Source: Micromonosporaceae bacterium (GTDB taxonomy: Bacteria > Actinomycetota > Actinomycetes > Mycobacteriales > Micromonosporaceae). Taken from it: DNA of 53,832 nucleotides. The stretch lies in NCBI GenBank assembly GCA_009377645.1, contig WHTQ01000024.1:1-53832 (forward strand), read 5' to 3'. This document shows, one piece after another, positions 1-53,832 of the stretch (its first letter is position 1; each line of letters starts with the position of its first letter). Made by a program: the position numbers and the translations under genes. The notes beneath the pieces are model-generated. The model was not told the DNA's origin. It was given only the letters and a program-made list of their open reading frames with translations, and made no database searches.

Positions 1-300
1 CAGCTGGTCGGCCAGCGCGATCGCGGTCAGCCCGGACAGGCAGACCTTGTTGACGGTCAGCGCCGGCACCGACATCGAGATCCCGGCGCCGACCGCCGCC
101 TGCCGGGCCGGGATCTGCCCGGCGCCGGCCGTCAGCACCTGCCCCATGATCACGTACTGCACCTGGTCGGCGGCCACGCCGCCGCGGGCCAGCGCGGCCC
201 GGATCGCCACCGCGCCGAGCTCGGTGGCCGGGAAGTCCTTGAGGTTGCCCTGCAGCCGCCCCATCGGGGTACGCGCGCCGCTGACGATCACCGAAGTCAT
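1..300 (-). CDS. Acetyl-CoA C-acetyltransferase (thiolase), N-terminal part, cut by window edge
   Basis: This is the first 100 codons of a thiolase; the rest lies beyond base 1. Thiolases join or split acyl-CoA units (two acetyl-CoA to acetoacetyl-CoA) in fatty-acid and polyhydroxyalkanoate metabolism. The reading frame starts with ATG at base 300 and opens with the family pattern [15 protein letters not shown]. Near residue 89 it shows NKVCLSG, which carries the acyl-accepting cysteine. It is divergent from the methylmalonyl-CoA epimerase gene with only 52 bases between the starts, so both promoters must lie there. From memory, the same pairing occurs beside scy/filP in Streptomyces. Whether it is biosynthetic or degradative cannot be told from this fragment. 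Confidence 0.93.
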
Positions 301-352
301 ATGCCCCTGCCCCACCAGTCTGTCTGAACGATCCTTCAGCCAGACTAGCGTT

Positions 353-811
353 ATGAGCGAGGCGGTTGCCGAGGGCATTGGGCTGCTGCGGATCGATCAC
401 GTCGGGCTGGCGGTGCCGGACCTGGACGCGGCGATCGCGTACCACCAGCGGGTGTTCGGGATGCGCTGCGTGCACCAGGAGACGAACCAGGAGCAGGGGG
501 TACGGGAGGCGATGCTGACGATCGGCGAACCGCCCGGTCCCGGCGGTTACCTGCAGCTGCTGGCGCCGCTGCGCCCGGACTCGCCGATCGGGAAGTTCCT
601 GGACCGGCACGGGCCCGGCGTGCAGCAGCTGGCGTACGCGGTGGCGGACCTGGACGCGGCCAGCGCGGCGCTGCGGGAGCGGGGGGTGCGGCTGCTCTAC
701 GACACGCCGAAGCGCGGCACGGGCGGTTCCCGGATCAACTTCGTGCACCCGCGGGACGCCGGCGGGGTGCTGGTTGAGCTGGTCGAGCCGGCGGTACGCG
801 CGTCCGGTTGA
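353..811 (+). CDS. mce: Methylmalonyl-CoA epimerase (VOC fold)
   Basis: Encodes 152 residues, the usual size for methylmalonyl-CoA epimerase, which interconverts (2R)- and (2S)-methylmalonyl-CoA between propionyl-CoA carboxylase and the B12-dependent mutase. Two VOC half-domains are visible: [14 protein letters not shown] near residue 14 and a second unit with [15 protein letters not shown] near residue 88. The histidines in these units and the terminal VLVELVE glutamate are the expected metal ligands. The frame stays open upstream to base 47, but ATG at 353 is chosen because homology starts just after it and because an earlier start would overlap the divergent thiolase. A cobalamin adenosyltransferase gene further along the window fits the same B12-dependent pathway. 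Confidence 0.93.
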
Positions 812-931
812 GCGGGGCGGCGCGCGCCCGGTTGAGCCGGCGGTGCCGAACCAGGCGGCGCCGAGCCGAATCGGGCGACATTTACGCCCCACCCTTGCGC
901 AAACCCCCAGGGTATCTGCAAGTATGTCCCA

Positions 932-2176
932 ATGCCCCAGCAGCAATCCTCCCTGGCGTTCTTTGACAACGCCAACAGCAGTCCGGACTTCACGGTCGGC
1001 CTGCGCGGCTATGACCGCGAGCAGGTCAACAACTACATCGCCCGGCTGAACCAGTCAGTCGCCCAGCACCAGGCCGACAAGGAGGAGGCGGAGAAACGCC
1101 TCGGCGATGCTCAGCGCCGGCTCCGGGCCGCTGAACAACGGCTCGGCTCGATGGAGCAGAAGCTCACCGACACCAGCAAGCAGCTGGAGGAGAACAGCCG
1201 GCCCACGCTGTCCGGGCTCGGCACCCGAGTCGAGCAGATCCTCCGGCTGGCCGAGGAGCAGGCCAACGATCATCGCGGCGAGTCGAAACGGGAGTCCGAG
1301 GGGATTCTGTCGGCGGCCCGGCTGGAGGCGCGCGAGATCACCGACAAGGCCCGAGCCGAGGCGGCCGCCATGAAGGCCACCGCCGAGCGGGAGGCCGGCG
1401 AGGTGACCACCGCGGCCGAGCGGGAGGCGGCCGAGGTGCGGGTGCAGGCCCGGCGGGAGGCGGACACGCTGCGCGCCGACGCCGAGCGAGAGACCAAGGC
1501 GCTGCGCACCTCCACCGCCCACGAGGTGTCGGAGCTCAAGAACAATGTGGAGCGCGAGGTCGCGACGCTGCGCGCCACCGCCGAGCGGGAGATCACCCAG
1601 CTGCGCGCCAAGGCCTCCCGGGAGGCCGAGGAGAAGCGGGCCGAGGCGACCAAGATGCTCACCGACGCCAAGGACCAGCGCGACCGGGAGCTGCAGGCAC
1701 TCGCGCTGGAGCTGGCGGAGCGGCGGGAGACCGCCGAGCGGGAGGACGCCGAGCGGCACTCCGTGCAGGTGGCGGCGACCCAGGAGATGGTCGCGGTCGC
1801 TGAGGAGCGGGCCCGGGCGTCCGAGGACCGGAAGGCGGAGATGGACCGGCAGGCGGAGGCCCGCCGGGTCGAGTCCGAGCGGCACGCCGGCGAGCTGATC
1901 GCGGACGCGAAGGCACAGGCCGAGAAGACCCGCGGCGACGCGAACGGCGAGGCGCACCGGCTGGTCACCGAGGCGCGGGAGGAGGCCGACCGCACGACTA
2001 CCGCCGCCCGGCAGGAGGTGGACAACCTGACCCGCCAGAAGGAGGCGGTCACTGCCCAGCTCGGCCAGATGCTCTCGGGGCTGGCCGGGATCGTGCCCGG
2101 GGTCGGCGGCGGCACCAGTGCCGCGAAGGCCGATCCGGACGAGAAGGAGGCGGCCTCCCGCAAGGCCACCAGCTAA
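932..2176 (+). CDS. DivIVA-domain coiled-coil protein (Scy/FilP-like cytoskeletal protein)
   Basis: A 414-residue protein that is almost wholly coiled coil. The N terminus carries a DivIVA-type motif, VGLRGYDREQVNNYIARL near residue 22, followed by long heptad-like stretches rich in Ala, Glu and Arg from about residue 45 to 375. A Gly-rich linker (GLAGIVPGVGGG) and a charged tail close the protein. Such proteins mark poles or branch points and act as scaffolds in actinobacteria; Scy and FilP of Streptomyces are the best known. It sits directly upstream of a second protein of the same class, as scy and filP do in Streptomyces. Which of the two genes matches which is not certain. ATG at 932 is the first start in the conserved frame. 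Confidence 0.85.
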   Translation: MPQQQSSLAFFDNANSSPDFTVGLRGYDREQVNNYIARLNQSVAQHQADKEEAEKRLGDAQRRLRAAEQRLGSMEQKLTDTSKQLEENSRPTLSGLGTRVEQILRLAEEQANDHRGESKRESEGILSAARLEAREITDKARAEAAAMKATAEREAGEVTTAAEREAAEVRVQARREADTLRADAERETKALRTSTAHEVSELKNNVEREVATLRATAEREITQLRAKASREAEEKRAEATKMLTDAKDQRDRELQALALELAERRETAEREDAERHSVQVAATQEMVAVAEERARASEDRKAEMDRQAEARRVESERHAGELIADAKAQAEKTRGDANGEAHRLVTEAREEADRTTTAARQEVDNLTRQKEAVTAQLGQMLSGLAGIVPGVGGGTSAAKADPDEKEAASRKATS

Positions 2177-2205
2177 GCGGAGGCCGGACCCCGGCTAGCG
2201 GCTAG

Positions 2206-2252
2206 CGGGAGGGGCCTGGCTCGGGGGCTGGACCCGAGCAAGGCCCCTCCCG
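2206..2252 (+). terminator. Strong two-tier hairpin after the first coiled-coil gene
   Basis: A perfect 12-bp stem, CGGGAGGGGCCT (2206-2217) against 2241-2252, encloses a second perfect 7-bp stem, GCTCGGG (2219-2225) against 2233-2239. There is no T tract, which is common for GC-rich actinobacterial terminators. It lies 30 bases after the stop at 2176 and before the next gene on the same strand, so it may end or attenuate transcription between the two coiled-coil genes. Confidence 0.6.
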
Positions 2253-2272
2253 GACCGGTTTGCTGCGTCCTG

Positions 2273-2309
2273 CCACGTTCCGGGGGTTTCCGGGCGGGAC
2301 GGAACGTGG
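2273..2309. promoter_or_regulatory. Inverted repeat just upstream of the second coiled-coil gene
   Basis: Perfect 10-bp arms, CCACGTTCCG (2273-2282) and CGGAACGTGG (2300-2309), with a 17-base spacer. The element ends 18 bases before the ATG at 2328 and 3 bases before an alternative GTG at 2313. It could be an operator or an RNA hairpin that controls translation of the downstream gene. No protein is known to bind it. Confidence 0.45.
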
Positions 2310-2327
2310 CGTGTGAGGATAGAGGGC

Positions 2328-4031
2328 ATGTCGCACAGCGGGGAGCTGATGGCGCTGGGTGAAGGCGTCAGCACGGAGGCCAGCTTCGAAGCGGTGGTGT
2401 GGGGCTACCACAAGAAGCAGGTAGACAAGTACGTCGCCCAGGTCGAGGCCGAGATCGCGACGCTCGGCGCCGAACGTGAGCAGGCGCTGGCCCAGATCCA
2501 GGCGCTGGCCGGCCAGGTCGAGCACCTGCGCACGGAGCTGGCGCAGCTACGCCCCCGGATCGCCGCTCCGAACCGGGTCTCGTTCCGGCACCTGGGTCCC
2601 TACGTCGAGCAGCTGCTCACGGTCGCCGAACAGCAGGCCGAGGCGATCCGGGCCGCCGCTGCTCGAGACATCGAGCAGCGGCGGGCGGAGCTGGACCGGC
2701 TGATCACCGAGGCGCAGGAGAAGACCGCGCAGGCGCAGCGGGACTTCGAGCTGGCGCTGGCCGCGCGGCGGGCCGAGGCGGAGCGGGTCGAGGCGCAGCG
2801 GCGCGCCGAGCTGGCGGCGGAGCTGGCGGCCGGCCGGGAGCAGGCGCAAGCGATGCGCGAGGCGGCCGCCCAGGAGCTGGCCACCGCCCAGCAGCAGGCA
2901 CGGGCGACCCGCGACGAAGCCGCCCTGGAACTAGTCACCGCCCAGCAGCAGGCACAGGCGACCCGCGACGAAGCCGGCCAGGAACTAGTCACCGCCCAGC
3001 AGCAGGCACGGGCGATGCGCGAGGAGGCCGGCCAGGAGCTGGCGGTCGCCCAGCGGGAGGCGGCCCGGTTCGTCGACGAGGCGACCGCCCATGCGACCCG
3101 GGTGAGCGCCGAGGCCGAGGCGTACGCGCAGACCACCCGCGCCGACGGCGAGGCGCACGCCACCCGGCTGGCCGAGCAGGCCGCCGCGCAGGCCGCCGAG
3201 GTCACCGCGGACGCGAACGCACACGCAGCCCAGGTCACCGCCGAAGCCGACGCGCACGCCGCCCAGCGCACCGCGGACGCCGACGCGCACGCCGCCCAGC
3301 GCATCGCGGAGGCCGACGCGCAGGCCGCCCAGGTCACCGCCGAGGCCGACGCCTACGCGCAGACCACCCGCGCCGACGGCGAGGCGCACGCCACCCGGCT
3401 GGCCGAGCAGGCCCAGCAGCACGCCACCCACCTCACCGACCAGGCCGCCGCCCAGGCCGCCCTGGTCACCACGGACACCGACGCCCGCGCCGGTCAGGTC
3501 ACCGCCGAGGCCGAGGCGTACGCGCAGACCACCCGCGCCGACGGCGAGGCGCACGCCACCCGGCTGGTCGAGCAGGCCCAGCAGTCGGCGGCCGCGATCC
3601 AGGCGACGGCGGAGCGGGACGCGGCGGCGGCTCACAGCACGGCCCGCAGCGACGCCGACCAGGTGCGTGCCGACGCCCAGCGGTACGCGGCGCAGCTGCG
3701 CGAGCAGGCCGAGCAGCAGGCGGCGGCCGCAGCCCAGCGGGCGGCGGCGGCGGAGCACGAAGCCGAGCTGTTCGCGGCGCAGGTGGCCGGGCACCGCACC
3801 GAGCTGATGGAGGCGCAGCGCCGGCTCACCGAGCTGGTGGCCCGTCGGCAGGAGGAGCGGCAGGAGGTCGAGGACGCGCAGCGCCGGCTGACCGAGCTGA
3901 CCGAGCGGCTCGCCGGTGAGCGGCACCGGCTGACCAACGTCCAGCTCGCCACCAACCTGCCGCCCCCAGCCGGCGCGGAGGAGGAGCTGGTCGACCCGCC
4001 GGCCGGGCCGTCCCGGGTCCACACCGACTAG
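2328..4031 (+). CDS. Long DivIVA/Scy-type coiled-coil protein with internal repeats
   Basis: A 567-residue protein of the same class as the preceding gene. The N terminus has FEAVVWGYHKKQVDKYVAQV, a DivIVA-type entry motif, followed by coiled coil to the end. The middle is built from repeats: three 18-residue units beginning TAQQQARATRDEA (2883-3044), then 11-residue units of the type TAEADAHAAQR, and three copies of a longer unit containing AYAQTTRADGEAHATRL. Hendecad (11-residue) spacing mixed with heptads is the known feature of actinobacterial Scy/FilP-like scaffolds. The repeats are also nearly identical at DNA level, which implies recent duplication or gene conversion. A GTG at 2313 would add five residues; ATG 2328 is preferred because it is the usual codon and gives MSHSGEL. 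Confidence 0.82.
   Translation: MSHSGELMALGEGVSTEASFEAVVWGYHKKQVDKYVAQVEAEIATLGAEREQALAQIQALAGQVEHLRTELAQLRPRIAAPNRVSFRHLGPYVEQLLTVAEQQAEAIRAAAARDIEQRRAELDRLITEAQEKTAQAQRDFELALAARRAEAERVEAQRRAELAAELAAGREQAQAMREAAAQELATAQQQARATRDEAALELVTAQQQAQATRDEAGQELVTAQQQARAMREEAGQELAVAQREAARFVDEATAHATRVSAEAEAYAQTTRADGEAHATRLAEQAAAQAAEVTADANAHAAQVTAEADAHAAQRTADADAHAAQRIAEADAQAAQVTAEADAYAQTTRADGEAHATRLAEQAQQHATHLTDQAAAQAALVTTDTDARAGQVTAEAEAYAQTTRADGEAHATRLVEQAQQSAAAIQATAERDAAAAHSTARSDADQVRADAQRYAAQLREQAEQQAAAAAQRAAAAEHEAELFAAQVAGHRTELMEAQRRLTELVARRQEERQEVEDAQRRLTELTERLAGERHRLTNVQLATNLPPPAGAEEELVDPPAGPSRVHTD
2883..3044 (+). repeat. Three tandem 54-bp units inside the second coiled-coil gene
   Basis: Units run 2883-2936, 2937-2990 and 2991-3044. 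Each encodes an 18-residue segment starting TAQQQA. The first two units differ at only a few bases and the third is more diverged. The frame is kept, so copy-number change would shorten or lengthen the coiled coil by 18 residues without a frameshift. Confidence 0.85.
3123..3567 (+). repeat. Three dispersed copies of a 49-base identical segment
   Basis: Copies lie at 3123-3171, 3354-3402 and 3519-3567 and each begins TACGCGCAGACCACCCGC. All three encode YAQTTRADGEAHATRL. Spacings are 231 and 165 bases, that is 77 and 55 codons, multiples of 11 codons, which agrees with hendecad periodicity of the coiled coil. Confidence 0.8.
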
Positions 4032-4041
4032 CCCCGACGTG

Positions 4042-4059
4042 CGCACTGGGCCGAGTGCG
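4042..4059. terminator. Weak hairpin between convergent genes
   Basis: CGCACT (4042-4047) pairs with AGTGCG (4054-4059) over a 6-base loop. It lies in the 54-base gap between the stop of the second coiled-coil gene and the convergent PIG-L gene. The short stem makes this only a possible bidirectional terminator. Confidence 0.3.
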
Positions 4060-4085
4060 GCTCAGATCGGCGCCCTCACTAGCGG

Positions 4086-4739
4086 TCAGCGCGGGCCGGT
4101 GCCGATCCGCAGCACCGCCTTGTCGCACCAGAACGCCTCCGCATAACGGGACCGGCACTCCATCCCGCGCAGCCGGGCGAGCCCGAGGAAGACCTCGTCG
4201 TCCCACCAGTCCCGGCCCTTCTGGGATGGGAAGTGGGTGTGCAGCAGCTCCAGCTTCCGCTGCGCGGTCGCCGGATCCATCGGCAGGTAGAGATTGCGGC
4301 GCGTCAGGTCCCCGTCCCACTTCGGGATCTCGTACTGCCAGATCACCGCGTCCCGGAACGCGGTCGGCGCCAGCTCGGCGACGGTCCGGTGGTCCTGGTG
4401 AGCGTCCTGGCGGGACGGTGCCAGGACCAGGTCGGGGCTGACCTGCCGGGCGGCCGCCTCGACCACCTCCTTGGCCTCGGCCCAGCGGGCCGGCAGCCGG
4501 CCGTCCGGGAGATCGTGGACCTGGAAGGTGATCCGGGCACCGGGCAGGAACGCCTCCGCCGCCGCGCGTGCCTCGGCCTGGCGCTCGGGAACCCCGGTGA
4601 ACAGCACGTAGTGCACCCGGAGCCCGGGGCGGGCGGCCGCCAGCGCGAGCAGCGTCCCGCCGGCCGCGATCTCCAGGTCGTCGGGGTGGGCGGCCAGCAC
4701 CACCAGCTCCCGCACCGCCGGCAGGTCGAGCGCCAGCAT
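4086..4739 (-). CDS. PIG-L family deacetylase (LmbE-like)
   Basis: A 217-residue protein of the zinc-dependent PIG-L/LmbE N-deacetylase family, which removes acetyl groups from N-acetylated sugars. The motifs AAHPDDLEIAAGG near residue 15 and DAHQDHRTVAE near residue 121 supply the metal-binding His and Asp residues. Its ATG overlaps the stop of the upstream cytidylyltransferase gene by one base (TGATG), so the two are translationally coupled. The natural reading is that it deacetylates a nucleotide-linked or glycan amino sugar in this exopolysaccharide locus. The exact substrate cannot be inferred. Confidence 0.85.
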   Translation of the reverse strand: MLALDLPAVRELVVLAAHPDDLEIAAGGTLLALAAARPGLRVHYVLFTGVPERQAEARAAAEAFLPGARITFQVHDLPDGRLPARWAEAKEVVEAAARQVSPDLVLAPSRQDAHQDHRTVAELAPTAFRDAVIWQYEIPKWDGDLTRRNLYLPMDPATAQRKLELLHTHFPSQKGRDWWDDEVFLGLARLRGMECRSRYAEAFWCDKAVLRIGTGPR

Positions 4740-5539
4740 CACCGCACCGCCGCGGCCCGCCGCTGCGGATCCCACAGCATCCACGGGCACTCCCCCCGCT
4801 GGTACATGTGCTCCAGCTCGGCCCGGTCCTTGAAGGTGTCCGCGGCGCGCCAGAACCCCTCGTACCGCTGCGCCAGCAGCCGGCCCTGCGGGACCAGCCG
4901 GGCGAGCGCCTCCGGCACCATCTCCTCGCCCTCCCGCAGCACGTCGAAGATCTCCGGGGTCATCGCGAAGTAGCCGCCGTTTTCCCACTGCATCAGCTCG
5001 CGGATGGCACGGACCGCGGTCACCTGGCCGCGGTCGTCCATCTCCACCACATGGTGGCTGGAGACCGGAGGAACGACCAGCATGCTGGCGACCGCGTTGC
5101 TGGCCCGGAACCGCTCGATCAGCTCCGGCATCGGGGCGTCGGTGAGCGTGTCCGCATAGTTGGCGAGGAACACCGGCTCGTCCTGCACGTGGGCGCGCAC
5201 CCGCAGCAGCCGCTCCCCGATCGTCGCGTGCAGCCCGGTGTCGATGAACGTTATCTTCCAGTCGGTGATGTCGGCCGAGTGCAGCCGCAGGTCCTGACCG
5301 CCCGCGGTGAGCGTGAAGTCGTTCGAGAGAGTCTCGTCGTAGCGGAGGAAGTAGTCCTTCACCGCCGCCGCGCCGTGCCCCAGACACAGGATGAACTCGG
5401 TGTGCCCGAAGTGGGCGTAGTAACGCATGACGTGCCACAGCAACGGCCGGTCGCCGATCATCGCCATCGGCTTGGGCGCGGAGCTCTCGCCCTCCCGCAT
5501 CCGCATGCCGAGACCCCCGCAGAACAGGACCACCTTCAC
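4739..5539 (-). CDS. Glucose-1-phosphate cytidylyltransferase-like nucleotidyltransferase
   Basis: A 266-residue sugar-phosphate nucleotidyltransferase. The N terminus KVVLFCGGLGMRMREG and the following PKPMAMIGDRPLLWHVM match the RfbF type that makes CDP-glucose from CTP and glucose-1-phosphate. The GTG start at 5539 is supported by AGGTGG seven bases upstream. It stands in an operon with the methyltransferase 21 bases upstream and the coupled PIG-L gene downstream. CDP-glucose normally goes to a 4,6-dehydratase (RfbG) on the way to CDP-deoxysugars such as abequose or tyvelose. No clear RfbG is in this window, so either that step is elsewhere or another SDR enzyme here takes over. Confidence 0.85.
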   Translation of the reverse strand: MKVVLFCGGLGMRMREGESSAPKPMAMIGDRPLLWHVMRYYAHFGHTEFILCLGHGAAAVKDYFLRYDETLSNDFTLTAGGQDLRLHSADITDWKITFIDTGLHATIGERLLRVRAHVQDEPVFLANYADTLTDAPMPELIERFRASNAVASMLVVPPVSSHHVVEMDDRGQVTAVRAIRELMQWENGGYFAMTPEIFDVLREGEEMVPEALARLVPQGRLLAQRYEGFWRAADTFKDRAELEHMYQRGECPWMLWDPQRRAAAVR

Positions 5540-5560
5540 GCCGGGACCACCTCTTCCACG

Positions 5561-6790
5561 TTAGACGACCTCCAGCTCCGGGATCGGGAACACCAGCTGA
5601 CCGCCCCAGTCCCGCACATAGGACAGCTGGGAGCTGATCTCGGTCCGCAGGTTCCAGGGCAGTACCAGCACGAAGTCCGGCCGGTCCTGGGCGATCCGGG
5701 CCGGGTCGTGGATCGGGATGTGGGTGCCTGGCAGGAACCGGCCCTGCTTGTGCGGGCTCCGGTCGACGGTCCAGGCGAGCAGGTCGGTCCGGATGCCGCA
5801 GTGGTTCAACAGCGTGTTTCCCTTACCGGGGGCGCCGTAGCCAACCACAGTAGACCCGTTCGCTCGCGCAGTAAGGAGGAACCCCACCAGGTCCCGTTTG
5901 ATCTCGTACACCGCGGCGGTGAAGCCACGGTGACCCTCTAAGGTGTGCAGCCCGGCGACCGCCTCGGCCTCCAGGACCGCCTTGACGGTCGGCAACGGCT
6001 CACCGGCAGTGGCTTCCGGTCGGGCGTGGACCCGCAACGACCCGCCATGCGTGGGCAGCTCCTCGACGTCGACCGCCGTCAGGCCGGCCGTGGCCAGCGC
6101 CCGGGTGGCGGTCAACAGCGACAGATACTGATAGTGCTCGTGGTAGATCGTGTCGTACTGCCGGCCCTCGATCAGCCGGAGCAGGTGCGGGAGCTCCAGT
6201 GTGACCAGACCGTCCGGCTTGACCAGAGCGGCCAGGCCGGCGGTGAAGCCGCGCAGGTCCGGGACGTGGGCGTAGACGTTGTTTGCGACCACCAGGTCGG
6301 CGCGGCCGTGCCGGTCGGCGAGCTCCTCCCCGACCGCCGCGTCGAGATACCGGGTCTCGGTCCGGACCCCCCCGGCGCGAGCGACCTCGGCGATGTTGGC
6401 GGCCGGCTCCACCCCCAACACCGGCACCCCGGCGGCCACGAAGTGCTGCAGCAGGTAGCCGTCGTTGCTCGCCACCTCCGTGACCAGGTTGCCGGTGCCG
6501 AGGCGCAGGCGTTCGACCATCGCCTCGGCATACCGCTTGGCGTGCGCCACCCAGGAGTCCGAGTAGGAGGAGAAGTACGCGTAGTCGGAGAAGATGTCCT
6601 CGCCCGGCACGTACCTGGGCAGCTGGACCAGCAGGCAGGCGGAGCAGACCCGCACGTGCAGCGGGTAGAACGTCTCCGGTTGGTCGAGCTGGTCGGCCCG
6701 CAGGTAGCTCTCGCACAGCGGGGACATCCCGAGGTCGACGAAGGTCTCCGTGAGCGGTTGCCCGCACAGCCGGCACGGGTTGGTGAGCAA
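5561..6790 (-). CDS. TylCIII-type sugar C-methyltransferase (three-domain SAM enzyme)
   Basis: A 409-residue protein with the three-part structure of NDP-sugar C-methyltransferases such as TylCIII and NovU. It has a zinc-binding N terminus (CRLCG at residue 6 and CSACL near residue 50), a central SAM domain (VTEVASNDGYLLQHF near residue 102) and a C-terminal domain with VVGYGAPGKGNTLLNHCG. The YHEHYQYLS signature of this family is present. The TTG start is supported by GAGGAG five bases upstream. It heads the operon with the cytidylyltransferase and PIG-L genes, so a branched-chain or methylated CDP-sugar is a plausible product. It is one of three enzymes of this build in the locus. Confidence 0.88.
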   Translation of the reverse strand: MLTNPCRLCGQPLTETFVDLGMSPLCESYLRADQLDQPETFYPLHVRVCSACLLVQLPRYVPGEDIFSDYAYFSSYSDSWVAHAKRYAEAMVERLRLGTGNLVTEVASNDGYLLQHFVAAGVPVLGVEPAANIAEVARAGGVRTETRYLDAAVGEELADRHGRADLVVANNVYAHVPDLRGFTAGLAALVKPDGLVTLELPHLLRLIEGRQYDTIYHEHYQYLSLLTATRALATAGLTAVDVEELPTHGGSLRVHARPEATAGEPLPTVKAVLEAEAVAGLHTLEGHRGFTAAVYEIKRDLVGFLLTARANGSTVVGYGAPGKGNTLLNHCGIRTDLLAWTVDRSPHKQGRFLPGTHIPIHDPARIAQDRPDFVLVLPWNLRTEISSQLSYVRDWGGQLVFPIPELEVV

Positions 6791-7085
6791 TCGGTCTCCT
6801 CGGTCGCCGGTGGTCGCGCAAGGTCGGGTACGGGGAGGTGACCGGGCCCAGTCCCGGTCTGCCCGCGCTTGCTGGAGGCCAACCTAGGTTGCTGTGCCGG
6901 GTCCGTCGAATGAAGAGTCGGATATCCGTCAGTTTGAGACACGGCAAATCGGACGGCGGTCGCTGAACTGGACCGTACGTCGCTTGTTCCGTTGGCGCCC
7001 GACCGGCAGACTCATACCTGGCCGGAGTGCGCGTGGGGGCGATCTGAAACACTCCGCCAGCCAGGCAGCGCCGAAGGGGGACGGG
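6791..7085. promoter_or_regulatory. Divergent promoter region between methyltransferase and Wzz-like genes
   Basis: A 295-base gene-free stretch between two divergent glycan operons. It contains the dyad site at 6915-6932. Reading toward the methyltransferase, a TAGGTT hexamer follows that site by 28 bases and could serve as a -10 element. No good -35/-10 pair is visible toward the Wzz-like gene, but a strong ribosome binding site (AGGGGGACGGG) precedes its ATG. Confidence 0.45.
6915..6932 (-). promoter_or_regulatory. Candidate shared operator, copy A
   Basis: The minus strand reads CTGACGGATATCCGACTC. It matches copy D upstream of rfbB at 15 of 18 bases (CTGTCGGAAACCCGACTC) and holds the perfect palindrome CGGATATCCG. 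It lies between divergent glycan operons like the other copies. Confidence 0.45.
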
Positions 7086-8132
7086 ATGGATTTCTGGGAC
7101 GTGGCCAAGCTGATGTGGCGACGTTGGTACGTTACCCTTCCCGCACTGCTGCTCATTCTCGCCGGCGCCGTCCTGACCGGCCTCACCGTGAACCCGGACT
7201 ACCAGGTCACCGGTCACGTCGCGCTGGTCGGGCCGGCGGTCCAGCGCACCGAAGGCGAGAACACCGTGACCCGGATCAACCCGTGGTCCGCTGAAGCGCT
7301 CGCCGACGCCGCCACGATCCGCTTACAGGGCAAGGCGCTGGCCGACCTGCTCAAGGCAGAGGGCTACACCGGTGAGTGGTCGGCGCTGGTCACCGGCCGG
7401 CTGCCAGTGATCCGGCTGGAGGTGGTCGCGGAGCGGCCCGAGCAGGCGCAGGCCACGCTGCAGCGGCTCCGAGAGGCGATCGACCTGGAGGTCCGGGACC
7501 GCCAGGCCGAGTACAACGTCGCACCCGAGGAGCAGGTGACGACTGTGGACTACGACGGCGGGGAGACCGTGGAAGCGGTCACTGGCAAGGTGAAGCGGGC
7601 GTTGATCGTGGTGGTCGGGGCCGGGCTGATTCTCACTACCGGCCTGGTGGTGGCCTACGACGCGATCGCCCGCCGGCGCCGGACGGCGGCCGAGGAGGAG
7701 GCGGGCCAGCCGGAGCCGGCCACCGGCGCCGACAGCGCCGAGCCGCCGCGCCGCCCCCGGTACCAGTACGCCACCGCCGCCGGTACGGCCGCGATCCCGG
7801 TGGCCGGCCAACCGCCGAACGGGGCGGATGCGCCGGCCCAGGTCGCCCGCACGGCCCGGCCGGTCCAGGTCCGGTACGCCGACCAGCCCTACGGTGATCA
7901 TGAGTACGCCGACCAGCCGTACGGCGAGCACGTGTACGCCGACCAGCCGTACGGTGAGCAGGCTACCGCCGAGCAGTCGACCGGCTGGCCGGTCTCGCCG
8001 GCCGCTCCGCCCGGCGAGGCGCCTGCGCGTCCGCCGGACGACTCGACGGTCGTGCTGCCGCTGTCCGGCATCATGTCGGGTCGGTCCGGGGGGGGCCGGC
8101 ACAAGCCGCCCTCCGACGTCCGGACGTCTTGA
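7086..8132 (+). CDS. Wzz-like chain-length determinant (kinase-less) with repeat-bearing tail
   Basis: A 348-residue polysaccharide co-polymerase-type protein. An N-terminal membrane segment (about 18-36) and a second one (about 171-191) flank an extracytoplasmic domain, the usual Wzz topology. After the second segment comes a long cytoplasmic tail of low complexity with three copies of YADQPYG (about residues 264-293). There is no fused tyrosine-kinase domain. ATG 7086 is chosen because the membrane segment starts right after it and AGGGGGACGGG lies just upstream. It overlaps the Wzy-like gene by four bases. Predicted role: setting glycan chain length together with the polymerase. Confidence 0.78.
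   Translation: MDFWDVAKLMWRRWYVTLPALLLILAGAVLTGLTVNPDYQVTGHVALVGPAVQRTEGENTVTRINPWSAEALADAATIRLQGKALADLLKAEGYTGEWSALVTGRLPVIRLEVVAERPEQAQATLQRLREAIDLEVRDRQAEYNVAPEEQVTTVDYDGGETVEAVTGKVKRALIVVVGAGLILTTGLVVAYDAIARRRRTAAEEEAGQPEPATGADSAEPPRRPRYQYATAAGTAAIPVAGQPPNGADAPAQVARTARPVQVRYADQPYGDHEYADQPYGEHVYADQPYGEQATAEQSTGWPVSPAAPPGEAPARPPDDSTVVLPLSGIMSGRSGGGRHKPPSDVRTS
7875..7964 (+). repeat. Three tandem 30-bp units in the Wzz-like gene
   Basis: Units at 7875-7904, 7905-7934 and 7935-7964 begin TACGCCGACCAGCC and each encodes YADQPYG plus three variable residues. The repeats lie in the predicted cytoplasmic tail. Their Tyr content suggests possible phosphorylation, as in other Wzz-type proteins, but no kinase gene is visible here. 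Confidence 0.85.
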
Positions 8133-9616
8133 CCACGACCGCCGCCCCGGTCCATCCGCTCGACCTAGACCCGTCGCTGGTCGAGCGGCAGACCTACGCG
8201 ACCCGCCGCCGGCGGCACCTGGTCGACATCACCGCACTGCTCGGGGTCACCCTGTTCCTGGCCGTGCTGATCCCGGCCGACCTGGTCGTGCCGCAGCTGA
8301 CGGTCGGGATCGGCCGCCCGGCGTCGATCCTCGGCCTGGGCCTGGCCGCCGGGTGGATGCTGGCCCGGTTCCATCCGCGGCTGACCGTCCGCGGGCCGCA
8401 GCCGCTGCGCTGGGCGGCCGCCGCCTATCTGACCGCTATCCTGCTGGCCTACGCAGCCGGCCAGCTACGCGGTCTGACCACGATCGAGGCCGGCGGCGCC
8501 GACCGGGCACTGATCTCCACAGTGGTCTTTCTCGGAGTGGCGCTGGTCTGTGCGGACGGGGTGCCCAACCGGTCCCGGCTGGACGACCTGCTCCGGCTGG
8601 TGGTGTGGCTGGGCGGGGCAATGGGCGGGATCGGGCTGATACAGTTCGCGTTCCGGTTCAACATAGTCGCCCTGATCCAGGTCCCCGGCTTGGTCAGCAG
8701 CCGGGACGAGGTGCTCGGCTTCCGCGACCGGGGCGGCACCGACCTGGTGCGGGTGGCCAGCACCGCCGCCCACTACATCGAGTTCAGCACGGTGATGGCG
8801 ATGGTGCTTCCGTTCGCCATCCACCTGGCCCGGTTCGGCCCGAGCCGGCTGTCCCGCCAGCTCGCGGGCGTCGCCGCGGTCGTGATTGCGAGCGCGATCC
8901 CGGTCACCCTGTCCCGCAGCGGCATCCTGGCGGTGTTCGCGGGGCTGCTGGTGCTGGGCTACTTCTGGACCTGGCGGATGCGGTTCAACATCGGTGTGCT
9001 GGGGCTCGGCCTGCTCTCGACGATCATGCTGGTCCGCCCGGGCCTGCTCGGGACGATCCGGTCGCTGTTCACCAATCTCGGCAACGACCCGAGCGTCGAG
9101 ACCCGCACCGACGACTATGAGACGGTCGGGGCGTACCTGGCCGAGCGACCGTGGTTCGGGCGGGGACCGGGGACCTTCATCCCCACTGTCTACCGGTTCC
9201 TGGACAACGAGTGGCTGATGCACCTGATCACCGCCGGCTACCTGGGAACTGCCGCCTTCGCCGCCTGGCACCTGACGGTGATCGCCCTGGCCGCCGCCGC
9301 GTACCGCCGCGCCACCCGGGCCGCGGACCGCCACCTGTGCGCCTGCCTGATCGCGGTCCAGGTCATGGCGATGTTGGTGGCGGGCACGTTCGACGCCATG
9401 AGCTTCACCACCCACACCACCGTGCTGGCGGTCCTGAGCGGTGTCGCCGGGGCGATGTGGCGGTTCACGCATCCGGCCCGGCAGGTGCGCAGTGCGGCGG
9501 TGCTGCCGCTGCCACGGCCGCGCTGGGTCCGCAGCTGGCTCAGCGCGCAGGTCTGGGCCCGGCTGCGCGCGTGGCGGGACCGGCAGCCGCGTACCTCGGT
9601 GGTCGAGGTCCGGTAG
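8129..9616 (+). CDS. O-antigen ligase/polymerase family membrane protein (Wzy-like)
   Basis: A 495-residue protein with about ten or more hydrophobic segments between residues 30 and 430, typical of the Wzy/WaaL superfamily. The stretch ERPWFGRGPGTFIP near residue 335 is the usual extracytoplasmic loop signature (WFGxGPGxF). The start is TTG, overlapping the stop of the Wzz-like gene (TTGA), so the two are coupled. With the flippase at 18266-19942 and the Wzz-like protein it completes a Wzx/Wzy-type export and polymerisation set. It is more likely a polymerase than a lipid-A ligase because the organism is Gram-positive by all other signs. Confidence 0.82.
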   Translation: MTTTAAPVHPLDLDPSLVERQTYATRRRRHLVDITALLGVTLFLAVLIPADLVVPQLTVGIGRPASILGLGLAAGWMLARFHPRLTVRGPQPLRWAAAAYLTAILLAYAAGQLRGLTTIEAGGADRALISTVVFLGVALVCADGVPNRSRLDDLLRLVVWLGGAMGGIGLIQFAFRFNIVALIQVPGLVSSRDEVLGFRDRGGTDLVRVASTAAHYIEFSTVMAMVLPFAIHLARFGPSRLSRQLAGVAAVVIASAIPVTLSRSGILAVFAGLLVLGYFWTWRMRFNIGVLGLGLLSTIMLVRPGLLGTIRSLFTNLGNDPSVETRTDDYETVGAYLAERPWFGRGPGTFIPTVYRFLDNEWLMHLITAGYLGTAAFAAWHLTVIALAAAAYRRATRAADRHLCACLIAVQVMAMLVAGTFDAMSFTTHTTVLAVLSGVAGAMWRFTHPARQVRSAAVLPLPRPRWVRSWLSAQVWARLRAWRDRQPRTSVVEVR

Positions 9617-9623
9617 GGACCGC

Positions 9624-12545
9624 CTACAGTGGCCGGACGGTCACGTCGCCGAACGTCCCGTCCAGCTGATGGGCTACCAGCGCGACCGAACCGGACTCCG
9701 GCCCGTCCGGCTGCTCGATCTCCAGGTCCCACAGCCCCGGCCCCGGCTCCGGCCCGTCGGCCGACCAGAGCTTGGCCTGGTACCGGGTGACGTCGCCGAC
9801 TGTCTCCACCCGCACCTTGAGCAGATAGGTGGTCCCGATCTCGAACAGTGGGGAGGTGTGGACGGTCGGCTTCCCGTCGTCGCCGGACAGCTCGAACCGG
9901 GGCCGGCCCTCGTGGAACCGGTACCAGGCGAACGCGCCGGTCGGGTAGAACCCCCACGCCGGCTGCTTGTCGTCGACCGCCGTGTGGCCGCGCCAGCGGA
10001 GCCCGACTCCGATCATCGGACCACCGGACAGGTAGCTGTACGCCGCCGGGCCGAGCTCGTGCACCGTGATCGGAACGGTGACCTCGTAGTCGGACCAGCC
10101 GAGGTCGCCCACCGCCACCACCCGGTCGTAGCCGGTGCGCCCGGTCCGCAAGCCACCGTCGAGCACCGTCCACCGTCCATCGACGACCTGCGCCTGGGTG
10201 GCCGGCGATCGGCCGCCGCTCCACGAGACCTGGTACGGAAGGTCGGTGTCCGCATCGGATCCCCGTTGCACGGTGACCGGGACGGTGGTGACCGCTCCCT
10301 GCCCGTCCGTGGCGGTGATGGTCACCTCGTTCGTTCCCGGTGCGAGATCGTCGACCGGGATGTCGGCGTTGAAGTCGCCCGGCCATTGCAGCCGCCGGGT
10401 GTCCGGCCCGAGCGTGAGTGGACGCGGTCCATTCCCGTTGACTGAGTAGCGCAGTGAGCTGACCCCGTCCGGATCGCGGACGTTGCCGAGCACATTGACC
10501 CACTGCTGGGCGGGCGCCACCGGACCGGTCACCTGCTCCCGGCCGTACCAGACGTCGATGGTGGGTCCGGTGTTGCCGGCGGCGGTGGTGAACGTCGCAT
10601 CCTCGGTCCGGACCACCTGCCCGTCCGGGTCGGTGGCCACCAGCCGGTAGTGGTAGGTCGTGTCCCGCTCCAGGTCAGCCAGTTGGACACCGTGGACGGT
10701 GCCGGCGGTCGTGGTCTGCGAGGTGTCGCCGTAGGAGTCGTCGGTGCCGAGCTCCACCTGCCCGGTGGCCTCGGTGCTGGTCAGCCACCGGACCAGCACG
10801 ATGTTGGTGGAGGTGTCGACCGAGACGTTCTGGACCTCCGGCGGCCCACCTGGTGCCCCGCCACCATCCGGGCTCCCGGTCTCGTGCACATGGTCGACCA
10901 GCGCGGTGAACGCCGGGGCCGCACCCGCCTTGTCGTAGCTGCCGGCGAACGGTCCGGCCTCGGAGATCACCATCCGCTGGCTGAACACCGCCGCGCTGGT
11001 CCAGGTCGCGCCATCCGCCGACCAGGACAGCTCCCAGTCGTCGCCGGTCCGGGCCACCCGCAGGCTCACCGCCTCCAGCGCCGGCAGCCCGACGTCGACC
11101 ACCACGGTCGGCGTACCGTCGTGCGTCACCGCGCCGAACAGCCGCAGCCCGGACCCGGCGCCGGCCCCTGCGCCGGCGCTGTGCACCCCGAACCGCAGGA
11201 ACGTGACTCGCGACTCGCCGACCGTCAGGCCCTGCATCTGGTTGCGCTGCACGGGAATCGAGCTGAACCGGGCCTCGATGCTCAGGTCCTCGTCGGCGAG
11301 CGCCTGCACCGCCCGGACCGAGTCGTTGGCCGTCCACGGGTCATGGTTGTGCCCGGCGGGCACCGACAGCAGCAGCTGTCCGGACACGTCGGCCGGTCCG
11401 GTCCGCCCCACCTCACCGACCCCGAGCGGCCGTACCGGCTCCCAGTGCGGGTCCAGGTCGGTCCCGGCGAAGTTGTCGGACACCAGCCGGCCGGCCGGGC
11501 TGTCCGCCGCGGTGGTGAAGACCGCGTCCTCGGTGGTCGTGACGTTGCCGGACAGGTCGGTGGCGACCACCCGGTAGTGGTAACTGGTGTCGGGCTCCAG
11601 ATCGGGGAGCGTGCGGGCGTGGCCGAGCCCGGCCGGCGTACGGTCGGACTGTTCTCCATAGGCATCGGTGGGGCCGTACTCCACCCGACCGGTGGTGACC
11701 TCGTCGGTGGCCCAGGTCAGCCGGGCCGACCGGGCCCGCGGGTCGGCCCCGCTCCCGGTCACCGACGGGGCTGCCGGGTCGGGACCGGCCGGCGACTCCG
11801 GCACCGCCGGGGCTGATCCAGCGGTGTCGGCCACGTAGTCCACGAGTGCGGTGAACGCCACCGCGTTGCCGGCGCGGTCGAAGCTGCCCGCGAACGGACC
11901 CACCTCGGCCACGGTCATGCGCTGGGAGAACGCCCCGCCGACCGACCACCCGGTGCCGTCCGGCGACCAGGACAGCTCCCAGTCGGAGCCCTCCCGGGTC
12001 ACCTGCAGGTGCACCTGGTCCAGCGCCGGCAGCTCGGTGTCGAACACCACGGACGGGACACCGTCCACGGTCAGGCCCGCGAACAGCCGCAGTCCGGCGC
12101 CATCGTGGTGCACCTCGTAGCGCAGGAACGTGTCCTCCGAGGCCGCCACGGTTAGCCCCTGCATCTGGTAGCGGGCGAACGGCACCGACCCGAACCCGGC
12201 CTGCACCCGCAGGTCCCGGTCCCACACCGCCTGGACCGCCCGGACCGTGTCGTTGGTGGTCCACGGATGGTGGTTCACCCCGTCCGGGACCGACAGCGCC
12301 AGCCATTGCTCTCCCCGCCCGGACTCGGCGAGCTGCACGTCCCCGACCCCGTGCGGAGTGACCGGCTGCCAGTGCGACCCGAGCACCGAGCCGCCGAACC
12401 GGTCCGTGACGAACGGACCACCGGGGCTGCCGGGCTCCGGCGCGGTCAGACCGGAGGCGAGCACGACGAGGACGGCGAGCAACGCAGCTCGTCGCCGATG
12501 CCGCGCCACCTCCCTTCGATGTGAGCGCCTTCTGCCCCGGTGCAT
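9624..12545 (-). CDS. Very large secreted modular beta-sandwich/Fn3 protein
   Basis: A predicted secreted protein of 973 residues. A basic N terminus and hydrophobic segment (about 17-36) look like a signal peptide. Modules in order: a DUF1349-like beta-sandwich (45-237), fibronectin type III (257-345), a second sandwich (352-553), a second Fn3 (565-655), a short Ig-like module starting DVWYGREQ (660-760), and a C-terminal lectin-like module (768-973) with GVGLRWRGHT and FAWYRFHEG. No catalytic motif is seen. ATG 12545 is chosen because the signal peptide follows it; ATG 12623 would add 26 acidic residues. It is last in a five-gene operon with glycan enzymes and is a longer paralogue of the gene upstream. 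Probable role: binding or organising surface glycan (inference). Confidence 0.7.
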   Translation of the reverse strand: MHRGRRRSHRREVARHRRRAALLAVLVVLASGLTAPEPGSPGGPFVTDRFGGSVLGSHWQPVTPHGVGDVQLAESGRGEQWLALSVPDGVNHHPWTTNDTVRAVQAVWDRDLRVQAGFGSVPFARYQMQGLTVAASEDTFLRYEVHHDGAGLRLFAGLTVDGVPSVVFDTELPALDQVHLQVTREGSDWELSWSPDGTGWSVGGAFSQRMTVAEVGPFAGSFDRAGNAVAFTALVDYVADTAGSAPAVPESPAGPDPAAPSVTGSGADPRARSARLTWATDEVTTGRVEYGPTDAYGEQSDRTPAGLGHARTLPDLEPDTSYHYRVVATDLSGNVTTTEDAVFTTAADSPAGRLVSDNFAGTDLDPHWEPVRPLGVGEVGRTGPADVSGQLLLSVPAGHNHDPWTANDSVRAVQALADEDLSIEARFSSIPVQRNQMQGLTVGESRVTFLRFGVHSAGAGAGAGSGLRLFGAVTHDGTPTVVVDVGLPALEAVSLRVARTGDDWELSWSADGATWTSAAVFSQRMVISEAGPFAGSYDKAGAAPAFTALVDHVHETGSPDGGGAPGGPPEVQNVSVDTSTNIVLVRWLTSTEATGQVELGTDDSYGDTSQTTTAGTVHGVQLADLERDTTYHYRLVATDPDGQVVRTEDATFTTAAGNTGPTIDVWYGREQVTGPVAPAQQWVNVLGNVRDPDGVSSLRYSVNGNGPRPLTLGPDTRRLQWPGDFNADIPVDDLAPGTNEVTITATDGQGAVTTVPVTVQRGSDADTDLPYQVSWSGGRSPATQAQVVDGRWTVLDGGLRTGRTGYDRVVAVGDLGWSDYEVTVPITVHELGPAAYSYLSGGPMIGVGLRWRGHTAVDDKQPAWGFYPTGAFAWYRFHEGRPRFELSGDDGKPTVHTSPLFEIGTTYLLKVRVETVGDVTRYQAKLWSADGPEPGPGLWDLEIEQPDGPESGSVALVAHQLDGTFGDVTVRPL

Positions 12546-12626
12546 CTGCTCCAGTTCAAGGGTTTCGACCTCGCGGGTAGCACATCCTTCTACCACGGAA
12601 CGGTCGACGACGCCAACCGGCATGGG

Positions 12627-14603
12627 TCACACCGGCTGCACAGTCACGGCCCCGAAGCTGCCGTCGAGTTGGTGGGCCACCAGTACGATCGAGCCGGACT
12701 GCGGCCCGCCGGTCACGTCGATGCTGGACAGCCAGCCGGCCGGCTCCGACCCACCCGCCGGCCACAGCTTCACCTGGTAGCGGGTGACGCCTCCGGACAG
12801 CGTCGTCGCCCGTACCGTGAGCTGGTAGGTGGTGCCGATCGCGAACGCCGGACGGGTGTACTTCGCCGGGCTGCCACCGTCGCCGCTGAGCACGAACTTC
12901 CCACCGCCCTCGTAGAAGCGGTACCAGGCGAACGCGCCGGTCGGGTACCAGCCCCAGGCCGGCTGGGCGGAGTCGACCCTGGTGTGGCCGTTCCAGCGCA
13001 TCCCGACCCCGATCAACGGCGCCCCGGACAGATGCGTGTACGCCGCCGGGCCGAGCTCGTGGACGGTGATCGGCACCGTCAGCTCGTAGTCTGACCAGCC
13101 GACGTCGCCCACCGTCACCAGCCGGTCGTATCCGGTGATGTCGGTCCGGAGCCCGCCGCCGGTAACCGACCACGCTCCGTCCACCACCTGCGCCTGCTCG
13201 GCCACGGTCGCACCGGTGTCCCAGTCGAGCTGGAACGGCAGGCCGGCACCGGCCCCAGACCGGCGCTGGACGGTCACTGTCCGCACCGTCTCCCTGCCCC
13301 CGCCGTCGACCGCGACCAGCGTGACCGCGTTGTCACCAGCCGCCAGGTCGGCGTATGGAATGTCCACGTTGAAGTCGCCCGGCCACTGCAGCCGGCGGCG
13401 GTCCGGCCCGATCGACAGGTGCCGCGGCGAGCCGCCGTTGAGGCGGTAAGTCAGCGACCCGACGCCGTCCGGGTCGCTGACGTTGCCCAGCACGTTGACC
13501 CACTCCTGGCCCCGGACCGGCGGTCCGAACGACTGGTGCGGCCCGTACCACACGTCGATGACCGGACCCTGGTTGGCCGACGCGGTGGTGAAGGTCCGGT
13601 CGCCGGTGGTGGTCACGTTCTCGGCCGGGTCGGTGGCCACCACCCGGAAGTGGTACGTGCTGCCGGGCGAGAGGCCAGCCAGGGTGACCCGGTGCCCGGT
13701 GCTCCGTGGGGTCACCGCCGACCACGACCCGTACCCGGACGTCGGGCCGTACTCCACCCGCCCGGTGGTCGGCTCGTCGGTGCCCCAGCTCACCTGTGCG
13801 GTCGTGTCCGAGGGCACCACCGTCACGTCCTGGATCTGCGGCGGTGTCGTGTCCACCGGCGGCTCCGGCGGCTCCGGCGGCTCGGTGTCCGAAGTGTCCA
13901 CCGCGTAGTCCACCAGCGCCGTGAACGCCGGCGCGGTTCCGGCGCCGCGGTAGTTGCCGACGAACGGTCCGACCCGCGTCACCGACAACGGGTGAGCGAA
14001 CGACGTGGCGACCGTCCAACTATTGCCGTCGCCGGACCAGGACAGGGTCCAGGTCCCTCCGGACCGGGCCACTCGCAGGTGGACGGTGGTCAGCGCCGGC
14101 AGGGCCGAGCTGACCCGGGTCTTCGGAGTGCCGGACCCGGTGGTGGACGCGAACAGCCGCAGCTGCGAACCGGTGTGGTGCACCTCGAACCGCAGGAAGG
14201 AGTCACTGGCCTGCTCCACCGTCAGACCCTGCATCTGGTAACCCGCCGAGGGCATCGAGTCGAACCCGGCCTGCAGGCTCAGGTCGCCGTCGGCCACCGG
14301 CTGCACCGCCCGCACCGCGTCGTTGCTGGTCCACGGGTCGTGACTGGCGCCGGCCGGAACCGACAGCGCCAGCCGCCCCCCGGACACCTCCGCCGACCCC
14401 ACGCCGAGCGGCCGCACCACCTGCCAGTGCGACCCGAGCGGCGAGACCGAGAACTCGTCCGGGACGAAGCCGACGCCGGCCTGGGCGGGGCGGGCGGTGC
14501 CGGCGACCGCGGCGAGCGCGGCCACCAGGACCAACACCAGCACCAGCCCGGACGCCAACGCGCCGGGCCGGTGCCGGGCCATGGACAGGTCAGGTGCGGA
14601 CAT
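12627..14603 (-). CDS. Secreted modular beta-sandwich/Fn3 protein, paralogue of the next gene
   Basis: A 658-residue protein with a clear signal peptide: a run of Leu/Val/Ala to TARPAQAG near residue 41. It has one DUF1349-like sandwich (44-235), a Pro-rich linker (EPPEPPEPP), one Fn3 (250-345), the Ig-like DVWYG module (350-445) and the lectin-like C-terminal module (450-658). Module for module it matches the 973-residue protein but lacks one sandwich-Fn3 pair. Strings such as WVNVLGNV, RRLQWPGDFN and WSDYE are shared almost unchanged. The ATG at 14603 overlaps the end of the glycosyltransferase gene by 14 bases; a second ATG at 14582 would avoid overlap. The module family is widespread by memory but has no assigned function. 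Confidence 0.72.
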   Translation of the reverse strand: MSAPDLSMARHRPGALASGLVLVLVLVAALAAVAGTARPAQAGVGFVPDEFSVSPLGSHWQVVRPLGVGSAEVSGGRLALSVPAGASHDPWTSNDAVRAVQPVADGDLSLQAGFDSMPSAGYQMQGLTVEQASDSFLRFEVHHTGSQLRLFASTTGSGTPKTRVSSALPALTTVHLRVARSGGTWTLSWSGDGNSWTVATSFAHPLSVTRVGPFVGNYRGAGTAPAFTALVDYAVDTSDTEPPEPPEPPVDTTPPQIQDVTVVPSDTTAQVSWGTDEPTTGRVEYGPTSGYGSWSAVTPRSTGHRVTLAGLSPGSTYHFRVVATDPAENVTTTGDRTFTTASANQGPVIDVWYGPHQSFGPPVRGQEWVNVLGNVSDPDGVGSLTYRLNGGSPRHLSIGPDRRRLQWPGDFNVDIPYADLAAGDNAVTLVAVDGGGRETVRTVTVQRRSGAGAGLPFQLDWDTGATVAEQAQVVDGAWSVTGGGLRTDITGYDRLVTVGDVGWSDYELTVPITVHELGPAAYTHLSGAPLIGVGMRWNGHTRVDSAQPAWGWYPTGAFAWYRFYEGGGKFVLSGDGGSPAKYTRPAFAIGTTYQLTVRATTLSGGVTRYQVKLWPAGGSEPAGWLSSIDVTGGPQSGSIVLVAHQLDGSFGAVTVQPV

Positions 14604-15576
14604 CCCCGGCCCCTTTCTGAGTTCCCACCAGCAGCGAAGAGCTGATCGGCCGGCCCAGTGCGGTGCGCCGGAGCCGGCCCGCGACGATCCGCGCCCGGCG
14701 CAGCCAGTACCGGGTCACGAAGCTGGCCGCGCAGGCCAGGCGCGCCCCGCGCCCGAGGTCCTCGCCGGCACCCGCACCGGCACCGGCACCGAGCAGCGCC
14801 TGGACGCTGCGCACCGTGAGCCGCAACCGGGGTGCCCGCACCGACCCCCGTCCGCGCGGGTCGAACCAGGCGGCGACCCCGGGCAACCCGCGGCGGTCCG
14901 GCCCCCGCCCCTGGCGGCTGGACCCGGGGTGGATGCGGCGGTGGAACAGCGGCTCGGGCACCTCGTGGAACCGGCCTCGGGCAGCCAGCTCGGCCAGCAG
15001 CGTGACATCCGAGGACGGGTACGGCCGGATCAGCCCGGTCCGCCGCAGCACATCGGTGCGGATCACCCCGAACACCGGGTTGCACAGGCTGAACCGGGCC
15101 ATCAGGTCACCGACCCGGCGCCAGGCTCGCCGGTCCGGCAGGTCCAGCCGGTCGGCGTACGGGCCGAGCACGGTGTCGTTCTCGTCGATCAGCACGGTCT
15201 GCGGGTAGGCCAGCACGACGCCAGGTCCGGCCCGGTCGAGCGCGGCCACGCAGCTGCTCACCAGGCTGGGCGCGCACCAGTCGTCGTACGCGGCCCACCG
15301 GAACAGCTCCCCCCGGGCCAGCGCCACCACCCGGTTGTAGTTGGCGGCCGCGCCCAGGTTGGAGTCGTTGCGGTACAACCGGATCCGCGGGTCGGCCGCG
15401 GCGAACCGCTGGCAGATCTCCCAGGTCCGGTCGGTGGAGGCGTTGTCGCAGACCACCAGCTCGAAGTCCGGGTGGTCCTGCCCCAGCAGCGACCGGAACG
15501 CCGAGTCGAGGTAGCGCTCGGCCTGGTACAGCGGCATCCCGATGGTGACCCGCGGGGGTACGGAGGACTGTCTCAT
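14590..15576 (-). CDS. GT2 family glycosyltransferase
   Basis: A 328-residue GT-A fold enzyme. The N terminus VTIGMPLYQAERYLDSAFRS and the DNASTDRTWEIC segment form the nucleotide-sugar site, and AAYDDWCAP near residue 95 supplies the metal-binding Asp pair. It probably adds one sugar of the repeat unit on the cytoplasmic side. It lies 9 bases after the methyltransferase gene and overlaps the secreted-protein gene, so synthesis and the secreted proteins are co-transcribed. The tail contains a GAGAGAG simple repeat encoded by CCGGCA units. Donor and acceptor sugars cannot be predicted. Confidence 0.88.
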   Translation of the reverse strand: MRQSSVPPRVTIGMPLYQAERYLDSAFRSLLGQDHPDFELVVCDNASTDRTWEICQRFAAADPRIRLYRNDSNLGAAANYNRVVALARGELFRWAAYDDWCAPSLVSSCVAALDRAGPGVVLAYPQTVLIDENDTVLGPYADRLDLPDRRAWRRVGDLMARFSLCNPVFGVIRTDVLRRTGLIRPYPSSDVTLLAELAARGRFHEVPEPLFHRRIHPGSSRQGRGPDRRGLPGVAAWFDPRGRGSVRAPRLRLTVRSVQALLGAGAGAGAGEDLGRGARLACAASFVTRYWLRRARIVAGRLRRTALGRPISSSLLVGTQKGAGDVRT

Positions 15577-15585
15577 CGCCGAGCC

Positions 15586-16752
15586 TCAGGCGACCAGCAG
15601 CTCGGCTTCGACCCCGGCCTCGGCCAGCGCGGCGCCGATCTCGGTGCGGTAGGCCGGGTTGGTGAGGATGACCGCGCGGGTGTCCAGTGCGGCCACGCCT
15701 TCCGGGCCGGTGACCCGGTGCCCGGTCACCGGTAGGTAGCGACCCCGCTTGTGCGGGTTGACATCCACCACCCCGGCGAGCGCCCGGTCCGGGTCGGCGG
15801 CGCTCAGGAACGCCACTCCCCGGGCGCCGGCTCCCCACAGGACCGGGTTGGCGCCGCCGGCGGCCAGCGCGCCGATCCGCATCCGCCACCGAGCCACGGT
15901 CTGCGGATGGCGTTCGCCGAAGCTGGCCACGCGCCCCCGCTGGTCGGCCGCGACCTGCAGCTCCGGCTCGGCGGTGGGGCCCGGCGATGCCCGGTTCGCC
16001 ACCACCTCCACCGAGAGGAAGATGTCCGAGAACGCCGTGTCGATGCGGAGCACCTCGAACCCGGCCCGGGACACCATCGCCCGCAGCGACTCGGCGTTGA
16101 AGTAGCACACATGCGGATAGATGCAGTCCCAGCCGCCGGTGGCGAAGTCGTAGCTGGCGTTGGGCACCTCGAAGTAGCCGTGGGTCTCCCGCTCGCCGGC
16201 CAGCGCACGCAGGCCGACCAGGAACTCGTACGGGTCGGTGAGGTGCTCCAGCACGTGCCGGGTGACCAGGAAGTCGGGGCGCAGCTCGGGCGGGTGCGAC
16301 CCGTCCAGCGGCAGGAACCCGGGTACGAAGCTCACCGCCCCGTCCGTCCCCTCCGGACCCTGGTAGCTGGCGTCGTAGCCGGTGCCGTGGCAGCCGGCCA
16401 CCTGGCACAGCTCCCGTAGGAAGTCACCCTTGCCGCAGCCGAGCTCCAGCACGGACCGCCCGGCCAGCCGGTAGTCCCCGCTGAGCCGCTTCGCCAGGTC
16501 GCTGGCGTAGGCCCGGAAGGTCGGCGAGTGGTGCAGGCTGTTGTCGTAGCTGCCGTCGTACGCGAGCAGCTCCGGCCGGAACGCGACGTTCACCACATGG
16601 GCACAAGCTGGGCAGTACTCCAGCCGGATCGGGCCGGCCGGGGAGGCGACCGCCTCGGCCCGCTCCGCCCAGGTCACCCCGCACAGGGCGGGCACGGCAC
16701 CCAGGTCGGCGCACGGCACCAGCTCGGCCTCGGCACAGGCGGGGCAGCGCAT
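15586..16752 (-). CDS. TylCIII-type three-domain SAM methyltransferase
   Basis: A 388-residue enzyme with a zinc-binding N terminus (CPAC at residue 3 and CPACAHVV near residue 47), a SAM-binding motif (VLELGCGKGDFLREL) and a C-terminal domain with LWGAGARGVAFLS and [14 protein letters not shown]. It is a close relative of the enzyme at 20929-22140 and a more distant one of that at 5561-6790. Two ATGs are possible: 16761 overlaps the FrhB stop as ATGA, but AGGAGG lies ten bases before ATG 16752, which is therefore chosen. Predicted to methylate a nucleotide sugar for the glycan. Confidence 0.86.
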   Translation of the reverse strand: MRCPACAEAELVPCADLGAVPALCGVTWAERAEAVASPAGPIRLEYCPACAHVVNVAFRPELLAYDGSYDNSLHHSPTFRAYASDLAKRLSGDYRLAGRSVLELGCGKGDFLRELCQVAGCHGTGYDASYQGPEGTDGAVSFVPGFLPLDGSHPPELRPDFLVTRHVLEHLTDPYEFLVGLRALAGERETHGYFEVPNASYDFATGGWDCIYPHVCYFNAESLRAMVSRAGFEVLRIDTAFSDIFLSVEVVANRASPGPTAEPELQVAADQRGRVASFGERHPQTVARWRMRIGALAAGGANPVLWGAGARGVAFLSAADPDRALAGVVDVNPHKRGRYLPVTGHRVTGPEGVAALDTRAVILTNPAYRTEIGAALAEAGVEAELLVA

Positions 16753-16757
16753 CGCTC

Positions 16758-18047
16758 TCATACCTCCTGTCCGGCACGGGCGGGGGGTTGGTACTCCGGC
16801 AGCGGGACCGGCCGCCACAGCCGCCGCCGGACCAGCCGCCGGAGGGTGCCGAGGGTCGAGCGCAGCTTCTCCGCCAGGGTCAGCTCGCGCCACCACGCCC
16901 CGGCCATCGGCAGGTGCCGGAACCGGGGCGCGGCCTGGCCGGTGGCGCGCAGCGTCCACACCCGACCCCAGACCGACCCGCGGGAGCGGGCGAGGTTCGG
17001 CTGGGAGGCGGTGAGGATGTCCGGTGTGGCCGGGGTGAGCATCAGCACGCCGGCCCGGATCGCCGCCTCGATCACCTGCTGGCCGCGTTCGGTGCGGGCG
17101 AGCACCAGCGACTGGCCCGGATCGTCGCCGGTCGGCCGGTACCACGGGTCGCCCACCGCCACGTCCGCCAGCTCGCCGGTGTGGTCGGCGCACAGGTGGC
17201 AGCGCCACTGCCGGTGCCGCTGCAGGATCTCCCCCCAGGACTGCTCGTAGCTCATGCTCCGGTCGGTGCCGGGCGGGTCGCCGACCCGGCTCGCCCGGGC
17301 CCGCCCCGGCCAGCCCAGCCCGCGGTAGCGCACCGCGGTCGCCTCGACCGGCGGGACTTCCAGCTGCGCCAGCATCTCCAGCGTGCCCTTTGTGGACGGG
17401 GTGCCCGCGCAGAAGAACGCGATGGTCAACCCGAGCCGCTCGGCCAGCCGGGGCCGGACCTGCGCAGCCATCCGGGTGGCGGCCACGTCGCAGGGCTTGC
17501 CGATGAACACCGCCGGCGAGTCCGCCTGCTCGATCAGGTCCAGCCGTTCGCACGGGCTGGCCGGCGCGTACCGGGAGCCGGCCGCCGCCAGCAGCTCCGC
17601 CCGGCTGCGGGAGAACCGGGCCTCGTTCAGGTACGGGACGTCGGCACGCGCCCCGATGTGAAGCGCCCCGGCCATCCCGAGCCGCTCCACGCAGAAGGCC
17701 GCCAGGGCGGTGGTGACGCCGCCGCTGGACCCGGCGAACCGGATCTCCGGGTCGGCCGCGTACCCCTCCCACAGCCGGCGGACCGGGCCCCACATCCTCC
17801 GTAGCTGCCCGATCTCGCCCGGGCCGGGTCGGCCGCTCGGGTGCGCCACGCCGACGCCCGGGCAGCACCGCACGGCCGCCGCCGCACCCTCGCCGCCGGT
17901 CGCGGTAGGCACCACCGGCAGCGGCCGGCGCCCGTGGTCCAGCACGTCAGCCATCCGGATATCGTCCGGAGCCAGGTACGCGCAGACCCCGCAGCCGGTG
18001 CACAGCTGCCGCTCGGCGACCTGGTGGACGGTGGCCATCCTCGTCAT
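16758..18047 (-). CDS. Coenzyme F420 hydrogenase/dehydrogenase beta-subunit (FrhB) family protein
   Basis: A 429-residue protein of the FrhB family. An N-terminal ferredoxin-like motif CTGCGVC (about residue 16) is followed by the FrhB N domain (FAGSSGGVTTALAAF) and the C domain with PAVFIGKPCDVAAT and FCAGTPSTKGT; a further pair, CHLC, precedes ADVAVGDPW. The family binds Fe-S and FAD and in methanogens reduces F420. In bacterial polysaccharide loci its relatives are common neighbours of pyruvyl transferases, where the role is unproven. It is first in a five-gene operon with a methyltransferase, a GT2 and the two secreted proteins. ATG 18047 is chosen because GGAG lies eight bases upstream; GTG 18056 is possible. 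Confidence 0.85.
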   Translation of the reverse strand: MTRMATVHQVAERQLCTGCGVCAYLAPDDIRMADVLDHGRRPLPVVPTATGGEGAAAAVRCCPGVGVAHPSGRPGPGEIGQLRRMWGPVRRLWEGYAADPEIRFAGSSGGVTTALAAFCVERLGMAGALHIGARADVPYLNEARFSRSRAELLAAAGSRYAPASPCERLDLIEQADSPAVFIGKPCDVAATRMAAQVRPRLAERLGLTIAFFCAGTPSTKGTLEMLAQLEVPPVEATAVRYRGLGWPGRARASRVGDPPGTDRSMSYEQSWGEILQRHRQWRCHLCADHTGELADVAVGDPWYRPTGDDPGQSLVLARTERGQQVIEAAIRAGVLMLTPATPDILTASQPNLARSRGSVWGRVWTLRATGQAAPRFRHLPMAGAWWRELTLAEKLRSTLGTLRRLVRRRLWRPVPLPEYQPPARAGQEV

Positions 18048-18182
18048 CAGGCCCACTCCGCCAGCTCGCCCCGCGCACCATTCCGCACCGTCAAAGCCGC
18101 CCCCACCGTCCCCGCCGCCCGCGTCCCGGTATCCCCGACAACCGGTTCACCGTACTGTCCACGTACCGGGCGGAGCGGGTTG

Positions 18183-18203
18183 AGTAAGAAACCCGACAGT
18201 CGG
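18183..18203 (+). promoter_or_regulatory. Candidate shared operator, copy B
   Basis: GTAAGAAACCCGACAGTCGG lies in the 218-base divergent region between the FrhB and flippase genes. The right half CCCGACAGTC is identical to copy C. A TAAACT hexamer at 18226-18231 could be the -10 element of the flippase gene, about 25 bases downstream of the site. Confidence 0.45.
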
Positions 18204-18265
18204 CGGCCTGGCCAGGCAATCGACCTAAACTCGGAACCAGTGTCCCGAACCCGGAGTGTCGACTA

Positions 18266-19942
18266 GTGCCGAGCGCGACCACCGACCTGACCGGTACGCC
18301 CGGCCCGGCTCGGGCGATCGGCCGGATGCGGGTGCGGGCGATCGGCCGGGCCACGGTTCCCCAGCCCACCTGGCCGGCGCCGGTCTCGCCGGTCCCGGTG
18401 CCACCGCCGCCCGCGCCGCCATCCGACCCGCCGCCGGGCCGGCTGCGCTCGGCGGTGTTCTGGTCCTATGCGCTGACCGCCGGCCGGGTCGGGACCACCA
18501 CGGTAGTCCTGTTCGTGCTCGCCCGGATGCTCGGGCCGGCCGCGTTCGGGGTGGTCGCGATCGGGGTGCTGGTCCTGAACCTGGCGCAGGTGCTGCTCCA
18601 GCAAGGGATGATCTCCGCGATCGTGCAGCGGGACCAGCTCACCGACGACCACCTCGACGCCGCGTTCGTGGCGATGCTGCTCGCCGGCCTGGTGGCCGGG
18701 GCGGCGATGGCCGCCTCCGGCCCGCTGTGGGCGCTGCTGGCGGGTGAGCCCCAGCTCACCACGGTGTGCCTGGCCCTGTCACCGCTGGTCCCGGTGCACG
18801 CCCTGATGGTGGTGCCGGAGGCGGTGCTGCGCCGGGCGTTGCAGTTCCGGGCGATCGCCGTGCGCACCCTGGCCGGTGCACTGGCCGGCGGAGCGGCCGG
18901 GATCGCCCTGGCGGTGGCCGGTGCGGGTCTCTGGGCGCTGGTCGCACAGCAGCTGGTGACCGGGCTCGCGAGCGTGATCGTGCTGTGGGTGGTGTGCCCG
19001 TGGCGACCGAGCCGCCGGCCCCGGATCCGGGCGATCCGGGACCTGTGGCGGTTCTCCGCCCACTCCGCCAACGCCGGGATCGCGCTGACGCTCAGCACCC
19101 GGGCCGACCAGTTCGTCACCGGGCTCCTGTTCGGACCGGTAACGATGGGAGTCTACCGGTTGGCGGTCCGGCTTCCGGAGATGCTGGTCGAGGTCACGGC
19201 CCGCTCGCTGCAGCAGGTGGCCCTGCCGGCGCTGTCCCGGTTGCAGGACGACCGGGCGGCGTTCGCCCGCCGGTTGGTCGAGCTGCAACACCTCGCCGCG
19301 GTGGCGGGCCTGCCGCTGCTCGGGGTGCTGGCCGGCACGGCCGAGCCGCTGGTGGGCCTGCTCGGCCCGGAGTGGGCCGGCACCGAGCTGCCGCTCCAAC
19401 TGCTGTGCATATTCGCCGCGGCCAACGTGTACGGCGTGCTGCTCGGACCGGCCCTGCAGGCGATCGGGCACCCGGGCCGGCTGGCGGCGCTGGCCTGGCT
19501 ACGGGGGCTGATCGGCGTCGCGATGTTCATCGCGATCGGGATCGCCATGCTCGACCAGGGCCCGGGCACCCAGGCCGCGGCGATCGCGCTGGCGGCGGTG
19601 ATCGTGCAGGTGGTGTTGAACGCGGTCGGCATCCAGCTCACCCGGTACACGGTGCGCGGGACCCGGCTGCGGCTGATCGGACCGACCATTCCGGCAGTGC
19701 TGGCCGCGATCGCCGCGGCGGCCGCCCCACTCGGCCTCGCCCGAATCGACGCGGTCCCGGCGACGCCCCTGACCGCGCTACTGGTGCAGGGAGCCGCCGG
19801 TGCCCTCGCCGGCGGGGCCGTTCTCTGGGCCGCCGACCGGCGGCTGCGCGAGCTGGTCCGGCGGCGCGGCCGCCGCCCGGCGACCGAACCACCCTCGGCC
19901 GACGGCTCACCACCACGACATCGAAGGAGCCGACCGACATGA
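18266..19942 (+). CDS. Wzx-type polysaccharide flippase (MOP superfamily)
   Basis: A 558-residue membrane protein with about 12-14 hydrophobic segments from residue 65 to 530, of the polysaccharide transport/lipopolysaccharide flippase family. The pattern FWSYALTAGRVG...VLFVLARMLGPAAFGVVAIG near the N terminus is typical. It would move lipid-linked repeat units across the membrane for the Wzy-like polymerase. A long Pro-rich N-terminal extension of about 60 residues precedes the first helix, so a later start cannot be excluded. GTG 18266 has GGAG nine bases upstream. It overlaps the following GT2 gene by four bases. Confidence 0.87.
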   Translation: MPSATTDLTGTPGPARAIGRMRVRAIGRATVPQPTWPAPVSPVPVPPPPAPPSDPPPGRLRSAVFWSYALTAGRVGTTTVVLFVLARMLGPAAFGVVAIGVLVLNLAQVLLQQGMISAIVQRDQLTDDHLDAAFVAMLLAGLVAGAAMAASGPLWALLAGEPQLTTVCLALSPLVPVHALMVVPEAVLRRALQFRAIAVRTLAGALAGGAAGIALAVAGAGLWALVAQQLVTGLASVIVLWVVCPWRPSRRPRIRAIRDLWRFSAHSANAGIALTLSTRADQFVTGLLFGPVTMGVYRLAVRLPEMLVEVTARSLQQVALPALSRLQDDRAAFARRLVELQHLAAVAGLPLLGVLAGTAEPLVGLLGPEWAGTELPLQLLCIFAAANVYGVLLGPALQAIGHPGRLAALAWLRGLIGVAMFIAIGIAMLDQGPGTQAAAIALAAVIVQVVLNAVGIQLTRYTVRGTRLRLIGPTIPAVLAAIAAAAAPLGLARIDAVPATPLTALLVQGAAGALAGGAVLWAADRRLRELVRRRGRRPATEPPSADGSPPRHRRSRPT

Positions 19943-20781
19943 GCGGCGTCGACATCCTGATGATCACCTTCAACCGGCCGGAGTACGTCCGGTTGTCGCT
20001 GCCGCATCTGCTGTCGACCTGCCCGCCGGATGCCCGGGTCTGGCTGTGGCACAACGGCACCGACCAGCCCACGTTGGACGCGGTGGAGGAGCTGCGCCAC
20101 CACCCGCGCGTACACCGGTTCCACCACAGCGCGGACAACGTCGGGCTGTCCGCGCCGACCAACTGGCTGTTCACCGAGTCCACCGGGGACTACGTGAGCA
20201 AGGTGGACGACGACTGCCTGCCCGACCCGGACTGGCTGGCCCGGCTCCGCCGAGCCCACCAGGACGTGCCGCAGTTCGGCGTGATCGGGTGCTGGCGGTT
20301 CCCGGACGAGGACCTGGACGAGCGGCTGCTGGCAGCAAAGCTGGCCGACTACGCCGGCGGGCACCGGTTGCTGCGCAACCACTGGGTGCAGGGCAGCGGC
20401 TATCTGGCCAAGCGGGAGCTGGTGGAGCGGCTCGGCCCGGTCGACGCCCGGAAGTCGTTCACCGGCTGGTGCCTGGACGCGGCCCGGCGCGGCTACACCA
20501 ACGGCTGGTACTACCCGTTCATCCGGGAGGACCACATGGACGACCCGCGCAGCCCGAACACGATCTACCACACCGACGCCGAATTCCTGGCCCGCCGGCC
20601 GCTGTCGGCGCAGGCGACCGGGGTGACCACGGTTGCCGAGTGGACCGACCAGATGCGCCACTCGGCCCGGGTGGTTCAGACGGCATCGCTCGACCTGCGG
20701 GAGTACCAGGGCTGGCGGAACCGGCGCCGGACCCTGGTGCGCCGCGCAAAGCTCGCGCTGTCCGGCAAGGCTCGCTGGTAG
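19939..20781 (+). CDS. GT2 family glycosyltransferase
   Basis: A 280-residue GT-A enzyme. DILMITFNRPEYVRLSLPHL opens the nucleotide-binding fold and SKVDDDCLPDPDW near residue 90 carries the DxD-type metal site. The start ATG overlaps the flippase stop (ATGA), with GGAG about eleven bases before it. The pair flippase plus GT2 forms a two-gene operon divergent from the FrhB operon. It is predicted to add a sugar to the lipid-linked repeat unit; the sugar cannot be read from sequence. Confidence 0.87.
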   Translation: MSGVDILMITFNRPEYVRLSLPHLLSTCPPDARVWLWHNGTDQPTLDAVEELRHHPRVHRFHHSADNVGLSAPTNWLFTESTGDYVSKVDDDCLPDPDWLARLRRAHQDVPQFGVIGCWRFPDEDLDERLLAAKLADYAGGHRLLRNHWVQGSGYLAKRELVERLGPVDARKSFTGWCLDAARRGYTNGWYYPFIREDHMDDPRSPNTIYHTDAEFLARRPLSAQATGVTTVAEWTDQMRHSARVVQTASLDLREYQGWRNRRRTLVRRAKLALSGKARW

Positions 20782-20833
20782 CCCAACCCGCCTGCGCGGC
20801 ACCGTTTGAGACCTGCTGGTCCCAAATGCGGTT

Positions 20834-20872
20834 CACATCGCTACGGATGTAGCCCACATCCGCAGCGATGTG
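20834..20872. terminator. Near-perfect 39-base inverted repeat between convergent operons
   Basis: The arms CACATCGCTaCGGATGT (20834-20850) and 20856-20872 pair over 17 positions with one mismatch and a 5-base loop. It sits in the 147-base gap between the convergent GT2 and methyltransferase genes, the normal place for a bidirectional terminator. There is no T run. The lower GC of the arms compared with the surroundings is unusual for this genome. Confidence 0.55.
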
Positions 20873-20928
20873 GTCGCGAACAACCCACCTATGGTTCGGG
20901 CGGTTCAAACACCCCGGCCCGCCCCGCC

Positions 20929-22140
20929 TCAGGCCACTAGGATCTCGGCACTGACTCCGAGGCCGGCCAACGAGGCGGCGATCTCGTCCCGGTAGACCGG
21001 GTTGGTGATGATCACCGCCCGGGTGCCCGACCCGCGCAGCCGGTTCGGCCGGTCCACCCGGTGCCCGGTCACCGGCAGGTGCCGGCCCCACTTGGCCGGG
21101 TTGACGTCCACCGTGGCCGCCAGCCGGCGGTTCGGGTCCGCGTAGTTGAGCAGCTGCACCCCCCGGGAGCCGGTGCCCCACAGCACCGGCCGGGCACCCT
21201 CGTCCGCCAGCCGGCCGATCGTCTCCCGCCAGCGACGCCGCTCGGCGTGGTGCCGCTGGTCGAAGCCGGCCACCGCGGCCAGCAGCCGGTCCCGGGCCGC
21301 CCGCAGCTCCGGCTCGGGAACCCCAGCATCGGCCCGGCTTCCCGGGCTCGCCGCCAGGTCCAGCCGCCGGATCAGGCCGGAGAACACCGGCCCGGTCCGG
21401 TCCACCGACCACCCGGCCCGAGCCGCGAGCCGGCACAGCGCGGCGGCGCCGAGGTAGGACACGTGCGGGTAGATCACCTCCCAGCCGGCGGTGGCGAGGT
21501 CGTACTCCGCGTCCGGCACCTGCAGGTGGCCGAGCGCATGCTCGCCGGCCGCCTCCCGCAGCCCGGCCAGGAACCCAGCCGGGTCGGCCACGTGCTCCAG
21601 CACAAACCGGGACACCAGCAGGTCGAACGGCGGCAGCTCGCCGGGCGGCGGAGCCGGTGCCCGGCGCAGCTCGGCGCCGGACGGGTCGGGACCGGCCGGA
21701 CCGGCGTAGCTCGGGTCGTATCCGACCCCGGTGCACCCGCCGACCCGGCACAGCTCCCGCAGGAACTCCCCCTGGGCGCACCCGATCTCCAGCACCCGCC
21801 GGCCGGCCAGCGGCAGCCGCTCGGCCAGCTCGGCGACCAGCTGCGCCACCAGCTCCGAGCTGAACGCCCGGAACGTCGGCGAGTGGTAGAGGTTCATGTC
21901 GGTCGGCGCCGAGGGGTCCACTAGCGACTCGTCGAACGCCAGGTTCCGGACGTACCCGCACTCGGGACAGCATCCGAGCACCACCCGACCGACCGGCGAG
22001 GCGACCGCCTCCGACTCAGCGGCCCAGTGCCGGCCGCACTCCACCGGCACCTCCCCCAGGTCGCTGAAGGCGACCAGCTCCGCGCCGGCGCAGGCGTCGC
22101 AGACCCGGGTGGGGACCGCTACGTCGAGGGCCCGGACCAT
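20929..22140 (-). CDS. TylCIII-type three-domain SAM methyltransferase
   Basis: A 403-residue paralogue of the enzyme at 15586-16752. Visible are CDAC (about residue 13) and CPECGYV in the zinc-binding head, [15 protein letters not shown] as the SAM site, IYPHVSYL, and the C-terminal [13 protein letters not shown] with [12 protein letters not shown]. The order of these blocks is the same as in the paralogue. ATG 22140 gives a start just before conserved sequence and overlaps the epimerase gene end by 22 bases, so it is coupled to it. It is the last gene of the pyruvyl transferase operon. Confidence 0.86.
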
Positions 22141-23156
22141 CGCAGCTCGCCGTCCAGCTGGCCGGCCGCCTGCAGCGCCGTGATCCGCTTGAGCCGCTGG
22201 TACCGCGGCCCGGTCAGGTCCTCGATCCGCAGCCCGGTCCGACGGTACTCCTCGATCAGCTGGGCGATCCCGGTGCGCACCGTCCACTGCGGCTTGAACG
22301 CCGGAACCTCCCGCTCGATCAGGTCGCACGAGACCCGGTAGTTGCGGGTGTCGGCGCTAGCCCCCGCGGCGAACGTGACGGTGCTGCCGGGCACCTGCTC
22401 GGCGACCAGCTCGGCCACGTCCCGGATCAGGTAGTTCTCCGTACTCTGGCCAATGTTGTAGGCCCGGTTGTGGACTACCTCGCGGGGTGCCTCCAGCAGC
22501 GCCACGAACGCCGCCGCGATGTCGTCGGCGTGCACCAGCGGCCGCCAGGCCATCCCGTCCGACAGCAGCCGCACCTGGCCGGTCAGCAACGCGTGCCCGA
22601 CCAGGTCGTTGACGACCAGGTCGCCGCGCAGCCGGGGCGAGAAGCCGTACGCGGTGGCGTTGCGCAGATATACCGGCGAGAAGTCCGGGCCGGCCAGCTC
22701 CCGGAGGTCCCGCTCGGAGCGGATCTTCGACTCGCCGTACGGGGTGACCGGGGCGAACGGTGCCGTCTCGTCGAGCAGGTCGCCGGTGGACCCGCTGCCG
22801 TACAGCGAACACGACGAGGAGAACAGGAACCGGCTCACCCCGGCCGCCTTGGCGGCCTCGGCCAGCCGGACCGTCGCCCGGTGGTTCACCTGGTAGGTCA
22901 GCTCCGGGTTGAGGTTCCCGATCGGGTCGTTGCAGATCGCGGCCAGGTGGACCACCGCGTCCGTCCCGGCGCATTGCTCGGCCGTGGCGTCCCGCAGGTC
23001 GACCCGCCGGTGCTCCACCCCGTCCTCGAACCGGCCCAGCGTGCAGTCGGCGAACAGGCCGGTGTCGAGGCCGACCACCTCGTGTCCGGCCGACCGCAGT
23101 CGCGGGACCAGGACGCTACCCAGGTAGCCCTGGTGGCCGGTGACCAGCACGCGCAC
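22119..23156 (-). CDS. NAD-dependent epimerase/dehydratase (extended SDR)
   Basis: A 345-residue extended short-chain dehydrogenase acting on nucleotide sugars. It shows the Rossmann motif [10 protein letters not shown] at the N terminus, SSCSLYG around the catalytic Ser, and the YGESK active-site Tyr-Lys pair near residue 150. The GTG start at 23156 has GGGAG five bases upstream; the open frame before it has no homology. Its neighbours are an asparagine synthase upstream and a methyltransferase downstream. It could be a 4-epimerase or a 4,6-dehydratase-like enzyme; the sequence does not decide. Confidence 0.85.
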
Positions 23157-23223
23157 GGCGGCTCCCGTCAGGTGGTAGGAGACAAGACTCCGAAGCATAC
23201 CGGAGGTGCTCCGGTGGCCCCGG

Positions 23224-25116
23224 TCACGGCCGGACCGCCAGCTGGGTGTGCGTGTGGAGGCTCTCCCGCACAGACTCCGGTGAGCCACCCCGGAAGAACA
23301 GCTGTCCCCACACCTCCAGCAGGAGCAGCCGGGTCTGCCACTCGGTCGGCTTCGGACCCAGCGCCATGGTGATCGCCGGCTCGTCCAGCGAGTAGAGATC
23401 GGCCAGGAAGCCGTCGGCGAAGAACTTGGGCGAAACGGTCAGCCGCTGCATGATCGACACTGGGAACCCGCGCTTGGGGCGACCCGACAGGTGGGCCGGC
23501 AGGCGCTGGGCCGCGACCGCCCGTACCGCCCACTTGTCCACCACGAACGGATGCCGCCGGTCGTGCGGCCGCAGCACCCGGCGCAGCTTGTAGCGGTCCG
23601 GCAGGTTGATCGCGAGCCGCGCGAACTCGGGCGCCAGGAAGGGGAACCGGGCCTCCACCCCCCAGGCCATGCCGAGCCGGTCGTTGCGGTGCAGTAGTGA
23701 GACCAGATGCGACTGGGCGAGGCTCAGCGAGGCGTCCCGGGAGCGGCGATCCCGGGCCGACCCGGCCGGCGCGGCGGCGCGGTTCGCGGCGGACAGCCGG
23801 GCCTGCTCGAACCCGGACAGCAGCTCCGCCAGCCGGTGCGCGTAGGTGTCCTCCGGGTGCGGCCAGAACAGCCTGGTCCCCCGCGGGGAGAGCGCGGCCA
23901 GCCAGGACCGCGGGACGGCCTTGACCCGGTTGGCCAGGGTGAGGATCGGGCGGAGCGCCTCCTCCGGATAGCCGAGCAGGTACTCGTCACTCCCCTCGCC
24001 GGTCAGCAGCACCTTGATGCCGTCCGAGCCGGCCAGCCGGGCCACCGCGAAGAACGGCAGCGCGTTCAGGTGGTAGGTCAGCGGTCCGTCGTTGCACCAG
24101 GTCACGTCGGGAACCGCGGCCAGGATGTCAGAGTCGGTCACCCGCACCACGCGCAGCTGCAGACCGAGCGTCCGGGCCAGCGCCTCGGCGGCCGGGCGCT
24201 CACTGTCAGCGGCCACGTCGGCATGGTAGAGCGGAAGATCCGCCCGGTCCTCGACGGCGTTGGCCACGATCAGGCTGGAGTCCACCCCGCCGCTGGCGAG
24301 ACACCCGAGCGGGGCGTCGCTGACCAGCCGGGAGCGAACCCCGGCCCGGACCGCCTCGTCCACCCGGCGTACCACCTCGGCCCGGGGGGCGGTGGCCAGC
24401 TCCTGCTGCAGGCCAGCGTCGACCCACTCATACAGGCTCGCGAACGGCCGGCGATCCACCGTTCCGCGGCGACGGTCGAAGGTCAGCTGCTCGCCCGGGC
24501 GGACCGCGTGAACTCCACGGTAGAACGTCCGGTCCCCCCAGGTCACCGAGTGACCCAGCAGCGCCGCCCCGACCGCCGCCGGATCCGGCTCGGCGGCCAC
24601 CAGCCCGGTCGTCACCAGTGCCTTCATCTCGGAGGCGAACGCCAGCCCGCCGTCGGCCGTCCGCCCATAGTAGAGCGGCTTGACCCCATGGACATCCCGG
24701 GCAAGCGTCAGCACCTCTTCCCGGGTGTCCCACACCGCCACCGCCCAGTCGCCGTCGAGCCGCGGGAACGTGCCGGCGCAGCCGTGAACGGCGAGGTACG
24801 AGAGCAGCACCTCGGTGTCGCCAGTGGACGTGATCGCCACCTCGCGGGCAGCGAGCTCCTGCCGCAGCTCCCGAAAGTTGTAGATCTCCCCGTTGAACGA
24901 GAGCACGTACCGGCCGTCGGATGAGACCATCGGTTGCGCCGCGCGCTGACTGAGATCTAGGATGGACAGTCGCAGGTGCCCGAGCCCGACACCCGGCCCG
25001 GTCCACACCCCCTCGCCATCCGGGCCCCGGTGGCGGATCGGCGCGAGCGCGGCTCGCACCTGATCCGGCGGGACCGGTCTGGTGGCCGCAGCACACTTAC
25101 CGGCGATCCCGCACAT
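23224..25116 (-). CDS. Asparagine synthase (glutamine-hydrolysing) family protein, AsnB-type
   Basis: A 630-residue class II glutamine amidotransferase. Cys2 in MCGIAG is the glutaminase nucleophile, with RHRGPDG and FNGEIYN of the same domain. The synthetase domain has the PP-loop ASGGVDSS near residue 275 and GEGSDE near residue 390. It uses glutamine and ATP to amidate a carboxyl group, classically aspartate. In polysaccharide loci such enzymes are thought to amidate uronic acids or other sugar acids, which is likely here because it lies 24 bases after the pyruvyl transferase gene and 67 bases before the epimerase gene. Confidence 0.9.
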
Positions 25117-25140
25117 CTGCGTTCCCTCCTACCGGCGGCA

Positions 25141-26442
25141 TCAGCCGGTCCTGGTCGGGCCGCGGCGGGCCGCCTCAGCCTGCGCGAGCGCGACCACGTC
25201 ATCGAGCTGGCGGCACGCGCGGTCGACCGTGACCGGCGCCTGGACCGCGAGCTCCGCGGCCGCCTGCTCCCGGCTCTGCCAGGAACGCCACAGAACATCC
25301 AGCAGCTCGTCGTCGGACAGGTTCCGAGCGTCGGCCACATGCTTCTCCTGACCGACCGTGGCGAACACCCCCCGTACCTTCATGCTGTACGCGATCCCGG
25401 CGACCGGCACCCCGGAGGAGAGGGCGGCGATGGTGGCGTGCATGCGCATGCCGACGAACCACGCAGTACGCGAGATCACCCACTTCGCCTGGTGAGCGTC
25501 GAAGCCGGATGGGGTCACCGCGACCCGGCTCCCGTGCTGGGCACTGAGTTCACTGTGGAGCTGGTCGGTGACCCGACGGTCGTCGTCGGCACCGGCCGAA
25601 CCCCGCACGTGCGGCACCAGCAGCACCCGGACGTCCGACTCGGCGAGTAGCTGCTCGCACAGCTGCTTCACCACGTGCACGCCGTCGGCCGACAGCCCGT
25701 ACCGGGCCCGACCGGTTCCCAGCGTCAGCCCGCTGACGTTGATCCCCACCACCGGACCCGGTTCCTCCTGCCACCAGGACTCGAGCCGGTCCCGGTCCGG
25801 CTGGTCCGGGGGTCTCGGAGAAAGCGCGAACGCGACGTCGACCCCGTCCCGGTGCCGATCCGGGTCGAAGTCGGCGCCCAGCAGGTCGTGCAGCGCGGAG
25901 AAGCTGTCCGGGTCGCGCGACCACGCCATCGCCGCGCGCCGGACCAGGCCGGCCGCCTGCCGCCGCAGCCGGGGGCGGCGGAACGGCCCGTAGGTCTGGG
26001 GCAGCAGGACCAGCGGCCGGTCGCGGAGCAGGGCAAGCCGCTTCGGCCACGCCACGAGGCGGAAGGTACGAACGCCGTACAGATCGCTGAAACTGTCCCC
26101 ACCGCTGAGGTCCAGCACCGCGTGGCAGGCATCGATCCGGGCCAGCCCCGGGTTGGGAAGCCCGAGCAGGGCACTGGCCCGCATGTTCAGATATGCCTCC
26201 GGCCGGTACACCCGGCGGGAGATCCGCGCCCCGCACAGGGTGACCGGCACCACATGCCCGTCGACGAACACGCCACCGGAGCGGGCTCCCAGCCCGTCGT
26301 CGAAGATGGTGACCCCGGCTCCGGGATGGCCGGACAGCAGCGTGCCCAGCGTCGCCGCACGCAGCGCGGCCAACCCCAGGTTGGCCGGCGCCGACGTGCC
26401 GAACAGACAGAACGTCGGCTCGGCGGCGGGAGTCAGTGCCAT
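25141..26442 (-). CDS. Polysaccharide pyruvyl transferase family protein
   Basis: A 433-residue protein of the WcaK/CsaB family that places ketal pyruvate on sugars using phosphoenolpyruvate. Motifs include LDLSGGDSFSDLYG near residue 112, LLPQTYGPFRRPR near residue 147 and VGMRMHATIAALSSGVPV near residue 328. It heads an operon running to the asparagine synthase, epimerase and methyltransferase genes. Pyruvylation gives acidic glycans and, in many bacteria, sites for S-layer proteins. Here the modular secreted proteins might be ligands, which is speculative. Confidence 0.9.
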   Translation of the reverse strand: MALTPAAEPTFCLFGTSAPANLGLAALRAATLGTLLSGHPGAGVTIFDDGLGARSGGVFVDGHVVPVTLCGARISRRVYRPEAYLNMRASALLGLPNPGLARIDACHAVLDLSGGDSFSDLYGVRTFRLVAWPKRLALLRDRPLVLLPQTYGPFRRPRLRRQAAGLVRRAAMAWSRDPDSFSALHDLLGADFDPDRHRDGVDVAFALSPRPPDQPDRDRLESWWQEEPGPVVGINVSGLTLGTGRARYGLSADGVHVVKQLCEQLLAESDVRVLLVPHVRGSAGADDDRRVTDQLHSELSAQHGSRVAVTPSGFDAHQAKWVISRTAWFVGMRMHATIAALSSGVPVAGIAYSMKVRGVFATVGQEKHVADARNLSDDELLDVLWRSWQSREQAAAELAVQAPVTVDRACRQLDDVVALAQAEAARRGPTRTG

Positions 26443-26584
26443 CGGTTCGCTCCAGCGCTCACGGGGTCATCACCGGGTCAGGATAGTCGCGGCCGCCGGG
26501 ACCCCTGCCCGCGCGGTGCAACAAACTGACCGGCAGAAAGCTCGCGCATCGAGTCAAGCGGTCTGACCCGACCTGCCCAACAGC

Positions 26585-26597
26585 TACACTCTGTCGG
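26585..26597 (+). promoter_or_regulatory. Putative -10 element placing a leaderless start at the GTG of the beta-helix gene
   Basis: TACACT at 26585-26590 is a good -10 hexamer, with CTGACC at 26563-26568 as a weak -35. The expected first transcribed base is 26597, the G of the GTG start, so the mRNA would be leaderless. No ribosome binding site is visible. Confidence 0.45.
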
Positions 26598-27607
26598 TGA
26601 CCGGAACCCGCTGGCGAAGGCCTCTGAGGACCTTGTCGATCGCCGGGGGAATCGTGATCCTGGTCTCCGGCGCCATCCTGATCCCGCTGAGCCACATCGA
26701 TCGCGCGGTTTTCTCCGGGCCGGCCGAAGATCCAGCAGCTGGGCTTGGCTCGGCCACCGGCTCGGCCACCGAAGCGCCGGGGCTCCAGGGAAGGCCGCCG
26801 GAGTCGTCTCCCCAGAACGGAGCGGGCCAAGCGTGTGGGCCGTTTCCGCAGTTTCCGGATGAGACCTGCACCGGATGGCAGCACACCGGTGTGTCCCTGC
26901 GGGAGTGCCCCAAGAAGGTCACCGAACCAGGAGTCACCCTCGACGGCTGCCGGTTCGTCGGTGGCCTCGAGATCGGAGCCGCCGGAGTCACGATCACCCG
27001 GTCCCGGGTGGAGGGGTTGGTGCAACCGCGGGGAGACCTGCAGGACCTCCAGCTCATCGACGTCGAGATCGACGGCACCGGCCATGTCGATCCGGCCCGC
27101 GGGGACAGCCAACTGGCGATCGGCAGCGAGAACTACACCTGCATCCGCTGTCATATTCACGACACTGGCCGGGGCGCCAACCTGGGCAGAAATGTCCAGA
27201 TCGAAGACTCCTACCTACACGGCTTCCCGTACATGGACGGCAAGCACATGACCGCGATCGGGTCCAACGGTGGCAGCAACTTCACGATCCGGCACAACCG
27301 CCTCGAGTGCGACGTCTCCGGCTGTTCTGCCGCGCTGTCGTTGTACGGCGACTTCGCGCCCGTCAGCGAGGTCCTGGTCGAGCACAACCTGTTCAACACC
27401 ACCGGCTCCTACTGCACCTACGCCGGGTCGGTGGACGGCAAGCCCTATCCGAACGGGACCAACGTCCGCTACCTGGACAACCGGTTCGGCAAGAAGTTCA
27501 GCGACACGTGCGGCCAGTACGGACCGGTCACCTCCTGGAGCGGCGGGAACGGCAACCAGTGGCAGGGCAACTCCTGGCAGGACGGTTCCGGCTCGGTCAA
27601 CCCGTGA
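26597..27607 (+). CDS. Membrane-anchored or secreted right-handed beta-helix protein
   Basis: A 336-residue extracytoplasmic protein. A basic N terminus and hydrophobic segment (about 13-32) form a signal peptide or anchor, followed by a Ser/Gly/Pro-rich linker to about residue 75. From residue 110 short repeats of the beta-helix type follow (VTLDGCRFVGG, VTITRSRVEG, FTIRHNRLEC, VLVEHNLFNTT), a fold typical of polysaccharide lyases and glycan-binding proteins. Several cysteines may form disulfides. No lyase active-site motif was identified. It is divergent from the pyruvyl transferase operon and overlaps by 11 bases at its 3' end with the convergent asparagine-synthase-like gene. Possible role: trimming or binding the glycan. 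Confidence 0.72.
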   Translation: MTGTRWRRPLRTLSIAGGIVILVSGAILIPLSHIDRAVFSGPAEDPAAGLGSATGSATEAPGLQGRPPESSPQNGAGQACGPFPQFPDETCTGWQHTGVSLRECPKKVTEPGVTLDGCRFVGGLEIGAAGVTITRSRVEGLVQPRGDLQDLQLIDVEIDGTGHVDPARGDSQLAIGSENYTCIRCHIHDTGRGANLGRNVQIEDSYLHGFPYMDGKHMTAIGSNGGSNFTIRHNRLECDVSGCSAALSLYGDFAPVSEVLVEHNLFNTTGSYCTYAGSVDGKPYPNGTNVRYLDNRFGKKFSDTCGQYGPVTSWSGGNGNQWQGNSWQDGSGSVNP

Positions 27608-29432
27608 GCACCGGCCCCTCACCCGGTTCGGACGGCCCGGGCGGTCGACGACCATCCGCCGCCTGGCTCGCCACCAGCAAGTTGACCAGGAAGGTGACGG
27701 TTGCCGGATCCGGCACGACGTGCCCCGCCACCAGGCGGTCGAGCCACGGCCCGGGCACCAGCCCGGTGTCCCGCACCGGCGCGATGGTCTCCGGCGCGGC
27801 CACCCAGTGAGCCACCACCAGCCGCGCCAGCTCTGCGGCCCCCAGCTGGCCGCGTCGCCGGCCCACGAGACGTTGCCGCACCTTGCCTACGATCTTGCGG
27901 CCAGTCGCCAGGTGGCGCTGGCCGTGAGCGACCAGACCGCCCTCGGCCAGCCGGGCCGGGATCAGCCCCGAATCGAGCGGAACCGCCGCCAGCCGCGGAT
28001 CCAGCCGGCTGACCACCTGACCGATCAGCCGAGACGACCGGGTCTGATCCGGGGTGGCGGCGAGCGCGAGCTGAACGAACCGCCGGTCCAGCAACGGGTT
28101 GACCGAACCGCGGGCGACCGCCGCCACCGTACTGTGTGCACCGGCCCACCGTTGCACCCGGTCGAACAGGTAGAACTCGTCGGTGGCGCGTAACCACCCG
28201 GGGCCGTACCCGGCCAGCCGGGTGGTGAGGCGGTCGAGCGTGACTGACCGCGCGAAGGCCGCGAAGTCTGGATCCAGCGCCTCCGGCGCGACCGCCTCGT
28301 TGGTGAACAGCCGCCAGCGGGCCAGCCGGTCCACCAGCGCCGGCGAGGTGGTGGCGCGGTGGGGCTGGCCGGGATAGTAGAAGCCGCGGGCGATCTCGCC
28401 GCCCGTACCGGCCAGGCGGTTGCCCTGGGCGAGCATGGTCTCGAACCGCGCCAGCGGTGCCAGCGCCAGCGGGCTGGCCATGCAGTCCAGTGCCACCGCC
28501 GCCTCCACCACCATCGCGTGTGCGGCGGCCGGGCTCACCGGTGGCTGTTCGTCCAGCAGGTAAACGTGGTGTGCCAGACCGCTCCGGGCGGCCAGCCGGC
28601 AGGCGATCCGCGCCTCCGCGCCGGCCCGCACGTCCAATGTGAACGCGGCTAGGTCGCGACGCAGCCGGGGCGGCACGGCGCACAGCAGCAACCGTGAGTC
28701 CAGCCCCCCGCTGAGCTGCAGCACCGCGTCCGGGTGGTCGGTCAGGTAGGTGTCGTGGAATGTCCGCAGTAGATCCGCCATGCCCTCGACCACCGCGGCA
28801 CCCTCCGGGCGGTCCGGACCCGGCCGCACCCCCGCCGGCTCGGCGTACTGGTGGACGCTCACCCGTCCGTGGTGCAGGACCGCCAGGCATCCGGGCCCCA
28901 ACTTGGTGACTCCCTGGAACACCGTGTCGACGCCGGTCTGCCAGCCCAGCAGGCTCTGGACCCCGAGGGCGGCCCGGTCGAGCCCGGTGCCGGCGAGGGC
29001 GGCGAGGGCCAGCGCGCTGGTCGAGACCGCAGCCGCTCCGGCACCCTGCCACCAGAACAGCGCTCGGGCGCCGAGCCAGTCGCCCGCGACCACGACCGGA
29101 CCATCGGATCGGCCACGGTGCGCCGCCGCGAACGGCGGCAGCAGGCTGGCCAGCCCGGCAGCCTCCGGCCGGGCAGGATCGACGAGCCAGTTGGCGACGG
29201 TCGCCGCCGACACGTCTCCGGTCCCGGTGCGAGCCGCCTTGGTGAGGCGCACCGTGAAGGTCTCGGCCGCTCCAGTCACCTGATCGTCGGGCTCCGGCGC
29301 GGTCAGGGTTACCCACCCGTCGCCGGTGCGGTGGGTGACCGCCGGCTCCGTACCCGCCAGCAGCCGGACCACTCGTTGCGGCGGGCCGGATCCGGCAAGA
29401 GATGACCTGCGGTCGGCAACGGCGACCGCCAT
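27597..29432 (-). CDS. Asparagine-synthase-like protein lacking the glutaminase cysteine
   Basis: A 611-residue protein with an asparagine synthetase domain. The PP-loop LSGGLDSRLLL at about residue 240 is intact, so AMP-forming chemistry is likely. The N terminus MAVAVADRR has no Cys at position 2 and only a diverged amidotransferase-like domain (VVAGDWLGARALFWW), so glutamine hydrolysis is not expected. Relatives with this layout include lasso-peptide cyclases and beta-lactam synthetases, which join an amine to a carboxylate. ATG 29432 has GAGGGG four bases upstream. It is divergent from a GT2 gene. Function in the glycan locus is unknown; amide bond formation on a sugar is a guess. Confidence 0.75.
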   Translation of the reverse strand: MAVAVADRRSSLAGSGPPQRVVRLLAGTEPAVTHRTGDGWVTLTAPEPDDQVTGAAETFTVRLTKAARTGTGDVSAATVANWLVDPARPEAAGLASLLPPFAAAHRGRSDGPVVVAGDWLGARALFWWQGAGAAAVSTSALALAALAGTGLDRAALGVQSLLGWQTGVDTVFQGVTKLGPGCLAVLHHGRVSVHQYAEPAGVRPGPDRPEGAAVVEGMADLLRTFHDTYLTDHPDAVLQLSGGLDSRLLLCAVPPRLRRDLAAFTLDVRAGAEARIACRLAARSGLAHHVYLLDEQPPVSPAAAHAMVVEAAVALDCMASPLALAPLARFETMLAQGNRLAGTGGEIARGFYYPGQPHRATTSPALVDRLARWRLFTNEAVAPEALDPDFAAFARSVTLDRLTTRLAGYGPGWLRATDEFYLFDRVQRWAGAHSTVAAVARGSVNPLLDRRFVQLALAATPDQTRSSRLIGQVVSRLDPRLAAVPLDSGLIPARLAEGGLVAHGQRHLATGRKIVGKVRQRLVGRRRGQLGAAELARLVVAHWVAAPETIAPVRDTGLVPGPWLDRLVAGHVVPDPATVTFLVNLLVASQAADGRRPPGPSEPGEGPVLTG

Positions 29433-29530
29433 GAATCCCCTCACCGGCTGCGGGGCTCTCCGGTCGTTGCCGCGCTCATCGGACCAGGCTACCCACCAGA
29501 AGCGGCCGGAGGCTGGTCTGTCGCCGCCCC

Positions 29531-29554
29531 CACTGTCAGATTCCCGACAGTCAC
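29531..29554. promoter_or_regulatory. Candidate shared operator, copy C
   Basis: ACTGTC (29532-29537) and GACAGT (29546-29551) form a perfect 6-bp dyad with an 8-base spacer AGATTCCC. It lies in the divergent region between the asparagine-synthase-like gene and the GT2 gene. This is the most symmetrical copy of the motif. Confidence 0.5.
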
Positions 29555-29621
29555 TCTGACCGGCTACCGGTGGCGATCCGGCTCTGTCACGATGACCGGT
29601 GCCAGTCCGAAGGAGCGCGCG

Positions 29622-30569
29622 TTGACGAGCAGCACCGAGCCGACCTGTGACGAGACGATCGCGGTCGTGGTGGTCACCTACCACAGTGAGCCGCTGCTGC
29701 CAGAGCTGATCGCGTCGTTGGAGCCGGGGTTGGACGGCCTGCGCTGGCACCTTACCGTCGCAGACAACGACTCCACCGACGGCACAGTCGGGACCGTCCG
29801 CCGGCTGGCGCCGGACGCCACCATTGTGGAGACCGGGGGCAACCGGGGGTACGCCGCCGGGATCAACGCGGCGGTCGCGGCGGCCCGCCCGCACACCGCC
29901 GTGCTGGTGCTCAACCCGGACGTCCGGCTTCAACCCGGCTGCGCCCGGCACCTGTTGCAGGCCCTACACCTGCCGGGGACCGGGATCGCGGTGCCGCGAC
30001 TCGTGGACGGTGACGGCCGGCTGCTGCGGAGCCTGCGCCGGGAGCCGTCGATCGCGCGCATCCTGGGCGACGCGCTGCTGGGCGCCCGCCGGGTCGGCCG
30101 GTTTGCCCCGCTGGGCGAGGTGGTCACCAACCCGGGCCGGTACGCGGCCCCGGGGGTGACCGACTGGGCGGAGGGAGCCGCGCTGCTGATCAGCGCCGAC
30201 TGCTGGCGGGCATGTGGGCCGTGGGACGAGTCCTACTTCCTCTACTCGGAGGAGACCGACTTCTCGCTTCGTGCCCGCGATGCCGGGTTCGCCACCAGGT
30301 TCACACCGGCCGCCCAGGCGGTTCATCTGGGCGGCGAGTCCCGCCGATCCTCCGCGCTGTGGTCGTTGCTCGCGCTGAACCGGGTCCGCCTCTACCGCCG
30401 CCGGCACGGTTCGCTGCCGACCGCCGCCTTCTGGGCGGTGCTGCTGCTCCGCGAGCTCAGCCGGGCGGCGATCGGCCGGCGCACCAGCCGGGCGGCCGCC
30501 CGGGCACTGCTCAGTCCCACCCGACTGCGCGAGGTGCCCGGCCCCCACACCCTCCAGGCGCTCGGCTAG
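29622..30569 (+). CDS. GT2 family glycosyltransferase (rhamnosyltransferase-like)
   Basis: A 315-residue GT-A enzyme. Conserved points are VVVVTYHSEPLLPELI, DNDSTDGT, GNRGYAAGINAA, the metal site LNPDVRL and the late SYFLYSEETDFSLRA. This order matches the rhamnosyltransferase-like WcaA group, which fits the dTDP-rhamnose genes further along. TTG 29622 is chosen because AAGGAG lies seven bases upstream; ATG 29592 would add ten residues but has no ribosome binding site. It starts a run of three glycosyltransferase genes on this strand. Confidence 0.88.
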   Translation: MTSSTEPTCDETIAVVVVTYHSEPLLPELIASLEPGLDGLRWHLTVADNDSTDGTVGTVRRLAPDATIVETGGNRGYAAGINAAVAAARPHTAVLVLNPDVRLQPGCARHLLQALHLPGTGIAVPRLVDGDGRLLRSLRREPSIARILGDALLGARRVGRFAPLGEVVTNPGRYAAPGVTDWAEGAALLISADCWRACGPWDESYFLYSEETDFSLRARDAGFATRFTPAAQAVHLGGESRRSSALWSLLALNRVRLYRRRHGSLPTAAFWAVLLLRELSRAAIGRRTSRAAARALLSPTRLREVPGPHTLQALG

Positions 30570-30671
30570 CCAACCAGATCGGGTGAACGGCCGCCCTCGA
30601 CATACCTGGTCAGCCATTCCTGCTGTAGGCAATCCGACACTCCGGTCGCGTACGTCGGTCGGGCCGGAACC

Positions 30672-31895
30672 ATGGCACCCATGCCACGGCGCCGCCGGAC
30701 GCACGTCACCATCCTGATCGCCAACCTCCCCGCCGAGCGAGACCGGCGGGTTATTCGTGAATGCCTCACCCTGGAACAGGCCGGGTACGAGGTGACGGTG
30801 ATCGCACCCCGCGGAGAGCCCGGGCTGCGGGTGCTTCCCAGCAGCCGCAGCACCCGGCTCAAGCCGTATCCGGTGAAGGTCTACGGGGCTGGGGTGCTGA
30901 GCTTCGCGGTCGAGTTCGGGTGGTCGTTCGGGTGCGTGGCGGTACGGCTGCTCGGTGAGCTGCTGCGCGGCCGGGCCCACGCGGTGCAGGTGTGCAACCC
31001 GCCGGATGTCTACTGGCCGCTGGCGCTGCTGTTCCGGGCACTCGGCCGGCCATGGGTGTTCGACCACCATGACCTGTGCCCGGAGGTCTACGCCACCCGG
31101 GCGGCCGGGCGGCCGAACCCGCTGATGTCCCGGCTGCTGGTGCTACTGGAGCGGCTGACCCTGCGGACCGCCAGCGCGGTGGTGGTGACCAACGAGTCGT
31201 TCCGGGACAACGCAGTCCGGCGCGGAGTGTCGCCGGATCGGGTCACGGTGGTCCGGAACGGTCCCGCCGCCGCCGAGATCGGGGATCCGGGGGGCCCGGG
31301 TGCTCCGCCGGACCGGCCACACCGGATTGTCTACCTGGGAGTGCTCGGCCGGCAGGACAATGTGGAGGCGGCGGTGCTGGCCGCCGAGCTGCTGGCCCGG
31401 CGGCGCGGGCGGGCCGGCTGGCGGCTGACCATCGCCGGGGACGGCGAGATGATGCCGGCGCTGACCAAGCTGGTCGCCGACCGCGGGCTGGCCGACCTGG
31501 TGGAGTTCACCGGCTGGCTGGACGGCCCCGCTGTGGACACCCTGCTGCGATCGGCGACTGTGGCGATCCAGCCGGACGCCCCGACCCGGATGAACCATCT
31601 GTCCACGATGGCCAAGACGGTGGAGTACATCGGCCGGGGGGTTCCGGTGGTCGCCGCCGACCTGGTCGAGACCCGCCGCACCGCCGGCGCCGCGGCGGTG
31701 TACGTGCCGACCGGCGCCCCGGAGGAGTTCGCCGTGGTGCTGGACCAGCTGCTGGCCGACCCGGCCCGGCGGGAGCGGATGCGGGTGGTCGGGCTGCTCC
31801 GGTTCGCCGAGCAGCTGTCCTGGGAGCAGCAGGCCGGCGCGTACCGCTCCGTGTGGCAGACGTTGCTCGGCGCCCCGGCCGGGCTGCCCGGCTAG
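30672..31895 (+). CDS. GT4 family glycosyltransferase
   Basis: A 407-residue GT-B enzyme. The N-terminal domain has VTILIANLPAERDRRVIREC and WVFDHHDLCPEVYA; the C-terminal domain has VYLGVLGRQDNVEAAV, LTIAGDG and a donor-site region ending KTVEYIGRGVPVVAAD. It is predicted to add a sugar from a nucleotide donor with retention of configuration. It lies 102 bases after one GT2 gene and 10 bases before the next. Donor sugar unknown. Confidence 0.88.
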   Translation: MAPMPRRRRTHVTILIANLPAERDRRVIRECLTLEQAGYEVTVIAPRGEPGLRVLPSSRSTRLKPYPVKVYGAGVLSFAVEFGWSFGCVAVRLLGELLRGRAHAVQVCNPPDVYWPLALLFRALGRPWVFDHHDLCPEVYATRAAGRPNPLMSRLLVLLERLTLRTASAVVVTNESFRDNAVRRGVSPDRVTVVRNGPAAAEIGDPGGPGAPPDRPHRIVYLGVLGRQDNVEAAVLAAELLARRRGRAGWRLTIAGDGEMMPALTKLVADRGLADLVEFTGWLDGPAVDTLLRSATVAIQPDAPTRMNHLSTMAKTVEYIGRGVPVVAADLVETRRTAGAAAVYVPTGAPEEFAVVLDQLLADPARRERMRVVGLLRFAEQLSWEQQAGAYRSVWQTLLGAPAGLPG

Positions 31896-31905
31896 GCTGG
31901 CGCCG

Positions 31906-32724
31906 ATGGTGAGCGTGGTGATCGCCGCCCACAACGAGCAGGCGGTGCTCGGCCGGACGCTGGACGCGCTGCTCGGAGACGGCCCGGACGGCCTGGACGT
32001 CACGGTGGTGGCGAACGGCTGCACAGACGGCACCGCCGCGGTCGCCCGCGCCCGCCCGGGCGTACGCGTGATCGAGCTGGCCGAAGCCTCCAAGCCGTCC
32101 GCGCTGAACGCCGGGGACGCCGTGGCGGTCGGGTTCCCCCGGGTCTACCTGGACGCGGACATCTCGTTGCCCGGTGCCGCCGTCCGCCGGCTCGCGGCAG
32201 CGGTGTCCGGCTCGGCGCTCGCGGCAGTACCCCGCCGCCGGCTGATCCTGACCGGCCGGCCACTGCTGGTGCGCGCCTACTACGCGGTGCACACACGGCT
32301 GCCGGTCTTCGCCGCTGGCCTGTTCGGCCGCGGCGTGATCACACTGTCAGCGGCGGGTCGGGCCCGGTTCGATAGGTTCCCGGACATGATCGCCGACGAC
32401 CTGTTCCTGGACTCCCGGTTCACCGACGCGGAGCGGCGCGCGGTGCCCGAAGTGGAGGCTCCGGTCGCCACGCCGCTACGTACCCGCGACCTGCTTCGCC
32501 GGCTGGCCCGGGTGCGGGCCGGCAACGCCGCCATGCGCGACGCCGCTCACGGCACCCGTCGAGCGTCCCGGCTGTCCTGGCTCCGCGACGTCGTCCTCTC
32601 CCGACCCTGGCTGGCTCCGGCGGCGGTCTGTTACGTCGGCCTGACCGTGACCGCCGCCCTGCTTGCCCGGCGCCGCACCGACACCTGGGCCCGGGACGAG
32701 TCCAGCCGGGCAGGCGGGGGCTGA
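31906..32724 (+). CDS. GT2 family glycosyltransferase with C-terminal membrane segment
   Basis: A 272-residue GT2 enzyme. VSVVIAAHNEQAVLGRTLDAL, VANGCTDGTAAVA and YLDADISLPG (DxD near residue 84) mark the catalytic fold, and a hydrophobic stretch near residues 232-252 may anchor it. A TAGGCT hexamer at 31893-31898 overlapping the stop of the GT4 gene could make a near-leaderless internal promoter, since it lies seven bases before the ATG. It is the last glycan gene before the mixed region. Confidence 0.84.
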   Translation: MVSVVIAAHNEQAVLGRTLDALLGDGPDGLDVTVVANGCTDGTAAVARARPGVRVIELAEASKPSALNAGDAVAVGFPRVYLDADISLPGAAVRRLAAAVSGSALAAVPRRRLILTGRPLLVRAYYAVHTRLPVFAAGLFGRGVITLSAAGRARFDRFPDMIADDLFLDSRFTDAERRAVPEVEAPVATPLRTRDLLRRLARVRAGNAAMRDAAHGTRRASRLSWLRDVVLSRPWLAPAAVCYVGLTVTAALLARRRTDTWARDESSRAGGG

Positions 32725-32740
32725 ACCGCCGGCGCAAGGG

Positions 32741-33088
32741 CTAGCTGGTCGGGCGGCGGCGCTCGCGCGCATTCCAACAGCCGGTGTGCCAGTGTCGCCG
32801 CTCCCCCGCTCCGCCGACCGGCCCGCCGACGCCAGCCGACCCGCCGAAGCCGACCGGCCCGGCGACCGGCCAGGCCACCAGGTGCGGAACCCCGGGCCGG
32901 ATCTCCTGGTCACAACCCGGGCACCGGTAGGTCTTGACCGCCGCGCCGCCCGAGATCTGCCGGACCCGCCACACCTCGCCGCGCCAGGTCTCCTCCGCCT
33001 CCGCGCCCCGCGGGACCGGCTCCACCGGCGGTCCCGCGGACCGCCCGACACCCCACCGACGGCGCGGATGGTTGCGTCGCGGACTCAC
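32741..33088 (-). CDS. Small conserved actinobacterial zinc-ribbon-like protein
   Basis: A 115-residue basic protein with YRCPGCDQEIRPGVPHLVAW near residue 54 and HWHTGCWNARERR at the end. The two CxxC/HxxxC groups suggest one zinc site. Very similar short proteins occur across Streptomyces and Micromonospora, often labelled ATP/GTP-binding without evidence. The GTG at 33088 has a TACGCT hexamer seven bases upstream (33095-33100), so the mRNA may be leaderless. Function is unknown. Confidence 0.75.
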   Translation of the reverse strand: MSPRRNHPRRRWGVGRSAGPPVEPVPRGAEAEETWRGEVWRVRQISGGAAVKTYRCPGCDQEIRPGVPHLVAWPVAGPVGFGGSAGVGGPVGGAGERRHWHTGCWNARERRRPTS

Positions 33089-33170
33089 GCCGCCAGCGTA
33101 CGATCACGGTCGGGCCGACCCCGAGTCACCCGGCGCCACGAAACAGCTTCCCGCTCCGTCGAGGAGCCCC

Positions 33171-33500
33171 CTACCTCGTCCTGGTCCAGCCAGGACTGGA
33201 GCAGGAAACGGTCGATCGAGTCCGGCCGTCCCAGCCGGTGTGGCCGTCCAGCCCCAGGAACACCGTCTGCTCCGCCGCCGCCACCACCCCGGCCGCCTGG
33301 TCGCCGGCCAGGGTCACCGGTTGGAGCGCCTCCCTGGACCGGGTCAGGCAGCGGCCACGCCACAGCGGGATCACCCGGCTCCCGGGATCCGCGAGCAGCG
33401 CGGCGACCTGACGCGGGTCGCGGCGCAGGGTGGCCGCCCGGTCGAGCGGGCAACCACCATAGTGGAGCTCCGTGACCGGCTGACATCCTGGAGTCGCCAT
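33171..33500 (-). pseudogene. Truncated NudC-like fragment (N-terminal domain of NAD diphosphatase)
   Basis: A 109-codon frame that resembles only the N-terminal domain of NADH pyrophosphatase NudC: PLDRAATLRRDP near the start and VFLGLDGHTGW near residue 88. The zinc ribbon and the Nudix box that should follow are absent, and after GLDG the sequence no longer looks like a protein. Another frame continues with DRFLLQSWLDQDE, which may point to a frameshift. A decayed or cut-down gene is the simplest reading, but a small real gene of unknown role is possible. Confidence 0.45.
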
Positions 33501-33589
33501 GGGGAACCGTAACCCCTCAATAGCGTCGATCCCTCGCCAGGTCGGGCGGGAACCAGCGGACGATCGCCGGCCGCGTACGATCAACGGTC

Positions 33590-35569
33590 ATGACGACACC
33601 GACGGTCACCCGGTACGGGGAGTGGGTCTCCCCGATCTCCGCCGAGGCGCTCACCACCGCCGCCCGCCGCCTCAGCTTCCCGACCATGGTCGGCGACCAG
33701 GTCTGGTGGGTGGAGGACCGCCCGGCCGAGGGCGGGCGCACGACCGTGCTGGTCCGCCGGGCCGACGGCCGGGTCGAGGAGTTGCTGCCGGCGCCGTGGA
33801 GCGCGCGTAGCCGGGTCCACGAGTACGGCGGGCGGGCGTTTCTGGCTCTGCCGGTTCCCGGTGGCCACGCCCTGCTGTTCGTCCACTTCGCCGACCAGCG
33901 GCTCTACCGGCTCGACCCCACCTCCACCCGGCCCCGGCCGCTCACCCCGGAGCCGGCCACCGACGGATCGCTGCGCTACGCCGACCTCGTACTGTCGCCG
34001 GGCGGTGCCGAGATCTGGTGCGTGCGGGAGCGGCACCGGGACGGCGACCTGGACCGGCACATCGTCACTGTCCCGACCGACGGGCGCGCCGCCACCGACC
34101 CGGCAGCCGTCCGGGAAGTGGTAGGCGGCAGCAGGTTCCTGGCCAACCCCCGGCTGTCCCCGGACGGTACCCGGGTGGCGTGGCTGGCCTGGGACCATCC
34201 GGCGATGCCGTGGGACGGCACCGAGCTGCGGGTGGGTGCCCTGTCCGACGGCCGGGTCACCGACTGGTCCACGGTGCTCGGCGGCCCGGCCGAGTCGGTA
34301 TTCCAGCCGGAGTGGGACGGCGACGACCACCTGGTAGCGGCCTCCGACCGCTCCGGCTGGTGGAATCTCTACCGGGTGCCGGCCGGCGGCGGGCAGCCGA
34401 CCCCGCTGCACCCGGCCGAGGAGGAGTTCGGCGTTCCACTGTGGCAGCTGGGCGCCGCGACCTGGGGGTGGCTGGGCGACGGCCGGCTGCTGTGCCTGCA
34501 CGGGACCGGGACCCAGCAGCTCGGCATCCTCGACCCGGCGACCGGCGCGCTGACCGACCTCGACCTGCCCTACCAGAGCTACGCCGGGATGGTCGCGGTC
34601 GACCGGGGCCGGGCGTTGGTGGTGGCCAGCGCCCCGAGCCGCCCGACCGCGGTCGTGCTCCTCGATCTGGGCACCGTCATGGTCGACGTGGTGCGGACCA
34701 CGGTGGACCCCGACACCCTGCCCGACCCGGCGTACCTGCCGGTGGCCGTTTCCACCACCCTGCCCGGCCCGGACGGCCGGGAGGTGCACGTTCACGTCTA
34801 CCCTCCCCGGAACCCGGAGCACACTGCGCCACCGGGCACCCTCCCCCCGTACGTGGTGTTCGTCCACGGTGGCCCGACGTCCCAGTCGCCGGCCGCGCTC
34901 GACCTGGCCAAGGCGTATCTGACCAGCCGCGGGATCGGGGTGCTGGACGTCAACTACGGCGGGTCGGCTGGGTACGGCCGGGCGTACCGGTGCCGGCTGA
35001 CCGGGCAGTGGGGGATCGTCGACGTCCAGGACGCGGCGGCGGCCGCGGCTGCGTTGGTGGAGCGCGGGGACGCCGACCCGGAGCGGCTGGCGATCCGGGG
35101 TGGCAGCGCCGGCGGCTGGACCACGCTGTGCGCCGTCACCGAGACGGACCAGTTCGCCGCCGGCACCTCCCTGTTCGGCGTCGCCGACGTGCGCCGGCTG
35201 GCGGCCACGACCCACGACTTCGAGTCCCGGTACGTCGAGATGCTGGTCGGTCCGGGGGCTACCGGCCCGGGCCCGGACCGCCGGTCGCCGCTGCCCCGGG
35301 CCGGGGCGACCCGGTGCCCGGTGCTGCTGCTACAGGGCGCCGACGACCCGATCGTGCCGGTGGAGCAGGCGGAGGCGTTCCGGGACGCACTGGCGGCCGC
35401 CGGGGTGCCACACGCACTGTTGGTCTTCCCGGGCGAGCATCACGGGTTCCGAAAGGCGGAGTCGATCGTGGCCGCGGCCGAGGCCGAGCTCTCGTTCTAC
35501 GGCCAGGTGATGGGCTTCATCCCGCCCGGCGTCCCGACACAGCCGTTGACCCGACCGGCCGCGATCTGA
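33590..35569 (+). CDS. S9 family prolyl oligopeptidase-type peptidase
   Basis: A 659-residue serine peptidase. An N-terminal beta-propeller (about 1-400, with repeats such as SPDGTRVAWLAW) guards a C-terminal alpha/beta hydrolase domain. The nucleophile is in GGSAGGW near residue 505, the Asp in GADDPIVP and the His in GEHHGFRK. Substrates are short peptides; no signal peptide is seen, so it is cytoplasmic. TACGAT at 33576-33581 would start transcription two bases before the ATG. Its 3' end overlaps the convergent regulator gene by 73 bases. It is probably not part of glycan synthesis. Confidence 0.9.
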   Translation: MTTPTVTRYGEWVSPISAEALTTAARRLSFPTMVGDQVWWVEDRPAEGGRTTVLVRRADGRVEELLPAPWSARSRVHEYGGRAFLALPVPGGHALLFVHFADQRLYRLDPTSTRPRPLTPEPATDGSLRYADLVLSPGGAEIWCVRERHRDGDLDRHIVTVPTDGRAATDPAAVREVVGGSRFLANPRLSPDGTRVAWLAWDHPAMPWDGTELRVGALSDGRVTDWSTVLGGPAESVFQPEWDGDDHLVAASDRSGWWNLYRVPAGGGQPTPLHPAEEEFGVPLWQLGAATWGWLGDGRLLCLHGTGTQQLGILDPATGALTDLDLPYQSYAGMVAVDRGRALVVASAPSRPTAVVLLDLGTVMVDVVRTTVDPDTLPDPAYLPVAVSTTLPGPDGREVHVHVYPPRNPEHTAPPGTLPPYVVFVHGGPTSQSPAALDLAKAYLTSRGIGVLDVNYGGSAGYGRAYRCRLTGQWGIVDVQDAAAAAAALVERGDADPERLAIRGGSAGGWTTLCAVTETDQFAAGTSLFGVADVRRLAATTHDFESRYVEMLVGPGATGPGPDRRSPLPRAGATRCPVLLLQGADDPIVPVEQAEAFRDALAAAGVPHALLVFPGEHHGFRKAESIVAAAEAELSFYGQVMGFIPPGVPTQPLTRPAAI

Positions 35570-36660
35570 CCGACCGCGATCTGACCGACCGCGATCTGAC
35601 CGACCGGGGCCCGGCCTGGTGCGACCGGGCCGGGGCGCTGACCGCCCCCCGCCTGACCCGGGTCGGCCGCCGCTCGCGCGCTGGCCATCAGCAGCTTCGA
35701 GATCTCGGTCCAGACACGGGCGCAGCCGGCGGCGAACTCCGCCACCTGGTACGCGGAGTGGGGCGGCACGGAGCCGATGATCCGGGACCGGTCGTCCAGC
35801 TCGACCAGGTGCGCGTGGAGCCAGCGGACCATCGCGCGGCCCCGCTCGGAGTAGCGCAGTGCCGGGTCCTGCCGTAGCGCCGACAGGATCGTGGCCGGAT
35901 CCCGGGTGCCCGGTAGCCGCCCGGCACCGTTCGCGGCACCGTTCGCGGCACCGGTTTTTGCGCTGCTCCCGGCGCCGTTCTCCGCGGCCGGCCGACCGGT
36001 CCGCGCGAACCGGCCCTGCGGCACCGGATCGGCGCCCTCGGCCAGCCGACGCCGGACGTCCCGGACCGTCCCGACCGACACGCCGGTCAGCCGGGCGATC
36101 TCGCGCAGCGACGCGTCCGGCCGCTGCGCGATCAGCCTGGCCGCGTACCGGCGCGCGTTCGAGGTGTCCAACGGCCGCCGCTTCCCGTCCCGGCCAACCC
36201 GGGCGGTCGACCGCGCGGCGTCGTCGGTCGCCTCGCTGCGGATCGTCCGGATGGTGGCTGCGGCCAACCCGGTCGCCGCGGCGATCGCCCGGTCCGACCA
36301 CTCCGGATAGCTGGCCAGGACCCGCTCCGCCGCCGCCCGCCGGTCCGCTGGCGTGAGTGGGAGCCCATGCCTAACGTTCGCCGAGACCGCCTTGACGAAC
36401 GCGGCCGCCGGGTCGCCCTCGAAGAACACCGCCTCGATCGAGGTCTCCCCGCGCAACCGCGCCGCCCACACCCGGTGCATCCCGTCCAGCACCTGCATCG
36501 TCTGCCGGTGCACGAGGATCGGCGGCAGCGCCGCCCCGGCGCCGGCGAGCAGCCGGGCGTGCAGTTCGTTCTCACCCGCCAGCCGGGGTGATCCGTCCAG
36601 CCGGAGCGAGTCGATCGGGAGCTGGACCGGCTGCGGTGACGACGGAACCTCTGCGGACAT
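35497..36660 (-). CDS. StrR-like ParB-fold transcriptional regulator
   Basis: A 387-residue regulator of the StrR/NovG type. A ParB-like N-terminal domain (QLPIDSLRLDGSPRLAGEN, then VLDGMHRVWAARLRG near residue 67) is followed by two helix-turn-helix-like parts (about 115-140 and 175-200, LREIARLTGVSVGTVRDVRR). The C terminus is low complexity with VGQIAVGQIAVGQIA. StrR-type proteins activate sugar and antibiotic clusters, so this is the best candidate regulator for the glycan or rhamnose genes. ATG 36660 is supported by GGGGAAGG upstream. The classical StrR site was not seen in the window. Confidence 0.8.
   Translation of the reverse strand: MSAEVPSSPQPVQLPIDSLRLDGSPRLAGENELHARLLAGAGAALPPILVHRQTMQVLDGMHRVWAARLRGETSIEAVFFEGDPAAAFVKAVSANVRHGLPLTPADRRAAAERVLASYPEWSDRAIAAATGLAAATIRTIRSEATDDAARSTARVGRDGKRRPLDTSNARRYAARLIAQRPDASLREIARLTGVSVGTVRDVRRRLAEGADPVPQGRFARTGRPAAENGAGSSAKTGAANGAANGAGRLPGTRDPATILSALRQDPALRYSERGRAMVRWLHAHLVELDDRSRIIGSVPPHSAYQVAEFAAGCARVWTEISKLLMASARAAADPGQAGGGQRPGPVAPGRAPVGQIAVGQIAVGQIAAGRVNGCVGTPGGMKPITWP
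35561..35605. repeat. Three perfect 15-bp tandem repeats in a convergent gene overlap
   Basis: GCGATCTGACCGACC occurs at 35561-35575, 35576-35590 and 35591-35605. The plus-strand peptidase stop (35567-35569) lies in the first unit, while the minus-strand regulator reads through all three as VGQIA units. The unit is a multiple of three, so copy-number change keeps the regulator in frame. Confidence 0.9.
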
Positions 36661-36815
36661 ACCGACCTTCCCCTGGGCTTGGACGAGCAAGCCTTTAGAG
36701 TGTCGGAGCCCGCTGCCCGTTCACTGTCGTCTCGCTGTCATCTCACCTCGCTGCCCATTCATCCGGCGCGCTTGCCGGTGCCGCCCGAACCGAAGACACC
36801 CACGGAGATGTTAGG

Positions 36816-37682
36816 TCAGGCGTCGCGGACAGCGGTGGCGACCGCGGTGGCACCGGCCCGGCCGAGCGTGATCGTGTAGTGGTTCGCACCCTCCACCGTG
36901 GACTCGGACACGTCCGGCAGCCAGCGGGACGGCCAGCCGGGCGGGTAGAGCGGCTGGTCCGGCCGGTCCAGCATCCCGCGCGCGGCCCGCAGGAACACCG
37001 CCGGCACCCCGAGCGGAGCGGCGACCGTGTCGCCGCTCGGGAACAGCTCCCGGGCGTCCTGCACCGCCACCTCCGGCCGGCAGGCCGCGCGCAGCTGCGG
37101 CTCCACCCCGACCAGGTCATAGTCGACGTACGCGGTCATCGCCGGCGACCAGTCCGCGAACGACGGGTGCGCCCGCCAGAACTCATGGACCGCGGCCCGG
37201 TCTGGGAAGGTCATCGACAGCCGGGCGAACGCCGGCCCGAGCACCTGCCCGACCACCTCCGCCACGCCGGCCTGGCCGAGCCCGTCCGGCACCGGGAACG
37301 GGGCGCCACCGTCCACCAGCACCACCCGGGACCAGCGCTCCGGGTGCTCGCGTACCGCCTGGACCGCGACGAAGCCGCCCATCGAGTGGCCGACCAGGAT
37401 CGCCGGGCCACCGCCGAACGCCTCCACCACCGCGGCCAGGTCCGCCGCGTGCGCGGCCATCCCGTACGGCGGTGGAAGGTCCCGGCTGCCGCCCCGCCCG
37501 CGCAGGTCCGGGGCGACGAACCGGTGGTCCCGGCCGACCTCCGGGCCGACCAGCACCCAGGCCTGGTGGGTGCCGGTGAGGCCGTGGGCCGCCACCACCA
37601 GCGGGCCGGCCTCGCCCCACACCCCGACCGTCAGCTCACCGCCGGAGACCGGGACCGCCGCCCGCGCGTATCGAGTAGCCAT
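36816..37682 (-). CDS. Alpha/beta hydrolase
   Basis: A 288-residue hydrolase with the nucleophile elbow GHSMGGF near residue 98, the oxyanion region AAHGLTGTHQAW and a late GANHYT carrying the likely catalytic His. Such enzymes cleave esters, lactones or epoxides; the substrate is not deducible. The ATG overlaps the rfbC stop by one base (TGATG), so it is coupled to rhamnose synthesis. That makes a role in glycan or precursor deacylation possible but unproven. Confidence 0.84.
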   Translation of the reverse strand: MATRYARAAVPVSGGELTVGVWGEAGPLVVAAHGLTGTHQAWVLVGPEVGRDHRFVAPDLRGRGGSRDLPPPYGMAAHAADLAAVVEAFGGGPAILVGHSMGGFVAVQAVREHPERWSRVVLVDGGAPFPVPDGLGQAGVAEVVGQVLGPAFARLSMTFPDRAAVHEFWRAHPSFADWSPAMTAYVDYDLVGVEPQLRAACRPEVAVQDARELFPSGDTVAAPLGVPAVFLRAARGMLDRPDQPLYPPGWPSRWLPDVSESTVEGANHYTITLGRAGATAVATAVRDA

Positions 37683-38260
37683 CACACCGCACGATACCGC
37701 GCCTGGCAGGTCCGGTGGTCCGGCAGCGGCGCGTCCCGCAGCGCCGGGGCGGCGGCGTCCCGTTCGGACAGCACCGGATCGTCAACCGGCCAGTCGATGG
37801 CCAGCTCCGGGTCGAGCGGGTGCACCGTATGCTCGGCCGCCGGCTGGTAGACAGTGGAGCACAGGTACGCGAGGGTGGCGTCGTCGGTCAGCGCACACAC
37901 CCCGTGCCCGAGCCCCTCGGCCAGGAACACCGCGCGCCGGTCCGTGTCGTCCAGCCGGACCGCGTCCCACCGGCCGAAGCTGGGCGAGCCCCGCCGCAGG
38001 TCCACCACCACGTCCAGCACCGCGCCCCGCACACAGGTGACATACTTCGCCTGGCCGGGCGGCACGTCCGCGTAGTGGATGCCACGCACCACCCCGCGCG
38101 CCGAGACCGACAGGTTCGCCTGGGCGGTCTGGAACCGGTGTCCGGTCAGCGCACCGAGCCGGTCCGCCCGGAACCACTCCAGGAACCTGCCCCGCCGGTC
38201 GCCGTGCTGCTCCGGGGTGACCTCCCAGGCACCGTCGATGGCCAGCCGGCGCACCCTCAC
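37682..38260 (-). CDS. rfbC: dTDP-4-dehydrorhamnose 3,5-epimerase
   Basis: A 192-residue cupin of the RmlC family, close to the usual size. [19 protein letters not shown] near residue 54 holds the catalytic His, and [16 protein letters not shown] follows. It converts dTDP-4-keto-6-deoxyglucose to the 4-keto-rhamnose form, step three of dTDP-L-rhamnose synthesis. The GTG start overlaps the rfbA stop (GTGA), so rfbA-rfbC-hydrolase form one operon. Confidence 0.93.
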
Positions 38261-39141
38261 CGGGCGGCCTCCGGACCGTCCCACTCCAGCAGCCGCAGCA
38301 GGTAGTCGCCGTAGCCGCTGCGGCACAACGGTTGCGCCAGTGCCCGTAGCGCGTCGTCGTCGATCAGGCCGGCCCGCCACGCGGCCTCCTCCACGCAGCC
38401 GATCTTGAAGCCCTGCCGCTCCTCGATCACCCGGACGTACTCCGCCGCCGCCACCAGCGACCCGAACGTGCCGGTGTCCAGCCAGGCGGTGCCCCGGTCC
38501 AGCACCTCCACCCGCAGCCGGCCCTGCCGCAGGTAGGCGTCGTTCACCGCGGTGATCTCCAGCTCGCCGCGGGCCGACGGCCGGAGCTCGGCGGCCAGCT
38601 TGACCACCTCGGCGTCGTAGAAGTAGAGGCCGGGTACGGCGTACCGGGACTTCGGCCGGGTCGGCTTCTCCTCGATGCTGCGCACCGTCCCGTCGGCGCC
38701 GAACTCCACCACGCCGTAGTCCTGCGGGTTGGCTACCGGGTACGCGAACACCAGGCCCCCGGTCGGGTCGGTGTGCGCGCGCAGCTGGCGGCCCAGCCGG
38801 GCACCGTGGAAGATGTTGTCCCCCAGGATCAGCGCGGCCGGACCGCTGGCCAGGAAGTCGGCGGCGATCACGAACGCCTGCGCGATCCCTTCCGGGCGCG
38901 GCTGCGCCGCGTACTCCAGCCGCAGCCCCCACTGGCGGCCGTCGGCGAGCAGCCGCCGGAACTGCGGCTGGTCCTCCGGCGTGGTGATCACCAGGATGTC
39001 GGTTATCCCCGCCATGACCAAGGTGGACAGCGGGTAGTAGACCATCGGCTTGTCGAACACCGGCATCAGCTGCTTGGAGACCGCTTGCGTGATCGGCCAT
39101 AGCCGAGACCCGGTGCCACCGGCCAGCAACACTCCCCGCAC
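38257..39141 (-). CDS. rfbA: Glucose-1-phosphate thymidylyltransferase
   Basis: A 294-residue enzyme, the normal length for RmlA. The N-terminal signature [14 protein letters not shown] and later [19 protein letters not shown] and [10 protein letters not shown] are classic. It makes dTDP-glucose from dTTP and glucose-1-phosphate, the first step of dTDP-rhamnose synthesis. It is divergent from rfbB across a 102-base region with operator copy D in its centre. Confidence 0.95.
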
Positions 39142-39180
39142 CCGGGAAGCCTAGCCCCGGCCCGACCCGCGGCACGGCTG

Positions 39181-39200
39181 CTGTCGGAAACCCGACTCGG
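39181..39200 (+). promoter_or_regulatory. Candidate shared operator, copy D
   Basis: CTGTCGGAAACCCGACTCGG lies midway between the divergent rfbA and rfbB starts, 40 and 44 bases from them. It matches copy A at 15 of 18 bases and shares GAAACCCGAC with copy B. Confidence 0.5.
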
Positions 39201-39230
39201 GCGGCCGGGCCCGGCCGCCGGTCACCCGCC

Positions 39231-39244
39231 TACACTGCGGGTCA
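39231..39244 (+). promoter_or_regulatory. Putative -10 element giving a near-leaderless rfbB transcript
   Basis: TACACT (39231-39236) places the expected start of transcription at 39243, one base before the ATG of rfbB. No consensus -35 is visible; operator copy D ends 30 bases before the hexamer, which would suit an activator site. Confidence 0.45.
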
Positions 39245-40221
39245 TGAGGGTGCTGGTCACTGGCGGGGCGGGGTTCATCGGCTCGCACTATGTCCGGACG
39301 CTGCTGACCGACCCCTCCTCGGACGTGACCCGGGTCACGGTGCTGGACAAGCTCACCTACGCCGGCAACCGCGCCAACCTCGACCCGGTCGCCGGCGAGC
39401 CCCGGCTGCGGCTGGTGGTCGGCGACATCTGCGACGCCGGGCTGGTCGACTCGGTGCTGGCCGGCCACGACCTGGTGGTGCACTTCGCGGCTGAGTCGCA
39501 TGTGGACCGGTCGATCGACGGTGCGGCGCCGTTCGTGCAGACCAACGTGCTGGGTACGCAGGTGCTGCTGGACGCGGCGCTGCGGCACGACCTGGACCGG
39601 TTCGTGCACGTGTCCACGGACGAGGTCTACGGGTCGATCGAGACCGGCGCCTGGGCCGAGGACCAGCCGGTCGCGCCCCGCTCGCCGTACTCGGCCGCCA
39701 AGGCCGGCTCCGACCTGCTGGCGCTGTCCTACCACCGCACCCACGGCCTGCCGGTGATGGTGACCCGCTGCTCCAACAACTACGGGCCGTACCAGTTCCC
39801 GGAGAAGGTCATCCCGCTGTTCGTGACCAACCTGCTGGACGGCCGGCCGGTGCCGCTCTACGGCGACGGCGGCAACCTGCGGGACTGGTTGCATGTGGAC
39901 GACCACTGCGCCGGGGTGCGGCTGGTGGCCCGGCACGGCCGGCCGGGCGAGGTCTACCACATCGGTGGCGGCACCGAGCTGACCAACAAGGAGCTGACCG
40001 GCCGGCTGCTGGAGGCGTGCGGCGCCGGCTGGGAGATGGTCGAGCAGGTCGTCGACCGGAAGGGCCACGACCGCCGGTACGCCCTGGACATCACGAAGAT
40101 CTCCCGGGAGCTGGGGTACGCGCCGCGGGTCGACTTCACCGACGGGCTGGCCGCCACCGTCGCGTGGTATCGGGAGAACCGGAGCTGGTGGGAGCCGCTG
40201 CGGGCTCGCACCGCCCGATGA
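39244..40221 (+). CDS. rfbB: dTDP-glucose 4,6-dehydratase
   Basis: A 325-residue extended SDR. It shows VTGGAGFIGSHYVR, the STDEVYGS motif near residue 123 and the SPYSAAKAGSDLL Tyr-Lys pair, followed by TRCSNNYGPYQFPEK. All are diagnostic for RmlB, which makes dTDP-4-keto-6-deoxyglucose. It overlaps rfbD by four bases (ATGA). Together with rfbA and rfbC it completes the pathway up to the reductase. Confidence 0.95.
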   Translation: MRVLVTGGAGFIGSHYVRTLLTDPSSDVTRVTVLDKLTYAGNRANLDPVAGEPRLRLVVGDICDAGLVDSVLAGHDLVVHFAAESHVDRSIDGAAPFVQTNVLGTQVLLDAALRHDLDRFVHVSTDEVYGSIETGAWAEDQPVAPRSPYSAAKAGSDLLALSYHRTHGLPVMVTRCSNNYGPYQFPEKVIPLFVTNLLDGRPVPLYGDGGNLRDWLHVDDHCAGVRLVARHGRPGEVYHIGGGTELTNKELTGRLLEACGAGWEMVEQVVDRKGHDRRYALDITKISRELGYAPRVDFTDGLAATVAWYRENRSWWEPLRARTAR

Positions 40222-41084
40222 CCCGCTGGCTGGTGACCGGCGCCGGCGGGATGCTCGGCCACGCCCTCGTGTCCACGCTGGAGGGCGTCGGCAAGGTAAC
40301 CGCCGCCGACCGAGCCACACTGGACATCACCGACCCGGCCGCGGTGGCCGCCGCGGTCGCCGGGCACGACATCGTGGTCAACGCGGCCGCCTGGACCGAT
40401 GTGGATGGTGCGGAGGCGGCCGAGGAGTCGGCCACGGCGGTGAACGGGCACGCGGTGGCCGGCCTGGCCCGGGCGTGCGCGGCCAGCGGGGCGGTGCTGC
40501 TGCAGATCTCGACCGACTACGTGTTCGGCGGCACCGCCCGCACCCCGTACCCGGAGACCGCCCCGACCAACCCCATCAACGCGTACGGGCGCGGCAAGCT
40601 GGTCGGTGAGCAGGCGGTCGCCGCGATCCTGCCGCGCACCGGGTATGTGGTGCGCACCGGCTGGCTTTACGGTGCGCACGGCGGCAGCTTCGTGGCGACC
40701 GTGCTGCGGTTGGCGGCGCAGCGCCCGACCCTGGACGTGGTCGACGACCAGCACGGCCAGCCGACCTGGACCCGGGCGCTGGCCGAGCAGTTGGCGGCGC
40801 TGGGGGCGGCCGCGGTGCGGGGGGCCGCCCCGGCCGGGGTCTACCACGGCACGGCCAGCGGCCAGACCAGCTGGTTCGGGCTGGCCCGGGCGGTGCTCGC
40901 CGGCACCGGCCAGGACCCGGACCGGGTCCGCCCGACCAGCTCGGCGGCGTTCCCGCGCCCGGCTCCCCGCCCGGCGTACAGCGTGCTCGGGCATGACCGG
41001 TGGCCGGCGGCCGGCGTCCCATCGCAGCCGCCCTGGCAGGCGCAGCTGGCCGAGGCGCTGCGAACCGAGCCACCGTCTGTCTAG
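40218..41084 (+). CDS. rfbD: dTDP-4-dehydrorhamnose reductase
   Basis: A 288-residue SDR of the RmlD family. WLVTGAGGMLGHAL at the N terminus, STDYVFGG near residue 98 and AYGRGKLVGEQ around the catalytic Tyr-Lys match. It uses NAD(P)H to finish dTDP-L-rhamnose, the donor for rhamnosyltransferases such as the one suggested at 29622-30569. The start ATG overlaps the rfbB stop. Confidence 0.94.
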   Translation: MTRWLVTGAGGMLGHALVSTLEGVGKVTAADRATLDITDPAAVAAAVAGHDIVVNAAAWTDVDGAEAAEESATAVNGHAVAGLARACAASGAVLLQISTDYVFGGTARTPYPETAPTNPINAYGRGKLVGEQAVAAILPRTGYVVRTGWLYGAHGGSFVATVLRLAAQRPTLDVVDDQHGQPTWTRALAEQLAALGAAAVRGAAPAGVYHGTASGQTSWFGLARAVLAGTGQDPDRVRPTSSAAFPRPAPRPAYSVLGHDRWPAAGVPSQPPWQAQLAEALRTEPPSV

Positions 41085-41094
41085 AATGACTTTT

Positions 41095-41466
41095 ATGCAC
41101 GTTTTCCTGTGGATCCTTCAGATCCTGCTCGCGCTGATCTTCGCAGGCTCCGGTCTGCTGAAGCTGACCCAGCCGAAGCAGAAGCTGGCCGCGAGCATGG
41201 CCTGGGTGGAGGACTTCCCCGCCGACCGGGTGAAGCTGATCGGTGGGCTGGAGGTGCTCGCCGCGATCGGGCTGATCCTGCCCGGGTGGACCGGCATCCT
41301 GACCTGGCTGACCCCACTGGCCGCCACCGGGCTGGTGATCCTGATGGTGCTGGCCGGCCAGACCCACCGCCGCCGGCAGGAGAGCCAGGCGCTCCCGATC
41401 GTGATCGGGCTCGGCCTGGTCGCGGCGTTCGTGGCGATCTTCCGGTTCGGCCCGTTCTCCTGGTAA
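41095..41466 (+). CDS. DoxX-family small membrane protein
   Basis: A 123-residue protein with four hydrophobic segments (about 3-21, 47-65, 70-87 and 98-116) and the DoxX-type opening LLALIFAGSGLLKLTQP. Members are linked to redox or quinone functions without firm assignment. ATG 41095 is preferred because TAGAAT (41082-41087) overlapping the rfbD stop would start transcription at 41094; ATG 41086 would add three residues. Confidence 0.78.
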   Translation: MHVFLWILQILLALIFAGSGLLKLTQPKQKLAASMAWVEDFPADRVKLIGGLEVLAAIGLILPGWTGILTWLTPLAATGLVILMVLAGQTHRRRQESQALPIVIGLGLVAAFVAIFRFGPFSW

Positions 41467-41504
41467 ACCGCCCGGGTGACCGCCGGGGGGTGAGGAGCTG
41501 TGAT

Positions 41505-41520
41505 CTCGGTTACCCGTCAG
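41505..41520. promoter_or_regulatory. Weaker copy E of the shared motif
   Basis: The minus strand reads CTGACGGGTAACCGAG, which matches copy A at 13 of 16 bases. It lies directly upstream of the probable -10 of the aldehyde dehydrogenase gene. It is outside the glycan block and may be chance. Confidence 0.25.
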
Positions 41521-41533
41521 TAGACTCGGTCTA
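41521..41533 (+). promoter_or_regulatory. Putative -10 element giving a leaderless aldehyde dehydrogenase mRNA
   Basis: TAGACT (41521-41526) puts +1 at 41533, the A of the ATG. CTGTGA at 41498-41503 is a weak -35. No ribosome binding site precedes the ATG. Confidence 0.45.
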
Positions 41534-43014
41534 TGACGATCGCCACTCCCCCGCTCGTGTCCACCAACCCGGCCAGCGGCGAGGAGGTGGGCCGGTTCCC
41601 GGTCGCGGACCGGGCCGCGGTCGACGCCGCGGTGGCCCGGGCCCGGGAGGCCGGCCACTGGTGGGCCGGCCTCGGGTTCGCCGAACGCCGCCGCCGGCTG
41701 CTGGGCTGGCGGGCGCTGGTCACCGGCCGGATGACCGACGTGGCCGAGCTGCTGCACGCCGAGACCGGCAAGCCGGTGGCCGAGGCGGTGGTGGAGACCG
41801 CCGCCGCGATCAGCGACATCGACTGGGCGGCCCGGCACGCCCGGCGGGTGCTGCGGCCGCGCCGGGTGCGGCGGGTGCTGGCGGTGGCCGAGGCCGCCGC
41901 CCACCTCGAGTACCGGCCGTACGGGGTGGTGGGCGTGATCGGGCCGTGGAACTACCCGGTGCTCACACCGATCGGCTCGATCGCGTACGCGCTGGCCGCC
42001 GGCAACGCGGTGGTGCACAAGCCCAGCGAGCTGACCCCGGCGGTCGGCCAGTGGCTGGCGGACACGTTCGCCGAGCTGGTTCCGGAGCACCCGGTGCTGC
42101 AGGTGGTGCACGGTGACGGCGAGACCGGGGCGGCGCTGTGCCTGGCCGGGGTGGACAAGCTCTCCTTCACCGGGTCGACCGCCACCGCCAAGCGGGTGAT
42201 GGCCGCCTGCGCGCAGACCCTGACCCCGGTGGTGCTGGAGGCGGGCGGCAAGGACGCGATGATCGTGGCCGCCGACGCCGACCTGGACGCGGCGGCGCAG
42301 GCGTGCGTGTGGGGCGCGCTCACCAACGCCGGCCAGACCTGCGTGGGCATCGAGCGGGCGTACGTGGCGGCCGGGGTCTACGACGCCTTCCTGGAACGGG
42401 TGGTGGAGCGGGCAGGCCGGCTGACGGTCGGCGCAGGCGACGGCGCCGACCTGGGTCCGATCACGCTGCCCGGGCAGATCGACGTGATCCGGCGCCATCT
42501 CGACGACGCGCTGGCCCGGGGCGCCCGGCCGGTGCTGGGCGGCCCGGACACGGTGCGGCCGCCGTTCGTGTACCCGACCATCCTGGTGGACGTGCCGCCG
42601 GACGCGCTGGCGATGCGGGAGGAGACGTTCGGGCCGACCCTGGCGGTGACCCCGGTCGATAGCATGGACGAGGCGCTCCGGCTGGCCAACGACTCGCCAT
42701 ACGGGCTGGGCGGCGCGGTGTACGCCGGGCGCGGGGCGGTGGCGCTGGCCCGCCGGCTGCGCGCCGGGATGGTCTCGGTCAACGACGTGCTCTCGTTCGC
42801 CGGCATGACCTCGCTGCCGTGGGGCGGAGTCGGGGACTCCGGGTTCGGCCGGCTGCGCGGGGCGGACGGGCTGCGCGAGTTCGGGCAGGCGAAGTCGATC
42901 GTGGTCCGGCAGTTTCCGTCGCTGCTGCCGAGCCGCACCTTCGACCGCACCGAGCGGGACGTGGCCCGGATCGTGAAGACCTACCGGCTGCTGTTCGGCC
43001 GCCCCCCGCGCTGA
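41533..43014 (+). CDS. Aldehyde dehydrogenase family protein
   Basis: A 493-residue NAD(P)-dependent dehydrogenase. Key points are GPWNYPVLTPIGSIAYALAA (cofactor fold), FTGSTATAKRVM near residue 214, the general base Glu in VLEAGGKD and the nucleophile Cys in GQTCVGIER near residue 264. The C terminus contains REETFGPTLAV and a GDSGFGR motif. It oxidises an aldehyde to the acid; succinate-semialdehyde-type and coniferyl-type relatives look similar, so the substrate is open. Confidence 0.9.
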   Translation: MTIATPPLVSTNPASGEEVGRFPVADRAAVDAAVARAREAGHWWAGLGFAERRRRLLGWRALVTGRMTDVAELLHAETGKPVAEAVVETAAAISDIDWAARHARRVLRPRRVRRVLAVAEAAAHLEYRPYGVVGVIGPWNYPVLTPIGSIAYALAAGNAVVHKPSELTPAVGQWLADTFAELVPEHPVLQVVHGDGETGAALCLAGVDKLSFTGSTATAKRVMAACAQTLTPVVLEAGGKDAMIVAADADLDAAAQACVWGALTNAGQTCVGIERAYVAAGVYDAFLERVVERAGRLTVGAGDGADLGPITLPGQIDVIRRHLDDALARGARPVLGGPDTVRPPFVYPTILVDVPPDALAMREETFGPTLAVTPVDSMDEALRLANDSPYGLGGAVYAGRGAVALARRLRAGMVSVNDVLSFAGMTSLPWGGVGDSGFGRLRGADGLREFGQAKSIVVRQFPSLLPSRTFDRTERDVARIVKTYRLLFGRPPR

Positions 43015-43295
43015 CCCGACCGGGCCCCCCGCCAGCACCGGTCGCGCCATGGTGCGTACCGGGCAGCGGAGCCGTCTGCCGCGGACGCAGATTGGTGATA
43101 ATGGTCTACCCGGCCGGCGCCTGCCGTCGCCAGGACGCGGGAACTGGTGTGGCAATGGCGGAAATGCCTGGCCCGGGAGGTTCACAGGGTGGCGATCGAG
43201 TCCGGAGGTCCTGGCCACTTGGATCGAGCCGACAGATGCCCTATTAGTTGACCGCGGCCGTCCGGGGGACCCTGCGAACGGCGGCCGCGGCCCAG
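43015..43295. other. Gene-free stretch between aldehyde dehydrogenase and nucS
   Basis: No credible protein frame was found in 281 bases. A GATAAT hexamer sits near 43095 without a clear -35. The right end carries a hairpin: CCGCGGCCG (43252-43260) pairs with 43282-43290. The whole may be a terminator region for the two convergent genes or may encode a short RNA; no known RNA family was recognised. Confidence 0.4.
43252..43290. terminator. GC-rich hairpin between convergent genes
   Basis: A perfect 9-bp stem, CCGCGGCCG and CGGCCGCGG, with a 21-base loop. It stands just beyond the nucS stop and downstream of the aldehyde dehydrogenase gene, so it could end either transcript. Confidence 0.45.
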
Positions 43296-43955
43296 TCAGA
43301 ACAGCCGCGCCTCGTCCGGCTCCAGCTTGCGCAGTTCGTCGTAGTCCAGCCACACGCACCGGATCCCCCGGTCCTGGGCCAGCACCCGGGCCTGCGGCTT
43401 GATCTCCTGGGCGGCCAGCACGCCGGCCACCGGGGCGAGCAACGGGTCCCGGTTCAGCAGCTCCAGGTACCGGGTCAGCTGCTCCACCCCGTCGATCTCG
43501 CCCCGGCGCTTCACCTCCACCGCCACGGCCCTCCCTGCGCCGTCCCGGCACAGCAGGTCGACCGGCCCGATCGCGGTCGGGAACTCCCGCCGCACCAGCG
43601 TGAAGCCCTCTCCCAGCGTGCCCGGCTGGGCGGCCAGCAGCTCCTGCAGGTGCGCCTCCACCCCGTCCTTGCGCAGCCCGGGGTCCACCCCCAGCTCGTA
43701 CGAGGTGTCGGAGAGGATCTCCTCCAGTGTGATCCGCAGCTGCTCGCCGGCCTTGTTCACCACCCGCCAGACCCCGGGCGCCTCCTCGATCCGGCACGGC
43801 GGGCTCATCCAGTTCAACGGCTTGTACGCGCGGTCGTCGGCGTGGATCGAGACCGACCCGTCCGCCTTCACCATCAGCAGTCGCACCGCGGGCGGCAGAT
43901 GCGCCGACAGCCGGCCTGCGTAGTCCACCGAGCATCGGGCAATCACCAGCCGCAC
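43296..43955 (-). CDS. nucS: Endonuclease NucS (non-canonical mismatch repair)
   Basis: A 219-residue protein matching actinobacterial NucS, which cuts DNA at mismatches and replaces the missing MutS/MutL system. The N-terminal domain begins [22 protein letters not shown]; the C-terminal RecB-like nuclease has GPVDLLCRD and [13 protein letters not shown], giving the Asp, Glu and Lys of the active site. The last residues EARLF look like a sliding-clamp binding motif. GTG 43955 is chosen over the longer frame because homology begins there; TACAGT (43964-43969) would give a two-base leader. Confidence 0.93.
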
Positions 43956-43984
43956 AGTGCCCGACTGTACGCGACCGGCCCGGG

Positions 43985-44407
43985 CTACGCCTCGAGTGGC
44001 CGGACGGACCAGCCGCTCCAGCGACCGATGTCGACCGCGATCACTGGGCCGGCCGGTGGCTGCGCCTGGTACTGCGGGTACTTCTCGACCAGCGCCGCGA
44101 CCGCCGCGGCCGCCTCCGCCGGCTCGTCCGCCACCCGACCGGAACCGTCCAGCCGCACCCACCAGAGGGTGGACCAGTCCTCCGCGTACTCGTCCACCAG
44201 CACGCTCGCCCACCCGGTCTGCGCCAGGTTGGCGATCCGGCGCAACCGGCTCGTGCGCTTGGGCTTGTGGTCAACCGCGGTGTAGACGGTGTCGCCGCGC
44301 AGCGCGAAGCACACCGGGACCAGGTGCGGGCGGCCGTCCCCCGCGACCGTGGCCAGCCGCCCGACCCGGGCCGCCGCCACCAGCCGGCGCATGACCTGCG
44401 GTTCCAC
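43985..44407 (-). CDS. PPOX-class F420-dependent oxidoreductase-like protein (TIGR03668-type)
   Basis: About 140 residues with the split-barrel flavin/F420-binding fold: [24 protein letters not shown] near the N terminus, [20 protein letters not shown] and [11 protein letters not shown]. Proteins of this type in actinobacteria bind F420, FMN or haem-related compounds. The start is uncertain: GTG 44407 gives the expected length, ATG 44392 is five residues shorter, and the frame is open to 44515. It is divergent from the small ORF at 44495. Confidence 0.8.
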
Positions 44408-44459
44408 CTCTCCAAGGGTAGGCGCGCCAGATAAATGTCGCTCGTGACGCCCTTTCGAC

Positions 44460-44495
44460 TTGACACTGCCGCAGGCTGATGTCATAGTAGCGTCA
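44460..44495 (+). promoter_or_regulatory. Consensus-like promoter for a leaderless small ORF
   Basis: TTGACA (44460-44465) is a perfect -35 and CATAGT (44483-44488) lies 17 bases downstream as a -10 with four of six matches. The predicted +1 is 44495, the A of the first ATG. This is the best sigma-70-type promoter seen in the window. Confidence 0.65.
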
Positions 44496-44629
44496 TGATG
44501 ATGCCGACAGAGCACCTAGCCTTGATCGTCAACGATGTCCAGCGGGAGCGGATCGCCGAGGCTGAGGCCTACCGGCTCGCTCGCGCCTGCCGCCGCCGGG
44601 CCCCCAGCCGGCGGTTCGGAACCCGGTAG
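44495..44629 (+). CDS. Leaderless 44-residue ORF of unknown function
   Basis: Starts with three ATG codons in a row and encodes MMMPTEHLALIVNDVQRE followed by a basic tail ending RRRAPSRRFGTR. The central part (RIAEAEAYRLARACRRR) could form an amphipathic helix. The consensus promoter places the transcript start exactly on the first ATG. A hairpin (44634-44651) follows five bases after the stop and lies before the dehydrogenase gene. Similar short Arg-rich frames are common in actinobacteria and are often unannotated. It may be a real small protein or a leader peptide. Confidence 0.55.
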   Translation: MMMPTEHLALIVNDVQRERIAEAEAYRLARACRRRAPSRRFGTR

Positions 44630-44633
44630 GCTC

Positions 44634-44651
44634 CGAGACCTGACGGTCTCG
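44634..44651 (+). promoter_or_regulatory. Hairpin between the small ORF and the dehydrogenase gene
   Basis: CGAGACC (44634-44640) pairs perfectly with GGTCTCG (44645-44651) over a TGAC loop. It ends just before the GAGGAG ribosome binding site of the next gene, so it could act as a weak attenuator or control translation. Confidence 0.45.
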
Positions 44652-44665
44652 ACAGAGGAGTGCAC

Positions 44666-45517
44666 ATGGCGGGCAGGCTCGCGGTCATCGGGGCCGGGCT
44701 GATGGGATCCGGGATCGCCCAGGTCGCGGCACAGGCCGGCTGGACCGTCAGCCTCCGCGACCTGGACCAGCCGGCGGTGCGGCGCGGGCTGACCGCGATC
44801 CGCACCTCGCTGGACCGGTTCGCCGCCAAGGGCACGCTGACCGCCGAACAGGTGGCCGTCACGCTCGACCGGATCACCCCGACCACCGAGTTGGAGGCGG
44901 CCGCCGACGCCGACATCGTCGTGGAGGCGGTGTTCGAGCGACTGGACGTGAAGCAGGAGGTGTTTCGGGCGCTGGACCGGCTCTGCCGCCCGGACACCGT
45001 GCTCGCCACCAACACAAGCGCGATCCCGATCACCCAGATCGCCGCCGCCACCCAGCGGCCCGAGTCGGTGGTCGGCACCCACTTCTTCTCGCCGGTGCCG
45101 ATGATGAAGCTGTGCGAGCTGGTCCGGGGCCTGCAGACCAGCGACGCCACGCTGGCCACCGCGCGCGGGTTCGCCGAGCAAGTCGGCAAGGTCTGCGTGG
45201 TGGTCAACCGGGACGTCGCCGGGTTCGTCACCACCCGGCTGATCACCGCGTTCGTGGTGGAGGCGGTCAAGCTGGTCGAGTCCGGGGTGATCTCGGCCGA
45301 GGACCTCGACACCGCCTGCCGGCTCGGCTTCGGGCACCCGATGGGGCCGCTGGCCACCGCCGACCTGACCGGCGTGGACGTGCTGCTGCACGCGGCCCGC
45401 AACATCCACACCGACACCGCGGACGGGAAGTTCGTCCCGCCGGAGCTGATGCAGCGGATGGTCGCCGCCGGCCAGCTCGGCCGCAAGACCGGCCGCGGCT
45501 TCTACTCGTACGAGTGA
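44666..45517 (+). CDS. 3-hydroxybutyryl-CoA dehydrogenase
   Basis: A 283-residue enzyme, the family length. GAGLMGSGIAQVAAQAG is the NAD site; TNTSAIPITQIA, GTHFFSPVPMMKL and NRDVAGFVTTRL surround the catalytic His-Glu pair. It interconverts 3-hydroxybutyryl-CoA and acetoacetyl-CoA in butyrate, fatty-acid or polyhydroxybutyrate metabolism. ATG 44666 is chosen because GAGGAG lies five bases upstream; GTG 44660 would weaken that spacing. The thiolase at the other end of the window could supply its substrate. Confidence 0.93.
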   Translation: MAGRLAVIGAGLMGSGIAQVAAQAGWTVSLRDLDQPAVRRGLTAIRTSLDRFAAKGTLTAEQVAVTLDRITPTTELEAAADADIVVEAVFERLDVKQEVFRALDRLCRPDTVLATNTSAIPITQIAAATQRPESVVGTHFFSPVPMMKLCELVRGLQTSDATLATARGFAEQVGKVCVVVNRDVAGFVTTRLITAFVVEAVKLVESGVISAEDLDTACRLGFGHPMGPLATADLTGVDVLLHAARNIHTDTADGKFVPPELMQRMVAAGQLGRKTGRGFYSYE

Positions 45518-45532
45518 CCGGGCGACCCCAGC

Positions 45533-46831
45533 TCACAGGCCGAACGCAGGGACGTCCGGAGCCACCGTCCGCTCCACGCACGCGCCCAGCCGCCGCAGGT
45601 CGGGCACCACGTCCGGGTAGCCCCGGTCCACGTGGTGCACACCGGCGATCTCGGTGATCCCGTCCGTGCACAGGCCGGCCATCACCAGCCCGGCTCCGGC
45701 CCGGATGTCGCTGGCCCGGACCGGGGCACTCGACAGCCGCTCCCGGCCCCGGACTACGGCGTGGTGGCCGTCGGTCTGGATCTGCGCGCCGAGCCGCGCC
45801 ATCTCGTTGATGAACATGAACCGGCCGTCGAAGATGTTCTCGGTCACCAGCGACGAGCCCTCGGAGACCGAGGCCAGCCCGATCGCCATCGGCAGCAGGT
45901 CGGTGGCGAAGCCCGGGTACGGCAGGGTGACCACGTCCACCGCCCGCGGGCGCTGGTCCATCCGGACCCGCAGCGACTGCGGCCCGGTCTCCACCAGGCA
46001 GCCCGCCAGGATGAGCTTGTCCAGTGCGATCTCGATGAACCGGGGGTCGACGCCGGTGACGGTCACGTCGCCCCGGGTCATGGCCGCGCCGAACGCCCAG
46101 GTGCCGGCCACGATCCGGTCCCCGACGCACCGGTGGGTGACCGGGGCCAGCGAGGCAGCGTTTCCCAGCCCCGCCACCTCCAGCCGGGAGGTGCCGGCGC
46201 CGGAGATCCGGGCGCCCATCCCGGTCAGCATCGCGCACAGGTCGACGATCTCGGGCTCCCGGGCGGCGTTGTCGATCTCGGTCCCGCCGCGCGCCAGCAC
46301 CGCGGCCATCAGCAGGTTCTCGGTCGCGCCGACGCTCGGGAAGTCCAGCCAGATCGTGGCGCCGTGCAGCCCGCCGGGGGCCGACGCGATCACGTACCCA
46401 TGCTCGCCGGTGACCTCGGCACCCATCCGGGCCAGGCCGGCCACGTGCATGTCCAGCCCCCGGGAGCCGATCGCGTCCCCGCCCGGGTGCGCCACCCGCG
46501 CGTACCCGCACCTGGCCAGCAGCGGACCGAGCACGCAGATCGAGGCCCGCAGCTGCCGGACCAGGTCGTAGTCGGCCTCGGTGCCCGGCCGGTCCGGGAC
46601 GGTCACGCCGACCTCGTCGCCCCGGATGTCGACCTCGCAGCCCAGCCGCCGCAGCACCTCGGCCATCACCGCGATGTCGGTGATCAGCGGGACGTTGGTG
46701 ACCACGCTGCGCCCGGGCGCCAGCAGCGCCGCGGCCATCAGCTTGAGGGCGGAGTTCTTCGCCCCGACCACCGCCACCTCGCCGGCCAGCCGCGCCCCGC
46801 CGGACACCCGGATCACGTCCACGACGATCAT
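45533..46831 (-). CDS. murA: UDP-N-acetylglucosamine 1-carboxyvinyltransferase
   Basis: A 432-residue MurA, the first committed enzyme of peptidoglycan synthesis, which adds enolpyruvate from PEP to UDP-GlcNAc. It shows [18 protein letters not shown] (catalytic Lys), [14 protein letters not shown], and [10 protein letters not shown]. The loop residue that is Cys in most bacteria (Cys115 in E. coli) is Asp119 here ([10 protein letters not shown]), as in Mycobacterium and other naturally fosfomycin-resistant species. The enzyme is otherwise complete. It is divergent from the cobalamin adenosyltransferase gene. Confidence 0.95.
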
Positions 46832-46921
46832 CCTAGAGGTGGGAGAATCGGCTACAGCCGCCAGCGAGGCGGAGCGCCAGCGGAGCCGAGCGATCGCGCG
46901 GCCGGAAGCGGAGAGCACAGC

Positions 46922-47494
46922 ATGAGCGTTCATCTCACCCGCATCTACACCCGCACCGGCGACGCCGGCACGACCGCGCTCGGCAACAGCGAGCGGGTCC
47001 CGAAGACCGACCCGCGGATCGTCGCGTACGCCGACGTCGACGAGTGCAACGCCGCGATCGGGCTGGCGCTCGCGTCCGGCGGCCTGCCGGCCGAGATCCG
47101 CCAGGTGCTGACGGCGGTGCAGAACGACCTGTTCGACGTCGGCGCCGACCTGTGCAACCCGGTGGTGGAGCACCCGAAGCACCCGCCGCTGCGGGTCACC
47201 CCCGAGTACGTCACCCGGCTGGAGGGGTGGTGCGACGAGTTCAACGCCCGGCTGTCCACGCTGGACTCGTTCATTCTGCCCGGCGGTACCCCGGGCGCGG
47301 CGCTGCTGCACACGGCGCGCACGGTGGCGCGGCGGGCGGAGCGGTCGGCCTGGGCGCTGCGGGCGCACGACCCGGAGCGCACCGGCGGGCTGCCGGCGAC
47401 CTACCTGAACCGGCTCTCGGACCTGCTGTTCATCCTGGCCCGCACCGCCAACCCGGACGGCGACGTGAAGTGGGTCCCAGGCGGAGCGCGGTGA
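46922..47494 (+). CDS. Cob(I)yrinic acid a,c-diamide adenosyltransferase, PduO type
   Basis: A 190-residue PduO-type adenosyltransferase that forms adenosylcobalamin from cob(I)alamin and ATP. It has the N-terminal ATP motif [12 protein letters not shown], the helix [14 protein letters not shown] and the C-terminal [16 protein letters not shown]. The product is the cofactor of methylmalonyl-CoA mutase, in line with the epimerase at 353-811. The ATG has GGAG about eight bases upstream. No cobalamin riboswitch fits in the 90-base gap before it. It overlaps the next gene by four bases. Confidence 0.93.
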
Positions 47495-47892
47495 CCGGGG
47501 CCGGGGCACTGCACCACGTCGAGCTGTGGGTGCCGGACCTGCCGGCGGCCATCGTGAGCTGGGGCTGGCTGCTGGACGAGCTGGGCTGGCGGCCGTACCA
47601 GCACTGGCCGGCCGGGCGCTCGTGGCGGCTGGCCGGCATCTACCTGGTGCTGGAGCAGTCCCCGGCACTGTCCGGCGGCCGGCACGACCGGCTGGCACCC
47701 GGGCTGAACCACCTCGCGTTCCACGCCGGAGCGCCGGCCGAAGTGGACCGGCTGGCCGCGGCGGCGCCCGGACACGGCTGGCGGCTGATGTTCCCCGACC
47801 GCCACCCGTACGCCGGCGGCGCGGACAGCTACGCGGCGTACCTGGAGGACACGCAGGGGTACGAGGTGGAGCTGGTCGCTCGGGTGGGATAG
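47491..47892 (+). CDS. VOC (glyoxalase/bleomycin-resistance) family protein
   Basis: A 133-residue protein with one VOC unit pair: [16 protein letters not shown] at the N terminus and [12 protein letters not shown] near residue 70, then a terminal YEVELVAR. These supply possible His and Glu metal ligands. The GTG overlaps the adenosyltransferase stop (GTGA). Family members include glyoxalase, dioxygenase and resistance proteins; the role is not known. It is not obviously related to the epimerase at the start of the window. Confidence 0.8.
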
Positions 47893-47921
47893 GTCACTCG
47901 GGGGTGGGATAGGTCACTCGG
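47882..47921. repeat. Tandem 20-bp duplication across the convergent stops
   Basis: GGGTGGGATAGGTCACTCGG occurs at 47882-47901 and again at 47902-47921. The unit contains TAG on the plus strand and TCA (TGA on the minus strand), so each copy could stop both genes. The plus gene ends in copy one and the minus gene ends in copy two. Confidence 0.9.
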
Positions 47922-48360
47922 CGCTGGGCGGGAACGAGTAGAGCGAGACGGTGCCGGGTGGGGAGGCTTCGATCCAGGACAGGAACCCGGTCAGCGTGCC
48001 GGGGGCCATCGCCAGCTCGACCGGGGCGTGGTGGCTTGTACATCGAAGGATCACCCAGTCTTCGGGCAGCGAGAACCGCTCCGAGCCGGTGGGCGGGCGC
48101 CGGCTCTCCACGGTCAGCGTGCGCCGCGAGAGCACCCGGCGGGGGCGGACGGCGAAGCTGAACATCCGATACCACCGGAGCTGGTCGCCGGCGAGCCGGG
48201 CGAACCCGGGCGCCCAGCCCCGGCCCTCGATCAGCGTGGAGAGGCGCAGGTATAGCTCGATCGTGCCCGGCCGGGCCAGCAGCCAGCGCCGCAGGAACAG
48301 GCTGCCGAGCGCGAGCACCAGCAGCAGCGCGCCGATGGCGATCCATTCCAAGATCTTCAT
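47914..48360 (-). CDS. DUF2550-family membrane-anchored protein
   Basis: A 148-residue protein with one N-terminal membrane segment (about 6-24), followed by LRRWLLARPGTIELYLR and a soluble domain with WYRMFSFAVRPRRVL. This is the actinobacterial DUF2550 family, found as the gene after atpC in many relatives. Function is unknown. It begins 15 bases after the atpC stop and is likely co-transcribed with the ATP synthase genes. Confidence 0.85.
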   Translation of the reverse strand: MKILEWIAIGALLLVLALGSLFLRRWLLARPGTIELYLRLSTLIEGRGWAPGFARLAGDQLRWYRMFSFAVRPRRVLSRRTLTVESRRPPTGSERFSLPEDWVILRCTSHHAPVELAMAPGTLTGFLSWIEASPPGTVSLYSFPPSAE

Positions 48361-48375
48361 CGGCGGGCCCCGCCG

Positions 48376-48660
48376 TCAGCGTGTCGCGGCCGGGGTGGTC
48401 GGGACCGCGGTCTCGGCCAGGACGGTCACCCCGTCGGCGGTCACCGAGAGGAAACCCCCCGAGACCTCCCAGGCGAGCTGCTCGCCACCCGCGCGTTTGA
48501 CCCGCACCTCGCCCGGTTCGGCGAGCTGGCCGAGCAGCGGCGCATGGCCGGGCAGGATGCCGAGCTCACCCTCGGTGGTCCGGGCGACCACCATCTCGGC
48601 GTCGCCGGTCCACACCCGCTGCTCCACGGCCACCACCTCGACCCTCAGCTGACCCGCCAC
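48376..48660 (-). CDS. atpC: ATP synthase F1 epsilon subunit
   Basis: A 94-residue epsilon subunit, short like those of other actinobacteria, which often lack most of the C-terminal helical hairpin. The N-terminal beta domain has VWTGDAEMVVARTTEGELGILPGHAPLLG, the diagnostic segment. GTG 48660 is chosen because GAAGGAG lies five bases upstream. It is separated from atpD by an LCP-family gene, unlike the usual atpD-atpC order. Confidence 0.93.
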   Translation of the reverse strand: MAGQLRVEVVAVEQRVWTGDAEMVVARTTEGELGILPGHAPLLGQLAEPGEVRVKRAGGEQLAWEVSGGFLSVTADGVTVLAETAVPTTPAATR

Positions 48661-48826
48661 GGGGCTCCTTCCGTCCGGCTGCTGCACTCGTACGGGGGTT
48701 GGGCCGAGTGTAGTAGGGCGACGCGACCCGACCAAGCCTGGCCTGCCAACATCACACGATCGGCTCCCGCCGCCCGGATCACCAGTCCCCGCTCCCGGTC
48801 CCCGGCTCCGGTCCCCCGGCTCCGTC

Positions 48827-48882
48827 GATCATGGACTTTCCGACCCGACACGCCGGCGACACGCCGACGGAAGTCCATGATC
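48827..48882. terminator. Long inverted repeat starting at the LCP stop codon
   Basis: GATCATGGACTT (48827-48838) pairs with 48871-48882, and after one bulged T the stem continues CCG/CGG. The 25-base loop contains a 9-base direct repeat GACACGCCG. The right arm overlaps the last two bases of the LCP gene TGA read on the minus strand. A terminator or a repeated palindromic element is possible. Confidence 0.5.
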
Positions 48883-50026
48883 AACCGCCGGAGACCAGCT
48901 CGGGGTTCTCCAGAATGAACTGGTCGAGCTGGCCCTGGTTGAGCGCGTCGAACAGGTCGAACGCCTCCGGGTGCAGCTCCTCCCCCTGGTAGTCGGAGCC
49001 GACGCCGATGCTGTCGCCGGTCAGGCCGAACGAAACCAGGGCAGCCGGGCGGAGGTTGCGGAGGGCGAAGGCGAAGTCGATCACCTCGTTGCCGCGGCCG
49101 TCGAAGATCATGGCGTCGCCGACCGCCTGCAGGAGCCGGTCCAGCCCCACCGGGTTGGTGACCATGTCGCGGCTCACGGCCCGCTCCATCATCGCCTCCA
49201 GCACCCGCTGCTGGTTCTCCTGCCGGCCGTAGTCGCCCTCCTCGAGGCTCTTACGCTGACGCACCACGTCCAGCGCCTGCCACCCCTCCAGCTCGCACCG
49301 GAACGGGCCGCCCTCCTCGGTCGCCTCCGCGCACGGTGGCGAGCCCGGCTCGTAGACCATCTGCGGACCGCAGTAGCTCCCGCAGCCGACCTCCCGGTGC
49401 CGGCCGTCCGGCTGTCGGTGCTCGGAGATGATCCGCTCCTGCAGGTCCACCGTCACCCCGCCCATCGCGTCGACGATGTCCCGGAACCCCTCGAACCGGA
49501 GCACCACCCCGGCATCGAACCGCTCGATCCCGGTCAGCTGGCTGACCGTGCTGGCCAGCAGCGCGAACCCGCGCTCCACGTTCGGCCCGTCCTCGCCGGG
49601 AGCCGGGTCGGCACCGTGGAACATGGCCGCGTTCAGCCGGTCCCGCCCGCCGAGGTATCCGCTGTCCGAGTCGGGCGGGATGTCCACCAGCGTGTCCCGG
49701 GGCAACGAGATCATATAGCCGCGGTCCAGGGTGCGGTTGATGTGCACGATCATGATCGCGTCGGCGCGGGGGGTCTCGTCCGGGCGGCTCGGGCGGGTGT
49801 CGAGGCCGGCCAGCAGGATGTTCAGCGGGCCGGTGATGTCCTCACCGTAGTCGGGGTCGGCCTCCTGCCCGAACAGGTCCCCCTCGCGGATCGCCCCGGA
49901 GACCCGGGACATGGCGAACTCGGCGGCGACCAGTGCCCCTCCGGAGACCAGCATCAGGAGGGCACCGAACACCGTACACACCACCGCCCACCTGGGGGTG
50001 CGCCCTCCCGCACGACCGACTGCCAC
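48881..50026 (-). CDS. LytR-CpsA-Psr (LCP) family glycan transferase
   Basis: A 381-residue membrane-anchored LCP enzyme. One N-terminal membrane segment (about 14-35) is followed by the LCP domain: PLNILLAGLDTR, RADAIMIVHINRT, SLPRDTLVDIP and RLNAAM carry the Arg/Asp residues that hold pyrophosphate and metal. A Cys-rich insert (CGSYCG, CAEA, RCELEG) lies in the middle. LCP enzymes attach polyprenyl-linked glycans such as teichoic acid, arabinogalactan or capsule to peptidoglycan, so this one may anchor the polymer made by the locus. GTG 50026 has GGGAGG just upstream; TTG 50044 is possible. It lies between atpD and atpC. Confidence 0.88.
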   Translation of the reverse strand: MAVGRAGGRTPRWAVVCTVFGALLMLVSGGALVAAEFAMSRVSGAIREGDLFGQEADPDYGEDITGPLNILLAGLDTRPSRPDETPRADAIMIVHINRTLDRGYMISLPRDTLVDIPPDSDSGYLGGRDRLNAAMFHGADPAPGEDGPNVERGFALLASTVSQLTGIERFDAGVVLRFEGFRDIVDAMGGVTVDLQERIISEHRQPDGRHREVGCGSYCGPQMVYEPGSPPCAEATEEGGPFRCELEGWQALDVVRQRKSLEEGDYGRQENQQRVLEAMMERAVSRDMVTNPVGLDRLLQAVGDAMIFDGRGNEVIDFAFALRNLRPAALVSFGLTGDSIGVGSDYQGEELHPEAFDLFDALNQGQLDQFILENPELVSGG

Positions 50027-50139
50027 GATCCCTCCCGAACCCAACGTTAGCCGGAAGCACCCGGGAGGTGCCGCGAGACGCCGGCGGACACGGTTTGGCT
50101 ACGCCCGGCTGGCGGGCGCGGTGCCGGCCGGGCCCGCGG

Positions 50140-52523
<2,384 letters not shown>

Positions 52524-52620
52524 CAGCGCAAGCCTCTGCAACGACCTACCGCGGCAGCGAGGTCACGCCTCGCTGGCACAACCGGCCCGCCCGAACGCCC
52601 ACAACGCATGGCTATCATCG

Positions 52621-53832
<1,212 letters not shown>

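Follow-up and report, generated by a model that had tools for sequence, protein, structure and literature searches.

Paired modular proteins at a glycan locus share a predicted lectin-type module that recurs with a sugar cassette in distant bacteria

To our knowledge, few polysaccharide-binding matrix proteins have been linked to the biosynthetic genes for their ligand. A 53,832-nt stretch of a Micromonosporaceae genome (contig WHTQ01000024.1, hereafter the window) raises the question of whether two modular proteins encoded among glycan-synthesis genes are such a case (Table 1). An earlier note on this DNA had read them as giant, secreted modular paralogues. Both reading frames are there on the minus strand, and each begins with a hydrophobic stretch that, judged by eye, reads as a signal peptide, in line with a secreted modular build, though "giant" is generous for 658 and 973 residues.

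Table 1. Paralogues, their modules and the surrounding glycan genes in the window.
Feature	Position	Strand	Remarks
PIG-L deacetylase adjoining RfbF	4086..4772	minus	common to G321, G226, G396 and G415 cassettes
RfbF-like sugar-phosphate cytidylyltransferase	4739..5539	minus	cassette gene; named from relatives annotated rfbF; Pfam NTP_transf_3 below cut-off
C-methyltransferase (Methyltransf_13/14)	5561..6790	minus	cassette gene
Wzy_C (O-antigen ligase/polymerase-like)	8129..9616	plus	convergent with paralogues
Larger modular paralogue, putatively secreted	9624..12623	minus	999 aa from first ATG (12623); 973 aa from later ATG (12548)
C-terminal module, larger protein (Ig-like DVWYG/WVNVLGNV part + lectin-like part)	9627..10568	minus	residues 686-999
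Fn3/PAP-N-like module 2, larger protein	10584..10826	minus	residues 600-680; Pfam
Sandwich 2, larger protein	10875..11492	minus	residues 378-583; Pfam, sandwich HMM
Fn3/PAP-N-like module 1, larger protein	11508..11756	minus	about residues 290-372; Pfam
Sandwich 1 (DUF1349/GH43_C2-like), larger protein	11820..12419	minus	residues 69-268; Pfam, sandwich HMM
Smaller modular paralogue, putatively secreted	12627..14603	minus	658 aa
Lectin-like (ConA-like) part of C-terminal module, smaller protein	12630..13250	minus	about residues 452-658
Ig-like part of C-terminal module, smaller protein	13251..13571	minus	about residues 345-451
Fn3/PAP-N-like module, smaller protein	13584..13826	minus	residues 260-340; Pfam
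Sandwich (DUF1349/GH43_C2-like), smaller protein	13890..14474	minus	residues 44-238; model pLDDT 93.7
GT2 (GT2a)	14590..15576	minus	overlaps start of smaller paralogue by 14 nt
Methyltransferase (Methyltransf_23/14)	15586..16761	minus	cassette gene
FrhB-domain protein	16758..18056	minus	also in G491 and G449 loci
Wzx-like flippase (Polysacc_synt_3)	18266..19942	plus	
Second methyltransferase, same type (Methyltransf_23/14)	20929..22260	minus	cassette gene; start codon provisional
NAD-dependent epimerase	22119..23171	minus	cassette gene; 50-58% identity to five other loci; start codon provisional
Polysaccharide pyruvyl transferase (WcaK-like)	25141..26442	minus	also in G491 locus

The genes for FrhB, a methyltransferase, the GT2 and both paralogues follow one another on the same strand; neighbors overlap by 4 and 14 nt at two junctions and are 3 and 9 nt apart at the other two. 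The proposed co-transcription is thus plausible from spacing, and the same-strand order itself is as had been described; the paralogues do come last, the next gene being the convergent wzy. A scan of positions 9400-18400 for sigma-70 promoters and terminators returned 0 sites of either kind. In the congener G023, genes on the ATP-synthase side match the window in order, and 29 of 37 window ORFs tested, including all polysaccharide genes tested, have no match in 60 kb of G023 and 14.5 kb of G054, an absence that applies to that place only and to a set in which some ORFs may not be genes.

Identity between the paralogues is 53-59% across matched stretches and 65% in the C-terminal module. As the note had claimed, the larger carries one extra sandwich-Fn3 pair (two sandwiches and two Fn3/PAP-N modules by Pfam, against one of each; the sandwich HMM likewise counts two and one), which supports a direct module duplication. 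The repeated sandwich is DUF1349/GH43_C2 (PF07081, PF17851): in the larger protein both families score above their Pfam gathering cut-offs (DUF1349, 37.7 bits against 32.4; GH43_C2, 29.5 against 22.7), and in the smaller GH43_C2 does so (31.0 bits) while DUF1349 falls below (24.9). The Fn3 modules match the purple acid phosphatase N-terminal fold (PF16656; 46.0 and 31.9 bits, cut-off 30), with the fn3 family itself above its cut-off of 25 in the smaller protein (27.9) and below it in the larger (13.8). The predicted structure of the sandwich is ConA-like, of the type found at the C-terminus of GH43 enzymes (Z 22.6 against a GH43 xylosidase C-domain), matching its family assignment. Unlike GH43 enzymes, however, the window proteins have no GH43 catalytic domain by Pfam, and their sandwiches stand in arrays. 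In open-licence PMC articles we found none joining DUF1349 with exopolysaccharide and, going by titles and the opening lines of abstracts, none on DUF1349 in proteins of this kind.

The last ~314 residues of both proteins, Ig-like and lectin-like, match no Pfam or NCBIfam family above cut-off; the earlier note had known of no function for these modules. The Ig part is matched by Ig families, best by Big_7, which reaches 3e-05 among members and stays under its cut-off in each window protein. For the lectin-like part, the only known lectin or carbohydrate-binding family to appear was CBM_6, at E 0.012 in one of seven members (16.3 bits against a cut-off of 28.9), and a PDB profile search of the module gave a best E of 0.033. 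The predicted model has a pLDDT of 82. In VIA it matches galactocerebrosidase over what we take to be that enzyme's lectin domain (Z 17.9, rmsd 2.8, 179 aligned), CBM66 (Z 17.5, rmsd 2.4, 154 aligned, 16% identity), and legume lectins and ERGIC-53 (Z about 16); Foldseek gives CBM66 a TM by target of 0.68-0.70. The fold search thus supports a ConA-like lectin fold for the module as modelled, and both modelled parts, sandwich and C-terminal module, are beta-sandwich folds. We found no description of the module in the open-licence PMC literature.

The module is rare. It occurs in 1 of 200 genomes sampled in the family, 1 of 397 in the order, and 5 of 396 across the phylum, this last count standing in place of a raw 7 because two hits, G317 (5.1e-7) and G295 (6.9e-6), are partial matches that span only 47 to 86 of the model's 311 positions. 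In the 396- and 397-genome scans no more than five candidates were scored per genome; a fuller scan of 66 genomes returned the same four module genomes, and two scans of viral contigs returned no relative. At 39-50% identity the module recurs in four genomes of another class of the phylum, in Vecturithrix (UASB270) and on eight Leisingera plasmids. What precedes it differs from protein to protein: sandwich arrays, 2,600-aa giants or, in Vecturithrix, a Poly_export (Wza-like) domain (PF02563, 5.4e-18) fused to the module within the cassette operon. FG-GAP repeats are present in the Leisingera relative and adjoin the Vecturithrix one.

If the module were dedicated to the glycan of its operon, as the note had suggested, its relatives should not lie mostly away from polysaccharide loci, and those sampled do not. 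In all six distinct intact loci (window, G491, G449, G321, G200/L009 and Leisingera), which we place in three phyla, two of them by inferred name, the module gene is in or beside a glycan cassette, comprising in every case a cytidylyltransferase, an NAD epimerase, at least three methyltransferases and a GT2; in a seventh genome, G365, module and cassette are on separate contigs. In five of the six loci no more than 125 nt separate the module gene from a relative of GT2a; in the sixth the distance is 6.2 kb. At 1e-40, GT2a occurs in 19 of the 396 genomes, all five module genomes among them; four of these five had contributed to the query alignment, which biases the count and leaves G365 as the only independent case. 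The surroundings of GT2a were read in 12 of the 19 (window, G491, G449, G321, G365, G314 at two places, G496, G226, G264, G246, G396 and G415). GT2a stands without other cassette genes in G264 and at one G314 place, and in G496 has one methyltransferase beside it. No module was found in the stretch read around the full cassette of G246 or the shorter ones of G314b, G226, G396 and G415, nor in those genomes in the 396-genome scan. A Mantel mirror-tree test of the module against cassette genes over the six loci was not significant (58/720 to 461/720 permutations reach the observed value). The module is accompanied by two RfbF types, so different loci may make different sugars.

The presence of the module in the same sugar cassette in three distant groups suggests that it probably grips the sugar coat which the cassette makes. 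We therefore favor, with a probability of roughly 0.55, a reading in which the two proteins are secreted and multivalent and are dedicated, as lectin-type matrix or anchor proteins, to the glycan of their own locus; we infer the binding, the ligand and the matrix or anchor role. Weighing against it are the cassettes that lack a module, the Mantel result, the two RfbF types, the enzymes that share the fold, and a Vecturithrix locus whose product may be no polymer. The C-terminal module, an Ig-like stem with a ConA-like lectin domain, would recognize a feature added by the cassette, probably a C-methylated sugar that the neighboring GT2 installs. Reach, extra sugar contacts or attachment would come from the variable N-terminal parts (sandwich arrays, FG-GAP and cadherin-like repeats, the export-protein domain). 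Since the sandwiches are ConA-like too, and module proteins have one to five by the sandwich HMM (Vecturithrix has zero), most chains could carry several sugar sites. The module, its predicted fold, its linkage to the cassette and the Poly_export fusion are the steps of this scheme that can be read from the data.

Lyases and a GH16 glucanase are also among the proteins with a ConA-like fold. A less likely reading is therefore that the module is itself an enzyme, acting on the locus glycan by trimming, cleaving or re-linking it. The top Foldseek match of the model is the PL36 alginate lyase Aly36B (E 8.8e-6), with further lyases next, and a GH16 glucanase is among the VIA matches. In the lectin part, eight polar residues (R142, D149, R150, D156, H196, E276, H300, D303) are invariant in 9 of 9 module sequences, perhaps more than a plain binding face needs. 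However, identities to the listed lyases are 8-13%, no enzyme family in Pfam or NCBIfam matches the module, including any known hydrolase (the outcome that the earlier note had named as fatal to its reading), and E-x-D-x(1,2)-E, which we take to be the GH16 catalytic motif, is absent from 8 of 9 sequences, with one unshared match in L018.

Somewhat less probable is that the modular protein is an acceptor decorated with the cassette's glycan, its module being recognized by the GT2 or another transferase. The tight linkage of GT2a to the module gene would suit this, as would two genes of the Vecturithrix operon, one PMT_2 (protein-mannosyltransferase-like), the other encoding an FG-GAP protein with weak similarity to the FG-GAP stretch of the Leisingera giant. 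In 60 kb the Vecturithrix locus has no match to the window's Wzx or Wzy and, taken with its PMT_2 transferase, this suggests that its glycan may be no polymer. Yet relatives of both Wzx and Wzy are present in the G491, G449 and G365 loci, which speaks for a polymer there, cassettes without the module exist, and the module shows the conservation expected of a folded domain with a site. We give the least weight to a surface adhesin that binds foreign glycans or surfaces and has no closer tie to a biofilm locus than traveling with it: the modular Ig/Fn3/lectin build and biofilm setting fit, but the conserved part keeps to a single type of sugar cassette across widely separated taxa, in one of which it is fused to an export protein.

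On the best reading, a matrix or anchor lectin would work like Vibrio RbmC/Bap1 or SLH proteins while being related to neither. In the rbm cluster, matrix protein genes lie near polysaccharide genes, and V. cholerae RbmC/Bap1 and RbmA are likewise secreted and modular, with one conserved part assigned to the polymer and the others variable. FG-GAP repeats often form beta-propellers. RbmC and Bap1 bind VPS through a beta-propeller, according to part of one report (PMC10102183), and RbmA through its FnIII-2 domain, according to part of another (PMC5605196). In the module proteins the conserved part is instead a predicted ConA-like lectin module with an Ig stem, and Pfam finds no beta-propeller or FG-GAP family up to E 1 in the two window proteins. 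SLH proteins link a protein module with the enzymes, including CsaB, that make its pyruvylated cell-wall polymer ligand; a pyruvyl transferase is similarly present in the window and G491 loci. The window module has a different fold, however, no SLH domain is detected in either window protein up to E 1 (Pfam), and the window's pyruvyl transferase has no relative among the loci compared apart from G491. CBM66, the levan-binding module of Bacillus subtilis, and the galactocerebrosidase lectin domain share the predicted ConA-like fold (Z 17-18 over 153-179 residues), but at 16-17% identity and without a sequence family match, and the module's partner is a glycan synthesis locus rather than a hydrolase.

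A broader and more tentative proposal, to which we give somewhat less than even odds, is that the module represents an as yet undescribed family of cognate glycan-binding domains, moving between phyla along with a C-methyl-sugar cassette, protein and glycan forming one transferable key-and-lock unit. In some lineages it would sit on the export protein to catch the leaving glycan, and in others on matrix cross-linkers. A protein-ligand pairing that can be read from the genome and recurs in unrelated bacteria would make specificity testable by single cassette-gene deletions. The module might serve as a probe for one class of methylated-sugar glycans, and gives a starting point for asking how bacteria that lack an outer membrane retain their own polymer. 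In excerpts of a granule EPS proteomics study, Vecturithrix is listed for solute-binding proteins rather than the module protein (PMC6367495), and M602, the name of a Leisingera plasmid carrier, is that of a strain among the most biofilm-enriched in excerpts of another (PMC10090131).

What accompanies a shared sugar cassette from locus to locus is the C-terminal module, about 314 residues long, of the window's two secreted paralogues; the remaining parts of these proteins vary. By tblastn with window genes and by plasmid annotation, the cassette is common to all six distinct intact module loci: those of the window, of genomes G491, G449 and G321 (three of the six, from one class), of G200 (Vecturithrix) and of Leisingera, where two plasmids were covered by tblastn and a third by annotation as far as the record end. 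It comprises an RfbF-like cytidylyltransferase, an NAD epimerase (elsewhere 50-58% identical to the window's), a C-methyltransferase with Methyltransf_13/14 domains, at least two related methyltransferases and a GT2, GT2a. GT2a lies at most 125 nt from the module gene in five loci, with the G449 copy on the opposite strand; in G200 the distance is 6.2 kb. The window has its cassette genes scattered across 4.7-23.2 kb, and Wzy, Wzx and FrhB are interspersed among them. In G365, from the same class as G491, the module protein runs off the contig end, and most of the cassette sits with Wzx and Wzy on a different contig. The RfbF proteins of G491, G449, G200 and Leisingera are mutually 63-69% identical across phyla; the window and G321 carry a second type, accompanied by a PIG-L gene. 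The window's RfbF and PIG-L also match three module-free cassettes, G226, G396 and G415 (RfbF 51-55%). FrhB recurs in G491 and G449, and its pairing with a polysaccharide pyruvyl transferase in G491.

The two proteins reported in the earlier note are real minus-strand open reading frames, on a contig that the window covers from end to end (G000:C177, 53,832 bases, 72.7% GC), part of a 4.97-Mb genome in 217 contigs. They close a compact run of FrhB, methyltransferase, GT2, smaller paralogue and larger paralogue, the last facing Wzy. The FrhB stop overlaps the methyltransferase ATG by 4 nt, a 9-nt gap precedes the GT2 start, GT2 overlaps the smaller paralogue by 14 nt, and 3 nt separate the paralogues. 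This spacing suggests a single operon, as the note had proposed; a simple scan of the region found no promoters or terminators.

Features of the window and of two module loci elsewhere
Feature	Position	Strand	Remark
DivIVA-like coiled-coil proteins	932-2176, 2313-4031	plus	read by eye
RfbF and PIG-L	4086-5539	minus
Wzy	8129-9616		convergent with paralogue operon end
Larger paralogue	9624-12623	minus	999 aa, or 973 aa with ATG at 12548
Smaller paralogue	12627-14603	minus	658 aa
GT2	14590-15576	minus	between methyltransferase and smaller paralogue
Methyltransferase	ends at 15586		upstream of GT2
FrhB	16758-18056	minus
Polysaccharide pyruvyl transferase	25141-26442	minus
Beta-helix-like protein	26597-27607	plus	Beta_helix match below cut-off
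G491 sandwiches (locus L024)	196-804, 1345-1953
FG-GAP repeat protein (Vecturithrix locus L009)	12269-14572		within cassette run

For the last 314 residues of either paralogue, Pfam and NCBIfam gave no family above cut-off, and a nine-sequence module profile found no match among PDB sequences (best E 0.033). A model built from seven sequences (pLDDT 82.3, pTM 0.83; residues 199-208 below 50) predicts an Ig-like part followed by a ConA-like sandwich. The VIA list for this model is headed by galactocerebrosidase (Z 17.9, rmsd 2.8, 179 aligned), CBM66 (Z 17.5, rmsd 2.4, 154 aligned) and, at about Z 16, many legume lectins and ERGIC-53, so "lectin-like" was an apt description of the predicted fold. 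Foldseek ranked a PL36 alginate lyase first (E 8.8e-6), and the fold alone does not choose between binding and catalysis.

N-terminal to the module stand one sandwich in the smaller window paralogue, two in the larger and in G491, three in G449 and G321, at least one in the truncated G365 protein, and five or four in the two Leisingera proteins. Pfam finds two DUF1349 plus GH43_C2 sandwiches and two Fn3/PAP-N modules in the larger window paralogue against one of each in the smaller, which confirms the extra sandwich-Fn3 pair noticed earlier. The G491 sandwiches, identical at 605 of 609 bases, are evidently a recent duplication within the gene. A sandwich model from 12 sequences (pLDDT 93.7) is closest among solved structures to GH43 xylosidase C-terminal domains (Z 22.6, rmsd 2.5, 187 aligned). 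Nothing follows the module in either window paralogue or in G491, G449, G321, G365 and Vecturithrix; in Leisingera it is followed by 128 further residues, which on visual inspection resemble a type I secretion tail. The Vecturithrix protein has no sandwiches: its module comes after Poly_export (PF02563, E 5.4e-18), the domain that characterises exporters of the Wza type. Its gene belongs to an operon-like run with the same cassette, a PMT_2 transferase and a separate FG-GAP protein, which is weakly similar (22% over 296 columns) to the FG-GAP repeats contained within the Leisingera giant itself.

Most simply, the lectin fold, the cassette association and the one fusion to a glycan exporter suggest that the module recognises the glycan made by the cassette, with the sandwich arrays supplying reach and additional sugar contacts. 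We hold this reading, drawn from sequences and models, at somewhat better than even (about 0.55). The earlier proposal is partly supported, and the cassette context strengthens it; binding to the operon's own polymer is the part that we infer. Recognition is weakened by five cassettes that lack the module, of which that of G246 is full and four are shorter: G314b has one methyltransferase fewer, and G226, G396 and G415 have the first methyltransferase alone; none of these five genomes has a module match within the 396-genome phylum scan. It is also weakened by gene-tree correlations between module and cassette genes, which are not significant, and by a set of polar residues invariant in the module alignment. 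These could form an active site, making the module a catalyst on the same predicted fold, but the GH16 motif is missing from eight of nine module sequences. The PMT_2 gene of the Vecturithrix run keeps alive another role, that of the modular protein as acceptor of the glycan.

The module is rare. It occurs in one of 200 genomes of the family, one of 397 of the order and one of three of the genus, each time the window's own. In the phylum it is found in five of 396 (the window's own, G491, G449, G365 and G321), leaving out two additional partial matches; the latter four come from one class (4/66). Beyond the phylum, one pattern scan of genome contigs gave a single locus (44% identity) in Bacterium UASB270, which we take to be Vecturithrix and which alone carries it among four genomes of its phylum. 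Congener G023 has no polysaccharide locus beside its ATP-synthase genes over 60 kb, which fits acquisition or loss of the window's locus as an island. Of 72,556 PLSDB plasmid records, eight carry the module, all Leisingera (38.8-40.1% identity); the sandwich subtype occurs on the same eight and on one weak Nonomuraea record.

SLH proteins with CsaB work in a similar way to that proposed here, and the window proteins would resemble them too. Closest in proposed mode of action, by analogy, would be RbmC/Bap1, described as a "double-sided tape" with one domain on exopolysaccharide (PMC10102183), and RbmA, which binds VPS (PMC5605196). Since neither paralogue has a Pfam propeller or SLH match, their sequences place them outside RbmC/Bap1 and the SLH proteins, and likewise outside RbmA. 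The plasmids of Leisingera that bear the module apparently originate from the strains of a study that calls plasmids with polysaccharide genes "biofilm plasmids" and counts M602 among the most biofilm-enriched strains (PMC10090131); going by name, the M602 plasmid record is presumably from that strain. The modular protein did not turn up in that study, whose main text has 0 occurrences of "cadherin".

A beta-helix-like protein of the window has relatives, 27-33% identical, in the polysaccharide loci of G491, G449 and G365, and right-handed beta-helix proteins are also encoded in the Leisingera loci; it is possibly a second conserved secreted partner. Two DivIVA-like coiled-coil proteins lie at the locus edge. 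Elsewhere in the window's genome, locus L006 (G000:C132) encodes a further sandwich-type protein, 37% identical and without the C-terminal module.
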